Shown in pieces: positions 1 to 64,000 of a stretch of DNA of 64,000 nt; position 1 is the stretch's first letter, and every line of letters begins with the position of its first letter. Location of the stretch: positions 1 through 64,000 of IMG/VR virus record IMGVR_UViG_3300024518_003060, one strand, 5' to 3'. Position numbers and translations under genes: made by a program. A model generated the notes under the pieces. It had not been told where the DNA came from and did no database searches. It saw only the letters and a list, made by a program, of their open reading frames with translations. The stretch comes from a virus.

Positions 1-44
1 AATTTTCTCTTAGGCTCGATTGCGCTATTATTCCAAAATGCCAT
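1..44 (-). CDS. Probable tail tube protein, N-terminus only (partial)
   Basis: Only the first 14 codons are in the window. The ATG at 44-42 follows a good ribosome binding site (AAGGAG at about 55-60), and the frame runs off the left edge. The peptide starts MAFWNNSAIEPKRK. The gene sits directly downstream of the sheath gene, where T4-like phages carry the tail tube gene (gp19). The 'Lys-Arg-Lys' start resembles tube-like proteins of marine myoviruses as I recall them. The assignment rests mainly on gene order, and another small virion protein is possible. Confidence 0.45.
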   Translation of the reverse strand, partial: MAFWNNSAIEPKRK

Positions 45-91
45 TTTAAAAGGTCTCCTTAATCTCTAATTTTAAATAGTCGCTAAGATTA

Positions 92-3000
92 TTAATCATC
101 GAAAGATGCTCCACTATCAGTGATCACAAAGTCGATAGCAATAAACTCAATTGCTCTTGCTGGTTTGACAAAGATCTTAGCGTAAAGAATGTTTCTATCG
201 ATAAGATCTGGCGTTGTTGTCGACTCGTCCAGAATGACCTTATAGTCGGTCAGTCCTAAACCAGACTTTACTCCACCCAAGAATCTCTCGGCTTGGCCAC
301 GGAATTTGTTCCAAGTAATTTGAACGTTTTGGTCAAATAGGAGCGTAGCCGCAATTCTTGAGATTTCACGTTTCAGGAAGATGGTTAGTCTTCGAACGTT
401 AATCCTGTCAAGGGCAGAAGGCGTTGTTTGAAGCGTCTTCTGACCGAAGATGACAATACCCTCCGCTGGGAAGCTTGCGATGGGATTAATATTATTTTCA
501 TACAGTTTGTCGCGCTCTTTTGAAGTGAGGCGTTGGCGTACTCCAATTACGGGAAGACCGCCAGCGTTATTGGCTGAAAGTCCACCGCGAGTAAACCCTG
601 CGGGAGCGAACCAAAGCTCAGAAACTGCCTCAGAGTACGAAAGTGCTCCGATGGCTGCGATTGAGGCTGGTGCCCACAAAGTAGCTCCATTCATGTTGTC
701 GCGAATTTGTACCCAAGGATAATAAGCAGCGCCGTAGCTTGAATTTAGTTTCAAGTTTTGTTGCATATTATCGACGGTACTATCTACAGTGCCGATTCGT
801 TCTTCAATTGTATCGGTTCCCTCTGTATTCGGAACAAACCCACCTTGAGGATCAATAATTGCCAAGGCATCTCCACGACTCTCGGCCATTCTAACAAGTT
901 TGCTATTAAGGCTGTTGTTAGTAATACCGGGAGCAGCAACCAAGTTAAATTCAGTTCTTTCGGAATCTCGAAGTGCATCGATTGCCACGTTGAGTGAATT
1001 ATAAGCATAGTTACCTGTTTCTGATTTGCCGTCCAGCAAAGTATTGCGGAAAGGCTCGCGCTCTGTAATGTCCAAAGCATCGAAACCACCGTGCAAGCAG
1101 GTTGTAAATCTATCAAAACCAGCTTCTAATACATTTTCGTAAGAAGCTGTGGCTGAGTTAGTTGGCACATTCGTGCCGCCTGCGGAAGCTTCGTGATTGT
1201 TATAGGCCAATGAATAATTTCGAGCGTAGACATCATAAACTGCGTTGGTTGAGTAGCCGCCTGAATAGTCCGCCGCATCTCCCGCAGCGATAGAGGAAGA
1301 AACATTTGCGTTTCTAACGTTGTCAAGCGAGAATACCCAAGAATTCTCTGTGGTCTCGTTATCGGCAACATGAGAAGCAATAGTATCAGGCTTTGCTCGA
1401 AGAACGTCAAGAGTGCTCTTGTCAAACTCATTAGAATTATAAGTTGTGTCTGCGCCGAAGAAGGCATCTGTCGGGTCAATAACAAAACCTTCCGAGCTTG
1501 AGATTCTCAAACGAAGTTCGGGGAATGTGGTTTTAGTGGCGAGGGCCGACATAAGCGAACCTGTGTAAGCAACATTCTTATCGTTAGCTGTGTCAGCAGT
1601 ACCCGCATAAGCCAAACCTTTAGTTACAAATGTTCCGGTTGAGGCAATCGCGCCGCCGCCGTTATAAGTAAGCAAAGTGCCACTTGGCGAGGACTGGTAG
1701 CCAATATACTGGGGAGGCCCAAAGACGCCGAATGGGAGCAGGACGGGATTAGTGACCGCATCGCTTACATCAGCAGCGACCTCAACTCTAATGTAATCAG
1801 AATTGTTGGGGAAATCACCGTACTCTTTATATTTTTTAGAATCGTAATCCCAAGTTTCATACTTGTCACCAAGCTTCTTGGCAACATAATTGTCGGAGGC
1901 CGGATTTAGGTTACAGTTGTTGAATTGCTCAATATAAACAGGAGCAGCGTCTGTATCCTTGATGTCGCGAAGGGCAACTGTAAAACTTCCGTATTCGCTT
2001 GTGGGATCGCTTGACTTGCGAAGGTCTTTGATCGAAATCTTAACCTTTCTTTGTACGTCTTCGCGAGTTAGTCGACCAACGAGGCGGAAAAGCTTGGTCA
2101 TGTTCGCAGGGTCGTAACTACTGTAATTCGTTGACAAATCTTGCGAGATAAACCAACCAGTTTTTGCCAAAGCGCCTTGTCCATTGGACATCTTACCATA
2201 ACTGAACTTGAAGTCGCCGCCGACTGCTGTTGTGTTGTCGGGTGTGTTCAAGGGCGCAATCCAGCCGTAAACGTTGCTTTTGCTGGTTTGCGTGAGTTGG
2301 TCATTGACGTAACCCTCGTATGTTTCACCAAGGAAATAGCTTTCAGTGTTTTCAACAATTGTGTCGTTGGTAAGCGTTGGGTTAGTATTAAATCTCTTAC
2401 GAATATAACGAGGAGAGTTAATATTAAAGTCAAAGGAAGTTTCCTCTACAATGGTAGAGCCGTTATTTGTGATGACGGCTTTAAATGTCTTATTGTGGTC
2501 TACTGGGCGCATCATCATACCGGCGCTGGCTGTACTTTTTGTTACTCCATGGCTTCCAAGGGTTGTACCAGACAAAGCAATCGTTCCTTGGTCAAGATAC
2601 CAAACAGCAGCAAGGGTTCCAGAGCCAATAAAACTACCCGTAAAAGAACTTGAGACATTATTGGCAACAAGTATAGAATCAGTTGCGCCTGTAAGTTGCA
2701 TTGTGCCGGATGGATCACCGAGTTGGGCTTCACCAGAAGAACTAAGAGTTATAGAAGAATCTACGAAAGGACAGGTGATTGTCACTAATCCAGAAAAACT
2801 TCCAGAAGTGGCGGTCGCTGTAAATCCGTGCGCTGGGGAATTTGGAGAACTGGTGGTGAGTGTTCCACTGTTGATCGCATTGGCAATGTTAGTGGCAATG
2901 TTATAATTAGTAACGCCGCCGATTGCTGCCGAACCAGTAAAAAAGCCAAGTTTTGAAGCGCCGGAGTGGTCTTTGGCCGCCGAGCCGGTAATGACGACGA

Positions 3001-3538
3001 GTGAGCCGGTTCCAGAGATGCCGCCGCTTAAAGCAATTGAATTTGTAGCGTCGCTGAGTTCCATTACTCCGCTCATTGCAATTTGAGTGGTCATCGTCAA
3101 ATTGCCATGCTCGGCCACGAAAAGGCCAAAAGCGCCGCCGTTTGATGTGGCGGTTGTGCTTGGTGTTGTATTATCTGTTTTCCAGCCAGCGTAAGCTGAT
3201 TCGCCGGTTGCGTCTTTGTTGGTATCGCCAACAAGTCGTATGATTGTTACGGGAGCGTTATTTCTCAGATATGCTTGGGCCGCATATGCAGCGTAAGTTG
3301 GGGCTGTGTAGTTACCATCACGAAAAACATCACCACCTTGTCCACCGGGAATCGGTTTGCCGAAAACCTCAACAAACTGCTCAAATGAGTTGATTTGAGT
3401 CGGTTTTAGGGCTGGGCCTCTTTCGAATCTACCGATGAGGGCAGGGCCGATATCTCCTGGTAGTCCAGGCATCTGAGATCTATCAATTTCGTTGATAAAA
3501 ACTCCAGGTGAAATAAATTTAAATTTTCGTGAAGACAT
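92..3538 (-). CDS. gp18: Contractile tail sheath protein (gp18-like), enlarged
   Basis: This is the sheath subunit that polymerises around the tail tube and contracts on infection. The N-terminus (ISPGVFINEIDRS, then an Ala/Tyr-rich helix ending in a VTIIRLVG strand near residue 100) and the C-terminus (FLKREISRIA, then FDQNVQITWNKF and an 'AIEFIAIDFVI' end strand) follow the phage sheath pattern. At 1148 aa it is far longer than T4 gp18 (659 aa). Much of the excess is a Ser/Gly/Thr-rich insertion at about residues 120-345, after which sheath-like sequence resumes. The ATG at 3538 has GGAGA upstream. The gp15-like gene precedes it and a probable tube gene follows, as in T4. The inserted domain may decorate the outer tail surface (inference). 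Confidence 0.9.
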   Translation of the reverse strand: MSSRKFKFISPGVFINEIDRSQMPGLPGDIGPALIGRFERGPALKPTQINSFEQFVEVFGKPIPGGQGGDVFRDGNYTAPTYAAYAAQAYLRNNAPVTIIRLVGDTNKDATGESAYAGWKTDNTTPSTTATSNGGAFGLFVAEHGNLTMTTQIAMSGVMELSDATNSIALSGGISGTGSLVVITGSAAKDHSGASKLGFFTGSAAIGGVTNYNIATNIANAINSGTLTTSSPNSPAHGFTATATSGSFSGLVTITCPFVDSSITLSSSGEAQLGDPSGTMQLTGATDSILVANNVSSSFTGSFIGSGTLAAVWYLDQGTIALSGTTLGSHGVTKSTASAGMMMRPVDHNKTFKAVITNNGSTIVEETSFDFNINSPRYIRKRFNTNPTLTNDTIVENTESYFLGETYEGYVNDQLTQTSKSNVYGWIAPLNTPDNTTAVGGDFKFSYGKMSNGQGALAKTGWFISQDLSTNYSSYDPANMTKLFRLVGRLTREDVQRKVKISIKDLRKSSDPTSEYGSFTVALRDIKDTDAAPVYIEQFNNCNLNPASDNYVAKKLGDKYETWDYDSKKYKEYGDFPNNSDYIRVEVAADVSDAVTNPVLLPFGVFGPPQYIGYQSSPSGTLLTYNGGGAIASTGTFVTKGLAYAGTADTANDKNVAYTGSLMSALATKTTFPELRLRISSSEGFVIDPTDAFFGADTTYNSNEFDKSTLDVLRAKPDTIASHVADNETTENSWVFSLDNVRNANVSSSIAAGDAADYSGGYSTNAVYDVYARNYSLAYNNHEASAGGTNVPTNSATASYENVLEAGFDRFTTCLHGGFDALDITEREPFRNTLLDGKSETGNYAYNSLNVAIDALRDSERTEFNLVAAPGITNNSLNSKLVRMAESRGDALAIIDPQGGFVPNTEGTDTIEERIGTVDSTVDNMQQNLKLNSSYGAAYYPWVQIRDNMNGATLWAPASIAAIGALSYSEAVSELWFAPAGFTRGGLSANNAGGLPVIGVRQRLTSKERDKLYENNINPIASFPAEGIVIFGQKTLQTTPSALDRINVRRLTIFLKREISRIAATLLFDQNVQITWNKFRGQAERFLGGVKSGLGLTDYKVILDESTTTPDLIDRNILYAKIFVKPARAIEFIAIDFVITDSGASFDD

Positions 3539-3585
3539 GAAATAATTCTCCTTACAGGTTTCTCAAAATCATATGTAATGTCTTA

Positions 3586-3594
3586 ATAAATAGT
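3586..3594 (-). promoter_or_regulatory. ACTATTTAT element upstream of the sheath gene
   Basis: In the 79-bp gap before the sheath gene the minus strand reads ACTATTTAT, about 48 nt upstream of the ATG. The same or a near-identical 9-mer (ACTAYTTAT) lies upstream of several other genes in this window. It could be the -10 part of a phage late promoter. It has no companion -35 that I can recognise. Confidence 0.3.
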
Positions 3595-3617
3595 TTTGTT
3601 TTCGTCAAAGTGCTTTA

Positions 3618-4523
3618 TCAATCTCGGTAAAAGCCACTGGAAGGGTCAAAGTCTTGGATGTCCCCACTAATAACGCGCTCGCGAGGTATTTTGACCTTGA
3701 CTGCGTTTTCTCTTTTGATTACTTTGGGGCGAATCTGGTTATTGTTCTCGCCCATTAAATATCCTACGACATTAAAGTTGATTGTGGTGGTATAAATGCG
3801 CTCGCTGTCTGCAAACGAAGCGACATTGTTTGTTTGGCCAAAAGCGGAGTCCATGAAAGATTCGTATCGGTGGCCATTGTTAGAAATAACGAATCCCTTA
3901 GAATAGCCGCCAATTGTTACAAAGGGCGTGACCATCTCATTAATTTGCTGTATATAGTTGCTTTTTAGCGTAATGACATACTTCATATTGACCGTTGTTG
4001 GTCGAGGCAGATAATAGCTAACTAAAACAATTTCTTTGTTGTCTTCCTTGTTCGGGAAATAAGCTTGTCCGTCAGGAGTGCGACGTACACCGTTTATGTC
4101 TTTAGTATTGTTTGCTACCGCAAAGTTGTTTGTCTTGTCGCGTACAATTTTCTTATTGATCTGAACATAACCGCCATGGATTGGATCTACAAAAAGAGAA
4201 GAGGGGCCAACGAATGTGCTTGATTTTGTTCCAGGCTTTTCTAGGGATGTTCTTTCTATACTAATAAGCGGGAAGCGCAAAGTACCGTCGTTATCGCGGG
4301 TATCAACTGCTCTTTCCTCTTTTACTAAGAAGGCACGTTCGGCTGTGGCGAACATCACAGGAACCTTTTTGAAGCCACTGTTTTGAGTTGCAAAGATATT
4401 GAGGCTCTCGTCTACAAACTTGAACATGGCCGTATCAATATTTTCCAGCGTTGAGGGTTCTATTTCAAGATTGCTCAATAGTTCATCGGCATTTTCTATG
4501 CCTGTATAATCATCACTTGCCAT
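3618..4523 (-). CDS. gp15: Tail sheath terminator / tail completion protein (gp15-like)
   Basis: 301 aa from the ATG at 4523. I chose this start over an in-frame one at 4589 because GAGAGGGA lies 7 nt upstream and the overlap with gp14 shrinks to 11 nt. The order of motifs matches recalled T4 gp15: a 'KKVPVMFATAERAFLVKEE' segment, an 'LRFPLISIERTS' strand, a 'YVITLKSNYIQQINEMVTPF' strand-helix, and a final 'ERIYTTTINFNVVGYLM' strand. In T4, gp15 caps the last sheath and tube ring and contacts the neck. The genes before it (gp13, gp14) and after it (sheath) fit that role. It is longer than T4 gp15 (272 aa). Confidence 0.75.
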   Translation of the reverse strand: MASDDYTGIENADELLSNLEIEPSTLENIDTAMFKFVDESLNIFATQNSGFKKVPVMFATAERAFLVKEERAVDTRDNDGTLRFPLISIERTSLEKPGTKSSTFVGPSSLFVDPIHGGYVQINKKIVRDKTNNFAVANNTKDINGVRRTPDGQAYFPNKEDNKEIVLVSYYLPRPTTVNMKYVITLKSNYIQQINEMVTPFVTIGGYSKGFVISNNGHRYESFMDSAFGQTNNVASFADSERIYTTTINFNVVGYLMGENNNQIRPKVIKRENAVKVKIPRERVISGDIQDFDPSSGFYRD

Positions 4524-5007
4524 TGAATAGTCCCTCTCTTGCTTTAATACACTTGGCTTGGATCTCCACAAAGTGTTCTTCGTGGCCAAACATTGGGTTG
4601 AGTTCAGTTAAAGTTAAAATTTCGAAAAACGAGTCAGAATACTGAACGAAGTCGCCTTCTCTGACGAAGACATTTTGGTCCTCCGTTAATCGTCGTCGGT
4701 GGAAGTTAACTATAAGATTTGGTCGACGATCTACACCAAAGTTTGTAACTTCTGTGGTATAGCCGCCCCACTGTACCAGGGCATAAATACGAATTGGGTT
4801 TAAATATGTCTTTTCGATGGCCTCTCCATAAATCGGATGGAAGTCGGTATGAACGGTGCTAATGGGATAGTACATAATGGCTTGGCCGATGACTCGCTCG
4901 ATAAGCTCATCATTGACCTGTTTTACTAGATCACGCTCTTTCTCTCCTAAGAATAGAGGAGGGGGCGGCTGATCTGGTTGCGACCATTTGTTTTTTTTGT
5001 CTGACAT
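4513..5007 (-). CDS. gp14: Neck protein (gp14-like)
   Basis: 164 aa. It shares several landmarks with T4 gp14 in the same order: an acidic 'DFHPIYGEA' near the start, a 'TNFGVDRRPNLIVNFHRRRL' strand, a 'REGDFVQYSDSFFEILTLTE' turn-strand and 'PMFGHEEHFVEIQAKCI'. In T4, gp14 works with gp13 at the head-to-tail joint. It is shorter than T4 gp14 (256 aa) and seems to lack the T4 C-terminal extension. A Pro-rich N-terminus precedes the fold. It lies 8 nt from the end of the gp13-like gene and overlaps gp15 by 11 nt, consistent with coupled translation of a neck operon. Confidence 0.7.
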   Translation of the reverse strand: MSDKKNKWSQPDQPPPPLFLGEKERDLVKQVNDELIERVIGQAIMYYPISTVHTDFHPIYGEAIEKTYLNPIRIYALVQWGGYTTEVTNFGVDRRPNLIVNFHRRRLTEDQNVFVREGDFVQYSDSFFEILTLTELNPMFGHEEHFVEIQAKCIKAREGLFNGK

Positions 5008-5015
5008 ATCTCATA

Positions 5016-6281
5016 TTACCCCGTATAAATCAAATTTGGAATCTTTACTTGAAGCTTGTTGACCGCATCAGCCACTTCAGCATCAGCAGCAGCAATCTTA
5101 GCGTATGTAAGTTCATCGAAGACCTTTTTAAGCTCTTCTCTCAGTTTCTCTTGTTCTGTAGCCGCTTGTGTAAGCAGCGCTGGGCCATTTAAGGTTACAC
5201 TCGTGTTAGGAATCGGTATTGTGGTGAATTTAGACCTAATGTTGCCCAGCATCTCTTTACAGAGAGCCAAACCGAATCTTCTAATCCACTGTTTTCCGAT
5301 AGAATTGATCTTTTGATAAGGAATGTTTTCAAACGGAAGCGTATTAATATTGTTAACGCCGTCTGTACCCGTATTCATACCGTCATCTGCCCAAGGAGTC
5401 TTAGAATCCACATAAAACTGAATCCAGAACTTCTTGGGACCAACAATAGTAATCTTTGGATAGATCCTTATCTTGTTATTTTTTACCTCGTATGAATAGT
5501 GGCTATTTCTTGTATAAATGGCATCCTCAAAAGCCATTGCCTGAGCTTTATTTTCCCAAGTGGGAACAAGCTGAAATGTGGAACTGTCTGAGAACTGGCC
5601 ATAGCTAGATAAGTTGCCCACTACGTTCAAGCCGCCATAATAACCATAGAACCTCCACATAGCCTGTGGAGTCTTGTAATAAACTTTGGTTATATTGATT
5701 CGGTTGTCTCCTACCTTGCCGTAATAAGGCAAACTGGAGGTATTGGCTGCCGAAGAGGAAACAATGGCTTGTAGATCGTAATCTTGCTCTCCTTCGCGAA
5801 CATCGAAACTTGCTGAATATATCTGTGTTGTCCCTCCGAAACCTGCTTCTGTGGAAAGTCCATGAGCCATTCTTCTGGCGTAGGTAAACATATATTTTGG
5901 AAATTTTAATGCGATGTCCGAACCGGAGAGGTTTTGACCAGCTTGCAATTGTCCGTCTTCGTTGAACGAGCCAGTTTCTGCTCCAAAAAGGTCAGTTAGA
6001 CTATTTTTGGCTTGGTGCAGGTTGAGAAGATAAGAATACTCCAGGCAGGACTCTTGATAAGCTGAATAGACCTGTTCTTTGGTAAGCTCAATATCTAATA
6101 CGTCGCCGCCCAGTTTTTTATAGGTATATGCGACTTGATCAGACGCTCCTGACAAGAAGTAGTTATCCTCAGTATAAACAGAGAAGGGGAAGGCTGCGTC
6201 TTCGGCTTCGCTTGGTAAACTCGCTGAAGGGAGTATTACAGCGCTTGTCTTAGAAGCAGGTCTCAGTGTAGGTAAAGCCAT
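5016..6281 (-). CDS. gp13: Neck protein (gp13-like)
   Basis: 421 aa. Two blocks match T4 gp13 as I recall it. Near residues 50-90 there is 'YKKLGGDVLDIELTKEQVY', as in T4 'RRLGAPIINVELTPDQIY'. Near the C-terminus a helix 'WIRRFGLALCKEMLGNIR' leads to 'SVTLNGPALLTQAATEQEKL', matching T4 'WVKDWATALAKELNGQIL' and 'VTIDGQRMIEEARLEKEAL'. It is longer than T4 gp13 (309 aa), mainly through an N-terminal leader and a central beta-rich part. The ATG at 6281 has GAGGAGA upstream. The gp14 and gp15 homologues that follow support the assignment. Its expected role is sealing the filled head and joining the tail. Confidence 0.75.
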   Translation of the reverse strand: MALPTLRPASKTSAVILPSASLPSEAEDAAFPFSVYTEDNYFLSGASDQVAYTYKKLGGDVLDIELTKEQVYSAYQESCLEYSYLLNLHQAKNSLTDLFGAETGSFNEDGQLQAGQNLSGSDIALKFPKYMFTYARRMAHGLSTEAGFGGTTQIYSASFDVREGEQDYDLQAIVSSSAANTSSLPYYGKVGDNRINITKVYYKTPQAMWRFYGYYGGLNVVGNLSSYGQFSDSSTFQLVPTWENKAQAMAFEDAIYTRNSHYSYEVKNNKIRIYPKITIVGPKKFWIQFYVDSKTPWADDGMNTGTDGVNNINTLPFENIPYQKINSIGKQWIRRFGLALCKEMLGNIRSKFTTIPIPNTSVTLNGPALLTQAATEQEKLREELKKVFDELTYAKIAAADAEVADAVNKLQVKIPNLIYTG

Positions 6282-6337
6282 ATATTAAATCTCCTCTCAA
6301 TAATTAGTCGAAAACAAAATCAAATGGCTTTTCAATA

Positions 6338-6622
6338 TTATTTGGTTGATTTCTTTTTAATGCCCTTTTGGTATGCTGGCTTGGGGACGGCCTTTTCGCT
6401 TGTTTTGGTCTTCGGGGGCGCTTTTAAAGTGGGCGCCTGTATAACCTCTTCTTCTACGACAGGTTCTGCGACAGGTTCTGCGACAGGTTCTGCGACAGGT
6501 TCTGCGACAGGTTCTGCGACAGGTTCTTCGGTTACGTCTGTAGTTTTAGGTGATGCTGGGTGAGCTTTGTATTTTGCTCCGAACTTTTGCGGATTCGCAA
6601 TTAATCTTCTTTTCTTTCCCAT
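6338..6622 (-). CDS. Small Lys-rich protein with EPVA repeats, unknown function
   Basis: 94 aa from an ATG at 6622 with AAGGAGA upstream. The ends are strongly basic (MGKKRRL at the start, KKKSTK at the end). The centre is acidic and low-complexity, with Glu-Pro-Val-Ala repeated about five times, encoded by a 12-bp tandem repeat. No enzyme motif is visible. Its position between clpX and the neck genes suggests late expression. Basic ends around an extended Pro-containing linker would suit an internal or DNA-associated virion protein or a linker, but this is inference. The repeat could vary in copy number between relatives. Confidence 0.6.
   Translation of the reverse strand: MGKKRRLIANPQKFGAKYKAHPASPKTTDVTEEPVAEPVAEPVAEPVAEPVAEPVVEEEVIQAPTLKAPPKTKTSEKAVPKPAYQKGIKKKSTK
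6459..6530 (-). repeat. 12-bp tandem repeat (6 units) coding for EPVA
   Basis: The plus-strand unit acaggttctgcg is repeated five times exactly (6459-6518), with a sixth copy carrying one change (6519-6530). On the coding strand each unit gives Glu-Pro-Val-Ala in part-shifted register. The unit is in frame, so copy-number change would not break the gene. Confidence 0.9.
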
Positions 6623-6646
6623 GATTGATTCTCCTTGAGTGATGTT

Positions 6647-6655
6647 ATAAATAGT
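6647..6655 (-). promoter_or_regulatory. ACTATTTAT element upstream of the Lys-rich repeat gene
   Basis: The minus strand reads ACTATTTAT 25 nt upstream of the ATG at 6622, downstream of the probable clpX terminator. It is identical to the element before the sheath gene. A promoter here would restart transcription after clpX and serve the neck genes. Confidence 0.3.
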
Positions 6656-6734
6656 GCTTTAAATTCAAAATCTCAAAAAATGGGGCCGCGCTATTTCTGG
6701 CCAATGTGGCTTTTTGGGGTTAAATGGTTATTTA

Positions 6735-6755
6735 GAAAAAGAAAGTCAGACTTTC
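6735..6755 (-). terminator. Probable intrinsic terminator after clpX
   Basis: The near-perfect palindrome gaaagtcagactttc at 6741-6755 starts 5 nt after the clpX stop. On the minus strand it is followed by a short T-rich run (TTTTTC). The stem is short (5-7 bp, small loop), so termination may be partial. Confidence 0.45.
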
Positions 6756-6760
6756 GCTGC

Positions 6761-8038
6761 CTAGTTGATGCCTGATATTTCTGAGAGGATTAGTTGGGCA
6801 CCGTCATCAGCTTCAACATGATGCTTCTTAACAGATATTTTGTCTGTTCCCAAGTTTGGTAGCTTAAACATCACTTCGAGAAGTAATGCTTCTAAAATAG
6901 AACGTAAGCCGCGTGCGCCGCATTCAAGTTTGATAGCTTTGTTTGCTATGGCTCTGAGAGAAGCTGGACTAAAGTCAATCTTAATGTCATCTATTTTAAA
7001 CAATTTTTGGTATTGTTTGATGATGGCGTCTCTAGGTGTCTTTAATATATCCACTAACATGTCTTCGCTAAGTTCGGTGAGTGTAGTGATTATTGGGATT
7101 CTACCGATAAGCTCTGGAATCAGACCAAAAGCTTCTAGATCAGTGGTTACAACTTTGGCTAGAACATCGCCGGTCGAAGGTTCCTCATCTCTTGTTTTCA
7201 CTACTGCTCCAAACCCAAGAGTTTTAACGTTGCTTTGCTTTCTTTCTCTTTCGGAGATGATATCTGCTAACTCGACAAAAGCGCCGCCGCAAATAAATAA
7301 AATATTCTTAGTGTCGATGGGTGTGCCTTCTTTACCCTTTACTTTGGGTGGGGCGTCTACTACTGTACCTTCGAGTATCTTTAAGAGCGCTTGTTGCACA
7401 CCTTCTCCGCTAACGTCACGAGCAGTTCCGCCACGCGAGACCTTTGAGGCAATCTTATCCATTTCGTCGATATATATGATGCCCTTTTGCGCTCGCTGGA
7501 TACTGTTTCCTGCGGCATCTAAGAGTCTAGCAAGAGCAACTTCCACATCCTCTCCAATATAACCTGCCTCTGTAAGACTTGTGGCGTCAACCGATGCGAA
7601 GGGGACTTCTAAGACCCTTGCAAGGGATTGAGCAAGCAAAGTTTTGCCTGTACCCGTTGGGCCAATCAGCAATACATTACTTTTCTTAATCTCCACATCA
7701 TCAGTGTCTTCCACGCTCATTATTCGCTTGAAGTGGTTATATACCGCCACTGATAGGACTTTTTTAGCTCGCTCTTGCCCTACAACCGTTTCATCTAGTT
7801 TTGCTTTAATTTCTGTTGGGGATAAAAGGTTATAATCTTCTTCAGCAGGTTCAAGAACTTTTGCGATTCGCCCCTCTTTGGCTGCTGATTTGGCAATAAT
7901 TTCGTGACAAAGTATTATGCACTCATCGCAAATATTGGCAAGCACCGAAAGGCCAGTTATAATCTTTTTTACTTCGTCGCTGGTTTTTCCACAAAAAGAG
8001 CAACTAATATAAGAACGTCTATCCACCAAATCACTCAT
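6761..8038 (-). CDS. clpX: ATP-dependent unfoldase ClpX, full length
   Basis: 425 aa, the usual length of bacterial ClpX. All landmarks are present: an N-terminal C4 zinc domain (Cys13, 16, 37, 40), Walker A GPTGTGKT (126-133), a pore loop GYIG (159-162), Walker B IIYIDE (187-192), a 'KSN..KTLGFG' loop with LGF at 274-276, and a sensor-2 'ECGARGLRS' near the C-terminus. ClpX is an AAA+ ring that unfolds tagged proteins and feeds them to ClpP. The LGF tripeptide corresponds to the IGF loop that docks on ClpP, so host ClpP could be a partner (inference). No clpP is in the window. The ATG at 8038 follows CAGGAGGGTG. The gene stands alone between two terminator-like hairpins inside the head-neck region. 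Full-length ClpX is unusual in a phage. Confidence 0.95.
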
Positions 8039-8097
8039 AAATCACCCTCCTGGATCTCACGACAGCAATGTTGTATAACACTTGTCGGTCTCTATAA

Positions 8098-8106
8098 ATA
8101 AGTAGT
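8098..8106 (-). promoter_or_regulatory. ACTACTTAT element upstream of clpX
   Basis: The minus strand reads GACTACTTATTTATAG, which contains ACTACTTAT about 60 nt before the clpX ATG. The same 9-mer occurs at 58 nt upstream of the gene that starts at 8711. It sits after the hairpin at 8162-8183, a logical place for a promoter. Confidence 0.3.
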
Positions 8107-8149
8107 CGTCAACAATGTTCAGAAATATAGTATTTTGAGGTTAAAAGGT

Positions 8150-8185
8150 TTTAAGAAAGCACCTCGCCCCAAATGGGGCGAGGAA
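8150..8185 (-). terminator. Intrinsic terminator after the 166-aa virion protein gene
   Basis: A perfect 9-bp stem (cctcgcccc / ggggcgagg, 8162-8183) with a 4-nt loop lies 28 nt after the stop codon at 8211. On the minus strand the hairpin is followed by TGCTTTCTT, a moderately T-rich tail. The stem is strong and GC-rich, the tail weaker than ideal. Confidence 0.65.
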
Positions 8186-8210
8186 CTCAATGTTATTAAT
8201 CTTGATCAAT

Positions 8211-8711
8211 TTAATCCGTGAAAGTAGCAATGCTTGCTGGATTCGCGTGTGTGGTGATCAGGTTGGCCTGAGTGGTCCAAAACCCTGCCTCGTTACAAGT
8301 AACCGTAACAGTATCGCCTGCGTCTCCACCAGAAGTGGCGCCGGTTTTATGCATAAAGACCTTATTCAATCCAGAAGCCTTGAGGACGACCTGGACCAGA
8401 AACTGATCGGCTGTAGTACTGAGTACAACCGCTTTGCCATAAAACTTATCGGCGGTTTGCGACAGTATGTGGTGATTGGCAGCGGCTCCTGCGATCAACA
8501 TGAAGGTATAGTTTAGACCAACCTCTGCGTCTGGAAGCGTGATATCATGCGCTGAACCGTGTGTCCAGTGGATAAGCGCTCCCGAATCGTTAGCAGTTAA
8601 AGTTTTTGCTGCGCTAACAGCCAACAACTGCCTTTTTAGAAATTTCAATTGATTTTTATTTTCATTGATTAGGCTTTTAATTCTAGCCCAACCTACTCTT
8701 TTTGTTCCCAT
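8211..8711 (-). CDS. Virion protein, possibly capsid decoration
   Basis: 166 aa from an ATG at 8711 with AGGGAGGG upstream. A Lys-rich helical leader (about residues 1-32) precedes a beta-rich domain starting 'LTANDSGALIHW', then 'DITLPDAEVGLNYTFMLIAGA', and ending in short strands with Gly-Gly turns. This 'tell-tale' LTAxDSG / ITLP / GLxYTF pattern is common in small structural proteins encoded near phage capsid genes. It directly follows the major capsid gene but is separated from it by a terminator and has its own promoter-like element. A head decoration role is therefore likely but inferred. A fibre-like role is the alternative. Confidence 0.6.
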   Translation of the reverse strand: MGTKRVGWARIKSLINENKNQLKFLKRQLLAVSAAKTLTANDSGALIHWTHGSAHDITLPDAEVGLNYTFMLIAGAAANHHILSQTADKFYGKAVVLSTTADQFLVQVVLKASGLNKVFMHKTGATSGGDAGDTVTVTCNEAGFWTTQANLITTHANPASIATFTD

Positions 8712-8768
8712 AGTATTATCCCTCCCTTGGAATTACCATTTTAATCATGTCATTAAAACATGGGTAGG

Positions 8769-8777
8769 ATAAGTAGT
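8769..8777 (-). promoter_or_regulatory. ACTACTTAT element upstream of the 166-aa virion gene
   Basis: The minus strand reads AGACTACTTATCC, 58 nt before the ATG at 8711 and just after the capsid-gene terminator. It shares ACTACTTAT with the clpX upstream region at almost the same spacing, which supports a promoter function. Confidence 0.3.
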
Positions 8778-8811
8778 CTATAGGATAGTTTTCAATACAG
8801 CGCTTTTAAAT

Positions 8812-8853
8812 TAGACAAAAGAAAAGCCCTGGCTCAATTAAGGGCCAGGGCTT
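8812..8853 (-). terminator. Intrinsic terminator after the major capsid gene
   Basis: A perfect 9-bp stem (aagccctgg / ccagggctt at 8824-8832 and 8845-8853) with a 12-nt loop lies about 30 nt beyond the capsid stop. On the minus strand it is followed by TTCTTTTGTC. This is a typical rho-independent terminator layout, suited to a highly expressed gene. Confidence 0.8.
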
Positions 8854-8884
8854 ATCACGATTGGTTACAATCAGTTAGCTAAAA

Positions 8885-10684
8885 TTAGCTAGTCGCACCT
8901 GCTTCACCGAGCATACCGCGAACAATGACAAGACCGTACATATCGGGTCGAACCATCTTCTTGGCATAACGGGTCATGACACCCTTACGAGGCACGAAGT
9001 CTTCCACACCAAAGATGGTGGGAGTAACTTGCAGTGGAACATAAGGAGAGTAAACATAACCACTCTCAAGGAAGCTGCTTCCTTTACGACCTACGAGAAC
9101 AAGATTTCGTGGGAAGTAAGGATCAACATAGACGTCGTAACGCTTACTCAAAGAACCAACTTGTTGGGTTCCAGCAGTACCTTTGCTATCGTCGTGAGTG
9201 ACGTTAGCGCGGAATCCGCTTGTGAACTCAAGAATGTTGGCAACCTCCGGGGAAGTTACAACAAAGTTGGCGCCGCCTCTCAGAGTCTTACGATGGATCT
9301 GAGCGGACACATCATTGATGGTCTCGCCAAGAGTCTCGTACCACTCAGAAACAGTACCAGTAAAGTCAGGAGCAGCAGACGCTGCACCTTTCTCATTACC
9401 AGTCTTCTTATCTACAAACAAACCGGGGGAACGTGACCAGTAGTAAGTAGCGCCTGTAGAACCTTTAACAAGGTCTGTGAGGATCTCGCGATCAATTTCA
9501 AGAGCAATTTGCTCAGAAAGGATCGAAGTAAGCTCAACCTCGGCATCCAAGTTATGGTATGCGTTGAGGTCTTGACCAAGTTCTGGAGTCCACTTTGCTT
9601 TGAGCTTTTTAGTCATTGCGGTGACTGACACCGAATCGACCTTCAAGTTAATCTCGGGGATGTTTGACGTGTCTTCCAAGCCCCAGTCATCTTGACCAAC
9701 AACAGCGCCGATAGCATTGCCACTTGACGCTTTACCGGCAGCACCAAAGTTATCAACAATTGCGAAGCTTGCTGTGGTTTGAGGGCCTTTAAGTACTTCA
9801 GCACAAACATTAGCGGATACACCGTCAGCAGCAACAACAACCAAGACATCAGCACTACCGCGATCTGCGGAAGCACCGATTGAAGAACTAAATTGTGTCA
9901 AACGACGAAGGTGATGCACCGAAGAACTATTCGAAATCTTCAAAGCTGTGAGGTCATCGAAATTCATTCCAGTTCCATTAGTAGCACCAGTAAGGTGACT
10001 TTTTGGAATAGTACCAATAGCAAAGTTAGTAGTACCAGACGTAAACGCAGGATCATACTGTAGAAGGCTATAAACTTTATCCAAGTGAGCCTGTGTGATA
10101 CCAGATTGGTTAATGCCGCCGTCAAATGTAGCATCTTTATCTGCTCCATAAGAACCAGAATAAAGAATGGTCAAATGAGTTGACGTGTGTGACGCTGAAG
10201 GTGAGGAATAACCATTAGTTAGGTTATAAAATTGACCGGCGTTTGTTCCAACATCGCCAGTTAAATCGACACCACCAGTAACCGCCTGACCAACAACATC
10301 GCCACCGTAAAGTGACTTGCCAGCGCCGGGTCCAAGACCATCACGTTGGAACGTGAAATCAAGGAAGAAGATGAGACCACTGGGTAGACTCATCGGTTGA
10401 ACACTAACGAGATCGTTAGCGATCAAAGAACCAAAAACGCGGCGAACGATGGGGAATGCAACGGATGCAAAACCTTCAACGTCACCACTGCTCATGGCAG
10501 TAGCAGCTTCGCGAAGAAGCTCTTTGGCTTGGTTTTCAAGCAATCGAGCCATAGTCGTGCGACTATGATCGGCTTCCAAACCCTCAAGAAGACCTGTTTT
10601 CTCCCATTTATTTAGTAGAGCAGCGCCTTCCTTACTCATATCGCGTGAAACGATACCTTCTGTAAGTTTTTGTAAAATGGACAT
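8885..10684 (-). CDS. gp23: Major capsid protein (gp23-like)
   Basis: 599 aa HK97-fold capsid subunit of the T4 type. The N-terminus has 'RTTMARLLENQAKELL' followed by 'FASVAFPIVRRVFGSLIANDLVSVQPMSLPSGLIFFLDF', a hallmark block of gp23-like proteins. The C-terminus has 'YVYSPYVPLQVTPT' and 'KGVMTRYAKKMVRPDMYGLV'. In T4 the gp21 protease removes an N-terminal piece after an (L/I)-x-E site. Here LLE (32-34) and GLE (35-37) are candidate sites, implying a propeptide of about 34-37 aa, shorter than in T4 (inference). The ATG at 10684 follows AAAGGAG. The scaffold gene lies upstream and a strong terminator downstream. Confidence 0.95.
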   Translation of the reverse strand: MSILQKLTEGIVSRDMSKEGAALLNKWEKTGLLEGLEADHSRTTMARLLENQAKELLREAATAMSSGDVEGFASVAFPIVRRVFGSLIANDLVSVQPMSLPSGLIFFLDFTFQRDGLGPGAGKSLYGGDVVGQAVTGGVDLTGDVGTNAGQFYNLTNGYSSPSASHTSTHLTILYSGSYGADKDATFDGGINQSGITQAHLDKVYSLLQYDPAFTSGTTNFAIGTIPKSHLTGATNGTGMNFDDLTALKISNSSSVHHLRRLTQFSSSIGASADRGSADVLVVVAADGVSANVCAEVLKGPQTTASFAIVDNFGAAGKASSGNAIGAVVGQDDWGLEDTSNIPEINLKVDSVSVTAMTKKLKAKWTPELGQDLNAYHNLDAEVELTSILSEQIALEIDREILTDLVKGSTGATYYWSRSPGLFVDKKTGNEKGAASAAPDFTGTVSEWYETLGETINDVSAQIHRKTLRGGANFVVTSPEVANILEFTSGFRANVTHDDSKGTAGTQQVGSLSKRYDVYVDPYFPRNLVLVGRKGSSFLESGYVYSPYVPLQVTPTIFGVEDFVPRKGVMTRYAKKMVRPDMYGLVIVRGMLGEAGATS

Positions 10685-10716
10685 TTTATTAACTCCTTTT
10701 TGTAATGTTTATTTAA

Positions 10717-12096
10717 TTATTTAAGTCCAGCGAGAGCTTTCATTCTCTCGGCAAAAGGATCATTATCCTTTCTTTTCTCCTCTTTACGAGGAAGGAATGC
10801 TGAAGAGCTACGAGTGACTACTTCGTTCAGTGATTCTGGAACTTTATGCCGATTGGCAGTTCCCACTGTACTTTGAAGAGTTTCAAAGATTACCTTTGCT
10901 TCTTCAACTGAATTGGTATTTTGTATAGCTTCAACAATTCTATCCTTTTGCCGCTCATTCAGGGAGACACTATCTAAAATACGATTTTGATATAGTAACT
11001 TAGCATTTAGCAAATTACTTTCATTAAGCTCGTTTTTAAGCTTATTAATGATTGTGCCATACTTATCAACTTTTTTCTCTAATCGCTGGGCTTTGCCATT
11101 GAGTCTTTTTTGTTCTTTGATAAGGTTTTTGTTCTTTCTTTTGTTCTCGAAATGGACTTCTCCTTCAAGATCGCCACTAGCGGACCGGCAATCCTTTGCG
11201 CTATGGGCAAAAGAGCCATCTGGGCATTTGTAATTCTTTGGTTCAGAATCGACTTCCGCCTCAAACAAATCTATTTCTTCATAGAGATCGTCATCTTCAA
11301 ACATAGGCTTTGCTGTAGCGGCAGCGGCAGCGGCCCGACGGCGTTTTTGTTCGGCGCGCCACCTAATCTCGTCCACTTCAGCCTGTGTCACCTTCTCGGC
11401 GCTTCTTTGGAATTCACCGGCCCAGCCCTCAATCGCTCCCTCGGGACCGAAATCATAGGCGGGAGTGCGGCTCTCGTCTTCTTCTTCGTACAAACCGCCG
11501 TCTCCGTCGTCGTCTTCATCTATCAATTCAACGCCTTCTTGGGCCAATGCTGAATCGTAAATGTCTTCGTCGATAGTGAGTTCTTCGTCAAAAAGATTGA
11601 ACTCTTCAGAAACAACGTCAAAGTCTTCATCAAGAGGATCGCCTTCTTCGAGGTCAATAACCTCTAGTACGTCATCTTCTTCAAGGACGTCATCTTCAAA
11701 AAGCGGATTTCCTTCAAAAAGAATTTCTTCGGCTGCGGAAAATAAGTTTTCTTCTAGCTTGGTAAGGTTCAGATCAACATAATCTTTTTCGTTAGTGGTT
11801 TGTAGGAAAGGGAGTTGCTCAAGAATTGAAGTTACGTCGGCTGATGTTTCGCTTTCTTCTACGCCGCCTTCTCCTGTATCGCCTTCCATACCGCCCATTT
11901 CTGCCATAGGATCTCCGCCGCCTTCAGCGCCCATTCCGGCTAATTCTGCCATGGGATCTTCCTGCTCAAGAATTTTATCAACAGTATCTTTTATCTCTTT
12001 TTGATATCTCTCTATAATGGCCTCTTGCGCGTTCTGCTGCGCGGCCTCTTTCAATTCTTTTGCATCGATAATGGCTTGTTCTAACATTGAAGACAT
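10717..12096 (-). CDS. gp22: Prohead core scaffolding protein (gp22-like)
   Basis: 459 aa. The N-terminal half is strongly acidic and low-complexity, with Gly-Met-rich and Asp/Glu-rich stretches up to about residue 215. A Cys-containing patch 'YKCPDGSFAHSAKDC' follows, then a Lys/Glu coiled coil ('KAQRLEKKVDKYGTI') and a C-terminal 'LNERQKDRIVEAIQ' helix. Acidic N-terminus, coiled coil and position just before the gp23 gene are typical of the gp22 internal scaffold, which is cut up by the prohead protease before packaging. Several L/I-x-E sites are present. The ATG at 12096 follows AAAGGAG. The assignment relies on context and composition as much as on direct similarity. Confidence 0.75.
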   Translation of the reverse strand: MSSMLEQAIIDAKELKEAAQQNAQEAIIERYQKEIKDTVDKILEQEDPMAELAGMGAEGGGDPMAEMGGMEGDTGEGGVEESETSADVTSILEQLPFLQTTNEKDYVDLNLTKLEENLFSAAEEILFEGNPLFEDDVLEEDDVLEVIDLEEGDPLDEDFDVVSEEFNLFDEELTIDEDIYDSALAQEGVELIDEDDDGDGGLYEEEDESRTPAYDFGPEGAIEGWAGEFQRSAEKVTQAEVDEIRWRAEQKRRRAAAAAATAKPMFEDDDLYEEIDLFEAEVDSEPKNYKCPDGSFAHSAKDCRSASGDLEGEVHFENKRKNKNLIKEQKRLNGKAQRLEKKVDKYGTIINKLKNELNESNLLNAKLLYQNRILDSVSLNERQKDRIVEAIQNTNSVEEAKVIFETLQSTVGTANRHKVPESLNEVVTRSSSAFLPRKEEKRKDNDPFAERMKALAGLK

Positions 12097-12138
12097 AAAT
12101 TAGCTCCTTTCGCTATGACTAATTAGTTTAAAGTAACC

Positions 12139-12147
12139 ATAAATACC
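12139..12147 (-). promoter_or_regulatory. TATTTAT-type element upstream of the scaffold gene
   Basis: The minus strand reads GGTATTTAT 43 nt before the ATG at 12096, inside the 59-bp gap after the bS21 gene. It matches the last seven bases of the ACTATTTAT element seen elsewhere but not the first two. It is a weaker member of the set. Confidence 0.2.
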
Positions 12148-12155
12148 ATTTTTTA

Positions 12156-12383
12156 TTAGGGTTCTTTATAGGTGTTCCGTTGACGATGAAGTTTTTCGAT
12201 CACTTTTCTTCTTCTTCGCCTTTCTTTTCTGCGCTTATCGGAGGGTTTTTCATAATAACGATTTTCTAAGACCCTTTCTATAATGCGCTCTTTTTTTACT
12301 TTTTTGTTGAAGCGCCTGATGAGTCTATCGAGAGTTTCGTCTCTAAACTTTGGTCTGACTTCTGCTCTCACTGCTCTAGACAT
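12156..12383 (-). CDS. rpsU: Phage-encoded ribosomal protein bS21
   Basis: 75 aa, close to the 71 aa of E. coli RpsU. It keeps the family pattern: 'LDRLIRRFNKKVKKE' (bS21 'ALRRFKR..EK'), 'NRYYEKPSDKRRK' (bS21 'REFYEKPTTERKR'), then a basic helical tail. bS21 sits in the small subunit near the anti-Shine-Dalgarno region and affects translation initiation. Phage copies are known and are thought to exchange into host ribosomes and favour phage mRNAs; that role here is inferred. The ATG at 12383 follows TTAGGAG. It lies between the 136-aa gene and the scaffold gene, so it would be made with the head proteins. Confidence 0.88.
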   Translation of the reverse strand: MSRAVRAEVRPKFRDETLDRLIRRFNKKVKKERIIERVLENRYYEKPSDKRRKERRRRRKVIEKLHRQRNTYKEP

Positions 12384-12391
12384 ATAAGCTC

Positions 12392-12802
12392 CTAAATCAT
12401 ATCCTTCCAGCTTCTTCCTGAGACGGCCATAATGCCACTCAGATCTACTCCAGCGTCATTTGGATCTACGCCTGCGAGTGCGCCGCCTTGTCCCTGCGAA
12501 TCAGGAGCGCCAGCTTGAGAAATCGGTTCGGTTCCTTCGAAAATGTCTGCTCCGAAGCCTGTGGCGTTCAGCATTTTTCGCTTTTGTTCTTTTAGTCTCC
12601 GCTGTTTTTCTTCGAGGATCTGTAGTCGCTGGGTGTCAAGTTCTCGGTTATCAACAACTTTCTTCTCCACAATGACGTTGGAGTTTAGTCCTCTTACCAC
12701 TTCCGAAATAACGTTGGAAAGGAGACCGCCTTCAAGAAGGACGTCTTTTATACATTCCTCTACAATAGGTTTTAAAACTCTCTTAAGATCTGATTTTTTC
12801 AT
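12392..12802 (-). CDS. Head-operon protein of unknown function (136 aa)
   Basis: 136 aa. The N-terminus ('KKSDLKRVLKPIVEECIKDVLLEGG') and a Lys/Arg/Glu coiled coil at about residues 55-80 precede a Gly/Ala/Asp-rich linker and a short 'SWKDMI' end. No catalytic motif is seen. It lies 3 nt after the prohead protease gene and 8 nt before bS21. In T4 the small core proteins gp67 and gp68 are encoded beside gp21, so a minor prohead-core role is plausible, but I recognise no direct similarity. Confidence 0.6.
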   Translation of the reverse strand: MKKSDLKRVLKPIVEECIKDVLLEGGLLSNVISEVVRGLNSNVIVEKKVVDNRELDTQRLQILEEKQRRLKEQKRKMLNATGFGADIFEGTEPISQAGAPDSQGQGGALAGVDPNDAGVDLSGIMAVSGRSWKDMI

Positions 12803-12805
12803 AGA

Positions 12806-13453
12806 TTATCCTAGTTTAATAGCGTTAAGGGCGCGATTGATACGGTCACCTCTTGTAAAGTGCCCGTTGACAATGCCTTGACTCTCGTTCATTTTGATGC
12901 TAATCGTTCCAGGCTCCAGCATATAAGCGCCAGGAGCAGATGGTTCGGAAACTGCGTCAAAACAAATCAATTGTAGGTCTGGTTGGACAACTTGAACAGA
13001 ATCGCCAGAGTCATCTTTTCCTTCTTTGAGAGAGCCTAACGCTCTTGAGGAAAAACCAAACTTTACTCCGCTATCGTAAAGTCCACGCAATATTTTGCCA
13101 GAGGGCGTTTGTAGCACTTTAATGGTTCCGATGACGTCATCACCGTCCCACCAAATTCTTGTGACCATATGAGATGCGTTCTTCAAATTGATGACTGAAT
13201 CATCAGGATGGTCGCATTCGCCAAGTGCTCTATTATCTTTAACAAGTTTCTGGTAATTTTCGATTTCTCGTCTTAGGACGTCGAGGGGATAGGTTCTTCC
13301 GTTGCCATTTTTCGCGTCAGCTTGTTGAAGCTTTGCTGGAAACACAAGAAAGCCTTCAGTGACCATTCTTTTCTCAGATTCATTCAATAAATCTTGACAG
13401 CCACGGTCATCACATTTTAATTCAAAAAACTCTCTCAGTAAAACTTGACTCAT
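12806..13453 (-). CDS. gp21: Prohead maturation protease (gp21-like)
   Basis: 215 aa from the ATG at 13453. AAGGA ends 6 nt before that codon, while it touches the alternative ATG at 13459. The serine-protease landmarks of the T4 gp21 family are visible: 'NGNGRTYP' (50-56), the catalytic His in 'GECDHPD' (His82), 'SHMVTRIWWDGDDVIGTI' (95-111), and the nucleophile region 'GFSSRALGS' (133-141, Ser135 or Ser136). The protease is packaged in the prohead and cleaves scaffold and capsid at (L/I)-x-E sites. T4 gp21 is 212 aa, so the length fits. It is followed by the core-protein genes and preceded by a 75-bp gap that shows only a short hairpin. Confidence 0.88.
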   Translation of the reverse strand: MSQVLLREFFELKCDDRGCQDLLNESEKRMVTEGFLVFPAKLQQADAKNGNGRTYPLDVLRREIENYQKLVKDNRALGECDHPDDSVINLKNASHMVTRIWWDGDDVIGTIKVLQTPSGKILRGLYDSGVKFGFSSRALGSLKEGKDDSGDSVQVVQPDLQLICFDAVSEPSAPGAYMLEPGTISIKMNESQGIVNGHFTRGDRINRALNAIKLG

Positions 13454-13534
13454 TGTCATTCCTTGATTGCGGTCTCACTCCGCATGATATAAGATCCGCT
13501 ACAACAGCGTCGAACTGGTTGAAGCTTCCATTTT

Positions 13535-13864
13535 TTAAAGAACATTTTGATCACCTTCTTTTTTATGATAGACTTTGAAACCAAAGTCGTTTACCAAGAC
13601 ACTTATAAGATAACTTGTGCCTGAGCCTAAGCATCCTAAAATAAGTAAATTGGCTAAATTATACTCAAATGTAAATAGTTCTGTGTATTTATTTATACAA
13701 AACAAAAAGATAGAAACCCAAAAGCCCATACACATAGGGCAATGAAATAACTTGCCAAAACCATTAAGCCATGTTCTCTCGGGGCGAATCTTGTTGAATA
13801 TTGGTCCACAAACGAGAATTTGTGTAAGGCCATACGCAGCTAAAATAAAATAAACTAATTCCAT
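13535..13864 (-). CDS. Three-helix membrane protein with CPMC motif, unknown function
   Basis: 109 aa. Three hydrophobic segments are visible: about residues 3-23, 46-58 and 69-92. A 'HCPMCMGFW' motif (Cys42, Cys45) lies just before the second. The CxxC next to a membrane segment could bind metal or be redox active, but no family role is known to me. Small membrane proteins with HCPMC(M/L)GFW occur in other myovirus genomes. It lies 2 nt after the 184-aa gene in the head operon, and a membrane protein there is unexpected. It has no strong ribosome binding site and may be translationally coupled. Confidence 0.6.
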   Translation of the reverse strand: MELVYFILAAYGLTQILVCGPIFNKIRPERTWLNGFGKLFHCPMCMGFWVSIFLFCINKYTELFTFEYNLANLLILGCLGSGTSYLISVLVNDFGFKVYHKKEGDQNVL

Positions 13865-13866
13865 TT

Positions 13867-14421
13867 TTACTTGTTTACTTTTTCCTGGAACATACCAAAG
13901 GCGTTGTTGCCGCTGCCGCCAGTGGGAGAACTGCCATAATAGTTCGTTCCCTTGTGGGGGTCGTGGGGAACTTTACCAAGTTCTGTGGTTTCGTCGTCTG
14001 GCGGCTTCGTGAGTTCTTTTTCATAAGAATCCTGATAGTCGTCTACAATATCACCAAAGTGTAATTCATCTTTTAGAAACTTGGTGATCAAATAAATGGC
14101 AATATGAGTGGGATCAACCGCTGGTTGACTTACTTTGTCGGCCAACATTGTTCCCTGTAACGAACCAAAAACGTTTGAGGATCGAACAGAGCCGTGTTTA
14201 CAAATTCCCTTTCTTGTGAGGAAGTCAAACAGGCGAGACTGGAGGGCATAAATGTGATCCGCATATTCTTTTTTGGGAAACGTGAGGACACGATTTTCGT
14301 CAGGTGAAATCATGATATCGATATCTGGATGGTCAAGAATAACAATATCTCCAGCGATATTCTTCTTGGCTTTTAGTCGTAGTTTGGCATCTATAGGATC
14401 ATCAATTTTAATTTTAATCAT
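13867..14421 (-). CDS. Head-operon protein of unknown function (184 aa)
   Basis: 184 aa. It begins with a short beta-rich basic domain ('IKIKIDDPIDAKLRLKAK'), has a central helical part ('YALQSRLFDFLTRKG') and ends in a Gly/Ser/Asn-rich tail. No signal peptide, membrane segment or enzyme motif is visible. It overlaps the upstream 274-aa gene by 8 nt and precedes the membrane protein gene by 2 nt, so it is part of the portal-protease operon. A minor head component is a reasonable guess only. Confidence 0.55.
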   Translation of the reverse strand: MIKIKIDDPIDAKLRLKAKKNIAGDIVILDHPDIDIMISPDENRVLTFPKKEYADHIYALQSRLFDFLTRKGICKHGSVRSSNVFGSLQGTMLADKVSQPAVDPTHIAIYLITKFLKDELHFGDIVDDYQDSYEKELTKPPDDETTELGKVPHDPHKGTNYYGSSPTGGSGNNAFGMFQEKVNK

Positions 14422-15238
14422 TGGTGGAGATCTCTTTTATTAATTGTTGAATCTGTGTGATCTTATATATAAATGTCTCATTTAGGGGACTTTTACTACT
14501 GCTCTTAAGAAACTCAAGAACTTTGCCATATTTTTCTTTCATACTAACGTCTTTTAGAACTTCTTTGTCTTTGGAATTGATTTCTAGTGTTTCAATTAGT
14601 CTGCCAATTTCGCGATCTAAGTAAATTTTAAATTCGAGGCCGTCATCTGAAAACGATTTAATATATTTATTGAGAAGATCCTTCTGTTCCGATAAAAGAG
14701 TTTTGCTGTAGGTTTTGTTGAACCTCTTCACAAATGTATTAATAACTGAATTGTTTATTTTTACTTCTTTCACGGGTTTGGAAGAATCTTCAGAAATCAT
14801 ATTGTTAATGATCTGTTCTTCTAGCAAAACTTTAGCCGTTGGCTTGAGTTCATCATTAAAAAGTTGACCGATACTTGCCAGAAACTTATAAGATGGAACA
14901 AAATTAGAAAAAACTGATTTTGAAATCTTTTTGTTAATCTGGGAGATGACATGGCTTTGCTCTTTGAACAATTCTCTCTTGTCAATCCCAAACCTGCTTG
15001 AGAGAGTTTCCTTAAGTAATTTTGAAGCAAACCTTTCGTTTACATTCTTAGTCTCGGCAAGTGTCTTATATAATACAAGATCTTTATAGAGGACGCTTCT
15101 CTTGTTGAAGTGTTTTTTCAATAAGGAGACCGCTATATCTCGCTTGTCCTTGCTTTCGTTGATCGTTTGCTTGATAACTTCTCTAATCAAAGCCTCGTAA
15201 ATAAAACCAGTATTTCTTTTTTTGTTATGTTTATTCAT
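14414..15238 (-). CDS. Head-operon protein of unknown function (274 aa)
   Basis: 274 aa, mostly alpha-helical and Lys/Glu/Ser-rich, starting 'MNKHNKKRNTGFIYEALIREV'. No catalytic motif or transmembrane segment can be seen. The start overlaps the end of the portal gene by 8 nt and the end overlaps the next gene by 8 nt, giving a tightly coupled portal to protease operon. Proteins with this N-terminal signature recur after portal genes in marine myoviruses as far as I recall, without a known role. Confidence 0.55.
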   Translation of the reverse strand: MNKHNKKRNTGFIYEALIREVIKQTINESKDKRDIAVSLLKKHFNKRSVLYKDLVLYKTLAETKNVNERFASKLLKETLSSRFGIDKRELFKEQSHVISQINKKISKSVFSNFVPSYKFLASIGQLFNDELKPTAKVLLEEQIINNMISEDSSKPVKEVKINNSVINTFVKRFNKTYSKTLLSEQKDLLNKYIKSFSDDGLEFKIYLDREIGRLIETLEINSKDKEVLKDVSMKEKYGKVLEFLKSSSKSPLNETFIYKITQIQQLIKEISTND

Positions 15239-17237
15239 CTTCTAATTGCTCCAGGTCATCAAACAATTTTTTAACGCTTTCATTGACTTCAAAGAGTTTG
15301 CGCTCTTCATCTTCATAATTAGTATTTTTATTCTCAAAGATTCCTTTATTGAGACCTAATAATTCTGCGGCGTCTGATGAGAGGTGGTTAAAGACTTGTC
15401 TTTTTGGCAATCTTGCCATTTCATGTGAGGCTTCGGCCTTCCAGCTTCTTCTTCTAGCTCCGCGAGGTCTGTCATCACCTTTCTTGGGGGAATAAGCCTT
15501 TCCTTTTGATCTTCTAGTGATCGTGTCTCCAGTCTTGGCATCGCGCCATTTTTGTGGATAGCCGTCGTCACGCTTACCAGGAGGGGTTCCCTCGGCGGGA
15601 GGAGCGGCTATCATGCCTTCGGGGGAACCGGCTTCTTCGGGTGCGCCTTCTGCTCCGCCTTCATCTGGTGCGCTTTCTAAGTCCATCTCACCTCCCATAT
15701 CAGCGCCCATATCTCCGCCCATATCTCCGCCCATATCTCCGCCGAGGTCACCCATACCTCCGCCTCCGCCACCGGCCATTCCGCCTTCGGGTGCGGCTCC
15801 AGCGTTTTCAAGCTCTTGAGCAACTTGTTTGTCGTAGAAAAGCTCTCGTTGGTTGCGAATATATTCTTCGTCAGAAAGCTCAAAGATATTTTCTGCGATC
15901 CATCGTTTGCTAAGGAAGCCTTCAGGAACTGAAGTCATCACATCAAACTTAGTTTTCCAGTGTTCCAGTTCTTGCATTTCCGCAATCTTTGATGGGTTGT
16001 TGAGTTTAAGCTGGAATTTCAAAAGATCTTCTCCTCTAAATCCCAGAACATATAAATGGACAGCGGCAATCTTTTCGAGTTCTGCGAGAACGCATCTTTG
16101 TAGTCTGTCGATTGTTCTGGCAAAACGAATGTCTTTTTGAGCTAGGGTTCCTTTCTCTTCGGCACCTTCGCCATAAGTTAAATAAGCTTGGGGAATCTTT
16201 AAGCCAGAGAACATCTTGTCTCTTAGGTATTTTACGTCGTCGATATCGCCTGTATAGGAGCCGCCGTTAAGATTTTCAATTTTAGTTTGGACGCCGCCAC
16301 GGATAGGTACATAATAATCTTCTTCAATTGACATTGGGTTGTATCGCAAGTCGACTTGGCCGCTTGCTGGGTCAATAACTTGATTTCTCTTCATTGAAGT
16401 CATGAATCGTTGCATAAACTGCTCGACTTCAGTGGGAGGGATGTTTCCAACATCAACATAAAATACTTTTCTTTCTGGAGAACGCACAATGCGGTAGGCC
16501 ATCATTGCATCTTCAAGCAAAGTAAGCTGTCTCCAAATGCGGCGAACCGGATCCAGAACAGACGTTCCGTAAGGGGCAAATTTGTCGTTGCCTAAGATTC
16601 TAAAGTGGGCGCACTGCCAGTTTTCGAAAGTAATACCGGCACTATTCCACTGAAATTGTACATAATTTGGATTTTGTTTGTCCTCGCCTTCAATTCTTTC
16701 TACTTCACGAGAGGGGAGGCCAATGACTTGTTTGATCCCGAGCTTTTCGTCGATGTCCAGGTACAAGTAAAAGTCGCCATACTTACACATCGTTCTCGCC
16801 CAACCAAATAAGTTGTAATTAATGTTCAAAACTTGATTAAAAAGGATTTTCAAGATGCCTTTGATTTCTTCGTTGGAGGATTTGACCGTTAACATGGTGT
16901 TGTAGACGTTAAAAGTGGTCATTTCATCAGAATAAATGTCCAAAGCAGAGGCGATCTCTGGCGTGAATTCCATTTGGTCAAAGTCGTTATATCTTTGAAG
17001 GCGGCTTTGGGTTTGCATCGCAAAACTGGAAAAGTTGTTGTAGGGATTATAGTCGTATCTTTCAAACTTCTGCCCCATAACATCTTTGAAGGTATTGGCA
17101 TACTTGTCCATCCTTCTTCGTCTAAGCTGACGAGTGCTTTGGGAGCGATAGTTAATGATTGGGCCTGAAAATAACCTTGTTAATCTTTTAAACAGGGCTG
17201 ATTCAGAGTTCTTGGTGTTTTTAGCTTGATCGGCCAT
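15231..17237 (-). CDS. gp20: Portal protein (gp20-like)
   Basis: 668 aa portal subunit, the 12-fold ring at the head vertex through which DNA enters and leaves. T4-type blocks are visible: 'EMEFTPEIASALDIYSDE'-like sequence near residue 90, 'YGTSVLDPVRRIWRQLTLLEDAMMAYRIVRSPERKVFYVDVG' near 230-270, and 'YLRDKMFSGLKIPQAYL' and 'LAQKDIRFARTIDRLQR' around 335-380. It is longer than T4 gp20 (524 aa) because of a C-terminal extension with a Gly-Asp-Met repeat near residues 485-520, then Pro/Glu-rich and basic stretches. The gene begins 4 nt after the terminase gene ends, and AAAGGA precedes the ATG. Confidence 0.92.
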   Translation of the reverse strand: MADQAKNTKNSESALFKRLTRLFSGPIINYRSQSTRQLRRRRMDKYANTFKDVMGQKFERYDYNPYNNFSSFAMQTQSRLQRYNDFDQMEFTPEIASALDIYSDEMTTFNVYNTMLTVKSSNEEIKGILKILFNQVLNINYNLFGWARTMCKYGDFYLYLDIDEKLGIKQVIGLPSREVERIEGEDKQNPNYVQFQWNSAGITFENWQCAHFRILGNDKFAPYGTSVLDPVRRIWRQLTLLEDAMMAYRIVRSPERKVFYVDVGNIPPTEVEQFMQRFMTSMKRNQVIDPASGQVDLRYNPMSIEEDYYVPIRGGVQTKIENLNGGSYTGDIDDVKYLRDKMFSGLKIPQAYLTYGEGAEEKGTLAQKDIRFARTIDRLQRCVLAELEKIAAVHLYVLGFRGEDLLKFQLKLNNPSKIAEMQELEHWKTKFDVMTSVPEGFLSKRWIAENIFELSDEEYIRNQRELFYDKQVAQELENAGAAPEGGMAGGGGGGMGDLGGDMGGDMGGDMGADMGGEMDLESAPDEGGAEGAPEEAGSPEGMIAAPPAEGTPPGKRDDGYPQKWRDAKTGDTITRRSKGKAYSPKKGDDRPRGARRRSWKAEASHEMARLPKRQVFNHLSSDAAELLGLNKGIFENKNTNYEDEERKLFEVNESVKKLFDDLEQLEDE
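15694..15741 (-). repeat. 12-bp tandem repeat in the portal gene (4 units)
   Basis: The plus-strand unit cccatatctccg is present three times exactly (15706-15741), preceded by a diverged copy (15694-15705). On the coding strand it gives Gly-Gly-Asp-Met repeats in the portal C-terminal extension. It is in frame, so copy number could drift. Confidence 0.85.
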
Positions 17238-17240
17238 TTT

Positions 17241-18818
17241 TTATCCTTTTATAATCCATAAGTTTTCTTTGATTTTTTGTTGTTCGTCAAAGGCTCTTTC
17301 TACCATCGTTGATTTTTGCATACCTGGAATCTTTGTACTCAACTGAGTGTCTGATTTAATAATTGAATTCATAAATGCCTTTTTGTACTCAATTTCTTTT
17401 TTGTTTTCTATGATAGCAGTATCTCTAACCCAACAACCAATGGAAGCTGCCATAACTAAATCATCATTGTAGTTACGCTGTGCTTCGGGGCGACCATTTC
17501 TCCAGATGAACGTGTCTAGTTCGCTCGCTAATCTCGTAGAATAAATAGTTAATACTTTATTTCTAATAAATTCTTCGAACTTAGCGATAATCAAAGGTCG
17601 AGTTTTTTGTGACGTGGTGAACCCTGGAATAACTGAGGAATCTCCTTGCGCTGCGTATTGTTCTACATAGCTATGAGTTCCTTTCCTGGAGAAGTAGATA
17701 TTTTTGTATTCCTTCTCGATTAGTTTATCTAGAACATGAAAGCCAACAGAGTTGTTTTCAACAACAAGCATTGCTCCATTATATTCATTGCCAGTGGTGT
17801 ACAGTATTTCTGAGAATAGATCAGGAGTTGGCTTGCCTTTGTACTCGCAAACGATTTCCATCGTTTCAAGATTAAAAACGTGGAAGGTGCTTGAGTCCAT
17901 TCCGTCGCCTCTGGCTACATCTGCTACAAGCAAATAAGTGTTGCTGTCTGAAGGTTCTTTCCAAATCCAAGTGTTTCTATCAAAGCCGACTCTATATTTT
18001 GGTTCCATAACGGTGGCTTTGATTCTCACAATGTCGTCTGGATGGATTACGGTGTCACCTGAAGTATTAAAGTTACATTCATACTCTTGGGCGATCTGTC
18101 TCTGGCTCATATTTTTTGTTTCAGTGTCGAACCATTCTTTATCTCTTTCTGGGTGTTGATCCCAGAATAGTCTCACTGGGTAGAATTCATTGTCTGCTGC
18201 TTCTGCATTAACGTATGTTTCGTGGAACCAGTCACCAACACCATTTGGCGTAGAAATGGCGATGCAACGTCCACCAGTTGAGATTGTGGGGTAGAGGCCG
18301 GTCCAGAGGTCTTCAAGGCCCTCAATGTGTGCCGCCTCGTCTATAACGAGCAACGAAAGAGCCTCTGAACGTCCAGCGTCACCTGAAGTTGAAGAAGCTT
18401 TCACTTGACTTCCATTGGTTAGCTCGATACTGTTCTTGTTGTCGACAGCAAAATCAGAGATTCTTAGCCATTCTGGGAGATGTTTTAAAATAGTTTTGAC
18501 TTTTTTGACCATGTTGGCTGCTGTGGCAAGCTTTGTGGCCACTATGAGAACGTTTTTGTCCCTATGGAAGAGACAGAGCCAAGCAACGTAAGCTGCTGTA
18601 ATCGTTGAGATTCCAAGCTGCCTTGCCTTGAGTACTACAATAAAGCGATGCAGGTCAAGGTTTTCAACCAGTTCACTTTGAAAATCATATGTTTTAAACG
18701 GAATCAGGCCCTTGCCAGGGTGGGGAATTTTCGCATAAGTGTTAATAAAATAAACGGGCTTTTTGCCACACTTAACAATCTCTTTGATTATCTGTTCTTT
18801 GGTTAATTCGTAGGCCAT
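17241..18818 (-). CDS. terL: Terminase large subunit (gp17-like)
   Basis: 525 aa DNA-packaging motor, with an N-terminal ATPase and a C-terminal RNase H-fold nuclease. The ATPase has Walker A 'LKARQLGIST' (63-72), Walker B LLVIDE (156-161) and the coupling motif 'AISTPNG' (188-193). The nuclease has acidic residues in 'LLVADVARGD' (Asp300), 'LVVENNSVG' (Glu354) and 'YNDDLVMA' (Asp452/453). T4 gp17 is 610 aa; here the N-terminal region is short. The gene overlaps the 182-aa gene by 1 nt and is followed 4 nt later by the portal gene, the usual packaging order. It acts at the portal vertex of the prohead. Confidence 0.95.
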   Translation of the reverse strand: MAYELTKEQIIKEIVKCGKKPVYFINTYAKIPHPGKGLIPFKTYDFQSELVENLDLHRFIVVLKARQLGISTITAAYVAWLCLFHRDKNVLIVATKLATAANMVKKVKTILKHLPEWLRISDFAVDNKNSIELTNGSQVKASSTSGDAGRSEALSLLVIDEAAHIEGLEDLWTGLYPTISTGGRCIAISTPNGVGDWFHETYVNAEAADNEFYPVRLFWDQHPERDKEWFDTETKNMSQRQIAQEYECNFNTSGDTVIHPDDIVRIKATVMEPKYRVGFDRNTWIWKEPSDSNTYLLVADVARGDGMDSSTFHVFNLETMEIVCEYKGKPTPDLFSEILYTTGNEYNGAMLVVENNSVGFHVLDKLIEKEYKNIYFSRKGTHSYVEQYAAQGDSSVIPGFTTSQKTRPLIIAKFEEFIRNKVLTIYSTRLASELDTFIWRNGRPEAQRNYNDDLVMAASIGCWVRDTAIIENKKEIEYKKAFMNSIIKSDTQLSTKIPGMQKSTMVERAFDEQQKIKENLWIIKG

Positions 18819-19366
18819 TAATCATTTTTTTTAGTAACGTTTTTAGGCTTTTTATCACTCTTAAGATCAAGAAACTTCTTAAAGTCTTTATCAAGACGAT
18901 CTTCAGAGGGATCTCCAACCGGCATAACATCTTTCAAACTACCAACTGTGTAAGTTTTCTGGCACTCAACCCAAGTACGAAGCTTGGACATATTTTGCAT
19001 TAGAATGTTACAAGGGCCATCTGCCTTGAGATCTACAGTTTTGCCTGTGATCTTCTTGTATTCCTTCTTAAGAAACTTAACAATATCAGCATAAGTTTGT
19101 TCGATTTCTTGGTCAAGTTTTGTGTTGTGTACGTCTTTAAGCGGTAGCTCAGACTGATAGGAAACAATCAGTTTGGGACCACTAAAACGGACCTTAAATC
19201 CATCAATGACTCGGGAATCGTTGAGGGCACAACCCTCTTCTCGTTTGAGGCCGACGGGCTTATCTTCTCCATCGACAACAAATCTTTTATCATGTGAACC
19301 ATCGTAGGCATTTGCTGCCGCCTGATTAAGTCCTATTACAATATCATTTACAGTCATAGTCGCCAT
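18818..19366 (-). CDS. Unknown protein upstream of the terminase (182 aa)
   Basis: 182 aa starting 'MATMTVNDIVIGLNQAAANAYDGS', then a beta-rich middle ('FKVRFSGPKLIVSYQSELP'), a helical stretch with Lys/Glu, and a Lys/Asp-rich tail. AAGGAG precedes the ATG at 19366. It overlaps the large terminase start by 1 nt, the classical place of the small terminase subunit, but I see no helix-turn-helix and no similarity to T4 gp16. A terminase-associated role is inferred from position only. Confidence 0.55.
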   Translation of the reverse strand: MATMTVNDIVIGLNQAAANAYDGSHDKRFVVDGEDKPVGLKREEGCALNDSRVIDGFKVRFSGPKLIVSYQSELPLKDVHNTKLDQEIEQTYADIVKFLKKEYKKITGKTVDLKADGPCNILMQNMSKLRTWVECQKTYTVGSLKDVMPVGDPSEDRLDKDFKKFLDLKSDKKPKNVTKKND

Positions 19367-19753
19367 TTAATTTTGCTCCTTTTTAGGTCTCCAACCGTTT
19401 AACCATCTTTCTTCTCTATCTTCGATCCACTGAATGTAGCAATTAAAGCAGCATTCATATTTATTCATGTAGAGATCGTCTCTTATTTTAAAAGAATAAG
19501 TCTCACAAGTGGGACAAACTCTTTTAGTTTCTTTAGTAATTAGATTTTTAGGTAGTAAAAAACCATCTTTCTCAGTTTTCTCACTTTCTTCTTCTCTTTT
19601 TCTTTTGTTTTCATAAAACTCTTTTGATTGAATGAGATATTCTTCTTCTTTTTCATCGTCCCAAAGTGACTTCGGATTCAAGATAGTTTCAGTGCCAAAC
19701 TTTTTAGCAATGGCTTTTTCTATAGCCGCTATTTTGTTGAGGTCTTTGCTCAC
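19367..19753 (-). CDS. Zinc-ribbon protein, unknown function
   Basis: 128 aa from a GTG at 19753. A TTG at 19765 is in frame, but GTG gives the natural start 'MSKDLNKIAAIEKAIAKKFG' 1 nt after the preceding stop; neither has a strong ribosome binding site. The N-terminus and middle are helical and charged. Near the C-terminus two cysteine pairs, 'RVCPTCETYSF' and 'YECCFNCYIQW', form a likely zinc ribbon, followed by 'EERWLNGWRP'. It lies next to the terminase operon and could bind DNA or help packaging, but this is positional inference. I recognise it as a recurrent myovirus protein without a known function. Confidence 0.6.
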   Translation of the reverse strand: MSKDLNKIAAIEKAIAKKFGTETILNPKSLWDDEKEEEYLIQSKEFYENKRKREEESEKTEKDGFLLPKNLITKETKRVCPTCETYSFKIRDDLYMNKYECCFNCYIQWIEDREERWLNGWRPKKEQN

Positions 19754-19754
19754 T

Positions 19755-20381
19755 TTAGGCTTCAAAACTGATGGTTTCCCACTCGCCGTTCGCTACAATC
19801 TTTAAGAGGTGGGTATCCTCTTCATAAATCATAAGACCATTTATGGCAGAAGACGCAGTGGGTTTTGCGCCGCTGAGTACTCTCGGTAACATAAATCCTT
19901 GATCGCTAGAAGATAGTTCTAGGATTGCGTCATCGTTTGGTTCGGTTGTTCCAATGCCAACTTCACCAGTATCGTTGATCGCCATTTTTGGTGTTGCACT
20001 GGCATAGCGACCGTTGGTTGATGTTGAAAATACCATATTAACTGCGGAGGCAATATGAAGGTCGTTGTTGGATGGTGCCGTCGCATGGTAAATGGCAGAG
20101 TCAACGAAGCCGCCGTCTTGTCTGAAAATGATAATTGGGTTATCGCCTTCATTGTTGTTGTCCGTATCGGCTTCTAAAATAAGTGTAGCGTCAGTTGTTG
20201 CTGTGCTGATGTGTAGCAAGCCATCAGGAGAGTCTGTACCGATTCCGACTCTATCGTTGGATGCCGAAACATAAAGAGTACCAGCATCTATATCAACGGC
20301 GTCATCGCCGCTTCCTAAATCAATTTCGCCGTCAACTATTAAAGAACCAGTTATATTTGCGCTGCTGCCATATTCAGACAT
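19755..20381 (-). CDS. Short tail fibre-like / adhesin-like protein
   Basis: 208 aa from the ATG at 20381, preceded by GGAGGAC. A longer frame to 20471 reads through the upstream terminator and is rejected. The N-terminus has 'GSLIVDGEIDLGSGDDAVDID', then two 'VGIGT(D/T)xP' turns near residues 46 and 150. These VGIGTxxP motifs are typical of phage fibres and beta-structured adhesins. The C-terminus 'GFMLPRVLSGAKPTASSAINGLMIYEEDTHLLKI' resembles fibre knobs in other phages. There is no chaperone domain. It may be a short fibre or an accessory tip. It has its own promoter and ends just before the zinc-ribbon gene. Confidence 0.65.
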   Translation of the reverse strand: MSEYGSSANITGSLIVDGEIDLGSGDDAVDIDAGTLYVSASNDRVGIGTDSPDGLLHISTATTDATLILEADTDNNNEGDNPIIIFRQDGGFVDSAIYHATAPSNNDLHIASAVNMVFSTSTNGRYASATPKMAINDTGEVGIGTTEPNDDAILELSSSDQGFMLPRVLSGAKPTASSAINGLMIYEEDTHLLKIVANGEWETISFEA

Positions 20382-20402
20382 TGTGTCCTCCGGTAATGTA
20401 TT

Positions 20403-20431
20403 ATTATACCACAAGTTAATTAGGCTTTTAA
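20403..20431 (-). promoter_or_regulatory. Probable extended -10 promoter before the short fibre gene
   Basis: On the minus strand the sequence TGGTATAAT (20411-20403) is a perfect extended -10 (TGnTATAAT). At 17-bp spacing the -35 position reads TTAAAA (20431-20426, 4 of 6). It lies directly after the terminator at 20430-20462, about 22 nt before the ATG at 20381. It would restart transcription towards the packaging and head genes. Confidence 0.6.
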
Positions 20432-20462
20432 AAAAAAAGGGAAGGGGTTTGACCCCCCTCCC
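20430..20462 (-). terminator. Strong intrinsic terminator after the repeat fibre gene
   Basis: On the minus strand a 9-bp GC-rich stem (one G-T pair, loop of 6) is followed by at least eight T residues. It lies between the stop of the 834-aa fibre at 20489 and the extended -10 promoter, so it separates the adhesin and packaging transcription units. Confidence 0.88.
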
Positions 20463-20488
20463 AACAAACAATTAGACTAAAAAGTCAA

Positions 20489-22993
20489 TTACTTGTCAAG
20501 CTTCTCTTGGAGAGCTTTAATTTGAACAGATTGTTCTTGAATTGCTTTGACGAGAACGGAAGTCAAGCGACCGTAATCTACACCAAGTAATCCATCATCA
20601 TTACCATGAACAGCTTGAGGAATGACTTTCTTAAGATCTTGGGCTAAGAAGCCAAAGTCTTGAGAACCGTCTTTCTTCCAAGTAAAGTTAACAGCTTTGA
20701 TAGAATTAACAGTCTTAAGTGCGTTGTTCATTTCAACAACATCAGTCTTAAGTCTTTCATCCGAATAAGTAACGAAAGCGGCTGCTCTGATTTTGTTCTT
20801 GGCGGAAGAGCCATCTTTAACATCAACAGCATAATCAGTAGCGGCGTCACCACCAAAACGAGCAGTTTCGGTTCCCGATTGATAAAGAATTAAAGAATTC
20901 AAATCAGGTTCGTAAGCAATGTTGTGATTAACCGAGCCAGTACCATTAAGGATAAAGTCAGCGGCGGCTTGTTGGCCATCATTGTGCTCGAATATACCTG
21001 AGCCATCATAAAAAGCCAACTCAGTGCCGGAATTATTTAAAATGGAAAAAGCAGTATCGGCGTTGTCGGTGCCCAATGTAAAGCTGAATCCGTCGCCGTC
21101 ATCAGTACCTTGAGCATCAAAAGACATAAGGTTAGCAGCATTGAAAACAAGGTTAGCAGCAACATTTGCTGATTCGCCTTGACCTGCGGACAACGTAATA
21201 TGATTTGCTCCAGTAGACTTAACGCTTTGGGCGCCAGCGCCTTGGACAACAAGTCGTGTAGCTGCGGAGTTAGTACCAATAGTAACAGCGTCGATAGCTC
21301 CACCATTGACATCAGCAGTACCAATGACAGTCGTTCCCGTGAACGTAACATTGCCATTGCTAAGAGTCATCAAGTCAGTATCAGCAGCACAACCAATGGT
21401 TAAACCATTATCGACAGTAAGAGAGCGACCAGAAAGCGTAGTAGAAGCAGACAGCGCAGTACCAACATTAACTGTACCGGCGACGGTAAGTGTGTTGGCA
21501 GCAAGAGTCATAAGATCAGTATCAGCAGCACAGCCAATTGTGCCCCCAGTATCAGCCGTAAAAGAACGACCTTTAACTGTAGTAGAAGCAGACATCGCAG
21601 TACTAGCGTTAACTGTACCGGCAACGGTAAGCGTGTTGGCAGCAAGAGTCAGCAAGTCGGTGTCAGCAGCACAACCAATAGTTAAGCCAGTATCAACAGT
21701 AATAGAACGAGCAGAAATGCCTTGCGAAGCAGACATCGTTGTGCCAGCAGTAACAAATGTTCCACCAGCAAAACTTCCACCAGAAACAGCACCAGAACCA
21801 GAAACTGTAGTAGCGTTAGCTGCTCCAGCAACGGTAAGCGTGTTAGCAGTAAGAGTCATAAGATCAGCATCTGCAACGATTCCAACGGTTCCGCCGTTGT
21901 CAATCATCAATCCCTGGCCAGCAACGCGGCCTGAGCCAGATACTGTAGTGGAATTGGTGGCACCTGCAATGGTAAGAGTGTTGGCAGTAAGAGTCAGAAG
22001 ATCAGTATCAGCAGCGCAACCAATAGTTAAGCCAGTATCAACGGTAAGCGAACGAGCAGAAATGCCTTGCGAAGCAGACATCGTTGTGCCAGCAGTAACA
22101 GTTGTGCCGAAAGAACCTGTCCCACCAGAAACACCAGCAGAAGCAGAAAGCGAAGTAGCGTTAGCTGCTCCAGCAACGGTAAGAGTGTTGGCGGTAAGAG
22201 TCAGAAGATCAGTATCAGCAGCGAGGCCGATTGTACCGCCAGTGTCAACAACCAACTTCATACCAGAAAGCTGGCCTGAACCAGAAACTGTAGTGGAATT
22301 GGTGGCACCTGCGACGGTAAGAGTGTTGGCAGTGAGCGTCATAAGATCGGTGTCAGCAGCACAACCAATTGTGCCACCAGTATCAGCCGTAAAAGAACGA
22401 CCAGAGACCGTAGTAGAACCAGAAACGCTGCCAAAAGTAGAAGCACCAGTAGAAGTGATTGCTCCGCAACCAATTGTACCAATAGTAGCAATATTTTTAC
22501 TACCATCAAGTACGACGGCTTTACTTGCGGCGGCAGTACCAGCGACAACGCCATCAATAAAGCCAGCTTCATCTTCACTTATTGAAGTAGAGCCGATTGT
22601 AAGAGTAGCATCATGAACGGTAAGATCGGTACAAAAAATTGACGAGGCGCTCATAATAGAGGCTGTGAGTTGTTCAATTCCGTCGATGAATTTTTCAGCG
22701 TCAAGAACCAAAGCTTTACTAGCACCCGCTGTACCAATAGTGATACCATTAAGATAATCTAATTCAGCCTCAACGAGTACAACGTTGCCAATGGTAAGGC
22801 TTGTTTCGCCAGTTATTGAACCGGCAGTTTCAATCCCTGAATTAAAAAAGAATGTGGTTTCGGTGGCGGTCGAACCGGACAGCCAAAACGCACCACTCAT
22901 TTCTGGTCCAGCGCCGGTATCGCCAGCAGAACCAGTGTAGTGTTGTAGGTCAACATAATCAGAGTATGAAGACACTTGTGAATAAACAGACAT
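20489..22993 (-). CDS. Tail fibre with repeats and C-terminal S74 intramolecular chaperone
   Basis: 834 aa. Residues 60-165 contain two 'GTAxASKAxVLD' fibre motifs. Residues 199-556 are seven copies of an 'IGCAADTDLMTLTANTLTVAGA' type module, spaced 46, 69, 46, 69, 47, 47 aa. The C-terminus from about 744 is a Peptidase S74 (endosialidase-type) chaperone domain: 'YSDERLKTDV' with the Ser744-Lys749 dyad, 'FTWKKDGSQDFGFLAQDL' and a terminal coiled coil 'QSVQIKALQEKL'. S74 domains trimerise fibres and then cut themselves off. The protein is thus a long trimeric fibre binding a host surface structure. It follows another S74 fibre and ends at a strong terminator. The receptor cannot be predicted. 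Confidence 0.88.
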   Translation of the reverse strand: MSVYSQVSSYSDYVDLQHYTGSAGDTGAGPEMSGAFWLSGSTATETTFFFNSGIETAGSITGETSLTIGNVVLVEAELDYLNGITIGTAGASKALVLDAEKFIDGIEQLTASIMSASSIFCTDLTVHDATLTIGSTSISEDEAGFIDGVVAGTAAASKAVVLDGSKNIATIGTIGCGAITSTGASTFGSVSGSTTVSGRSFTADTGGTIGCAADTDLMTLTANTLTVAGATNSTTVSGSGQLSGMKLVVDTGGTIGLAADTDLLTLTANTLTVAGAANATSLSASAGVSGGTGSFGTTVTAGTTMSASQGISARSLTVDTGLTIGCAADTDLLTLTANTLTIAGATNSTTVSGSGRVAGQGLMIDNGGTVGIVADADLMTLTANTLTVAGAANATTVSGSGAVSGGSFAGGTFVTAGTTMSASQGISARSITVDTGLTIGCAADTDLLTLAANTLTVAGTVNASTAMSASTTVKGRSFTADTGGTIGCAADTDLMTLAANTLTVAGTVNVGTALSASTTLSGRSLTVDNGLTIGCAADTDLMTLSNGNVTFTGTTVIGTADVNGGAIDAVTIGTNSAATRLVVQGAGAQSVKSTGANHITLSAGQGESANVAANLVFNAANLMSFDAQGTDDGDGFSFTLGTDNADTAFSILNNSGTELAFYDGSGIFEHNDGQQAAADFILNGTGSVNHNIAYEPDLNSLILYQSGTETARFGGDAATDYAVDVKDGSSAKNKIRAAAFVTYSDERLKTDVVEMNNALKTVNSIKAVNFTWKKDGSQDFGFLAQDLKKVIPQAVHGNDDGLLGVDYGRLTSVLVKAIQEQSVQIKALQEKLDK
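21326..22399 (-). repeat. Nested 345-bp repeat array in the fibre gene
   Basis: Codons 199-556 consist of seven related modules. Their spacings alternate 46 and 69 aa for the first five copies, giving a higher-order period of 115 aa. DNA confirms it: the string cttgcgaagcagacatcg starts at 21721 and again at 22066, exactly 345 bp apart. The last copies run at 47 aa. 46 and 69 are two and three times 23, suggesting a 23-aa structural unit. Confidence 0.88.
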
Positions 22994-23015
22994 AGTATAT
23001 TTCCCCCCATAGGAA

Positions 23016-23035
23016 ATTCCTCTTTTATGAGGAAT
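23016..23035 (-). other. Hairpin in the gap between the two S74 fibre genes
   Basis: ATTCCTC / GAGGAAT form a perfect 7-bp stem with a 6-nt loop in the 59-bp gap. There is no T-run after it on the minus strand. An outer CCCC (about 23042-23045) could pair with the GGGGGG at about 23003-23008, which is the likely ribosome binding site of the 834-aa fibre. It may be a processing or attenuating structure. Confidence 0.4.
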
Positions 23036-23052
23036 GTGTAGGGGTAATTAGT

Positions 23053-23847
23053 CTATGATTGGCTTTCAGTACTGCGTTTTAGTGAAATAATTTCAGATTT
23101 TAATTCATCTATTTGAAGTTGTTGAGCTTTTATTCCCTCAATTAAAATTGGTACGATTCGAGTGTAATCCATGCTAAGAGCTTTCTTTCCTTTCTCTTCC
23201 CACTCAACAATATTTGGAAGCTCTTTCCCTATTTCCTCTGCGATGAATCCGAAGTCTGAAGAATTATTTTCTTTCCAAGAGAAGGTTACACCTCTTACAT
23301 TAGAAATGATCTGGAGAGGGTTCTGAATGGTCTCGACATTCTCTTTAAATCTAATTGAAGAGTAGGTCATGTATGCGTTTGCTTTGACTCTGCCAGCGGC
23401 TCCTGCTGTATCTGGCAATGTTATGGCGTGTGTTATATTGGCTCCTGTTGCGCCGATCCCTAAATAGCCTGTGGAGTCGTCGTAACTTAAATTAGAAGCT
23501 CCCCCAAAGGCGCCGCCATTATTATATTGTATTTGAGTATCGGAGCCAGCGACAGAAGTTCCAAGCTGGCTTATATTAACATATTTAACGTTATTGCTAT
23601 CGTCTACGTCAGCAATTAATACAAGATCGCTGGTGCTGACTGTAATTCCTGTACCATCTGAGGCTGCTTTAATAAGGGAATCGTCACCACCGTAATCAAT
23701 ATTTAAAGTAACTGCACCTGAGTTGCCGCCGCCCGTTAGACCAGTGCCAGCAGTGACGGCACTGATATCACCAGTGGCCTCTTCCTGAAGATCTACGATT
23801 ATCTCTTCAAGTTTTGCTCTACTATAATTTCCAATCCCCCGTGCCAT
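23053..23847 (-). CDS. Short tail fibre with C-terminal S74 intramolecular chaperone
   Basis: 264 aa. The front half has the phage fibre phrase 'ISAVTAGTGLTGGGNSGAVTLNI' (28-50) and a short beta-rich shaft including 'YLGIGATG'. From about 160 a Peptidase S74 domain follows: 'YSSIRFKENV' with Ser163 and Lys168 in the i, i+5 arrangement of the catalytic dyad, 'FSWKENNSSDFGFIAEEIGKEL', 'MDYTRIVPILIEGIKAQQ' and a closing coiled coil. The domain should drive trimerisation and then be released by autocleavage. It lies just upstream of the longer S74 fibre; the two chaperone domains are related but clearly diverged. It may be a tip or adaptor fibre (inference). Confidence 0.82.
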   Translation of the reverse strand: MARGIGNYSRAKLEEIIVDLQEEATGDISAVTAGTGLTGGGNSGAVTLNIDYGGDDSLIKAASDGTGITVSTSDLVLIADVDDSNNVKYVNISQLGTSVAGSDTQIQYNNGGAFGGASNLSYDDSTGYLGIGATGANITHAITLPDTAGAAGRVKANAYMTYSSIRFKENVETIQNPLQIISNVRGVTFSWKENNSSDFGFIAEEIGKELPNIVEWEEKGKKALSMDYTRIVPILIEGIKAQQLQIDELKSEIISLKRSTESQS

Positions 23848-23854
23848 CGCATAA

Positions 23855-24301
23855 TTACCTCTCTATTGCGTACATGACAGCAAGAGTCAAACCGATACCG
23901 GCCAGAATCCCGCCTGTGGCCCAAAGAGTAGAATAGTCATTCGTATTCAAAGCGATAGAACTGAGTCTTTCTATCTCTTGGTCCTTAATCTTAATTATAG
24001 CGCCGTACCTATTTTCGAGAGATTCATATGAAACTTTTTGGGAATCAATTAGTGCTTGAAGTCGAGCTTTCTCTTTATTTACTTGGAAGTTGATCTTAAG
24101 TTCGCACTCTTTTTCGAAGTACGATTTTTCTGCCAAGACCTCTGCGGCTGCGACTGAATTGAAAAGGACTCCAGCAAAAGGGGCCTTCTCATTTTTTTTG
24201 ATGCTGTGTACTTTTGGTCCTTCTTCTGGTGGTTCGGCCAAGACATAGCTTGGAAAGGCCAGCAAAAAGACCAGAAGGAAAGCGATTGTTTTATTCAACA
24301 T
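23855..24301 (-). CDS. Exported protein with C-terminal membrane anchor, possible lysis role
   Basis: 148 aa from the ATG at 24301; an ATG at 24313 is also possible and neither has a clear ribosome binding site. Residues 1-20 form a typical signal peptide (MLNKT, a Leu/Phe core, cleavage after 'YVLA'). The mature part has 'KAPFAGVLFNSVAAAEVLAEK', then a helical, probably coiled-coil stretch, and a C-terminal membrane segment 'ILAGIGLTLAVMYAIE'. This topology resembles unimolecular spanins, but the lipobox cysteine is absent. Its start overlaps the upstream membrane gene, and a holin-like gene lies nearby. A role in outer-membrane disruption is only a hypothesis. Confidence 0.55.
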   Translation of the reverse strand: MLNKTIAFLLVFLLAFPSYVLAEPPEEGPKVHSIKKNEKAPFAGVLFNSVAAAEVLAEKSYFEKECELKINFQVNKEKARLQALIDSQKVSYESLENRYGAIIKIKDQEIERLSSIALNTNDYSTLWATGGILAGIGLTLAVMYAIER

Positions 24302-24713
24302 TGTTAAACCCATATTTTTCAGCAATTAGTTTAGCTAACTCATCAGGATCATCATAATACTTTTCAATAAGATCTTTAACCTCTTTTTTCTTTGAGGCTT
24401 CAAGTTCTTTATTGTCTTTCTTATATTCTTCTTCTAATTTAGAAATCAACTCATTGTATTTCTTTGTGACTTCATCACGTTTTGCGATCTCCTCTTTGTG
24501 GGAGTCGTTGATTACCTTGATTTGACTTTCTAGACTTTCTTCTCGAATCTTAAGAATCTCATGTGCCCTGTCTTTTTTGCCAAAGATGAACCACAATACT
24601 AAAGTGTACAAGATTACAGCCGGAATATACCAATAGTGCCTTATCCAAGTCCATATTTTTTTAAGGGTGGCTTTAATTGTCAACATAGTAAACATTTTAG
24701 TAATCGCTGTCAT
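24291..24713 (-). CDS. N-terminal membrane anchor plus coiled coil, i-spanin-like
   Basis: 140 aa. A single membrane helix at about residues 27-44 ('WYIPAVILYTLVLWFIFG') follows a short basic N-terminus. The rest is a long charged coiled coil rich in Lys and Glu, ending 'LAKLIAEKYGF'. The layout is that of inner-membrane spanins (Rz-type). It overlaps both neighbours (17 nt with the 148-aa gene, 11 nt with the exported protein). Inner- and outer-membrane spanin genes commonly overlap, but no lipoprotein partner is visible. An equally good alternative is a structural or membrane-associated protein unrelated to lysis. Confidence 0.5.
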   Translation of the reverse strand: MTAITKMFTMLTIKATLKKIWTWIRHYWYIPAVILYTLVLWFIFGKKDRAHEILKIREESLESQIKVINDSHKEEIAKRDEVTKKYNELISKLEEEYKKDNKELEASKKKEVKDLIEKYYDDPDELAKLIAEKYGFNNVE

Positions 24714-25143
24714 CCATGAGCTTGGTCAATTCTTCCATGACTCCATCAATTGTAATTTCTGGCTCTCTGTCAAGCTGACTATGTTTTTCAACAGTTGACT
24801 TTTCTTCGTCGCTCCAGCCAAATCGAGCGGTCCTTGCTTCGATCTCCTCATCGGTGAAGGGAAGACTCCAATCATATCTATCAATTGATGCTTTGATTTC
24901 CCTATCATCCAACAGATTTTGGGCAATGTAAGAAACATTATCAAAATCAATAGAGCCATCACGGAGACGCTCCAAAAGTTCACTAGCGACAAGCGTTTCA
25001 AAATCCTGATGTGATTTTTCTTCATTGCCGTCGTCAAAGAACCTCAGAAAATCTTCTATGGGTAACTCGTACTCATATCTACCTTCATTAATTGCTTTTC
25101 TATATTCACTGTTTACCAGTCTTCTAAGTTCTTGTAAATTCAT
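24697..25143 (-). CDS. Acidic protein of unknown function in the lysis-like cluster
   Basis: 148 aa from the ATG at 25143, chosen because it starts 1 nt after the holin-like stop with TGGAG 6 nt upstream; a longer frame from 25206 would overlap that gene. The product is strongly acidic and helical ('EKSHQDFETLVASELLERL', 'WSLPFTDEEIEARTARFGW'). There is no signal peptide, no membrane segment and no recognisable catalytic motif. It lies between the holin-like and the i-spanin-like genes, so it is probably co-expressed with them. It is not an endolysin of any family I can recognise. Confidence 0.5.
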   Translation of the reverse strand: MNLQELRRLVNSEYRKAINEGRYEYELPIEDFLRFFDDGNEEKSHQDFETLVASELLERLRDGSIDFDNVSYIAQNLLDDREIKASIDRYDWSLPFTDEEIEARTARFGWSDEEKSTVEKHSQLDREPEITIDGVMEELTKLMDDSDY

Positions 25144-25144
25144 A

Positions 25145-25336
25145 TTATGCTCCATGCCTCCAACGAGTTGCAATATCTGCCAAGCCTTGAATTCCGATGT
25201 AAGCAAGCGAAATTGCTACCCAATCGGATGAAGCAAGAGGCGTTGAGGGCATAAGCATAAAGACGGTTGCCGTCGCCCATACCATCAGCTTTCTTGACAA
25301 TAATTTATTTAATCCTTTATCTACTACTTCTTTCAT
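25145..25336 (-). CDS. Small two-helix membrane protein, holin-like
   Basis: 63 aa. A short basic N-terminus is followed by two hydrophobic segments (about residues 18-33 and 38-55, 'VWATATVFMLMPS' and 'WVAISLAYIGIQGLADIA') separated by a short turn, ending in basic 'RWRHGA'. Size and topology fit small class II-like holins, which form membrane lesions timing lysis. AAAGGAG precedes the ATG at 25336. The two downstream genes also encode membrane proteins. No endolysin is recognised beside it, so the call is by topology only. Confidence 0.5.
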   Translation of the reverse strand: MKEVVDKGLNKLLSRKLMVWATATVFMLMPSTPLASSDWVAISLAYIGIQGLADIATRWRHGA

Positions 25337-25350
25337 AAAAATTCTCCTTT

Positions 25351-26550
25351 TTATTCTGCTTTGTAAGGCGTGTTTCTTCCTCTTAATGTTGCCGGTCCCT
25401 TCACTCCACGAGAAAATGGAACCTGTTTTGGGTTGTTAAGAAAGCGAAACTTTTGATTAGCATTCATATTGGAATAGTGATTGTTTGTAAAATCTGTGCT
25501 GAATGGGAACTCTTCCTCATCAGTCTGATTCACCCAAGGATTCATATATTCAAAGCAGCCAATATCAAAGGTTCCTCCTGGTGGATTTCCCCACGGTCGC
25601 ACAGTTCCAGTTATATCAACAACAATTCCATCATATGCCGTGCCAGCGTCTACTGCTACGCTGCTCGCCTGTATATCGTAATTTGGCGCGATTGTGACGC
25701 TGCCTCCTACCGCTGTACCATCAACAAATCCCAAACTAGCATATGTTGTGAAAGCGGAATTGGAACCTGTAGCGGCGTTCGCTGAATCAGCTTTATTTTT
25801 GAAGGCATGCCCAGGAACAGTTGCTAGATTATAATCTTGGTCATCTGACGCTATTCCATCCCCGGCTGTTGTCGAATAAACAATACAATTAATTACTTTT
25901 GATAACAACACTGTTGATTTGCTCGTGGTGCCTCTATTAATAATAGTAGAGAAGCTGGCTGTTCCAAAGTTCGAACTATCCTCGATAAGAGGCCAATCGA
26001 GCGATGTATTACTTGAAGTTATCAAGCAGTTGGAGATCTCCATATATCCACCATTGATTATTGGCGAGGAAATGCCCGGTTCAAAAAACATTATGCATTG
26101 CTTAAGAGTAGTAGGTGTCGACACATCTGTATTAGTGATTCTGGAGCTACCAAGACTGGGTACATCATGTACAAAGCACCCGCTCATATGAAATTTATCG
26201 TAACCGGCGCCGAGATCTTGGAAAACGTCGGCGCTATAATTAGAAATTTCTAAACCAATATATGTCGTGTTTGTGCTTGAAGGTTGGAATGCTCTGGTTC
26301 CATCGTTACCACCCAAGCCCGTGCCATATATTTTTGGGCGTCCGAGCCAACTTGCAGTATGCTTTATTACCATATTAGCAGCAGCAGGCCAAAGATTGCC
26401 TTCGTTATAATCACCTTCATCAATAATTTCAACAACATCGCCATCAGAAGTGGCAACCCCTAAAGCTGAATTAATTGTTAATTTAGCTCCAGAGCCAGAG
26501 AGGCCGGTGTTGACATCAAGTCCGGTTTTAGAAACATAATATGTGGTCAT
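25351..26550 (-). CDS. Right-handed beta-helix adhesin / tailspike-like protein
   Basis: 399 aa. The N-terminus 'YYVSKTGLDVNTGLSGSG' is the start seen in many pectate-lyase-like parallel beta-helix proteins of phages and bacteria. Short repetitive strands follow ('YIGLEISNYSADVF', 'MSGCFVHDVPSLGSS', 'GYMEISNCLITSSN'), as expected of beta-helix rungs. After about residue 330 a less repetitive tail contains 'GCFEYMNPWVNQTDEEEFPF'. A polysaccharide-binding or depolymerising role is possible, but no catalytic residues can be assigned. AGGAAAG precedes the ATG. It lies between the DNA-repair fusion gene and the holin-like gene. Confidence 0.65.
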   Translation of the reverse strand: MTTYYVSKTGLDVNTGLSGSGAKLTINSALGVATSDGDVVEIIDEGDYNEGNLWPAAANMVIKHTASWLGRPKIYGTGLGGNDGTRAFQPSSTNTTYIGLEISNYSADVFQDLGAGYDKFHMSGCFVHDVPSLGSSRITNTDVSTPTTLKQCIMFFEPGISSPIINGGYMEISNCLITSSNTSLDWPLIEDSSNFGTASFSTIINRGTTSKSTVLLSKVINCIVYSTTAGDGIASDDQDYNLATVPGHAFKNKADSANAATGSNSAFTTYASLGFVDGTAVGGSVTIAPNYDIQASSVAVDAGTAYDGIVVDITGTVRPWGNPPGGTFDIGCFEYMNPWVNQTDEEEFPFSTDFTNNHYSNMNANQKFRFLNNPKQVPFSRGVKGPATLRGRNTPYKAE

Positions 26551-26582
26551 AAGTGAGCTTTCCTAGAAAATCTTTAATATAA

Positions 26583-29500
26583 TTAGATTTCTTGAACAAA
26601 AGCATACCCATTTTGCTTATCGATTGTTATTTGATTGTCTACGCAATCTTTGAGAGAATCGAGGTGGGAGACTAGAATAATTGTTTTAAAGTAGTTTTTA
26701 ATAATATCAAAGATTGAAACAAGTCCATCCATATTTTCAGCGTCTAATGCTGTTCCTGGCTCGTCCAAAATAAAAATATCGGACTTTGGCAAGCTTGACA
26801 CTGAAAGAAGGGCAAGTCTTATTGCCATCGCTGCTATCGTCTTTTCTGCGCCGGAACCAAGATCAAGCGGTCTTGGATCATATTTTGGATGCTGAATAAA
26901 GATGTTAAGCTTCCTGTTATCGGCCTCAAAAAAGATATTAAAGTCAACAACATTGGCCAAAATCTTGGCTATTTCAGTATTAATCACGGGAAGCTGCTTT
27001 TTGATGATGTCATAAGCAATTCCGTTTGAGTGGGCACAGTGCATAAACAAATCATAAGCAGTATATTCTTCATTAAGTGCAGAAAGTTCTTCTTTTTGCT
27101 CTTTAAGGGAGCGAATTTTCTCTTCAAGCGAGCCATGCTCTTTGTATAATCCCAAGAGTTTTTGCTGGCACTTGTCACTTTTGGTCTGCTTTGTGTCTAT
27201 TTGCTCGCTAAGAACTGTAATATGATTTTGAAGTTGTTCTTTATTTTCAATGGCTTCTTTGTTTAGGTCATATTCTTCTTGTTGTTTATATAGGTCTTCC
27301 AACTCTTTTTCAAGTAGCAGTAGATCGTTTTTACACCCTTTTTGCTCTGAATCGAGCTTGAAGGTGTCTTTTTCGGTGTCATTCTTTTTCTCAAGAACTG
27401 CTTCATATTTCTCAAGATAAGAGGCAACCTTCTCTTGGTCAAGATTATCAAGTTCATTGTTGGCTTTTATCTGATTTCTGCCAATTTCTTGAACAAGTTG
27501 AATTAAGCTGGGTAATTCTTGTTTTGCTGCGGAAGCATCCTTAATAAACTTGCAGCTTAGAAACTTTTCTCCGCATGGAACTTCATCCAATAAAGTAATC
27601 TTTTTTTCTGTTCGTTCTTTGAGTTTTTGAGTGTCATCGAGCTTCTTTTCGGTCTCTTCTAAAATGACAAGTTTCTCATCAATTTCAGATTTTTTGTTCT
27701 TGATGTCCCCTATATCAAAGACACCCAACAAGTCCTCAATTTTATCCAAAACTTCCCTATTTTCGACAAGTTTTACATCATAATCTTGTGAGGTGTTCTC
27801 AAGCTCTTCTTTGCGTTGTTCCTCTTCCTTGATTTTGGTTAAAATGCTGTCGATATTGATCATCTGAGTTGGGATTTCAGAGAATGTTTTTTCTGATTCT
27901 TCCTTTTCTCGAACCAATCCTTGAAGCTCTTTGTCTAATACTTCGCAAGTGGTCTTTTCTGAGATGGTTTCATTTTCAAGATACATTAACTGCTTTTCAG
28001 TTTCATAGATCTCGTCATTAAACTCTCTTCCCTCAAGCCTTTTCAGGGCACCTCTCAAATCGGTGGCGTCTTCTTTGGCAAGCTTAAACTTTTTATCAAA
28101 TATCTCAAGATCTAAGAATTTTGCCAGGATTTCCTTTCTTTTGGTTGACCCCTCATTAATAAACTGTAAAGCTCCAAGTTGAGAACTTAGCGAAGTGATC
28201 AAAAAATCCTCTAAGGAACCGAAATGCTTACGAATTATGCTGTCGGTGTCGTTTCGCGTGAGACCATTTAAACTTGAGGTTTCGCCCGTGTCGCAATCTT
28301 CAACGCTGAATTCTACATCAGTTTTTGCTTCAAGAGTCTCTTCGCCTTTGAGCTTTTTAACGTACTTGTCGGATGTTCTTTCGATGGTGAACTTTTTGTT
28401 ACCAATTGAAATTACTGCTCTGCCCATACAAGAATCTTTTGTCTGATTAATGATGTTTAGATTCTTTCTTTCGTTCTTGGATGTACTGTTAAATATAGTA
28501 TAGAGTAGTCCATCGATTACGCTTGACTTGCCAGAATAGTTTTTACCAAACAAGCCGACGACACCACCGAATTTATTAAAATTAATTTTGTTTCCCTCTC
28601 CGTAATTAAAGAGATTGTCCCACTCAAAGCTTTCTAGCTTCCAGTTGACATTTCTGTGTATTTCTTCGTTTTCTTCAATTTGAGAGTTGTACTTCTTGTT
28701 GAGTGAGAAGATGCGTTCAAGCATTTTTTCAGTGGGTTGATAGTCTTTAAGGTAATCTTTGATTAAGCTCTCTTGTACTGCTGAATCTCTTAGATTGTCC
28801 GACCTAATTCCATCTACCAAATTTAAGTCGCCGCTGCGTCTTCCTGCGGCATTATTGAGAAACGTTACGCGCTCTGGTTTGAAGCGATGCTTTGCTGCTT
28901 CAATAGCCTTCTTCATGTTATGTAAGGGAATGTTAGTTTTGGAAACTAAACGAACTCTTGCCCCAAGCGGGACTTCTATCTTTGATGGAATTCGGCCAGT
29001 CTTTGTTAAGACAATAGAAATAAAAGGCTTTGGGTTTTCAATCGTAATATGTTTTACGGTAAACTTGTCCCTATCCTTGATGTCCCAAATCAAATATCCT
29101 TTGTCATTGGTCTCACCAAAGTTCTGTTGGATTGTACTGCCGCAGTATCGTATTCGGCCTTCTTTATCCAACGATTGGTTCGTTTTGTGTATGTCACCTA
29201 AGAAGGCGAAGTCGTGTCCTTCAAAGATTGAAAGTTCGTCTTCTCCGCTTTCCATAATCCATCCCAAATCGGTTTGACAATTTGATATAGCTCCGTGATA
29301 AACAGCCACGTTAATCCTATCGGAAGTAGAAGGGCGAGACCAATTCCCACGATCAAAGACACTAAGTACATTAATAGTAATTTCTTTATCAAGGTTCACC
29401 TCACCAGACTTTTTAAGAAGATGTAGATTGGGTAGTTTTAGTGCTTTAACAATTGGAGTTATAGCGTCCTGCCTACTACTATTCTTTAGATTACCGTCAT

Positions 29501-29741
29501 GGTTCCCTAATATTATATAGGTAGGAGCAACCCCCGAAAGACCTGTTAAGAATTCAGAACACAATTGAACGTACTCTGGTGAGATAAAAGTTTTCGAGTG
29601 GGCGATGTCCCCACAGTGAACAATATAATCTACTTTTTCTTTCTTGAGACTTTCAAAAAGTTTTTTAAAGACCTCTCTGTACTCGTTATGGTACTTTAAA
29701 TTACGAATATGTGTGTCGCTAATGTGTGCTATTCTAGCCAT
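26583..29741 (-). CDS. SbcD-SbcC (Mre11-Rad50, gp47-gp46) single-chain fusion nuclease
   Basis: 1052 aa. Residues 1-230 are a calcineurin-type nuclease with Mre11 motifs: Asp9/His11, 'HCGDIAH' (42-48), 'GNHD' (79-82), 'VYHG' (His149) and 'GDIH' (182-185). A linker (about 240-365) leads to a Rad50/SbcC ATPase: Walker A 'GKNYSGKS' (399-406), long coiled coils, signature 'LGSGAEK' (961-967), Walker B 'DIFILDE' (988-994) and 'LVSHLD' near 1026. The hook is Cys723-x6-Cys730 rather than CxxC. In T4, gp46 and gp47 are separate proteins that resect ends for recombination-dependent replication; here one gene encodes both. It overlaps the primase-like gene by 8 nt. Confidence 0.9.
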   Translation of the reverse strand: MARIAHISDTHIRNLKYHNEYREVFKKLFESLKKEKVDYIVHCGDIAHSKTFISPEYVQLCSEFLTGLSGVAPTYIILGNHDGNLKNSSRQDAITPIVKALKLPNLHLLKKSGEVNLDKEITINVLSVFDRGNWSRPSTSDRINVAVYHGAISNCQTDLGWIMESGEDELSIFEGHDFAFLGDIHKTNQSLDKEGRIRYCGSTIQQNFGETNDKGYLIWDIKDRDKFTVKHITIENPKPFISIVLTKTGRIPSKIEVPLGARVRLVSKTNIPLHNMKKAIEAAKHRFKPERVTFLNNAAGRRSGDLNLVDGIRSDNLRDSAVQESLIKDYLKDYQPTEKMLERIFSLNKKYNSQIEENEEIHRNVNWKLESFEWDNLFNYGEGNKINFNKFGGVVGLFGKNYSGKSSVIDGLLYTIFNSTSKNERKNLNIINQTKDSCMGRAVISIGNKKFTIERTSDKYVKKLKGEETLEAKTDVEFSVEDCDTGETSSLNGLTRNDTDSIIRKHFGSLEDFLITSLSSQLGALQFINEGSTKRKEILAKFLDLEIFDKKFKLAKEDATDLRGALKRLEGREFNDEIYETEKQLMYLENETISEKTTCEVLDKELQGLVREKEESEKTFSEIPTQMINIDSILTKIKEEEQRKEELENTSQDYDVKLVENREVLDKIEDLLGVFDIGDIKNKKSEIDEKLVILEETEKKLDDTQKLKERTEKKITLLDEVPCGEKFLSCKFIKDASAAKQELPSLIQLVQEIGRNQIKANNELDNLDQEKVASYLEKYEAVLEKKNDTEKDTFKLDSEQKGCKNDLLLLEKELEDLYKQQEEYDLNKEAIENKEQLQNHITVLSEQIDTKQTKSDKCQQKLLGLYKEHGSLEEKIRSLKEQKEELSALNEEYTAYDLFMHCAHSNGIAYDIIKKQLPVINTEIAKILANVVDFNIFFEADNRKLNIFIQHPKYDPRPLDLGSGAEKTIAAMAIRLALLSVSSLPKSDIFILDEPGTALDAENMDGLVSIFDIIKNYFKTIILVSHLDSLKDCVDNQITIDKQNGYAFVQEI

Positions 29742-30663
29742 GTGTTCTCCATTGTAAATTCATTAGATTTTCGAAAGTCATTGGTACGGAAGTTTCGATG
29801 AGTTCTTTTACTTTTCTTTTTGATATAGAACCAATGTCTTCAATTTCTGAGGTATTAATATTATAAACCTCAAGTCCGTGTTGTAACAGGTTGGAAACAA
29901 CTTTATAGGTTTTTTTCAATGCGTCTTGGTCGAAGCCTAAATAGATTTTGGGCTGATGTGTGACGAGCTTTTGAAATAATTTGGAGTTAACGCCCAAAGT
30001 GGATCCCAAAACGGGAATACTGTTTCTTGATTTAATAGCGTCAAAGACACCCTCAACGAGTACTACTGGTTTTGTCCAGTCTATCAGCAAGTCATTGAAG
30101 ATAATCTTGTTGGATGGCACGGGGGGTTTTTTATATTTTAACCAGTCTCCACTGTAACTGCGAGCAATAAAATAGTTACAGTCGCCAGCGGTGTTGAACG
30201 AGGGAAAGATGATTCTATTTTTATATTTTCCTTCTCGGCAATAACCAATTTTGTAATATACAATGTCTTCTTTCGACATTCCTCTGTTAGAAAGATATAG
30301 ACGAGCTTCTTTGGCTGAGTAGGGTAGGCTTTTATTTGCCAAGCAAATGAACTCTTCTGGCAGTTTTACTGTTTGTTCGGCTTCTGTTTGCTTGTCCTCG
30401 AAGAAGGTTTCGGGTTCGGCCATATCAATTGATTGTGTCAACAGTGACCATTGATATTTATCGTCTTTAGAAGCGAAGCGACTTACAAGATACTTAAGGC
30501 CACCTTTCGAATCGCAGACCCAACACTTAAAGACGTTCATTTTAATGTTAAGTGAAAGCTTTTTCTTGTGATGATCGCAGAAGGGGCACTTAAAGAGTAG
30601 TTCCTCTCTGCTTTTATAATAGCCACCAAGAAAATTTACAAAAATATCAACTTTTTCTTTCAT
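29734..30663 (-). CDS. DNA primase-like protein (zinc finger plus Toprim)
   Basis: 309 aa from the ATG at 30663. A longer frame to TTG at 30702 would begin inside a promoter -35 box and is rejected. Cys26, Cys29, Cys47 and Cys50 ('CPFC', 'CWVC') form a DnaG-type zinc-binding domain. The middle has a DnaG-like 'YLSNRGMSKEDIVYYKIGY'. A Toprim domain follows with 'VVLVEGVFDAIK' and 'YLGFDQDA', which supply the acidic metal ligands. The size is near T4 gp61 primase (342 aa), and it would make RNA primers. The helicase partner is not in the window. The gene starts a replication block with the SbcD-SbcC fusion. The 5' untranslated region may be only 3-4 nt. Confidence 0.82.
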   Translation of the reverse strand: MKEKVDIFVNFLGGYYKSREELLFKCPFCDHHKKKLSLNIKMNVFKCWVCDSKGGLKYLVSRFASKDDKYQWSLLTQSIDMAEPETFFEDKQTEAEQTVKLPEEFICLANKSLPYSAKEARLYLSNRGMSKEDIVYYKIGYCREGKYKNRIIFPSFNTAGDCNYFIARSYSGDWLKYKKPPVPSNKIIFNDLLIDWTKPVVLVEGVFDAIKSRNSIPVLGSTLGVNSKLFQKLVTHQPKIYLGFDQDALKKTYKVVSNLLQHGLEVYNINTSEIEDIGSISKRKVKELIETSVPMTFENLMNLQWRTHG

Positions 30664-30673
30664 CGTCACTAAT

Positions 30674-30702
30674 ACTATACACTGGTTTGGAGCCTTTGTC
30701 AA
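30674..30702 (-). promoter_or_regulatory. Near-consensus sigma70 promoter before the primase-like gene
   Basis: On the minus strand TTGACA (30702-30697) is followed by a 17-bp spacer and TATAGT (30679-30674): a perfect -35 and 5 of 6 for the -10 at optimal spacing. The expected transcription start (about 30667) is only 3-4 nt before the ATG at 30663. The site occupies the short gap after the RuvC-like gene. It is the best host-type promoter I see in the window. Confidence 0.85.
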
Positions 30703-30709
30703 GTATTAT

Positions 30710-31249
30710 TTACTGTTTATTATGTTCGGGGTTGAGATTTATAAGGCCAGCCTTTGCTATGACTATCGCATCGGCAATATCAAAGTACTTTGGCTTTGGA
30801 TTACCATGACTTGTATATTCTACACTAAAAGAGGGTTCGTTGTCAAGTAACCATTTAACAATTTCTTTTTTAGCCTTTGTGCCGCGACTTATTTTAATGC
30901 CGTTGAGCTTTCTGGCCTGTTGTGCTGTATAGTATTCGGGGATCTTGTCAAAAGTTGAATAGCAAATCCAAGAGATAATGCCATTAAATCTCTGGAGCGT
31001 TGCCATTGTTTTGGCTGTAGACCCTCCAGAGCCGAAGAAGGAGAAAGGCTTCTCAATGAAGACCTTTTCTATTGGGTATTGTGCTTTAATTTCACAGAGG
31101 TTTTCTTTGATGAATCGCGCCTTATCGAAGACGGTAGCATACTTGTTCTTGTTTCGAGTGTCCCAGGCATTGGCGCGGATTACCTCTCCCGAGGCGTCAA
31201 GAACGCAGAATCCGGTTATACTGGTGCTAATATCGAGTCCTAAAATCAT
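30710..31249 (-). CDS. RuvC-like Holliday junction resolvase
   Basis: 179 aa. The RNase H-fold pattern of the RuvC family is clear: 'LGLDISTSITGF' with Asp6, 'KVFIEKPF' with Glu66, and a C-terminal 'YFDIADAIVIA' with Asp157 and Asp160. Length and motif order fit RuvC-type resolvases (about 170 aa). Its reaction would be symmetrical nicking of four-way DNA junctions, useful for trimming branched concatemers before packaging or after recombination. T4 uses an unrelated enzyme (gp49) for this. AGGAATTTT precedes the ATG at 31249. It lies between the virion paralogues and the sigma70 promoter and primase-like gene. Confidence 0.85.
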   Translation of the reverse strand: MILGLDISTSITGFCVLDASGEVIRANAWDTRNKNKYATVFDKARFIKENLCEIKAQYPIEKVFIEKPFSFFGSGGSTAKTMATLQRFNGIISWICYSTFDKIPEYYTAQQARKLNGIKISRGTKAKKEIVKWLLDNEPSFSVEYTSHGNPKPKYFDIADAIVIAKAGLINLNPEHNKQ

Positions 31250-31262
31250 TTTTATAAAATTC

Positions 31263-32483
31263 CTAAATGTCTAATTTAAGCTTGAAGGTGTAATCATCAT
31301 TTTCTTTCTTTCTAACTGGTCGTGCCATATGGGCAATCGCAATTAAATTTTTGTTTGAGTCATATATCCCTACTTTACTAATAAAAGTTTGCTTTTCAAA
31401 CGAAGCCGAATAGTTGCTGAAAGAAGAACTAACTACATTTTTAATCAAATGGTAGTTCGGCTGCGTAAAGGAAGAAGATGAGAAAGAGAAGGACTTTCCA
31501 TCTCTTGTTGTCTTATCAATGAAGGTTGGATTGTTCGAATGATTAAGCTCACCTTTTTTTGCATGTGCAAACATTGTTAAAGTTGGAGTAATGGTAGTTC
31601 CTTTAAATTCTACCTCAAAACTTGCCGATGGTGTCAAGTCATCGTCAGCCAAACCATCGTTACAGCCTACAGCAAAATTAACCCACATTGGTCTTTCTGT
31701 TGCTGTGCCCATATCATAAGTTGCTGGTGACAAATTCCAAGATCCTGTTAATAGCAAGAAGCCTTCATTGTATAAAACGACTCCTCCGATGGAGGCCGAA
31801 CCTTGCGACTGAGCATAAGTAGAGCCGCTTGTTTGTACCAAAGTTCCATCTTGATAAACATCTTCTAATGTTCCTATTTTACTACCAGAAATAAAATAAT
31901 TTAACTTAACGGAGCCTTTTTTTATTTGCCTTCCGAAAAAGATTGAAGGAATGCTAATCAAATTACAACGTTGCAAGGCTTTGTCTCCCAGCGAAGAAGA
32001 GAAAGAATAATGGCTATTCATGCTCGTGTAAAAGTTTAAAGTGTTTTTAAGAGCAATAATATGAGAACCAGTTGAACTTGTTGTTCCGTGATTTGCTGCG
32101 AAAGGTTCACGAACAATTGATGAGCTTAAAGGGTAGCTTCCCGTTAGTGTGTCTCCATATTGAAATTGGTTGTAGCTGGTTGTAGAAACGGTAGAAAAGG
32201 AGTCAAGATTGGAATCCTTCGTAATGAAAGGATAAATCTTAGACTTGATGCCTGTGCCTGTATCTGGATCATATGTGTGAGCATCAAAGTCTCTATCGAT
32301 GTTCATCTCATAAAGACTGATGAAGCCAGAATCAATTTCTTTTACTTGATCGGTAAATGCGCCACTATAAGCATTTTCAAGATTCAAGTAGACGCGAGCG
32401 CCTTTAACAGAGAATTTGAAAGAGGGATAGGACTTGGCGTAGTTGATAATCTTATCGTTCTTTCCGAACTTATAATAAGACAT
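31263..32483 (-). CDS. Virion structural protein, paralogue of the next upstream gene
   Basis: 406 aa, Ser/Thr/Tyr-rich and beta-rich, without enzyme motifs. It shares an ordered set of features with the 361-aa protein at 32486-33571: a central 'IKKGSVKLNYFISG' block, a 'GGVVLYNEGFLLLTGS' strand, a 'KKGELNHSNNPTFID' motif and a C-terminal 'VGIYDSNKNLIAIA...KLKLDI' end. The two genes are tandem, 2 nt apart, and look like an old duplication. Location after the big virion genes suggests a tail or baseplate part, but the exact role is unknown. It is the last structural gene before the RuvC-like gene. Confidence 0.65.
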   Translation of the reverse strand: MSYYKFGKNDKIINYAKSYPSFKFSVKGARVYLNLENAYSGAFTDQVKEIDSGFISLYEMNIDRDFDAHTYDPDTGTGIKSKIYPFITKDSNLDSFSTVSTTSYNQFQYGDTLTGSYPLSSSIVREPFAANHGTTSSTGSHIIALKNTLNFYTSMNSHYSFSSSLGDKALQRCNLISIPSIFFGRQIKKGSVKLNYFISGSKIGTLEDVYQDGTLVQTSGSTYAQSQGSASIGGVVLYNEGFLLLTGSWNLSPATYDMGTATERPMWVNFAVGCNDGLADDDLTPSASFEVEFKGTTITPTLTMFAHAKKGELNHSNNPTFIDKTTRDGKSFSFSSSSFTQPNYHLIKNVVSSSFSNYSASFEKQTFISKVGIYDSNKNLIAIAHMARPVRKKENDDYTFKLKLDI

Positions 32484-32485
32484 TT

Positions 32486-33571
32486 TTAGTAATCCAGTCT
32501 GACTCTCAAAGTGATCTCGTTTGAAGGAGCCTTCTTGAGAGGCTCTGAGAGTTTAGCTGTGGCAAGCAATTCGTTGTCTGCCGAATACAAACCAACAGTA
32601 GTTATGTATGAAACCGGCTCTTCGAAAGCGTTATTGCCTTTGACAACAATTTTACTTGAGTCAAGATAAGTGGGGTTAGAACTGTAATTGTATTCGCCAG
32701 TGTTTGCGCGGCAGAAATACATTGTAGAATTTAATTCTGTTGTGTTGTTAAATTCAATGTCATCAAACGCATAACGAACGCCATCGGCAATTTCTTTGAT
32801 TGTTCCTGACCTAAATGATGAGGAGAGGGAGTTTGTAAGAGAAGCCGCCGGGGAGTCAAGTGCTACGCCGCCCATCGGCATTTGATTTTTTACAATTGAA
32901 GATGTCAAAACGATGACACCCGCTTGATAATAAATGTGACCAACAGAACTTGAGGCGTTGGCTGCGGCAGAGCTTGTGTAAATCAAGCCGTATTCGCCGG
33001 TTGGGGAATTTACTTTAAAAGATGTGGCTGCGCCATAATCGCCAAGTACGGTTTTGTGGATGCGGCCTCCCGTATTGAGCAAACCCACTGTTCCAGTGCA
33101 ATTCATATAGAAAGTAAACCTAAAGCTACCTTTTTTAATTTCATCTTTTGTTAAGAGCCTTGAGAGGGTAATAAAATAACAAGAATCCATCTTATCACCA
33201 TCAGTAAGGTCGCCATCACGATCAAATTGTTGAATGTTGCCAGAGATATCATAAGGAACCAATACTTGGGCAAACTGATTATAAATGTTGACTTTCTTTG
33301 AGTTTTGCTCAGAAAGATCTCCGAGCGAATTTCCCTCGTAACCGCTCCCAGTGGCATAACCCGCTGTAATATCAAAAATATGATTCGCGGAAGAACTCAG
33401 ATAGGGATAGTCATAGACAGATTCAAACATTCCATGAGAAAAGGTTTTAATATTAGCATCACCAGCATAAGTACCAGAAACAATTGTCCCTGTAACCGGA
33501 ATTGCTTCGTGTAGCAAAGTTTTAGTTGTTGCTATGTCGTTTGATAAAAAAGTTTTAAATGTAGATGCCAT
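32486..33571 (-). CDS. Virion structural protein, paralogue of the next downstream gene
   Basis: 361 aa. It has 'IKKGSFRFTFYMNCTG' (centre), 'SSVGHIYYQAGVIVLTSS', 'NTGEYNYSSNPTYLD' and the C-terminus 'VGLYSADNELLATAKLSEPL...VRLDY', each matching the 406-aa neighbour in order. No catalytic motif or signal peptide is visible. AAGGAAT precedes the ATG at 33571. The conserved '(A/G)EYNYSSNPTY' loop resembles proteins recurring in marine myoviruses near baseplate genes, as I recall. Function within the tail is not known. Confidence 0.65.
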   Translation of the reverse strand: MASTFKTFLSNDIATTKTLLHEAIPVTGTIVSGTYAGDANIKTFSHGMFESVYDYPYLSSSANHIFDITAGYATGSGYEGNSLGDLSEQNSKKVNIYNQFAQVLVPYDISGNIQQFDRDGDLTDGDKMDSCYFITLSRLLTKDEIKKGSFRFTFYMNCTGTVGLLNTGGRIHKTVLGDYGAATSFKVNSPTGEYGLIYTSSAAANASSSVGHIYYQAGVIVLTSSIVKNQMPMGGVALDSPAASLTNSLSSSFRSGTIKEIADGVRYAFDDIEFNNTTELNSTMYFCRANTGEYNYSSNPTYLDSSKIVVKGNNAFEEPVSYITTVGLYSADNELLATAKLSEPLKKAPSNEITLRVRLDY

Positions 33572-33581
33572 TGTTTATTCC

Positions 33582-34502
33582 TTATGATTTCTTAATATAT
33601 CTTACAGGTATATCAACTCTGTAACCCGTTGTTGCCCCTTGAACTTTAATAGTGGTGTCTATAAACTGAAAGTCCGTACCGGCTGGGTCCGCTGTATCAG
33701 TTCCAACTTGGTCAAACAAGAAAGTTGAAGTACGCAAACTAACAGAAGAAAGAACGCTAAATTCTAATTTTGTCCCTCTCGGGCCTTGAACAACGCTGTC
33801 GGTGGCGGTTGAGTCCACCAAGTTCGGAGGAAGGTTTGACACAAATGGAGTTGTTGACAAATAATAGCTTGCTATGTTATCATCATCGATAAATGATGGA
33901 TTAACAGTGACACCGTTGAGATCTATGATTGAGCCAAAACGATTGTCAAGTTCAACAATATATTGATTTTCGGTTAGCTCGGCATCTAGATTGAAAACGG
34001 CGCTGATCTCATTTGTATCGAGGCCCTGGTCAAGTCTAAAATTTTGAGTACTTGTGTCAAAAGTAGGTCCATTCAGCCCATCAACATATTTGTTGTCCAA
34101 TCCAGTCTTAAAAGAATCAATGGAATCTTGATCAACGAGAATGGCATGTGAGCCAGAGGCGATACTGGTTGTGTCCGAAGCTTGGAAGCCAATCTTCAAA
34201 TTATTGAGATTGATAACCGGCAAGTAAAGAAGATTATTATTGGTTAAAGTCATCAGTTTAGACTTAAGGGAAGCAATATTATTAGTGAAGGCTTCAAGAA
34301 CAGGCGTCTGAAGTATCTCCAAATCGTAATAGGCCGAACCCGAAGAGTGAGTGGAGTTGTAACTTCCGTAGTTGATTTCATCGTCACCAAACGTATATTT
34401 TGCGATCTTAAATGAACCGTCGCCACGAGACAGTCTCTGTCTACCAGCGTCAGTTAATACCGCATCTAAAATAATATCGCCGGAATTGTCTAAAAAGGCC
34501 AT
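33582..34502 (-). CDS. Virion structural protein with DAVLTDAGRQRL start
   Basis: 306 aa starting 'MAFLDNSGDIILDAVLTDAGRQRLSRGDGSFKI' followed by 'YTFGDDEINYG'. This N-terminal signature recurs in virion proteins of marine myoviruses as far as I recall. The rest is beta-rich and ends 'VDIPVRYIKKS'. There is no enzyme motif. AAAGGAG precedes the ATG at 34502. It lies between the 955-aa gene and the paralogous pair. It is probably a tail or baseplate component, possibly one that others attach to. Confidence 0.6.
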   Translation of the reverse strand: MAFLDNSGDIILDAVLTDAGRQRLSRGDGSFKIAKYTFGDDEINYGSYNSTHSSGSAYYDLEILQTPVLEAFTNNIASLKSKLMTLTNNNLLYLPVINLNNLKIGFQASDTTSIASGSHAILVDQDSIDSFKTGLDNKYVDGLNGPTFDTSTQNFRLDQGLDTNEISAVFNLDAELTENQYIVELDNRFGSIIDLNGVTVNPSFIDDDNIASYYLSTTPFVSNLPPNLVDSTATDSVVQGPRGTKLEFSVLSSVSLRTSTFLFDQVGTDTADPAGTDFQFIDTTIKVQGATTGYRVDIPVRYIKKS

Positions 34503-34549
34503 GAAATAACTCCTTTATAATTAGTATTTATCATTTGTTTTTACCTAAC

Positions 34550-37417
34550 TTAACTTTCTTCATAAGATTCATCGATGCTGGGACTCTTAAAATGTACGTT
34601 AACATCGAGCTTGCGGCCCGTTTGTTTTGATGTTATTCGTATTTTAAACTTTTTATCAAAAAGCTTTTCTTCCGAGTTGCCAAACGTCAAATCGCTCATC
34701 TTGTTAAGAACTTCATTCTTAGTACTTATCTCCTTTTCTGCTCCGAAATTATCAAAGCTTAAAAAGGATTGCTTTAAAGAAGGTTCTATCAATAAGTACT
34801 TTTTAAATGACTTATTGTCGATTTTCTTCTCATAATTATCATCTAAATATATTAATTCATTAAATAAAACTGGTTGCCCACCAGAAACGCCGACGTGAAC
34901 TGAATCGGTTTCTGGTATGTCGTTGTGCGTGATCATTTTAAAATGGTACACTGGCGTGGGGTTTGAGGGCATTCCGTGGACATCAATGGTTCTAAAGATA
35001 TAGTAATAGTCTTGATTGGGCTGGATGTCGCTAATAAGTGTTTTGTCGCCCAAAACGTCAATGGTGGATATCTTTGCATTTTTAAAATCTGCGTAAGTCT
35101 TTGGTCTTTCTGTGAGTCTAAATACTTCAAACTTGCCACCGTAGTCATCTGTTTTGTAAAAAATCTCAGTATTCTCAAGACCGCTGACAAAATCATCCTC
35201 TGTGAAGCCTTCTAGGTCTGTTCCTCTTTTTTCATAAGAAGCCGCGACCAACGAACTATATTGTTTATTGCTCAACAGGCTGGTTACGGGGTACATAAAG
35301 GCTTCTCCCATTTGTATATTAAACCAAAAGCCAATTTTATCGCTAACGTTTTTGTAGGGAAAGAATTCAATGTTTGGGGGCATCGGAGGTGAATCTAAAT
35401 TCACAGTAACTTCTGATTTCTTTGTGCCTTCGATTTCGGGGATGTTGTAATAGGGCACTCGTAGTATTTTTACATCATAGTTATTTTCATAAAGCCAAGC
35501 ATTGCCAGCATGAGAATCGGCATCCCCTCGCTTTAAATTGTTACCAATGGAAATTGTGTGTGCGTATATTTGATAATAATATCCTTCGCCATATTTAATT
35601 TGACTATCGATGTATTCTACGGCTTCTTGATCTGTATCGTTTGGTAACAAAAAAGTTTGAATTGGAGGCTTTTTTGAAAATTTGCTATATGCGCCCTTGA
35701 ATTTTGCTATTTCATAATATAATATTTCTGAGTAGTTTTGCTTGTTTTGAAACACGCTGGCTGCTTTTAGTTTTATCATATTGATTAGCTTAGGGAGTAT
35801 TGTTTCTGCTTTCGCTTTGCTCATACCAGACGTAACCTGATTGTTATTTTTTTCATTTCCATAAAAAACTAAAGGAAGCAAGTAATCCTTTAGGTTGAGG
35901 ACGTTCCACCAGCCAGCTGCTGGATTGAAGCCGGTTTTTCCGGGGTCGGCGCCGAGCAGTTTTGCCACCTCTATAAAAGTTTCAAGGTCGATAGGTTGTT
36001 TGGAACTAACATATTGCATGAAGCCTGTGATGACTACTCCGCTTGGAAGGAGGCCGGTGGCTGCGGTCCAGGCGACCTGTGGTAAATCGACACTCAGTTG
36101 CAAGTCAGTGGTGCCCAATAGACTTTTTCCGGCGGGGCCAGTTCGAAATTCAATAATTTCAAGGTCGTCGTGGTCATGCCAGAAAGGATTAAGTTTTTCG
36201 CCTGAAGCTCCTGGACGTGCAGACAACGTATATAAATTATAGTTGTTTGTGATCTTGTCTATATTGTCTTTAGCGTCGGGGTTGGCATTCATAAATGTCG
36301 TTGCCTTTAAGGCTGTTGCGATTGCAAATTGAAGATCATCATAATATTTTATTTGCTTGAAAAATTCGCGGAATGCTGTTCCCTGCTTTTGTGTTGGGAT
36401 GCTAATTTTATTATAAAGCGGATAGGTGTCTTTCTGCTTTTCTATCAAAGAGTTGTGAGTTTTATAGAAGTCCGATGTTAAGACAATAAAACTGTTACGC
36501 TCAGTTTGAGGGGTTAATTCATCTATATATCTTTTCCAAGGTTGGATGCCGGGAGTCGGGTTAGTAAATTGGTTCATGATTCCGGTGCCAAAGCGCTTCA
36601 AGAAGGCAGACATAGAGTTTATGGTCCATGTAGACTTCCAGTTGGGATTGTTCTTACCGGCTTCTGTTTGCTTCTGAATGCGTTGAAGGTCGAACAAGGC
36701 ATAATAAAAATTTGGTATTGCTTTTTCGATATTATGGGTGCTGTCCGTAAACGCGCCTTTTAGTTTAAAGTTCTCATAGTCTGCCAAGTAAAAATTATAA
36801 ACAGGTGTGACAGTAAGCTGGTTATCAAAGCCAAAGCCAGCGACAACAGTTTCATTGCCGTCGCCTCCCATTTTGGTCTCTGTGGTTATTAGGGGTCTTG
36901 ATACTGAAAGATTGTGGCTTACAAAAGAGTAATCTGATGGAAGCATTCCTTTCTCATTGTTCACAGAATTATAAGGCTGAAGATTTGTGGGTTCATTGAT
37001 CCCAGTGTTGCTATCAGCCGCGAGTGAATCAGTAAAATAAACGCCGTCCTTAACTCCTTCGACCTGAGACACGGCAATAATGGCTTCGGAAGAAGGAGCA
37101 ACTTCAAGATTGCTGTGTACCTTATTTTTTGTAACACTATAATTAAATGTCTGGGTTCTAAAAATGCTTGTCTGCTGGGATTCAAACCAGTTATCATAAT
37201 TTTTTTGCTGCCCTTCAATGCCAACTCCCAACTTAGCCTCTACGACCCAAAAGGGATTGGCCGGATCAACTAAGTTAATTGATGATTTAGTAAGATTGCC
37301 ATCGTCTCTAAACAAAACTATTTTTCCAACAGAATCAATAACGGATTTGTTTTTAGCCAATGCAGGTGGGTTATTGACTGGTTTTTCCTGTCCTTTAGTG
37401 GGTTTGCCTTTAGCCAA
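34550..37417 (-). CDS. Large virion protein with a fibronectin-III-like segment
   Basis: 955 aa. The start is TTG at 37417, supported by GAGG 7 nt upstream; no ATG lies near. The N-terminus is Lys/Pro-rich, and 'FWVVEAKLGVGIEG' begins the folded part. Around residues 760-830 'DVLGDKTLISDIQPNQDYYYIFR' and 'TIDVHGMPSNPTPVYHF' look like a fibronectin type III-type beta-sandwich of the kind found on phage tails. The C-terminus is basic ('FKIRITSKQTGRKL'). No catalytic motif was found. The 119-aa gene lies upstream and the 306-aa gene downstream. The role in the baseplate or tail is inferred from context only. Confidence 0.65.
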   Translation of the reverse strand: MAKGKPTKGQEKPVNNPPALAKNKSVIDSVGKIVLFRDDGNLTKSSINLVDPANPFWVVEAKLGVGIEGQQKNYDNWFESQQTSIFRTQTFNYSVTKNKVHSNLEVAPSSEAIIAVSQVEGVKDGVYFTDSLAADSNTGINEPTNLQPYNSVNNEKGMLPSDYSFVSHNLSVSRPLITTETKMGGDGNETVVAGFGFDNQLTVTPVYNFYLADYENFKLKGAFTDSTHNIEKAIPNFYYALFDLQRIQKQTEAGKNNPNWKSTWTINSMSAFLKRFGTGIMNQFTNPTPGIQPWKRYIDELTPQTERNSFIVLTSDFYKTHNSLIEKQKDTYPLYNKISIPTQKQGTAFREFFKQIKYYDDLQFAIATALKATTFMNANPDAKDNIDKITNNYNLYTLSARPGASGEKLNPFWHDHDDLEIIEFRTGPAGKSLLGTTDLQLSVDLPQVAWTAATGLLPSGVVITGFMQYVSSKQPIDLETFIEVAKLLGADPGKTGFNPAAGWWNVLNLKDYLLPLVFYGNEKNNNQVTSGMSKAKAETILPKLINMIKLKAASVFQNKQNYSEILYYEIAKFKGAYSKFSKKPPIQTFLLPNDTDQEAVEYIDSQIKYGEGYYYQIYAHTISIGNNLKRGDADSHAGNAWLYENNYDVKILRVPYYNIPEIEGTKKSEVTVNLDSPPMPPNIEFFPYKNVSDKIGFWFNIQMGEAFMYPVTSLLSNKQYSSLVAASYEKRGTDLEGFTEDDFVSGLENTEIFYKTDDYGGKFEVFRLTERPKTYADFKNAKISTIDVLGDKTLISDIQPNQDYYYIFRTIDVHGMPSNPTPVYHFKMITHNDIPETDSVHVGVSGGQPVLFNELIYLDDNYEKKIDNKSFKKYLLIEPSLKQSFLSFDNFGAEKEISTKNEVLNKMSDLTFGNSEEKLFDKKFKIRITSKQTGRKLDVNVHFKSPSIDESYEES

Positions 37418-37431
37418 AATAAAACCTCATT

Positions 37432-37791
37432 TTAATAACGTCGATCCGATTCGGGGATAGGCCCCTTTGTGTCTGTCGGCAGCTTGCGTCTTTCAGTCTT
37501 GGAATCGATTGTTTTAAGCCTCTCTTCTTCGGTGGTGAGAGGGCTTGCGGCGTTGTGCTCGGCAATTTGGCGTTCGCGTTCGGCAGCGTGTTTTTTTGCT
37601 TTTGCCTTTTTGGCGGCCTTGCGAGCTTCGATGTCGGCGGCTTTCTTAGCCTTTTCGGCCTTGAGGCCAGCGTATTCTTTGGCCATAACTTTAACGTCAA
37701 TTAGCGGTTCTTCGCCAAAAGAGATGTCTTCCACAAACTTTGTACCTACGAACTTGCTAAACCCTGATATATCTGATAAATTAATTGCCAT
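37432..37791 (-). CDS. Small Lys/Ala-rich coiled-coil protein
   Basis: 119 aa. The first 30 residues look folded ('ISGFSKFVGTKFVEDISFG'). From about 45 to 75 an Ala/Lys/Glu-rich helix ('EKAKKAADIEARKAAKKAKAK') suggests a coiled coil or DNA- or protein-binding helix. The end is charged and Pro-containing. AAGGTGAAGC precedes the ATG at 37791. It is 14 nt beyond the 1219-aa gene and 14 nt before the 955-aa gene. A chaperone or linker for the large proteins beside it is possible, but there is no direct evidence. Confidence 0.6.
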   Translation of the reverse strand: MAINLSDISGFSKFVGTKFVEDISFGEEPLIDVKVMAKEYAGLKAEKAKKAADIEARKAAKKAKAKKHAAERERQIAEHNAASPLTTEEERLKTIDSKTERRKLPTDTKGPIPESDRRY

Positions 37792-37804
37792 GCTTCACCT
37801 TTGA

Positions 37805-40800
37805 TTAAACAATGCCCCTAGTGATTAGTTGACTACCAAGCTTATTAACGGTAGATAGGGTCGTACTTCCATTATTAATTAGAAAATACTTATTAAAATT
37901 TTGATAAAAGAGTAGTTCCCTTCTAATGTCGTTGTCGGCTACGAAAGGAGACTTGTGATTAGTTATTCGACACAACAAAGACTTGCCGTCTGGTATCTGA
38001 TTGATGGCCGGTAGCGTGAGCTTCTTCCATTTAGAGGAAACAAGAGCCACATTATCTACGTTCATCATTGTTTTGGCTTGCGGCGAGCCGGGAAAGGATG
38101 GGTCAAATTTTTCAAAATCGCTCAAGTAGTCTATTCTAACCAAGTTCAAAAATGTAAAGAAGTATTCAGCAAATCTATTCGCGAACAGTTGCGAGCTTTC
38201 TTGGCCAAAGAGAGAATCAAAAACGCTCTTAAAGTTGCGGTTATTAGCGACATTTTCCGAAAGGCCGGTTTCGCTCCAACCTGGAACCTGTTTATAAAGA
38301 ATGAGTGCCATAATTTGAGCAGCAACCTTCGAGCCATCAGCAGAACTTATAAACGGAGGGGAGCTTAGATTCTCAGTGGTGAACTCACCTTCTGAATAAT
38401 TGTTAACATAAGATAAGAAATAATTGGTAAGAACGTTTGTTGTTGAAGATTTTGTATCTATGTCAACGGCGCCTTTTGAGGTCTCGTTTCCATCGGTCAC
38501 TTCGACGCCTTTTGATGTTTCAACTTTGTCCTGAATGTTCATTCCGTAATCAGATATAAGAGTTTGATTTCTTTCAGCTTTTATAAGATCATTGATTTTT
38601 AATTTTGACCTTGCAAGGTCATGTCCGTTTTTGGCGCTGTTGTTTAAAACATACTTGGTAAAAGGCGTATTGACCTCTTCTTGGTTGTAAGAAAAGATAT
38701 TATCTTTGTCCATCTTGGCAAGCTTGTTTTTCTTAAATAACAAAAGTGAATGTAGTGTGTTAGTCCAGTTATTTTCATCTACTGGGCTTCGCAGTCGTTT
38801 TGGTAATACAACTCCCTGATCATATAATGGCAAGAACGAATATCCATTATCGCTTATATGTGCTTCATTAGGGAGTTGATCTTCCTTCAGCGCGTCCGAG
38901 CTATAGTATTTTCGGAGGATTGCTTCCATTGTTAAGCGGAAAGGAATAGCTCCAAACTGTTTCAGAGAACCTTTCCCAGTTTCGGGCAGTCTAGGCAAGT
39001 CAAAAACAGCAGCATAATCAAATCCATGATTGGTTTTCCTAACTGTATAAGGAAAGCGTTTCTTGGCTGTGATTTTTCTCAAGTTGGCGTTTGTGTTCGA
39101 TGGCGCTTTTGATGAATTTAAGGCGTTGTTTCCGCTTGCTACTTTTGAATGATTGTTCGCAGATAAGCCAGTAACAATATAAGATAAATCGTTTCGTAGC
39201 GATACTAGAGTGTCATAGACAACAGTGATACCTTCTAAAGAAATGTTTTCGTCATCACTTAAAGAGGAAGCGGCGCGGACGGCATCATTAAATATTGTAT
39301 CGCTGATCTTTGCGGTGGATTTTTGAGAATTTAATAGCAACGCTAAAATGTTTGTTCCGAGTAAAACCTCAAGACTCCCCAATGTGCCGTTTGCCCACGA
39401 AATAGAATCTTGATTATATTGTAAATCATAATCAGAAATGGTTTCTAATATGGTTTTTGGGACAACAAACTTCTTTCCGCCGAATCCTTCTTGCGTGTTC
39501 TGAGGCATTAAATCTAAAAAATTGCCCTTTATATAGGGGCTGCCAGATGTATTTAAAATACTTTTGTTCTTCGGCTGATTCGTGACCAGGGTGATAAGTT
39601 GCTTTAAACCAAGAGTTTTGCCCTGACCCTCAATGGCAACATTAACTAATCCTAGTGCTTCGTTCAAAAGGGCATAGATGGGATCAATTAATGTAACTTC
39701 AATCTCATAGGAATAGTCCGTATCAAAATTCTTGTTTTTGTCAAGATCTGAAAAGGTATAAAATTCCAGAAGGCTGACTTCAGACAAATCAAAGTCTTCT
39801 GTATTAAGCGGAACGGGATTTAAATAACCAAGAGCGCTCGGGGAATTATTGTCAATGGTTTTGTTATCGCGGCCTTTGAGTGCGGGATAAACCCCTTGAC
39901 TGTCTACAAAAGAGGAATCATAAATAAGTTTGGTTTCATTTGGGCCTTTTCTAAAAATTTTAAATTTTGAGGCTTCGCTTAAAATGTTCTTAACAACATC
40001 TCTAAATATATCATCAAACGAAGATGCGGCGTTGTTGGTAGCGTCGGCCAGTTTATCAAGCATTGCCGGTAGGATTCCGTGTACCCTAAAAAGCTTCATG
40101 TAGTCAATTCCAAAAAATCCACTTACGTCGCCGTCTTTGTTAACGCTTAGGAAACATTCAGAAAATATTGAAAGGCCATCAAGACTATATTTCTTATTAT
40201 TGGAACTGCCATACTTAGTTGGGTTCAAATCAAGAAACTCACCGAATGTCGAAAAATCAATTTTGGTGTCCTTAACCTGTTTGATGGGCCTTAGATCTAC
40301 CACTTTTCTATTCTGAACAAAGTGAATGTCCAAGAATGGATGTAGCTCTTCGCCGTGAGTTCCACCGGCCATATACCTTCCATCTGTTTTGTGAACGTCG
40401 CCAAACCAAGCAGACCCCTTAATATCATTAAACTTTTCTTCTCGCTGGAGGTTTGCTTCGGAGGTTGATGCTGTAGAAGATTGGTTGTCGGCAACAGTAA
40501 AAACCGTTCCAACGGTTTGAGCTTTTGAGTTACTTACAATTGTTTCAAAGGTGGGAGAACCAATAATAAAATCATACTCGCTGTCTTCGAATCCTGCCAC
40601 CTCTTCAAAAGTTGACGTATCTTCAACCGTGAAGTCTCCAAAATTATATGAAATATCCACTTCAAAGTCCTTTAAGGATGGAAGGGCAAGCAAGTAAATA
40701 TAAGATGGATTTTCGCCATCCAATTCAAAAGTAAAATTATATGGTACTTCAAAGTACTTTTTGCCATTAGGAAACTGTTTCTCGTATTTTTGAAACACCT

Positions 40801-41464
40801 GAAATATTCCAACAGAATTCGCATCTTCTGCATCACTGTTTATAATCTGCCCCCTTATAACATCGCTAATACTAATATTTTTTGTGATGAGATCGCTAAC
40901 AGTCGTATTCATTTTGTTTTGAAAATAAGAATCTTGTTGTCCAAATTGTTGTAAGATCCCGAAAACATTATCAACAAAAGCAGAATTCGCTTGTGAATTT
41001 GGTTTTTTATAAAGTGCGAAAATATCAAAAGTTAGACTCTTATTGAAATCATCATCATCTACAATACTTTTGAATGTGGCGACGTCGGCAACGTTAAAAA
41101 CGATTTTTGATTGAACATGAACAAACGTCTTTTCCTCGGTGTTGCTTTCTTTACTATAGCCAGAAAGTATCGAAGCTTTTTTAGCAGTCCCTGGAATCGG
41201 AATCGGTTTTTCAGTCCCTAGAATCGGGCGGCCACGTTCATCATATTCAATACTACCATAAGTCCCTGGAATCGGGTTCCCACGTTTATCATATTCAATA
41301 TCACCATATTTAACTTGCGTATAGTAGTCGCTCTCATTTATATAAGGTGACATGTCTCCCTTAAGTTGTTTTCGGGGGGAAGCCTTGTCTATCGTAATTT
41401 TATTAAAATATACTTTGGGGAGGAAGCTTTCGCCTATTCCATAGTTTTTGTATTCAAAGGGCAT
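37805..41464 (-). CDS. Large virion protein of unknown function (1219 aa)
   Basis: 1219 aa, Ser/Asn/Asp-rich with mixed predicted alpha and beta structure, no membrane segment and no catalytic motif. Near the N-terminus (about residues 53-84) the 16-aa unit 'YGxIEYDxRGxPIxGT' occurs twice in tandem, followed by a partial third copy. Later parts contain 'FDVEISYNFGDF'-like strands and a helical C-terminus. It overlaps the 346-aa gene by 1 nt and lies 14 nt before the small coiled-coil gene, in a run of giant structural genes. The size suggests a tail fibre, baseplate arm or hub piece; I cannot choose between these. Confidence 0.6.
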   Translation of the reverse strand: MPFEYKNYGIGESFLPKVYFNKITIDKASPRKQLKGDMSPYINESDYYTQVKYGDIEYDKRGNPIPGTYGSIEYDERGRPILGTEKPIPIPGTAKKASILSGYSKESNTEEKTFVHVQSKIVFNVADVATFKSIVDDDDFNKSLTFDIFALYKKPNSQANSAFVDNVFGILQQFGQQDSYFQNKMNTTVSDLITKNISISDVIRGQIINSDAEDANSVGIFQVFQKYEKQFPNGKKYFEVPYNFTFELDGENPSYIYLLALPSLKDFEVDISYNFGDFTVEDTSTFEEVAGFEDSEYDFIIGSPTFETIVSNSKAQTVGTVFTVADNQSSTASTSEANLQREEKFNDIKGSAWFGDVHKTDGRYMAGGTHGEELHPFLDIHFVQNRKVVDLRPIKQVKDTKIDFSTFGEFLDLNPTKYGSSNNKKYSLDGLSIFSECFLSVNKDGDVSGFFGIDYMKLFRVHGILPAMLDKLADATNNAASSFDDIFRDVVKNILSEASKFKIFRKGPNETKLIYDSSFVDSQGVYPALKGRDNKTIDNNSPSALGYLNPVPLNTEDFDLSEVSLLEFYTFSDLDKNKNFDTDYSYEIEVTLIDPIYALLNEALGLVNVAIEGQGKTLGLKQLITLVTNQPKNKSILNTSGSPYIKGNFLDLMPQNTQEGFGGKKFVVPKTILETISDYDLQYNQDSISWANGTLGSLEVLLGTNILALLLNSQKSTAKISDTIFNDAVRAASSLSDDENISLEGITVVYDTLVSLRNDLSYIVTGLSANNHSKVASGNNALNSSKAPSNTNANLRKITAKKRFPYTVRKTNHGFDYAAVFDLPRLPETGKGSLKQFGAIPFRLTMEAILRKYYSSDALKEDQLPNEAHISDNGYSFLPLYDQGVVLPKRLRSPVDENNWTNTLHSLLLFKKNKLAKMDKDNIFSYNQEEVNTPFTKYVLNNSAKNGHDLARSKLKINDLIKAERNQTLISDYGMNIQDKVETSKGVEVTDGNETSKGAVDIDTKSSTTNVLTNYFLSYVNNYSEGEFTTENLSSPPFISSADGSKVAAQIMALILYKQVPGWSETGLSENVANNRNFKSVFDSLFGQESSQLFANRFAEYFFTFLNLVRIDYLSDFEKFDPSFPGSPQAKTMMNVDNVALVSSKWKKLTLPAINQIPDGKSLLCRITNHKSPFVADNDIRRELLFYQNFNKYFLINNGSTTLSTVNKLGSQLITRGIV
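41186..41308 (-). repeat. 48-bp tandem duplication coding for a 16-aa unit
   Basis: Two 48-bp copies lie head to tail at 41213-41260 and 41261-41308 (most bases identical), and a partial third copy is at 41186-41212. The coding strand gives YGxIEYDxRGxPIxGT twice. It is in frame inside the 1219-aa gene and resembles a YD/RHS-like beta unit in sequence, though only two copies exist. Confidence 0.85.
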
Positions 41465-42504
41465 TATTTGTCACCTGGATCATTTGCTATTTGGTTGTTA
41501 TAAATATTAACATGGGCCAATTCTTGCTTTTCTTCTGGACATTTAAACGTCTTATCTGTAAAGATATTTTTAACTTTGTCCTTTTTATGTTTCATCGCCT
41601 CACAATAATATGTGTCATCTATTTGGTTATCCAGCTTTAAATTGAAGAAGTATTCAACATTAGAAGAGTTGGTTTCTTTATCCTCTTCTGTAAAATAAAG
41701 CTTCTTGAGTTTTGTTTTGGGGACATTTTCCTCGTCGGTATTTGTGTCCGTGACCAATTCAGTAACGATTTCATATACTTCAATGTCAAAATTTTCCTTT
41801 TTAAACAGGGTGTTTCCCTCTTCGAGTTTAATAAACGCACGTTTCTTATCATACGTCATCGCTGTCCCGTCGTCAAAAGAAAAGAAAGAGTCAAACAGTT
41901 CATCATCTTGAGAAATGTTTTTTACTTGTGGTTTGGCGCCTATATCAAAAAGTGTAATTTCATTTTGAACAATGACTTCTACTTGCGGAATAAAATCAGC
42001 AGATCCGCTTTTATTATTGAAATATCCTGAGCCGCTGACGCCTATCATGCTTGCTGATAAAATAGAACCTGTAATCATCTGAAGGTTGTAATATGGAGCC
42101 TTATTGGTATTTGGACCAGAATTGCCCAGCGGTGACTGGAGCATATATTGGTTGGTCGGAGACTCAATGACCTCAATGTTATAAGAGGGATCTGAAATCT
42201 TTGGCTTGATGCCTGGAAAGATCTCGTCTAAAATATTTGGATTCTTAGTAAATACTGTGGTCTCGGCCCCTTCAAACTTGGTTTGTCCCTCAAATCGAGG
42301 AGTCTCATCTAAGATACGAACCTCAATATCATTTTGAAGTTCTTCCACTTGCGAGGCGCCAACAGCACATCTACTGTCATATACGATGTCATCATCAAAA
42401 AAAGCATAATAAGCTGGGTTAAACTTGCCAAGGCTTATAAGATACTTGCCATAAGGGGTTATCTTAATCTTAAAAACTTCTTCTTTTGGATCTAAAAATC
42501 TCAT
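41464..42504 (-). CDS. Virion structural protein (346 aa)
   Basis: 346 aa starting 'MRFLDPKEEVFKIKITPYGKYLISLGKFNPAYYAFFDDDIVYDS'. This start block recurs in myovirus structural proteins as far as I recall. A central 'FDSFFSFDDGTAMTYDKKRAF' strand region and a C-terminal Lys/Glu-rich part with two Cys ('YYCEAMKHKK', 'FKCPEEKQEL') follow. The ATG overlaps the stop of the 3047-aa gene (ATGA), and its own end overlaps the 1219-aa gene by 1 nt, so the three are co-translated. It is probably a baseplate or adapter component; its exact role is unknown. Confidence 0.62.
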   Translation of the reverse strand: MRFLDPKEEVFKIKITPYGKYLISLGKFNPAYYAFFDDDIVYDSRCAVGASQVEELQNDIEVRILDETPRFEGQTKFEGAETTVFTKNPNILDEIFPGIKPKISDPSYNIEVIESPTNQYMLQSPLGNSGPNTNKAPYYNLQMITGSILSASMIGVSGSGYFNNKSGSADFIPQVEVIVQNEITLFDIGAKPQVKNISQDDELFDSFFSFDDGTAMTYDKKRAFIKLEEGNTLFKKENFDIEVYEIVTELVTDTNTDEENVPKTKLKKLYFTEEDKETNSSNVEYFFNLKLDNQIDDTYYCEAMKHKKDKVKNIFTDKTFKCPEEKQELAHVNIYNNQIANDPGDK

Positions 42505-45500
42505 CTCTTCTTGTCCTTATTTGTATCGGCGGCAGCAATAATAGCAAGAGTATCCGATAAATTAATACTTAATGGCAATTGTTCTCCGGTCTCAGGAGAT
42601 ATTGGAAGATTAACCCTTCCCATCGAAGGGGCAGACAACTCTTGAGTCTTACCGGCTCGGGGCGATAGCGGCGGCGTTTCCAGTCGATTGGCCGGTAGTG
42701 TGGTTTCGCGGTTCAGTGTGACCGTGGAACGATTGTCTATTTCTGTTCCCGGTGTTAATGTCTTTCTAGAAAAAGTGGGAGTTACGGGTGGGGGTACAAA
42801 TTTTGGAAACGATTTTATTGGGATTGCTTTACCAAAATTAACCTTACAGTCGATTTTCGCCAATTCTACCAAACTAAAGTAATCGAAGGGCCAGTTGAAA
42901 CTATAATCTGGAATTGACGTAATTTCTGCGCCTGCTCGTCCAGAAGCAAAGTTAAATTTAAATCGCTTATCGTCTCGCGAGTCTGCTGTTTTCGCATAGT
43001 AATTAAATGCTCCGCGTTGTTTCGCTTTAAAAACGCTCCATTGGATGTTCTCTGGTAGAGATTCGAGCATTGACGTGCCGTTCTCTGGAGAAGGTCTGAA
43101 AATATTTATCGGAAGACTGGCTCTGCTTTTTTGCATCGATGTGCCAAGATCCGGTGGTAAATTCTGCCAGATATTTGCCAAATCCTGCTGAGATAGTGTA
43201 GCAGAAAACTCAAAAATAAATATGGCGAATGGAGCAATGGTTTTGTTTGTAATGAAATCCATCTTCGGTGGCAAAATAAATTTCTTCATTTTCTCTACCA
43301 TGTTAATAATATCTTGTGATGGCATGTGTTTTGCGCCTGTTGCTTTAACGAACGCCTCTATACCGGAATTGATGCCGCCTGTCTCTATTATTTTTTCAGC
43401 AATATCAATGGTCTTTCTATCAATGGCAAATCTTGTAAAATTAGCTCCTTCTCTGGTTGGATCGCCTAAAACATGAGGAATGGCGACGATTGCCTCAAAG
43501 ATTTCTTTTTGTTGGGCAACTTCGCCAAGGCGTACTGGTGTCTTTTTAAAGCCCATTGCGTCGGCTAAAGATTTAGCACTTGTACTGTCGCTATCTTGAA
43601 CTTGTATAAAAATGCCCTCGGAACTTGCTGTTGGCAGTGTCCCAAACTGGTGCCACATTCCTTGAGCAACCGCTCCAGAACCAATAAGTGGCAGTGAATA
43701 AAGCGAATCTTTAAAATTCAAAATAGGAGTTTCCCACTTTGGTTGAATTATCATTTGACTTGACTGTCTTGAGGTGTCCACTTCTGTGGGGTTTCCAAAA
43801 GCATCAAACTTCACGCCATATTGTTTTGCCACTTGAAGATAGTTTAGGGTTGCTGAGATTTCCATTTGTGAATCTGTATAATTACCAGTGACAAAGCTGC
43901 CGCCGCTTTTAATTTGGCCTGCGGTACATACCCTACCAAAACTTGAACTTATCAGAGGCACAATTTCGTCAATTGTAAATTTATCAGTTCTTGATGGAAC
44001 AAACTTAAGCTCTACTTCCGCATATCCATCATAATACGGCGGCGTGTGTGAAGAATAAGAAGCAGAAGAGTGTCTCTTCGTGTTACCAGAGTTTGTTATA
44101 TTGAGCATAACGTCGCGCATTAAATAATCATCTGAATATACAGGCGGCCCGAACGATGAACCATAGACATCTATACTGGCTGTTCTCTGATACATAGCAA
44201 GATTTGGGGGATTCACAATGTATGAGGCAGAAGTTAGTGAAGCTCTATCACCGAAAGGAGATCTTGAAAAATCTTTAATTTGTTTGACGCTCGACGCCTT
44301 TCCATTGGAAATGGAAACTTTCATAACATATTCTTCGTTTTCCACAAAGTTGCCAAAGTCGCCGTCGTCGTCCGGTAAAGATGCGATAGTCGCTAATCGA
44401 CCGGCGGGTTTGAAAAAATCAATTGTGGCAGCTAGAAAGTTATTCATTGCCAATTTGTATGTGCTCCGCGCTGACCCAAGCAGCGAACAAGTTAAATCAA
44501 ATTGGGCGACAGGATGGGGTTCTTGGTCATAAATAGTTACCCTGGCCAATTCTTCTTCTGGCCTTAGTATCGCTTCGAAGGGAACTCTAAAACCAAATGG
44601 ATTGTGTTCGTCGAGATCAGAGGAGCCAATTCGAGGTATATCTTTCATAAAAGTATTTTCAGCGACTTGGCCAGCGGCGCCTGAGATTTTCATCGGAGAG
44701 GTAAGAATCGGATAGTCTACGGCCATACCAGATTTAATACTGTTGTAAAGAACGCCTGGGGCAAAAAGACACTGATAGAGGGGCCTTGAGATCATAAGGG
44801 CGCCTCGGTCATTTGATACGCCAATTTTGCCCGCCAAAGATCGCCAGTCCTTAAAATATTCATTATAGTCTTCATAAAACATTTTTGCTAACTTGATCGT
44901 ATGAAGTGCCGGATAAAGATCGTTATACGGTAAGAATTTTAAAATCGCATCGCACTCGAACTCAAGACTTGTTGCTTTGTTTTCGCTTTTAAGATCTTTT
45001 CCTACTATTTTAAAAGCCTTCATAAAATCTGAGTGTAGGTAATTGATAATAAAGCCATCTTCTGCCTCGCTATTAAAGATTGCTCCCGTGAGGGAGAGCG
45101 AAGCAGTATTTACTGCTAAGAAATTGCCACCTTTTTGATTTACATAATAATCCATATGCTCAGAGATTCTAAATTCGGGCAGGATACCGAAACCTTTACC
45201 CGCTCTCATGGCCTCGTCGACATAATCATTGTAAGTATCATAAAAGGGGTTTATATTCTGTGCGTTTCTTGAGGCAAAGGAGCTAGAGATTCCCGCCTCC
45301 CATTTGGTATCTCCGACAATATAATATTTAAGAGAGCCGCCCAAGATTGAAGGTTCGATGATTCTTCTATTGTAAAGCGGAGCGAGAGGGCCGAATTCAC
45401 GGGTGATTCCATCAGAATCCACAAACGAGTAAGGCCCAGTAAATTGTGCATAGTCGTTTTGCAAAATGCCGTCTTGACCTTTTCCGTTTGTTGCAAGTGA

Positions 45501-48500
45501 TACAGTTGTAGTGTCTCGCGGAGTACTTTGGTTATCCAATACAAAACTAGATGATGTAAAGCCTAATCTTCCGTCCAAAGGCCAAATGCTGGCCGCTGTT
45601 TGTAAATTTATGTTTGGAACATACGGAAGAAAGTGAGTGGAGTCAGTTTTGTTGCCCTCGTCAGATCTTGTTTGGCGGTCATCTCGCCAAAAGTTATTTC
45701 TAAAGGCGGTTCTTTTGCGTGTATCTGCCAAGTAAGCGAACTTTTCTCTTGGATGGATTGATTCTTGGACGGTTATATTATTAACTTTGTTAATTGGGTT
45801 TGTCTCTTGCGAAATAGACTCATCTGTAATAAGGGTCGCCAATGTATTATAAGCCAACTTTCTTTCTGGATAGTTGGTAAGAAACTCAATCGACGGGTGA
45901 ATGTTCAAATCCAGGCCATTTCCTACCTTCTGGGAGAATTTTACAAAATTGTTGAGATAAGATTGTTCGAATACAACTCTTGTTTCTCCGCCTCCACCAG
46001 TTGATGTTTGGATATCCAAGTCAAAAGTGATTGGTTTGTGTTTTGATACGACAGCCGGTTCAATAGATGAAGTTATTCCCCTTCCAAGCTTAACTCGGCC
46101 TCTTGCGTCAGCAGGTAAACGGCTTTGAGTAAGGAAGCTGATTCTATTTTGGCTTCTCAGTTTTCTTGTTATTGGGTGAGCGTCTTTTCTATAGAGTTTC
46201 CAGTTTGCTCCGCCCCAAGGGCCTTGTCGATGGAGAAGAAGAGAATTTAGTGTCGGTGACAGTTGTTCGTCACCAAGATCCCAAAGTTTAATAAAGCCGC
46301 CTTCTGCGGTGTCCGTATCCATGGTGCCGTTTGTGGTTCCGTCTGGTGCGCCCCAGTTTATATAATTAAGAAATGATAAATCAGTAGGATAACCCAAAGT
46401 ATTAGAACTTGCGGTGATAGGGTCATAAATGTTCGTATTCATTCCTGCGAAGTCTGTCGGCTGGTAGGCTTTACTTGCGCCATCGGCGTATGCTTTTGTC
46501 GCACCAAACGTCTGACTGGACCCATCGCGATATGAAACAAAGTCACTCGAACTTATGAAGGTAAGATCAGTAGAGGCAAAGCTGGCGTTTGAGAAGTTTC
46601 GCTTTTCAAACCCATACAAAGCTGAACCAGTGTAGCCGCTTATAAGGCTTGAGGTAATCCAAGCGTATTGTGCGTCCGTTTGCGGTATTTGATGACGAAC
46701 ATAATAGTTGTCATGGGAAGCTGTATTGTTTACAATACCATCTGCGCCATTTTCATCAGTTGAATATTTAAGTTGGCTTCTCGTGTTTCTGTGATTCTTT
46801 TGGTACGAGCCTGTGCTGTCGTAACCTTCTTCGGAAATAGAGCCGCTGCCGCCGGGATAGGTTTTGCCCGCTTGTTCATAAGATTCTTCTCTAAACCAGT
46901 CACTATAATAGCCAAACTTCAAACAATGATTCGTGAGAAGTTCTTGTAGCGGAAGTCTAACATCAAGATTTCGCCAAGGCATTGCATTATAGACGCTATA
47001 TTCTCCAGAATAAACGTCCAAGAAACCTTCGCTCATTGTTGAGGGGTCACCAGGAGCAGAAAATCTATTTACAAAAATGAACTTATTGCTTCCAGTTAGA
47101 GTACGATTCGGTAACTCATATTCGTATGCTCCAGAAAAATAGTAAACAACATTGCTTGCTGTCAATAAAGTTCCACCAGCGTCTACAAGAAATCTATTGT
47201 TTTCGCGGCGGCCTGTAGTGGTGACTATTTCATAATCTTTATAATAGTTGCCAAGGGCTTGTGAGCCAGTAGAAGACTGAATATTCCTAATGTTTACAGG
47301 GCGTTTGGCTGTTTCGTCTCTATAATAGGTTGCCCTTGGCAGATCAGCATTAAAAGTTAATGCGTCATCGTGTGCTGGATCAAATACAGTAAACTGGCGG
47401 AAACTGCTGCTTACTCTGTAACCTTCGGCACGGTCTAGTATATTGTCGCTTCCTGTATTAATGTTCTGATGTCGATATTGTTTGCCTCCGACGTGTCTTT
47501 CGGTAAATGGACCTTGAGCCGGAATCTCTTTATCATATCCATAAGAGTCGTTATGAACGTTTACAATAGAGGAGAACTCGAAATTTCCTCCTCCGGTTGT
47601 GCCAGATACGACATTGAAGGGTGCGGCATAAGAACCAACGGAAGAACTCAGATATGAATCCTCGGGTTCTCCGTCTACTTCAAGGAAGTCAACGCTTGTA
47701 TTTACTGTTTTCTTTAAGTCTAAAGCGTTGTCGTCTGTACAAACAAAGCTTGCGCTCTCTGGATTTCTGATATCTAGTCCCGATTTTTCAGTGAGGAACT
47801 GCCTAAGGAGAGGATTTATCAAGTCAAGATTTTTGTTTCTTGTGAAGTTTGTTCCACCCTTTAGAACTGGAGTTAGCTCAACCTTATACTTATATGGTCT
47901 CGCAAAGTTCCTAATTGCATAAGTTGATCCTTCGTAAGATCCTGCGGCGCCACTTAAGTTAATAACGGATGCATTATTCAGGTTGTTTTCGACGTCTAAG
48001 ATCGTTTGTCTGTTTGAGTCGACACTTGTATTGCCGGAACCGGAAACGTCCCTTTCTGCTCGCTTTTGCCACCAATTACAACTTTCATCTTGAGTCGTTG
48101 GAATCGGGGCATGTCCGGTTCTATAATTGTAAAGGCCCTCGCGGATACCCAAAATATGTCCTGTCGGGTCAGTTTGCCTAAATTCCATTGTTGGGAACTT
48201 GTGATCGTATTTGTTACGGTTAAAAATATATTCTTCAATTATCGGACGAATCAAATTCTCGGCATCAAGAGTGACGGCAGAAGCCGGGATTAAATTGGCG
48301 AGCATTATATTCAAGCCTGAGTCAAGCCATCTGTAATAATCAATGTATTTTTCAACTTTTGGTGTGTTGGAAACATTTTCAAAGAAAAGTTGTCTCAGTT
48401 TGCTTAGGCTTTTGTACTCAGTTCTAAATTCGTTTACGGGATCACCAACCATAGAACCAAAATCAGCGACAGTGCTGAAGAATTTGAGCATTTCTTCGCT

Positions 48501-51500
48501 GACGGTCTGATACATACTCTTTTCAAAGGTCATCAAATAACTTGTGGGTCGAGTGCTTCTTGTGAAAGTCACATCGTCAGAATCTCTAATAGTGACCATA
48601 TCATGAGAATTTATAAATTCAGGTAATTGAGTTCTAGCATTGTAGATACTCTTCTTGGCAAAGGTTCTTGTGGAGCTTGTGAGGAAATTTTCGCCTCGGG
48701 CTGAGTGTTGTCGGTTTAAAACATCGCTGAGAGTTCCAAATCTGTTGTCGGTTGCGCTTCCGCTTGACAGATCGATTACATCAAATTGGCCTGATGTGTT
48801 AGAACTTGACAAATTGGTAAAGTTCCAGTTTAAAGCAAGGGTTTCTATTTTTGGTACGCGAACGTGACTACCGCTGGATTGAAACAAATAAGTGTTTTGA
48901 TAAGGATTTCCAATACCAAAGTTCTCAAAATCAAAATTGTGTCGCTTTACATCATCAAATGTAAGGGCGGTAAGCCAAAACCTACAATCTGTTATATAAG
49001 CGTTCGAGCGTGTTACTAGAGAACCTGTTACGTCATCTCTCAAAGCTCCAACGAAAACACGCTTTGGAGTGGTCATAACGGTCTGTCCATAAGCCTTTGA
49101 AATACTTGAACTTACAGCAAAACTATTTCTTACATCGTCCAGAACTGAGTTTACACCGTAAAGTGTCACGTCGTAGTTTAAGCTTCCACTTGAGCCACTG
49201 ACTAGATCAAACTGGCCATCCTTTGATGGCTTGACTGTAACAGCCAAATTCCATTTGGTGTTGTCAAAAATATCTTCAAAATATGATGAAGTTATTGTTG
49301 GTAAATAACTTGTGCCATCAGTTGGTTCAAGTTTAAAATAGCCTCGTTTATCAAAGTCGTTGTCTCTTACGATTTTTACGACGAAGCCTGTTCTGTCATT
49401 CGCTGGGACTGTCAGATCGTTTTCTGCCGCATTTATATCAACAGAGCGAATACCAAAGATAGAGGCTTCTTTGTCGGTAACAAAGTCTTGAATTCTATAA
49501 CTCTTGGTTCTGTCTGCCGAACGCATCATTGAATTGTACTCGCCTTCAGTTCCAATAACTGGAAAGATGGCTTGCGATTCAATGGTGAAACCAAAACCAC
49601 TTGCTTCAAGTCCAGTTGTGGTGGCACTTGCTGTTATATAAGAAGTGGTGTTAGAATCTGTTTGATATTGGTAAACCGTTGCACCAGCAGAAGCTGTCAG
49701 TGTAAGGTCAACATAATTTTTATTTTCAACGATTGCTTTGTAGTTGTCTCGGAACTCATAAACCGCATCAGTAGCGTAGTGACGAATTTTGTAGATTTCG
49801 TCGTCTACGCCAAAGCATCTGAGCATGTTGCGGAATGCTTTCTCAGTTCCCTTTGACTTGTTGATGTAAACCAAGTTGTTGTAAAGGTTTCTATAGATCG
49901 TATTTTTGATGTCATAAAGCTTTTCTTGAAACAATTTGGTGTCGCTTCTGTTGCGAAAGAACTCAAAGAAAGATGCATCCGAGAATAGATCTGGAATGTA
50001 AGGGAATCCCATACCCTGTAACATTCGGTTATTAAAGAAGAAAGGCTTGTCAAAGTTGCTCAGTGAGCCGCTTGAATAACTAATCTCTTTAAGTTTTGTT
50101 AGATTTTCAATTTGGTTTGATACTGTATCGAAATAATTTGAGATTATCTGCGTTAGGTTTTTAAGAGGCGGCTCAGTTTTTTCATTGTCTGTTTCTGTAA
50201 TCCAGCCAGGAATACTGTTATAGACTGAATTGGGATTTTGATAATCATGTTCTTTGCCAATGTTTGTTTTCTTGCCGATTAAATCTTGAACCTCTGGGTG
50301 AAAGCTGTAAAGAATTGGATCTTCAAATTCACTTGAAGCTTTACCAGACAAAATAATAGCAGAACCAGTAGAACGAGAAGAGGTACTCGAATAGCCCTCC
50401 CACAATCCATTTGAAATTCTACCAGAGTAATCTAAAACTGTAGCATCAACAGAAGCTGTTAGCGTGATTCCCTCATTGAATTTAAAATAGATACCTAAAT
50501 CTGTGTTTGCGTCATCAGTGTTTGTTCCTCCGCCGACAGGTTCAATATACTGTCTACCAATTTGCTGGGCGTTTCGGTTGGTCTTCCAAAACCTCACCTC
50601 ATCAAGAGAACCAGAAAACTTTGACCAGCCTCGCAAGCCGTAATCATTTGAGGCTATTGTATAAGGGGCAGCTAAAGCGCCAACAGTTGCCACGGTTGTG
50701 CCGCTAACATATCCTATTGTGTCTCCGCTTTCTGTATAGCGGTCGTTGTGTTTACCATCAACAAATAAATCAAGCACAGTATCGCTGCCGCTAGTTTTGG
50801 CCGTTACGGCATAATGATGCCACTCGCCATCTGCTATGGAAGCAGTTGTAAGCGTTGAGGCTCCTAAATACTTATTGAGAATGGTAGAACCAGAACCATA
50901 TCCAACAAAAAATGCCTGATCTGAACTATTACCGATAGTACCAGTTGTAACCAAAGCCACGGCAAATCTACCAAAACTGTCGTCGCCTTCCGTGGTCCCA
51001 GTGACGTGAGCATCAAAAATGAACTCAAAATATTCTTGATTAGGAGCAGCATAGGCATCTTTCTTAAGCCAAAATTCTACTGTATTGCCATCGGTTCCGC
51101 CGATTTTTAAGTTACTTTCGCGATTCTTGCTTGTATCATAGACGTTGGCGTAACCGTCGCTGAAATCTCCAGAAGAGTCGTTAATGTCCTTATTTTTCTT
51201 CCTCTTGCTAGTGTTTGGTCCACCTTTGGTCAGGATATATTCGTTGTCGCCTGAAGACGGGTAGAAATATGTGCCTTCTGCTCCGGTTGAGGCAGGTGCG
51301 ATTACGAAGTTTGCAAAACCGTTTGTTCGTGGATATTCTTTGTCGAAAACATAAAGGTCAATGCCAGACGAACTTAATTCCCATTGGATCTTCTCTTTCA
51401 AAGAGCCGTCGTAAGGGTACGTTCTGTAGATTCTCTCGATGGCATCGGTGTAGTATTTCTCAGCAGAACCGAATTTGGCGAAGTTTTTTGGTTTGGAATA

Positions 51501-51644
51501 ATCGGTATGAGTGCGAAGCTTGTCCCTTAACTTATAGTAAGTTTCAAGATACTCAGAAGATTCAATCTCGTCAGCAAGTTTATTAAGAGAACCGCTTGAC
51601 ATTGTTGAAGAATCTAAATTATTAAATAATTCTTTTAAGCTCAT
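42501..51644 (-). CDS. Giant virion protein (3047 aa) with LamG-like domains
   Basis: The largest gene of the window. Residues of about 180-420 form a laminin-G / concanavalin-A-like sandwich: 'GGTDGNTVEFWLKKDAY', 'IADGEWHHYAVTAKTSGSDTVLDLFVDGK' and 'SGSLDEVRFWKTNRNAQQI'. A second, weaker one lies at about 700-960 ('FDNTKWNLAVTVKPSKDG', 'AYITDCRFWLTALTFDDVKRH'). The remainder is Ser/Tyr/Asn-rich beta structure without a catalytic motif, ending in Pro/Thr-rich linkers and a Lys-rich tail. LamG-type domains usually bind glycans, so a host-adhesion role as a baseplate or fibre component is likely (inference). It overlaps both neighbours by 4 nt. It may assemble with the 1219- and 346-aa proteins. 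Confidence 0.7.
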   Translation of the reverse strand: MSLKELFNNLDSSTMSSGSLNKLADEIESSEYLETYYKLRDKLRTHTDYSKPKNFAKFGSAEKYYTDAIERIYRTYPYDGSLKEKIQWELSSSGIDLYVFDKEYPRTNGFANFVIAPASTGAEGTYFYPSSGDNEYILTKGGPNTSKRKKNKDINDSSGDFSDGYANVYDTSKNRESNLKIGGTDGNTVEFWLKKDAYAAPNQEYFEFIFDAHVTGTTEGDDSFGRFAVALVTTGTIGNSSDQAFFVGYGSGSTILNKYLGASTLTTASIADGEWHHYAVTAKTSGSDTVLDLFVDGKHNDRYTESGDTIGYVSGTTVATVGALAAPYTIASNDYGLRGWSKFSGSLDEVRFWKTNRNAQQIGRQYIEPVGGGTNTDDANTDLGIYFKFNEGITLTASVDATVLDYSGRISNGLWEGYSSTSSRSTGSAIILSGKASSEFEDPILYSFHPEVQDLIGKKTNIGKEHDYQNPNSVYNSIPGWITETDNEKTEPPLKNLTQIISNYFDTVSNQIENLTKLKEISYSSGSLSNFDKPFFFNNRMLQGMGFPYIPDLFSDASFFEFFRNRSDTKLFQEKLYDIKNTIYRNLYNNLVYINKSKGTEKAFRNMLRCFGVDDEIYKIRHYATDAVYEFRDNYKAIVENKNYVDLTLTASAGATVYQYQTDSNTTSYITASATTTGLEASGFGFTIESQAIFPVIGTEGEYNSMMRSADRTKSYRIQDFVTDKEASIFGIRSVDINAAENDLTVPANDRTGFVVKIVRDNDFDKRGYFKLEPTDGTSYLPTITSSYFEDIFDNTKWNLAVTVKPSKDGQFDLVSGSSGSLNYDVTLYGVNSVLDDVRNSFAVSSSISKAYGQTVMTTPKRVFVGALRDDVTGSLVTRSNAYITDCRFWLTALTFDDVKRHNFDFENFGIGNPYQNTYLFQSSGSHVRVPKIETLALNWNFTNLSSSNTSGQFDVIDLSSGSATDNRFGTLSDVLNRQHSARGENFLTSSTRTFAKKSIYNARTQLPEFINSHDMVTIRDSDDVTFTRSTRPTSYLMTFEKSMYQTVSEEMLKFFSTVADFGSMVGDPVNEFRTEYKSLSKLRQLFFENVSNTPKVEKYIDYYRWLDSGLNIMLANLIPASAVTLDAENLIRPIIEEYIFNRNKYDHKFPTMEFRQTDPTGHILGIREGLYNYRTGHAPIPTTQDESCNWWQKRAERDVSGSGNTSVDSNRQTILDVENNLNNASVINLSGAAGSYEGSTYAIRNFARPYKYKVELTPVLKGGTNFTRNKNLDLINPLLRQFLTEKSGLDIRNPESASFVCTDDNALDLKKTVNTSVDFLEVDGEPEDSYLSSSVGSYAAPFNVVSGTTGGGNFEFSSIVNVHNDSYGYDKEIPAQGPFTERHVGGKQYRHQNINTGSDNILDRAEGYRVSSSFRQFTVFDPAHDDALTFNADLPRATYYRDETAKRPVNIRNIQSSTGSQALGNYYKDYEIVTTTGRRENNRFLVDAGGTLLTASNVVYYFSGAYEYELPNRTLTGSNKFIFVNRFSAPGDPSTMSEGFLDVYSGEYSVYNAMPWRNLDVRLPLQELLTNHCLKFGYYSDWFREESYEQAGKTYPGGSGSISEEGYDSTGSYQKNHRNTRSQLKYSTDENGADGIVNNTASHDNYYVRHQIPQTDAQYAWITSSLISGYTGSALYGFEKRNFSNASFASTDLTFISSSDFVSYRDGSSQTFGATKAYADGASKAYQPTDFAGMNTNIYDPITASSNTLGYPTDLSFLNYINWGAPDGTTNGTMDTDTAEGGFIKLWDLGDEQLSPTLNSLLLHRQGPWGGANWKLYRKDAHPITRKLRSQNRISFLTQSRLPADARGRVKLGRGITSSIEPAVVSKHKPITFDLDIQTSTGGGGETRVVFEQSYLNNFVKFSQKVGNGLDLNIHPSIEFLTNYPERKLAYNTLATLITDESISQETNPINKVNNITVQESIHPREKFAYLADTRKRTAFRNNFWRDDRQTRSDEGNKTDSTHFLPYVPNINLQTAASIWPLDGRLGFTSSSFVLDNQSTPRDTTTVSLATNGKGQDGILQNDYAQFTGPYSFVDSDGITREFGPLAPLYNRRIIEPSILGGSLKYYIVGDTKWEAGISSSFASRNAQNINPFYDTYNDYVDEAMRAGKGFGILPEFRISEHMDYYVNQKGGNFLAVNTASLSLTGAIFNSEAEDGFIINYLHSDFMKAFKIVGKDLKSENKATSLEFECDAILKFLPYNDLYPALHTIKLAKMFYEDYNEYFKDWRSLAGKIGVSNDRGALMISRPLYQCLFAPGVLYNSIKSGMAVDYPILTSPMKISGAAGQVAENTFMKDIPRIGSSDLDEHNPFGFRVPFEAILRPEEELARVTIYDQEPHPVAQFDLTCSLLGSARSTYKLAMNNFLAATIDFFKPAGRLATIASLPDDDGDFGNFVENEEYVMKVSISNGKASSVKQIKDFSRSPFGDRASLTSASYIVNPPNLAMYQRTASIDVYGSSFGPPVYSDDYLMRDVMLNITNSGNTKRHSSASYSSHTPPYYDGYAEVELKFVPSRTDKFTIDEIVPLISSSFGRVCTAGQIKSGGSFVTGNYTDSQMEISATLNYLQVAKQYGVKFDAFGNPTEVDTSRQSSQMIIQPKWETPILNFKDSLYSLPLIGSGAVAQGMWHQFGTLPTASSEGIFIQVQDSDSTSAKSLADAMGFKKTPVRLGEVAQQKEIFEAIVAIPHVLGDPTREGANFTRFAIDRKTIDIAEKIIETGGINSGIEAFVKATGAKHMPSQDIINMVEKMKKFILPPKMDFITNKTIAPFAIFIFEFSATLSQQDLANIWQNLPPDLGTSMQKSRASLPINIFRPSPENGTSMLESLPENIQWSVFKAKQRGAFNYYAKTADSRDDKRFKFNFASGRAGAEITSIPDYSFNWPFDYFSLVELAKIDCKVNFGKAIPIKSFPKFVPPPVTPTFSRKTLTPGTEIDNRSTVTLNRETTLPANRLETPPLSPRAGKTQELSAPSMGRVNLPISPETGEQLPLSINLSDTLAIIAAADTNKDKKR

Positions 51645-53131
51645 ACTATCCTAAATCTAAAGTTTTCAGGCTGTTCCACATAGCTTCCATTGATCAAATA
51701 TGTAAATTTGATTTGATAAGTGAAGCCAGCCTCAAGCATACCCATGTCAAAGTCAAAGTAACTTCCGCTTACATCATACGATAATCTTGTGTGGTTCGTC
51801 GAACCTGTGCCATAATCGGCAACAATCCAATTATCATTGGCACGGACGATTTTGTAATATACATTGTCAATTATAGAGGTGTCAATATTTTGAGACGCCA
51901 CTGTATAATTGTTGGGACTCCAATCTTTCTTACGAGCGAACAGTCTGAACCTAGCATTTTCGTTTATAGAGTAGTTCGGTCTCAAGTTCGTAATCTTGGA
52001 AATATATCGTTGATCGAAGTTATAATCTTCGCTGTCAAATGTATTTACGTCAACGGCAGTTCCTGTGTGATATTCAGTACTTGTGCTTCCGCTGTGCCAT
52101 ACATCAAAAATGGTTGTAATGGCCGAGGAAGTATAAGCGAATGAACAGGAATAAATACCTGTTTCCACATGAGAAGCAGTCGTGTTTATGTCTAAAGTTG
52201 TTACCGTGCCTCCGCCTACTGAAAGTCCAATTTTGGAACCAGTTGGAGCAGTGTTAGCCAATGTGCCCGAATAAACGCTGACGAGTAAGCCGCCTGTTCC
52301 GACTCCCGGTATATCTTTCAGTTGGCCCCTTGAAATATTATATAAGTAAAGCTTCATCAGATTGTCAGAAGCTGGAATAAGGGAAGAGCTTAGGTAGAAG
52401 CTGCCTCTATTATCTTTTTTGCTGCTGTCCCATCGGGCCTCAATCACTGGTCTCTTAAAATAATATTGTGAACCTCTCGCGAAGAACTTTTTGGTATAAT
52501 AAGAGGAGGAAGCGTCTTCGTTACTGCTTGTTAGAAATACGCCTACGCCATAATTTGTTCTCTGGCCCATATCTACAGCCGTCAAACTATTGGCGCTTGA
52601 ACTAATCCATTGCTCGACGAGAGGCGAGATGTCAACCTCAAGATTTTCAAAACCAGTGTCAAAAGATTGGGAGAAAGAGGAAGACAAGTCATCCCAATAA
52701 TCTCCGCCGCCAGCGGTCCACAGGATTCCGTCGCTGGCTGAGAGCCAGTTTGAAGCGTCAATGTCAGAATATTCTTCCATATCGAGGCCGTTGCCCTCGT
52801 CCCAAGAACGAGAAACTGCTGATGCGACAAGTGTAAAGTTTTTTGGCGTTGTTTGGACGTGTTCCGCATCGTACAGTCTCAAATAAAAGGATACGCTGCC
52901 AGAAGCAGGTATAGTTCCAGCCGTTCTGTCTGTGGAAATTGTGTCTGTATTAAATTGGACCAAGAGTCTTGAAAACTCAGAGGAAGAAGTATTTGCTTGG
53001 GCGTAGATAGAAAAGATTTCCATCACATCAGATTGACCCATGTTACCACTGACGCCTCTTGTATCCAAGTTTGCCTTAAAAGCATTCGTAATGGTGTTAT
53101 CTTTTGTCGCGTAATACTTTTTAATGGCCAT
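51641..53131 (-). CDS. Beta-rich virion protein (496 aa)
   Basis: 496 aa. The N-terminus 'YYATKDNTITNAFKANLDTRGVSGNMGQSDVMEIFSIYAQ' followed by 'SSEFSRLLVQFNTDTI' resembles DNRLRE-type beta domains (a stretch that begins 'tkDntI' and has an FSRLLvqF strand). Ser/Thr/Gly-rich strands continue to the end, which finishes 'FTYLINGSYVEQPENFRFRIV'. There is no enzyme motif. The start overlaps the end of gp6 by 1 nt and the stop overlaps the giant gene by 4 nt. It is probably a baseplate periphery or fibre attachment protein. Confidence 0.62.
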   Translation of the reverse strand: MAIKKYYATKDNTITNAFKANLDTRGVSGNMGQSDVMEIFSIYAQANTSSSEFSRLLVQFNTDTISTDRTAGTIPASGSVSFYLRLYDAEHVQTTPKNFTLVASAVSRSWDEGNGLDMEEYSDIDASNWLSASDGILWTAGGGDYWDDLSSSFSQSFDTGFENLEVDISPLVEQWISSSANSLTAVDMGQRTNYGVGVFLTSSNEDASSSYYTKKFFARGSQYYFKRPVIEARWDSSKKDNRGSFYLSSSLIPASDNLMKLYLYNISRGQLKDIPGVGTGGLLVSVYSGTLANTAPTGSKIGLSVGGGTVTTLDINTTASHVETGIYSCSFAYTSSAITTIFDVWHSGSTSTEYHTGTAVDVNTFDSEDYNFDQRYISKITNLRPNYSINENARFRLFARKKDWSPNNYTVASQNIDTSIIDNVYYKIVRANDNWIVADYGTGSTNHTRLSYDVSGSYFDFDMGMLEAGFTYQIKFTYLINGSYVEQPENFRFRIV

Positions 53132-54930
53132 TATTTAATAGTCCCCAAGATGTTCTTATTTGGATATTTTAGCTCAAAAATTATGTCACTTGTGGGTGCG
53201 ATTACAGTGCCGTCAGCACTCAAAAACTCATCGATTGTCATCGAAGGGTCAGCATAATCACTCCCCGTCTGGATAAATAGTTCTACATCCATAACATCGA
53301 GAACCGTTCCGACGTTTTTAAGAACCCCAAAGATATCAGTAATTAAGATAGGTTCTCCCAATTCAAAGAATCTGTTGTCAAAAAAGTTTTGGATTGCTCG
53401 GTTTGCATCATCGAGGACCAAATATTTGTTTACGTCGGGCATACCCTTGGCAACATATTTAACGCCGAAGTTTACTATTTTTGCATCTAAAATATCAATT
53501 GTATCATTGATCATCTTATATTGATTTAACCAAGTTTTTAAATTTTGCTTGATTGTATTGTTAGTTTTTACAAGTTTGCTGTCGCTATCTTCAGAAATGA
53601 CATATAAATTCATGTTTCTTTGATTGTAGGAGTTTGGGTCTTCCATAATGGCCGCTCGCTTAATTGCGCCGAACTTCGAAGGCATGTTATAAACGATGCT
53701 TATATAGTCTTGCTTGGTCACTGCCCGGTTTTGAGTGGCAAAATTTGCTCGGGCGCGGATTCTAACTTCGTCGGAGGTCGGCAATGAGATATCGCCAACA
53801 ATTGCCTCTTCGTTGTTTACCTCAAGAGAAGAGCGAACTTCATTAATTTGTGCCTGAGACAGAGATTCTGGAGAATTAAACCTCAGAAGAGCGTTTTGGA
53901 CTGTTGTGATCGTGTTGGCTGATGTATTGACGTTATCTGTTGTGTTCAAGCGAAACGTAACCAGCAGTGTAGTATTTGATGGTGCCACTCCCAGCTTGTC
54001 TGTTTTATTTAGTACGCTTGGGTCAAATGATTCGTCGATAATGTGTTCTTTGCCGAAGACATTCAAGATTACATTCGAGGGGTCAAGATATTTTGTTTCT
54101 GTTTCTTCTGAACCTCCGCCAAACTGTATATAAGTATGGAGAGCATCCTTTTCAACGGAGAAGCGTCTACTAACAGCTATTGGTTTTAGAATGTTTTTAA
54201 CAGTATTTCTATCATCGTTGTTGTTAACTACTGGTAAGTAAATAACATTTTGAGTAAGGTGATCCACTTCATAGTAGCGATTACCATTGCTGTCCTCGAT
54301 AGAAAGAATCTCTGCGATGTCGCCAGTTTCTAATTCAAACTTGGGGAATTTAGTGTATTCGCCAACATCGATGGTTTCAATGCCAATCTCGCCAGAAACG
54401 ACTTGAGCGTTGGCCTTAATCGCATATTTTGTTGGTGCGCCAGTTTCAGAATCAACTTGGGCAACCACTTTTGCAAGATTAGAATCAGCAAAGTTGATGT
54501 CCTCAATTAAAGTAAAGGAAGTGTTGTTGGTAGAAGAAAAGGTGCTGCCTCTTTTGACGATTGGCATATAATTTGTATCAGGTGCTACGGTATTGCTTTC
54601 TGTTGGGACCAAAATATAAAGCGTGACGGTGCCATAGGAAGATGGATTTGTTTGTAGTTTGTAGCCCAGCGTTCTGGCTAATTTTACGACGTTGTTGTAT
54701 TCGATGGCAGTTGACATAAAGGATTCATTCGCCTGATAATCGAGATAAAAGGAAAGAATATCGCCAACATAGGCTACAGTATCAATCATCAACGCTCCGA
54801 ATGACGGCTGCGAGAAGTCCTTAACATGATCAGGATAATATCTTTTTGCGTAACTGATCAGGTCGTCACGGATTGAATTAAAGTCTCTACTTGTGTAGTT
54901 TATTGACGGTTTTTTTGAATTAGTTGACAT
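53131..54930 (-). CDS. gp6: Baseplate wedge protein (gp6 / gpJ-like)
   Basis: 599 aa. The gp6 pattern is clear: 'YTSRDFNSIRDDLISYAKRYYPD' at the start, 'FSQPSFGALMIDTVAYVGDILSFYLDYQANESFM' at about 40-75, 'VVKLARTLGYKLQTNPSSYG' (about 80-100), and a central gpJ-like region with 'VIYNMPSKFGAIKRA'. It is shorter than T4 gp6 (660 aa) but carries the N-terminal half and the dimerisation-type region. In T4, gp6 builds the inner wedge ring of the baseplate with gp25 and gp53. It lies 4 nt after the gp25 gene, the same pairing as in many myoviruses. Confidence 0.9.
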   Translation of the reverse strand: MSTNSKKPSINYTSRDFNSIRDDLISYAKRYYPDHVKDFSQPSFGALMIDTVAYVGDILSFYLDYQANESFMSTAIEYNNVVKLARTLGYKLQTNPSSYGTVTLYILVPTESNTVAPDTNYMPIVKRGSTFSSTNNTSFTLIEDINFADSNLAKVVAQVDSETGAPTKYAIKANAQVVSGEIGIETIDVGEYTKFPKFELETGDIAEILSIEDSNGNRYYEVDHLTQNVIYLPVVNNNDDRNTVKNILKPIAVSRRFSVEKDALHTYIQFGGGSEETETKYLDPSNVILNVFGKEHIIDESFDPSVLNKTDKLGVAPSNTTLLVTFRLNTTDNVNTSANTITTVQNALLRFNSPESLSQAQINEVRSSLEVNNEEAIVGDISLPTSDEVRIRARANFATQNRAVTKQDYISIVYNMPSKFGAIKRAAIMEDPNSYNQRNMNLYVISEDSDSKLVKTNNTIKQNLKTWLNQYKMINDTIDILDAKIVNFGVKYVAKGMPDVNKYLVLDDANRAIQNFFDNRFFELGEPILITDIFGVLKNVGTVLDVMDVELFIQTGSDYADPSMTIDEFLSADGTVIAPTSDIIFELKYPNKNILGTIK

Positions 54931-54934
54931 TTTT

Positions 54935-55345
54935 TTATAACCCTGTAGTGATGTCTTCTATGAACAAACTATCATATATGTTCAAATTAGTGATTGCATA
55001 ACTTATTTCAATCGCCAAGATGTTTGAATCCATAGAAGAATTGGCACTGCTTTCTCGTTCCGAATTTAAGAACTTCACGTCCATTATATTAACAATTGGT
55101 AAATAACGCTCCACCTGTTCATTCAGTTTTGCCTGAAAGGAACGAAACAGGTTTTTAGAATAATTCTCAAATAAATATCGTCTCACGCCGACCCCAAATA
55201 AAGGATTCATTATGCGCTCGCCGGGGGATGTAAGTACAATCATTTTCAAACTTTGCTTCGTGTTTTCTCGCAAATTTTGAGTTAAAGCATAGAATCCGTC
55301 TTTCGGGGAAGCGTGTAATGGTACCTTTGGTGTAAATCCTGGCAT
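54935..55345 (-). CDS. gp25: Baseplate wedge protein (gp25-like)
   Basis: 136 aa. The GPW/gp25 pattern is present: 'ALTQNLRENTKQSLKMIVLTSPGERIMNPLFGVGVRRYLFEN', with the conserved 'TSPGER.MNP.FG.G.R.YLFE', and a C-terminal 'ILAIEISYAITNLNI' strand. T4 gp25 is 132 aa. It links the inner baseplate ring to sheath assembly by a strand swap. The ribosome binding site is weak (AGAGAA), and the 56-bp gap before it shows no clear promoter. The gene is followed by gp6 after 4 nt. Confidence 0.9.
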   Translation of the reverse strand: MPGFTPKVPLHASPKDGFYALTQNLRENTKQSLKMIVLTSPGERIMNPLFGVGVRRYLFENYSKNLFRSFQAKLNEQVERYLPIVNIMDVKFLNSERESSANSSMDSNILAIEISYAITNLNIYDSLFIEDITTGL

Positions 55346-55401
55346 ACTATAATTATTTCATTTCTCTTTTATTCACAATCTTTTTACTAAATACTCAAAA
55401 G

Positions 55402-58400
55402 TCAAAACGGTTTTAAAATTTTCGCCAAGAAACCTACGGGTGTTATCGGACCTGGGTAAAACCAAGGAGTTCTCCAAGTGGGATCAGCAAAGTTAGCCAG
55501 CGCTTGTATGAGAATTGGCAACGATGCGGCAAGGAGAGGGGGCCAATCAATCCCTCCGTCGTCAATGTCACTGGAAAATGGAGAATCAGCCGTTGCATCA
55601 GAATCTGTTTGTGAACTATCTGAGGACGAACTTGCCACGCCAATTTGACTCAAGATTGTATTGATCGTTGGGTCAAAGATTGTCGTTAGTTTTTTTCCAT
55701 AAGCTCCAATGAGGGCTTCTTTCATGTTCACCAAAACCAAATCATTAAACATAGCGGGATCTAAGGCACCTTTTAACAGATTTTTGTAAAGGAGACTCAT
55801 TAATGGATTGCTGGCGAGGTCTTTGACCATATCGCCGTTATGGTAATCTATCATTTTTTTGTACAAAACCTTAAAATCTTCCAAAGGGTTGAATTTATAA
55901 TCATCTAAGAAATTCTTCTCAAAAGAAATAAGCGGAATTACAATTTTCAATCTGTTTACAGTTTTGCCTTCGGTCTCGCCATATATAAAAACCTTTTCGT
56001 TGAAAAGAGTTCTTACTTGTTCAAAAAATTGTTCAGTCGACAACGAGGGGCCTACATTGTGACGGAACACATCGTTTGATATAACGTTAAATAGGTTTTG
56101 AGCAATTGGGTCCGAAGAGTCAAGAACAAGGCACAGGCGTTGGCCAACAGCAGCTTTCTCAAGAAATGTCGCTACATCATTGTTTATCAGAAGCGTGTTG
56201 GCCTCGACGACTTTTGGGTCTGCTGGTGCTCTATCAAAGGGATCATAATAATATCTCTTAAAATCTTTCAAAGAGATCTTTCCTTGAGTTCTTAAATAGT
56301 TGTCTTTGTAGTCTTGATATATATCATTGGGGTTCAAAGTAAAATCATTTGAGCCTTGATCGGCATTTGACAATTGAGCTTCGGGGGGCAAAGGAAGCGG
56401 CGCTTTTAAAATTTTCTTCCAATCTGTTTTGTCAAGGTCATCTTGATTGGGTTCGGCTCTCCATGTTGAAGTAAGAAAATTCATGGGCCGAGCAGAAAAT
56501 TCTTCTTCTTTGGTTTTTGTTTTATTGTTTTCTTCGTAAACCACAGTTTCGAATTGTTTTGCTTCGCCAAACGTTTGTCTTATGTCAACATAATTTTGTA
56601 TAATGAAACCATTATAGAGCTTGCCATCTTTTTCAGTGTCGATCCTATAAACAGGACTGTCGGTGTAATTGTAAGTTCCATCTTCGGCAGATTGATATAC
56701 GTGAAGCGGTCGGATCTTGCCTTGAGAATAAATCGGCAAAGGGGTCGATACACCAAACAAATCCTTAATTGAATCAAATGTCGTTAGAAATTTTTCTGAC
56801 TTACTGGTCGATAAGCCAAGTGACATTCGTTTTTGCATTTTCTTCATTATGGTTCCGTAGTACCTATCAACATAATATGTAATAATATCACTGGTCGGTG
56901 GCTCATTAACGGGCTTTTGGCCATCAAGAAGCTGTTGGTACTTATAAATCTTCTGGAGGTCTCTCTCATAGTTCACAGAGAGGTTATTTGTTTTTACAAG
57001 GGCGTTGTTAAAGGCGTTCTGAACACTAGACATAATGATCAACTTGTTTTCTTCTTTATTTAACGAAAAAAGTTGTTTTTGCTCAAGGCCCACAACCAAA
57101 GAAAAGTAAAAATTCAACATTTGTTGAACGATTACGGTATTAAAAAGTGTCTGGTATAAGGACGACAGCTTTGCGATCTGAAACGAATCTGGTGAGGAGC
57201 CAAATTCGATATAGCACTGGATGTTTTTTCGAATGACCTTGAAATCTTCAAAGATTTCAGGTGCAGAAATAAGGCCGCCGTCTGTGTAGAATTTTTTTGA
57301 ATCCTCGCCCTCCGAAAAAATAGTTTTGGCGGCGTTGTCTTTAAAGGGAATCATAGAAAACACCTCGTCATCAAACGCAATAAGTCCGTCAACGAGTCTG
57401 GAGACTACGCCGGAAAAGACATTTTGAAAAATGCTTCTTACAAAAACACTTGAGGCTCCAACATCCCCCAGCGTACCGTCCAGAAAAAAGTTGACACGGG
57501 CTTCTAAAGAAGCTGCGAAATCTGGAGAGACCATATCTTTTTGATCTGTCAAAATCCCATAAAGCTTTAACAAAATGTTGTCTTTTGCCGTTCTTTCATC
57601 GTCGGTGGCGCTTTCATTCAGTGTCAAATAGAAAGAGTCTAATGTGTCAGACTCGCTTGCTTGTGCTTTTGGGTCGTACTTGTCAGCATTGAAAAGCAAG
57701 TCGTGAACTGTTTTTTCAGTATCCACATACTCGGCAATCTTTTTGTGTTCAATGATTATTTTCAAATCGCCTTCAGCATATTTGGAAGCAGTATCGACCA
57801 TTAAAGTAGAAATTGATTTTTTTTCAAAATCTAATGGTATGCCTTCCCAGATATTTAATTTCCAATCCTTAATGGCAGCACCCTTGTTAAGAAAAATATA
57901 GTAATATATTTCATCATTTATACCAAATTTAAGTCTATAGTATTTTAGATTGTCCTCGTTGGCATCTTGTGTTATTGTGAAGCCAGAACTATTGAATAAA
58001 AGCTTTTTGTTTATTACATCCGTTAAGAGGTCTTCAATGACGGTGGGTTTTTCGTCGTTGGAGAGGGCATCCTTGTCACCGTTCAAGAACTTACCAAATT
58101 TAGAATCACTTATGTCTCCTCCCTTATCGGTAAGATTTAATCCCATTTTTGCGAGCGGATTGTCAAAACTTTGGTTTAAGATTGTTGGTTTAAACTTGCC
58201 GATGTCACTATTGAATTTTCTGTTTGTGTTTTTTAAATAGCTAGTCATCAATTTATCCTGAGCTTCCAAAGAAGTCTCTGAATAGTGGTCGTCAAATACA
58301 ACGGGGCCTCTATAACCTTGTTTACAATATAGTTGAGGGCCAAGATTCTTAATTTTGTTTTCGTCGAACATTGAAAGCAAGTCTAGAAGCTTTTTGGCGG

Positions 58401-61400
58401 CGGCATCAGATTCACCTTTGGCTTGATCTTTTGCTGACTGATCGTCTAAAAATCTTCTAAGGTTATCAATATAGTTTGCGTTGGGATCTTCGCAGACGTC
58501 CAAATATTCAAGCATTGCTTCTTTCATCTCTTTCAATTTAAGTTCAAGCAGATCTTGATCGATAAGCTGGCTCAATTTCACTAAAAGTTCAATGACTATA
58601 TTATCAGTGGAGGGTAGGCCGCAGCGTTCCAAAATGCCTCGGACAATTTCGAAATCTGGATCGTTCGTGTTTGATGGATTTTTAAATAGCTTGGCCTGGG
58701 TGAAGAAATTAACTTCGCTTGCAAAAGCAGTGAAAAAGCATTTTATTTCTGCCGCACTTGCGTTTGGGAACAAGCTTGCTCCAATTGCTGACATAGCATC
58801 TTGAGGGCTATTAAAATTATTTCCCGTGGAATCGATGACGTTTTGAAGCGGATCGTTAGAACCAATGAGAGCGGCAGCAGCGCCGTCAAGCCTATCGAGG
58901 GCATCAGGATTACCATTCATTTGTTTATCAGTCCCGCTTTTGGCCGCGTCTGCCATGCCTTTTAAAATTGCCAGCATGGCTTGTTCTTTCGCTTGGCCTA
59001 TAAGCACACTTATAAAAGCATTATGACTAAGAGGCGGAGTAGTGGCAGAATACCAGCCAAAACTTGGAATTTTGTTGACTTTGCTAAGACTTTTTTGTTG
59101 ACTTCTGTAAACCTTGAGATCATCGTTTGAGTAGGGTTTCCCAGGTTTAAATGAATCTCGTAGCTTTTTGTTATTTTTGCTTACTAAGGTGAAAAGATGG
59201 TCAAAGTCAAGTTTTGTCTTTTTGGATTCTTGATCGACCTTCGGCAGCGTTTTTATCCACTTGGTTTTCGCTTTCTCCTGTATATCTCTCAACTTTTCCC
59301 ACTCGTCCCATGCTTTCTCGTGCGCCAGACTTGCGTCTTTGTACGCTTGGTTAGAAAAGTCTGGTTCGCCATCGCCTTTATCAGTTTTTTGAAGCAGTTT
59401 GATTGCTTTTGCTTGGAGCTTGGCTGCGTGCCCGGAGGCTTTATTCATCGCTTTGGTTGCTTTATCGTATTCCAATTCTTCTGGTGATTTTGGTTTCTTG
59501 GGTTCTTCTTCTTTCTTTTCCTCAACAGGTGCCGCAAGCGGAAGAGTTTTTAAGGCGAAATTCACCACACTTCTTCTTATCGCAAGCGTGATGAAGTCTT
59601 CAGGGGCGAAATCTGGGCGTTTGCTGATTTCAACGAGTCCTTCGTTGTTTAATTCAGGACTGTTCCTATATTGCGGATTATTGTTTACAATGGTAGAAAA
59701 GACTTTTGCCTTTTGTTCCTCGGGAATCATTGTGATATAAGGAAAATCTTCAGGGATATATTTCGCGATGGTTGGCAATGGTGTTGCCTCATCAATAAAG
59801 TTGAATGTTTCAGGATCGTCTAATTTTGCCGCATTGTAAAAAAAACTAAAAGGAGCGTACATGGCCATTTGAAGCGGATCATAAAACGGTGTATTTTTCA
59901 CGCTTATTAAGACACAATCAATAATTTCACTAACTTCGAGCGACTCTATATATGCTTGAAAAATAATCTTTTTTACTTGATCTTCGGGGACAATACTTGC
60001 CAGATCCTGTTTGGCAAAACTTGAAACTCCGGCAACGTCAACCCTATTATAAAACTGATTATATGATGATGCTATAGTTTTTCCACCAGAGTGCTTAAGA
60101 GATTTGAGCGAACTTTTTAACGAAGGGTCACCAGCAAATTTGGTTTTGGATTTTTGCTTCTTATGAGCGGTAGCGATTTCCTCTTGAGTTGGCGGCGGCG
60201 AACCCAATGAAAATGGGGAGGATTCATCTTCTTCTTCCTCTTCCTCCGCATTGCCCCCAATAAAGCAATTTATATAATTCAAAACGCAAATAGCGTTGTT
60301 CAGTGTGATGTTTGTATTCAAGAGCGTTTTTAGCTCTCCACTCTTCAGGGTTATATTGTTGCCGTCAACTAGGGCTAAAAATTCCAAATCAGCAAATAGC
60401 TCATCTTCATCACCTTTGAAAACAAAAGTAACGGTTGAATGCGACCCCAAACCATTGTCTTTCACAATTTTCTTAAATATATCTTTAAGGGTTTTAGAAT
60501 TTTCAAGCAAGAGTTCTGGAACGTCCAAGGGAAGAAGGCCCTTATTTTTCTTAGACTTTTTGACTTGTTTAATATACTTTTTAACTGAATCAAGACCTTT
60601 TTGAAAGTTTTTGACCGAGAAGCTCTTTCTGACGCCAGTGGGAACCTTTGGAGGCTCAGTGAATCCTGTAATGTCCGCCAGAGATAGAGCAGTGCTTGCG
60701 CCGAAGACATCAAAAAACACTCTTATGAACAATGTAGCTGATTTATTGTCTGGGTTTGGTTTGAGTTTAAATCCAGGTTGAAGAAATAAGAAATAATTAT
60801 CTTTTATACCTAAATCTTTGTGCTCGATTAGATGCGCCTTAACATCGTAAGGGAGGTGGGAAAATCCCGTCTCTAGGTCTTCTTCAAAAAGACCGTGTGA
60901 AACAAAGCTCACTATGGTGTCTGTTACAAGTTTTGCTCTAAGTTTTTGATATTTTAATGAGGTGATTAACTTATCATAATTTATTGGGAAGTCCGCCGAT
61001 TCAACTTTAAAGTTACTGCTTAAGATGAGTTCTTTTTTCTTTAGATCAGTTTGTAAGGCAAAAACCTTGGAAAAGAAACCATTTTTATATTGGGTAGTTT
61101 TTTCCCACCAGTTTGTGACGCCGTGATTTATATCAAAAAAGCCGTCAGGGGGTTCAGGAATTTCGTAAGCTGCGTATTGGTCTTTTAGAAATTCGTGGCT
61201 TGGCATAGCCGTCGAGTCCAAGAATGGCTTGTACTTAAAGTTGATATTTTCAACAAAACTGTCGATATATTCAGGAAGCAAAAGGTTATCTACCTGATGT
61301 CCGAGGATTGAAGTTGTTTTGTCCTTGGCCTTCAGATAAATCGGATTATTGAAGGTTTGGGCCAAAAGTGAATCTGGTTTCAATGGTGTTTCATTGACCA

Positions 61401-61500
61401 CAGCCTCAGTATAGATCTTAACCGCTTTGTGATAAAGGCTTCTGGCGCCCACTTTCACTAAAGACTTGTTATACTTTTCAAAAAAGTCGTTTTCGCTCAT
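55402..61500 (-). CDS. Very large virion protein of unknown function (2032 aa)
   Basis: 2032 aa. Regions visible: a helical and beta mixed N-terminus ('FFEKYNKSLVKVGARSLYHKAV'), an acidic cluster at about residue 420 ('NAEEEEEEDESS'), a Lys/Glu/Pro coiled-coil stretch at about 660-760 ('EEKKEEEPKKPKSPEELEY'), and a C-terminal 'PTWRTPWFYPGPITPVGFLAKIL'. There is no catalytic motif, and no transmembrane set typical of tape measures. It overlaps the 310-aa gene by 1 nt and lies 56 nt before gp25. Position points to the baseplate or hub; a tape-measure equivalent cannot be excluded. Confidence 0.55.
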   Translation of the reverse strand: MSENDFFEKYNKSLVKVGARSLYHKAVKIYTEAVVNETPLKPDSLLAQTFNNPIYLKAKDKTTSILGHQVDNLLLPEYIDSFVENINFKYKPFLDSTAMPSHEFLKDQYAAYEIPEPPDGFFDINHGVTNWWEKTTQYKNGFFSKVFALQTDLKKKELILSSNFKVESADFPINYDKLITSLKYQKLRAKLVTDTIVSFVSHGLFEEDLETGFSHLPYDVKAHLIEHKDLGIKDNYFLFLQPGFKLKPNPDNKSATLFIRVFFDVFGASTALSLADITGFTEPPKVPTGVRKSFSVKNFQKGLDSVKKYIKQVKKSKKNKGLLPLDVPELLLENSKTLKDIFKKIVKDNGLGSHSTVTFVFKGDEDELFADLEFLALVDGNNITLKSGELKTLLNTNITLNNAICVLNYINCFIGGNAEEEEEEDESSPFSLGSPPPTQEEIATAHKKQKSKTKFAGDPSLKSSLKSLKHSGGKTIASSYNQFYNRVDVAGVSSFAKQDLASIVPEDQVKKIIFQAYIESLEVSEIIDCVLISVKNTPFYDPLQMAMYAPFSFFYNAAKLDDPETFNFIDEATPLPTIAKYIPEDFPYITMIPEEQKAKVFSTIVNNNPQYRNSPELNNEGLVEISKRPDFAPEDFITLAIRRSVVNFALKTLPLAAPVEEKKEEEPKKPKSPEELEYDKATKAMNKASGHAAKLQAKAIKLLQKTDKGDGEPDFSNQAYKDASLAHEKAWDEWEKLRDIQEKAKTKWIKTLPKVDQESKKTKLDFDHLFTLVSKNNKKLRDSFKPGKPYSNDDLKVYRSQQKSLSKVNKIPSFGWYSATTPPLSHNAFISVLIGQAKEQAMLAILKGMADAAKSGTDKQMNGNPDALDRLDGAAAALIGSNDPLQNVIDSTGNNFNSPQDAMSAIGASLFPNASAAEIKCFFTAFASEVNFFTQAKLFKNPSNTNDPDFEIVRGILERCGLPSTDNIVIELLVKLSQLIDQDLLELKLKEMKEAMLEYLDVCEDPNANYIDNLRRFLDDQSAKDQAKGESDAAAKKLLDLLSMFDENKIKNLGPQLYCKQGYRGPVVFDDHYSETSLEAQDKLMTSYLKNTNRKFNSDIGKFKPTILNQSFDNPLAKMGLNLTDKGGDISDSKFGKFLNGDKDALSNDEKPTVIEDLLTDVINKKLLFNSSGFTITQDANEDNLKYYRLKFGINDEIYYYIFLNKGAAIKDWKLNIWEGIPLDFEKKSISTLMVDTASKYAEGDLKIIIEHKKIAEYVDTEKTVHDLLFNADKYDPKAQASESDTLDSFYLTLNESATDDERTAKDNILLKLYGILTDQKDMVSPDFAASLEARVNFFLDGTLGDVGASSVFVRSIFQNVFSGVVSRLVDGLIAFDDEVFSMIPFKDNAAKTIFSEGEDSKKFYTDGGLISAPEIFEDFKVIRKNIQCYIEFGSSPDSFQIAKLSSLYQTLFNTVIVQQMLNFYFSLVVGLEQKQLFSLNKEENKLIIMSSVQNAFNNALVKTNNLSVNYERDLQKIYKYQQLLDGQKPVNEPPTSDIITYYVDRYYGTIMKKMQKRMSLGLSTSKSEKFLTTFDSIKDLFGVSTPLPIYSQGKIRPLHVYQSAEDGTYNYTDSPVYRIDTEKDGKLYNGFIIQNYVDIRQTFGEAKQFETVVYEENNKTKTKEEEFSARPMNFLTSTWRAEPNQDDLDKTDWKKILKAPLPLPPEAQLSNADQGSNDFTLNPNDIYQDYKDNYLRTQGKISLKDFKRYYYDPFDRAPADPKVVEANTLLINNDVATFLEKAAVGQRLCLVLDSSDPIAQNLFNVISNDVFRHNVGPSLSTEQFFEQVRTLFNEKVFIYGETEGKTVNRLKIVIPLISFEKNFLDDYKFNPLEDFKVLYKKMIDYHNGDMVKDLASNPLMSLLYKNLLKGALDPAMFNDLVLVNMKEALIGAYGKKLTTIFDPTINTILSQIGVASSSSDSSQTDSDATADSPFSSDIDDGGIDWPPLLAASLPILIQALANFADPTWRTPWFYPGPITPVGFLAKILKPF

Positions 61501-62432
61501 TAGTTTACCTTGTTTAAACTGCTAAGGATGCAAGCACCATGTTCTGAGGGTTCTAAATATAAATTTTTCCATTTTAACAGATCCTTGTTGCGTTGTTCAC
61601 AGTCCTTAAAAGTGTTATTAGTGATTATTTCAGACGTTTGTGTGCCTACCTTTATCAACCTTTCATTCTGAAGAATATTCATCATTTCAGGATAGCCAAG
61701 AACAGGAGAAAGTAGATCCCCGTGATTGTGTTCCATTACTTCCATATTAAATAAATTTTGTTGCTTTACGAAAGTGTGAAGAGCATCTGACACCCATTCT
61801 ACTTGTTTGGCGAGCGACTTGAGCGCTTCGTAAAGGTTATTTCCCTTTACCATTTGCTGAAGATCTGAATCATCATTGCCTGCGATTATCTCAACGCCGC
61901 CGTTGCTCAGTTCAGAAGTGGCGCCAGTAGATATTGAGGCTTTACGACCAGTAATCAATTTAATACTCTTTGTCCCGTCAAGTGTTAGGTAGTCAGTGCC
62001 AATATAAATGTTGGCTTGGTCGCCTGGGTCTGATATACTTCCTTCGGCAATTTCAGCGGAAGCAAGATTCATGCTGGTTCCAAGGATTATCTGGGAGGCA
62101 TCTGAATAGAAGTTATTGCCAACGTAAGGGATGTCTTCGCCGGTTTCGGGGTCTATGGCGGTGATGTTTTTTAGGGCAGCGCCGTGGCCAGCGGTGATAA
62201 AAATTTGGTCACTATTGGGTGCAGAACCACTGCTTAGAATTGCGATACTCGAATTAAGATATTTTCCAACAACTTTAGAGTTAGCGGGTCTGGTCACGTC
62301 GACAGTCGATTCTAGTTTTGGAGAACCTAAAACACCAGATGAAGCGGCGGCGTCTCCTGCTGATGTTCCTTCTAGTGTTGGCTTTGATCTGGTCTCAGAT
62401 AATTTTTCTACCCCAAATGGACTTTTTGACAT
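61500..62432 (-). CDS. Baseplate-associated protein of unknown function (310 aa)
   Basis: 310 aa. The N-terminus is Ser/Ala/Gly-rich and flexible ('GTSAGDAAASSGVLGSP'); a beta-rich centre ('YIGTDYLTLDGTKSIKLITGRKA', 'NGGVEIIAGND') precedes a helical part with 'QNLFNMEVMEHNHGDLLSP'. The C-terminus is helical with two Cys. The stacked short strands with Gly/Asn turns resemble spike-like beta structures, but no gp5-type motif can be named. It overlaps both neighbours by 1 nt. A hub or spike accessory role is conjecture. Confidence 0.5.
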   Translation of the reverse strand: MSKSPFGVEKLSETRSKPTLEGTSAGDAAASSGVLGSPKLESTVDVTRPANSKVVGKYLNSSIAILSSGSAPNSDQIFITAGHGAALKNITAIDPETGEDIPYVGNNFYSDASQIILGTSMNLASAEIAEGSISDPGDQANIYIGTDYLTLDGTKSIKLITGRKASISTGATSELSNGGVEIIAGNDDSDLQQMVKGNNLYEALKSLAKQVEWVSDALHTFVKQQNLFNMEVMEHNHGDLLSPVLGYPEMMNILQNERLIKVGTQTSEIITNNTFKDCEQRNKDLLKWKNLYLEPSEHGACILSSLNKVN

Positions 62433-64000
62433 TACGAATAAATCTCCTCATTTAAGATGTTTTTGCCGCCGTTGATGAGGGCAAGATTGTATGTCCAGGC
62501 ATAAAAAATAAAATTCATGCCGCTGATCCCGCCGGTAAGTTGGCCGAGGGATTGAATTGTTGACTTGTTACAATCGTGTGATTCTATTTCGTCGTCGAAT
62601 GCTGCCAATCTATATTTGACTTTGGTGATCGACATAAGAAACTTGATTAATTTTTGCATTGATTGAAGTGCCGCCTTCGTACCTAACTTATGGCAATTAT
62701 AAATATTATCGTCTTTGATTAATACACAATTTGGTTTAGCAATGTCAGACCTTTCGCTTGTAATTGGAAAATCTGTGCCTGGGCCGAAGCCAAAGGCTAT
62801 GTTTATTGAGGCTAAACTTACTGGTGTATCGTATCTCAAGGCGCAAGCAGCGTCAATCAACTGAATAATTTGGCCGGTATGAGTTACAATAAAATGAGGA
62901 ATTTTCTTGCCAAGGGCAATCATTGAGTGAATGGAGTTCTTAAAGTAATATTCGTCATCCAAGTTATTTCCAAGGGTTTGAACGGTTATGTGAGATACTT
63001 GATTGCGATTTCTGTAGACGCTTGCGGTATAGCGTTCCTTTCTGTGTAACAGGCCGAGACCTTTATTGTTTCTATCAAACCACCTTTTGTTGTCCTTTGG
63101 AAAACCTGACGCTCCGTCGAACCTAACAATCTTAAAGGGGCAGTTGATCTTTAGATCGGCAAACTTTATATTATTTACTCCTTTGTGGGAGTTGGCTAAA
63201 AATTGTAAGTCATCACCTGAAATGTTAGAATCACAAAATTGCCTGACCATTTTCTTCTGAGCATCAACGTGAATTGCGTAGTCGCTATAAGGCGGATAAT
63301 TTGAATGGCATTCGTCGGGTGTTGATGGCGGCGCTTTTGGCTCTGGACCTTGAGGGTTTGGAGGTGGCTCTGGAATGGAATCAGAGAATTTCGATTTGCC
63401 GGGGTCGGCAATCATCTTTACCATCAGCCAATCTTGAAACGTTACAGCGTCTTCTGGATATACAATGGTGTCGACGCTGCTGTCCTTGTCCTCAGTTTTC
63501 TTCCCCTTCAATTCAGCGGCCTTAAAGGGCGTGGCTGTCATTTCTGCGAATGCTGCTGGAAAAATAAGGTCAATTCTATCTTTATTGTCAGTAAAATACC
63601 CTGTTATTTTTTTGTGGTCTTCGGCAGAAAGCTGGTTTACCCCTGAAGGTTTTATTTCCAATTGAGAAACATTAACGATATGATGGTAAAGATCCCTAAT
63701 AAAAAATTGCATTGCGACTGTTGGCTCTATTAAGTGAGAATGGTTCAAGTCTTTATAAGAATCAGACAGAACTTTGGCCTCAGTTAATGCAGCTTTGGAT
63801 TCATTAAAGCGATCTCTGCTTATTCTAAACATTCCAAAATTATCTTTTACTGATTTGACAGAAATTGCGGTGTTGCCGCCGACAGATAAGCCTGCGGGAA
63901 CTTGACCCGAGACTTGGTACATTAAGCCCCAAATAAGAGGTGTCCAAAAATTAGTAGCATGAGCAGCGCCATAAAAGGATAGGCCAGGAGTCTTAGCGAA
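62432..64000 (-). CDS. Tail protein with degenerate amidase_2 (PGRP-like) domain, 5' end missing
   Basis: The frame stays open to the right edge: 26 codons lie upstream of the first in-window ATG (63922), so the gene is truncated by the window. From that ATG there are 496 aa. The region 'VSHITVQTLGNN', 'SIHSMIALGKKIPHFIVTHTGQIIQLID', then 'SLASINIAFGFG' follows the amidase_2/PGRP fold, where the helix and 'HFIV..TGxIxQLxD' strands are characteristic. The first zinc ligand position seems occupied by Gln ('ITVQT') rather than His, so catalysis is doubtful. A long N-terminal part is predicted helical and basic. In this tail context it may be a peptidoglycan-binding or structural element of the baseplate. 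Confidence 0.6.
   Translation of the reverse strand, partial: FAKTPGLSFYGAAHATNFWTPLIWGLMYQVSGQVPAGLSVGGNTAISVKSVKDNFGMFRISRDRFNESKAALTEAKVLSDSYKDLNHSHLIEPTVAMQFFIRDLYHHIVNVSQLEIKPSGVNQLSAEDHKKITGYFTDNKDRIDLIFPAAFAEMTATPFKAAELKGKKTEDKDSSVDTIVYPEDAVTFQDWLMVKMIADPGKSKFSDSIPEPPPNPQGPEPKAPPSTPDECHSNYPPYSDYAIHVDAQKKMVRQFCDSNISGDDLQFLANSHKGVNNIKFADLKINCPFKIVRFDGASGFPKDNKRWFDRNNKGLGLLHRKERYTASVYRNRNQVSHITVQTLGNNLDDEYYFKNSIHSMIALGKKIPHFIVTHTGQIIQLIDAACALRYDTPVSLASINIAFGFGPGTDFPITSERSDIAKPNCVLIKDDNIYNCHKLGTKAALQSMQKLIKFLMSITKVKYRLAAFDDEIESHDCNKSTIQSLGQLTGGISGMNFIFYAWTYNLALINGGKNILNEEIYS

Follow-up and report, generated by a model that had tools for sequence, protein, structure and literature searches.

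A phage ClpX without the RKH motif, encoded in a variable site between the capsid and head-tail adaptor genes of a distant T4-like myovirus

Genes encoding ClpX are already known from jumbo phages, described carriers including phage G (gp258), Atu_ph07 (gp2), Phosso, the Lak phages and PA5oct/MIJ3 (PMC6102473, PMC7824862), and a role as a translocase or in virion assembly has been suggested for the corresponding proteins (PMC7824862). The phrase 'phage-encoded ClpX' had no match in the collection of papers searched. In Pseudomonas phage MIJ3 (L166), clpX is directly beside rpsU, the gene for ribosomal protein bS21, with clpS and ibpB nearby. The properties of the enzyme that matter here come from E. 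coli. The RKH loop is described as a feature found only in ClpX-family enzymes, where it matters for both substrate recognition and ATPase control, and its mutation inhibits degradation of an ssrA-tagged substrate by ClpXP (PMC7112951). Changes in the length of the ClpP-docking loop lower the affinity for ClpP, and the I268L substitution also harms docking (PMC7112951). A second point of comparison is provided by Bacteroidetes phages encoding bS21, in which the bS21 gene lies beside those for the capsid, prohead protease, portal and terminase; Clp proteases have been reported among bS21 neighbours in published phages (PMC9723584).

The window analysed here, a stretch of 64,000 nucleotides, is part of a virus record of 71,357 bp, itself a genome fragment. 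The record comes from a distant T4-like myovirus with a gp23-type capsid protein, head maturation protease, portal, terminase, sheath and baseplate wedges, which also encodes SbcCD, a primase and a RuvC-like resolvase. Its clpX lies between the major capsid and head-tail adaptor genes (Table 1), so the head-neck location given in the initial annotation stands. The phage shares with the Bacteroidetes phages (PMC9723584) the placement of bS21 by the head genes, but its bS21 is on the structural-gene strand and clpX is inserted between capsid and adaptor. Annotated jumbo-phage clpX genes, in contrast, are found near topoisomerase, clpP or nucleotide-metabolism genes; their products are likewise phage-borne and full-length, and none groups with the window ClpX. 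The nearest isolates, Flavobacterium phage immuto and Microcystis phage Mel-JY01, are both distant (43-45% identity for the terminase and ~29% for the adaptor), and both were absent among the ClpX matches listed in the phage search. What is new here is the combination of a ClpX without RKH, a cargo site in the head block and no clpP detected in the 71-kb fragment. Elsewhere in the window, the tail sheath protein (92-3538) is unusually long at 1148 aa, with conserved sheath domains only at residues ~776-1146, and the tail/baseplate region holds frames of 3047 aa (42501-51644) and 2032 aa (55402-61500). One 1052-aa frame (26583-29741) is SbcD-like over residues 1-265 and SbcC-like over residues 181-1046, and is an apparent SbcD-SbcC fusion.

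Table 1. Features of the clpX locus (positions in the window)
Feature	Position	Strand	Basis
Head-tail adaptor	5016..6281	-	profile
94-aa basic protein, recurrent in the capsid-adaptor interval	6338..6622	-	homology
Weak hairpin and T-rich run past the clpX stop	6739..6756	-	by eye, unflagged by scan
clpX, 425 aa	6761..8038	-	ORF and curated profiles
Sensor-2 motif GARGLR	6902..6919	-	motif reading, alignment
LGF-type ClpP-docking loop TLGFGAV, with ~3 residues more than E. coli ahead of LGF	7202..7222	-	alignment
Shortened RKH-loop region, RKH motif absent	7310..7363	-	alignment, motif survey
Walker B IYIDEMDK	7454..7477	-	motif reading
Pore-1 loop AGYIG	7553..7567	-	motif reading
Walker A GPTGTGKT	7640..7663	-	motif reading
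C4 zinc-binding domain of ClpX, spanning residues 13-50, with cysteines at 13, 16, 37 and 40	7889..8002	-	Pfam, alignment
clpX leader with TATTTATA and a strong AGGAGG Shine-Dalgarno	8039..8159	-	sequence reading, L003 comparison
Terminator-like hairpin, belonging to the cargo gene upstream and not to clpX	8162..8183	-	hairpin scan, relatives
166-aa protein of a family often encoded in this interval in relatives	8211..8711	-	homology
Major capsid protein, T4 gp23 family	8885..10684	-	profiles
Phage ribosomal protein bS21	12156..12383	-	profile

The reading frame of clpX is intact on its own strand (the plus-strand reading of the same interval, in the same frame, holds stops throughout), and its product scores above the curated NCBI equivalog cut-offs, with 523.7 bits against NF003745 (cut-off 359) and 492.6 bits against TIGR00382 (cut-off 370.75). 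The Pfam matches to zf-C4_ClpX (52.3 bits), AAA_2 (107.8) and ClpB_D2-small (34.3) are all above cut-off; PHROGs places the protein in phrog_4339, a family annotated as of unknown function. The nearest solved structures are bacterial ClpX, with ~50% identity along the chain, and Foldseek matches it to ClpX in ClpXP complexes. Domain order and the zinc, Walker, pore-1, sensor-2 and docking motifs are those of the cellular structures from E. coli, Neisseria and Pseudomonas. All four cysteines of the zinc domain, both Walker motifs, the pore-1 GYxG and the sensor-2 GAR are there, together with an RDVSGEG pore-2 loop and a GLIPELIGR box. The initial annotation had listed zinc domain, Walker A and B, GYIG, sensor 2 and LGF at normal spacing, which is correct for the catalytic motifs and inexact for the LGF loop, longer by ~3 residues. 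It had also named missing catalytic residues as an argument against function; none is missing, and the protein conforms to a 20-sequence ClpX alignment at its invariant columns. The same gene occurs in the same place in the related records L003 and L004, with 96-97% protein identity to the window, L004 being the same as L003 over the part it holds in a coding comparison. A further record, L002, has an identical clpX and may be the same virus as the window record. Comparison with L003 (96% protein identity) gave a dN of 0.019, a dS of 0.214 and a dN/dS of 0.087, hence purifying selection. Equivalog matches, motifs and this ratio uphold the earlier claim of a full-length intact protein, and the gene most likely encodes a working phage ClpX, a predicted hexameric AAA+ unfoldase with ATPase activity.

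What the initial annotation did not see is that the RKH motif is absent. The E. coli segment PPQGGRKHPQQEFLQVDT is matched by a window segment four residues shorter and without RKH. This motif is typical of bacterial ClpX and is not required by the curated ClpX models, and the window protein, lacking it, is accordingly classed as a variant of ClpX. RKH is kept in 80/80 of the nearest cellular ClpX and in 45/45 from two separate phylum-wide draws, i.e. in all 125 cellular proteins examined. An exact RKH was found in 63 of 88 phage ClpX, most of the others having RKN, RKS or similar variants. Phage proteins without any RKH motif are those of the window line (L002-L004, hence 4/4 records of this virus lineage), L039/L041, L043/L051, SCTP-2 and MIJ3, so that the motif is missing on at least four other branches. 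These lie apart in the tree, several of them being long and of uncertain placement. It could be that the phage simply gained an ordinary ClpX whose function is unchanged, the loss of RKH being drift of little consequence and the gene serving to raise ClpX dosage. The wide occurrence of phage clpX and the several phage proteins with RKN, RKS or no motif would fit, but the presence of RKH in every cellular and most phage ClpX makes this explanation decidedly improbable. The loss rather argues for a changed substrate range. In an AlphaFold model with a mean pLDDT of 67, in which docking geometry is unusable, strands at residues 226-229 and 239-242 may perhaps correspond to the remaining stem of the loop.

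The IGF-type docking loop carries LGF, which occurs naturally in several bacterial ClpX of the alignment, and the following Val is also kept; the lengthening of the loop relative to E. coli, and the harm done there by I268L, count against the explanation favoured below. Use of ClpP is thus plausible, as a prediction from sequence. As to partners, the initial annotation proposed a search for clpP elsewhere in the genome, which could be answered for the 71,357-bp fragment: it holds no match to ClpP (PF00574), a gene that could be outside it, and none to SspB or ClpS (PF04386, PF02617). Among 50 clpX-bearing virus records, 31 also have a ClpP-family match, so other phages commonly encode the two together. 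Since L041, L043 and L051, all without RKH, have clpP in the same record, loss of the motif is not coupled to the absence of clpP.

The explanation that we favour, and to which we would give about an even chance, is that the protein serves the phage as a late unfoldase, working with borrowed host ClpP on an altered choice of substrates and no longer reading ssrA tags. Judging from gene position, its expression would be late, like that of the capsid genes. The retained parts would hydrolyse ATP, pull polypeptides through the pore and dock ClpP, while the RKH loop, used by cellular ClpX for ssrA-tagged and related substrates, has been lost. With no clpP in the 71-kb fragment, its rings would presumably use that of the host, and non-ssrA substrates would be sent to degradation, for example host or phage proteins brought in via the zinc domain or phage adaptors.

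The setting of the gene bears on its main rival, a chaperone acting independently of ClpP. The capsid-adaptor interval is spanned in 132 relatives, of which only L002 and L003 carry clpX within it and 130 do not (in L004, clpX adjoins the adaptor gene), which answers the earlier suggestion to examine homologous positions in related phages. No AAA_2 match above cut-off was found in 40 relative records either, and clpX as a core head gene can be ruled out. The interval is a variable cargo site, of 94 to 2,779 nt, which often holds a protein like the 166-aa one and a small basic protein. The 166-aa gene, whose product we guess to be a head decoration protein, is absent from L003. The 94-aa basic protein has six tandem EPVA-type repeats and length-variable relatives in this interval of ~40 phage contigs. 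Other occupants, each seen once, are a 344-aa tubulin/FtsZ-like GTPase in L182 (PF00091, 31.1 bits, just below the 33-bit cut-off) and, identified by eye, a probable homing endonuclease of 500 aa (L306) and a lipoprotein-type protein of 314 aa that is von Willebrand-like (L185). In four relatives without clpX (L260, L257, L255 and L252), the cargo gene is followed directly by its GC-rich terminator, and this in turn by the leader of the basic-protein gene; the window has clpX, together with a leader of its own, exactly between that terminator and the basic-protein leader. Homology with L003 resumes at window position 8159, which sets the clpX unit at ~8159-6740. The gene is an inserted unit, as had been proposed, and its empty site is visible in relatives.

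Cellular ClpX disassembles and remodels Mu transposase, and a phage ClpX might similarly remodel or disassemble phage proteins in head or neck assembly, its ClpP docking being vestigial. The place of clpX between capsid and adaptor genes, the lack of clpP in the 71-kb record and the altered length of the docking loop are consistent with such a chaperone, as is the virion-assembly or translocase role suggested for jumbo-phage ClpX (PMC7824862). However, the LGF motif is retained, and in a variable cargo site empty of clpX in nearly all relatives, position says little about a role in assembly. We regard this chaperone as possible rather than probable.

The boundary signals are not those first described. 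Terminator-like hairpins had been taken to mark the unit, but the upstream hairpin belongs to the cargo gene ahead of clpX and has an equivalent there in relatives without clpX. A promoter-like element of its own had also been claimed; nine sigma-70-like sites were found where 12.1 were expected, none of them in the clpX leader, and a dedicated sigma-70 promoter is not above chance. The T4-type late motif TATAAATA, with 5 occurrences where 3.3 are expected, is not enriched. In reverse complement, as TATTTATA, it is on the sense strand in the leaders of both clpX and the 94-aa gene, the latter leader being conserved in relatives without clpX. With one mismatch allowed, CTATTTATA is mildly enriched across the window (31 against 20.2) and is a candidate promoter only. 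From 8132 to 8014, window and L003 are identical at 118 of 119 nt, whereas the coding part is 94% identical; this near-identical leader suggests conserved regulation, the alternative being local exchange. The leader RNA has no unusual fold (z = +0.61).

As to origin, the window protein and that of L003 form a long isolated pair in two trees, the stem in the first tree measuring ~1.1 changes per site, and neither tree gave a stable close sister beyond L003. The separate branch sets the protein apart from cellular ClpX, to which it is ~50-55% identical. The initial annotation had warned that near-identity within one host genus would indicate recent capture or an assembly error; no sampled host branch is close, so the gene is not a recent host capture, and its presence in the same place in L003 and L004 rules out such an error too. 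Either the gene came from an unsampled source or it evolved fast. In a Pseudomonadota draw, one genome has a second, divergent clpX (G128:C50:3811-5025, 468 bits) beside a normal one. The distance from cellular ClpX also weighs on a further explanation, in which subunits from the phage enter the ClpX rings of the host, or compete with them for ClpP, leaving host ClpXP unable to clear ssrA-tagged or other substrates. A ClpX core conserved nearly throughout, combined with a lost ssrA-recognition loop, is what would be expected of a subunit that poisons specificity. Nevertheless, mixed rings are uncertain at this level of identity, and interference of this kind seems unlikely.

A broader and rather doubtful proposition is that these proteins form a recurrent class of phage ClpX, in which the RKH loop has been discarded repeatedly and independently, turning host ClpXP away from ssrA-tagged proteins and towards phage-chosen targets late in infection. 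The window phage lineage offers a clean view of an insertion site before and after the arrival of clpX. A natural, selected ClpX without RKH, together with the other phage lines that lack the motif, provides ready variants for substrate-steering tests, and such proteins could show how the specificity of ClpX can change.
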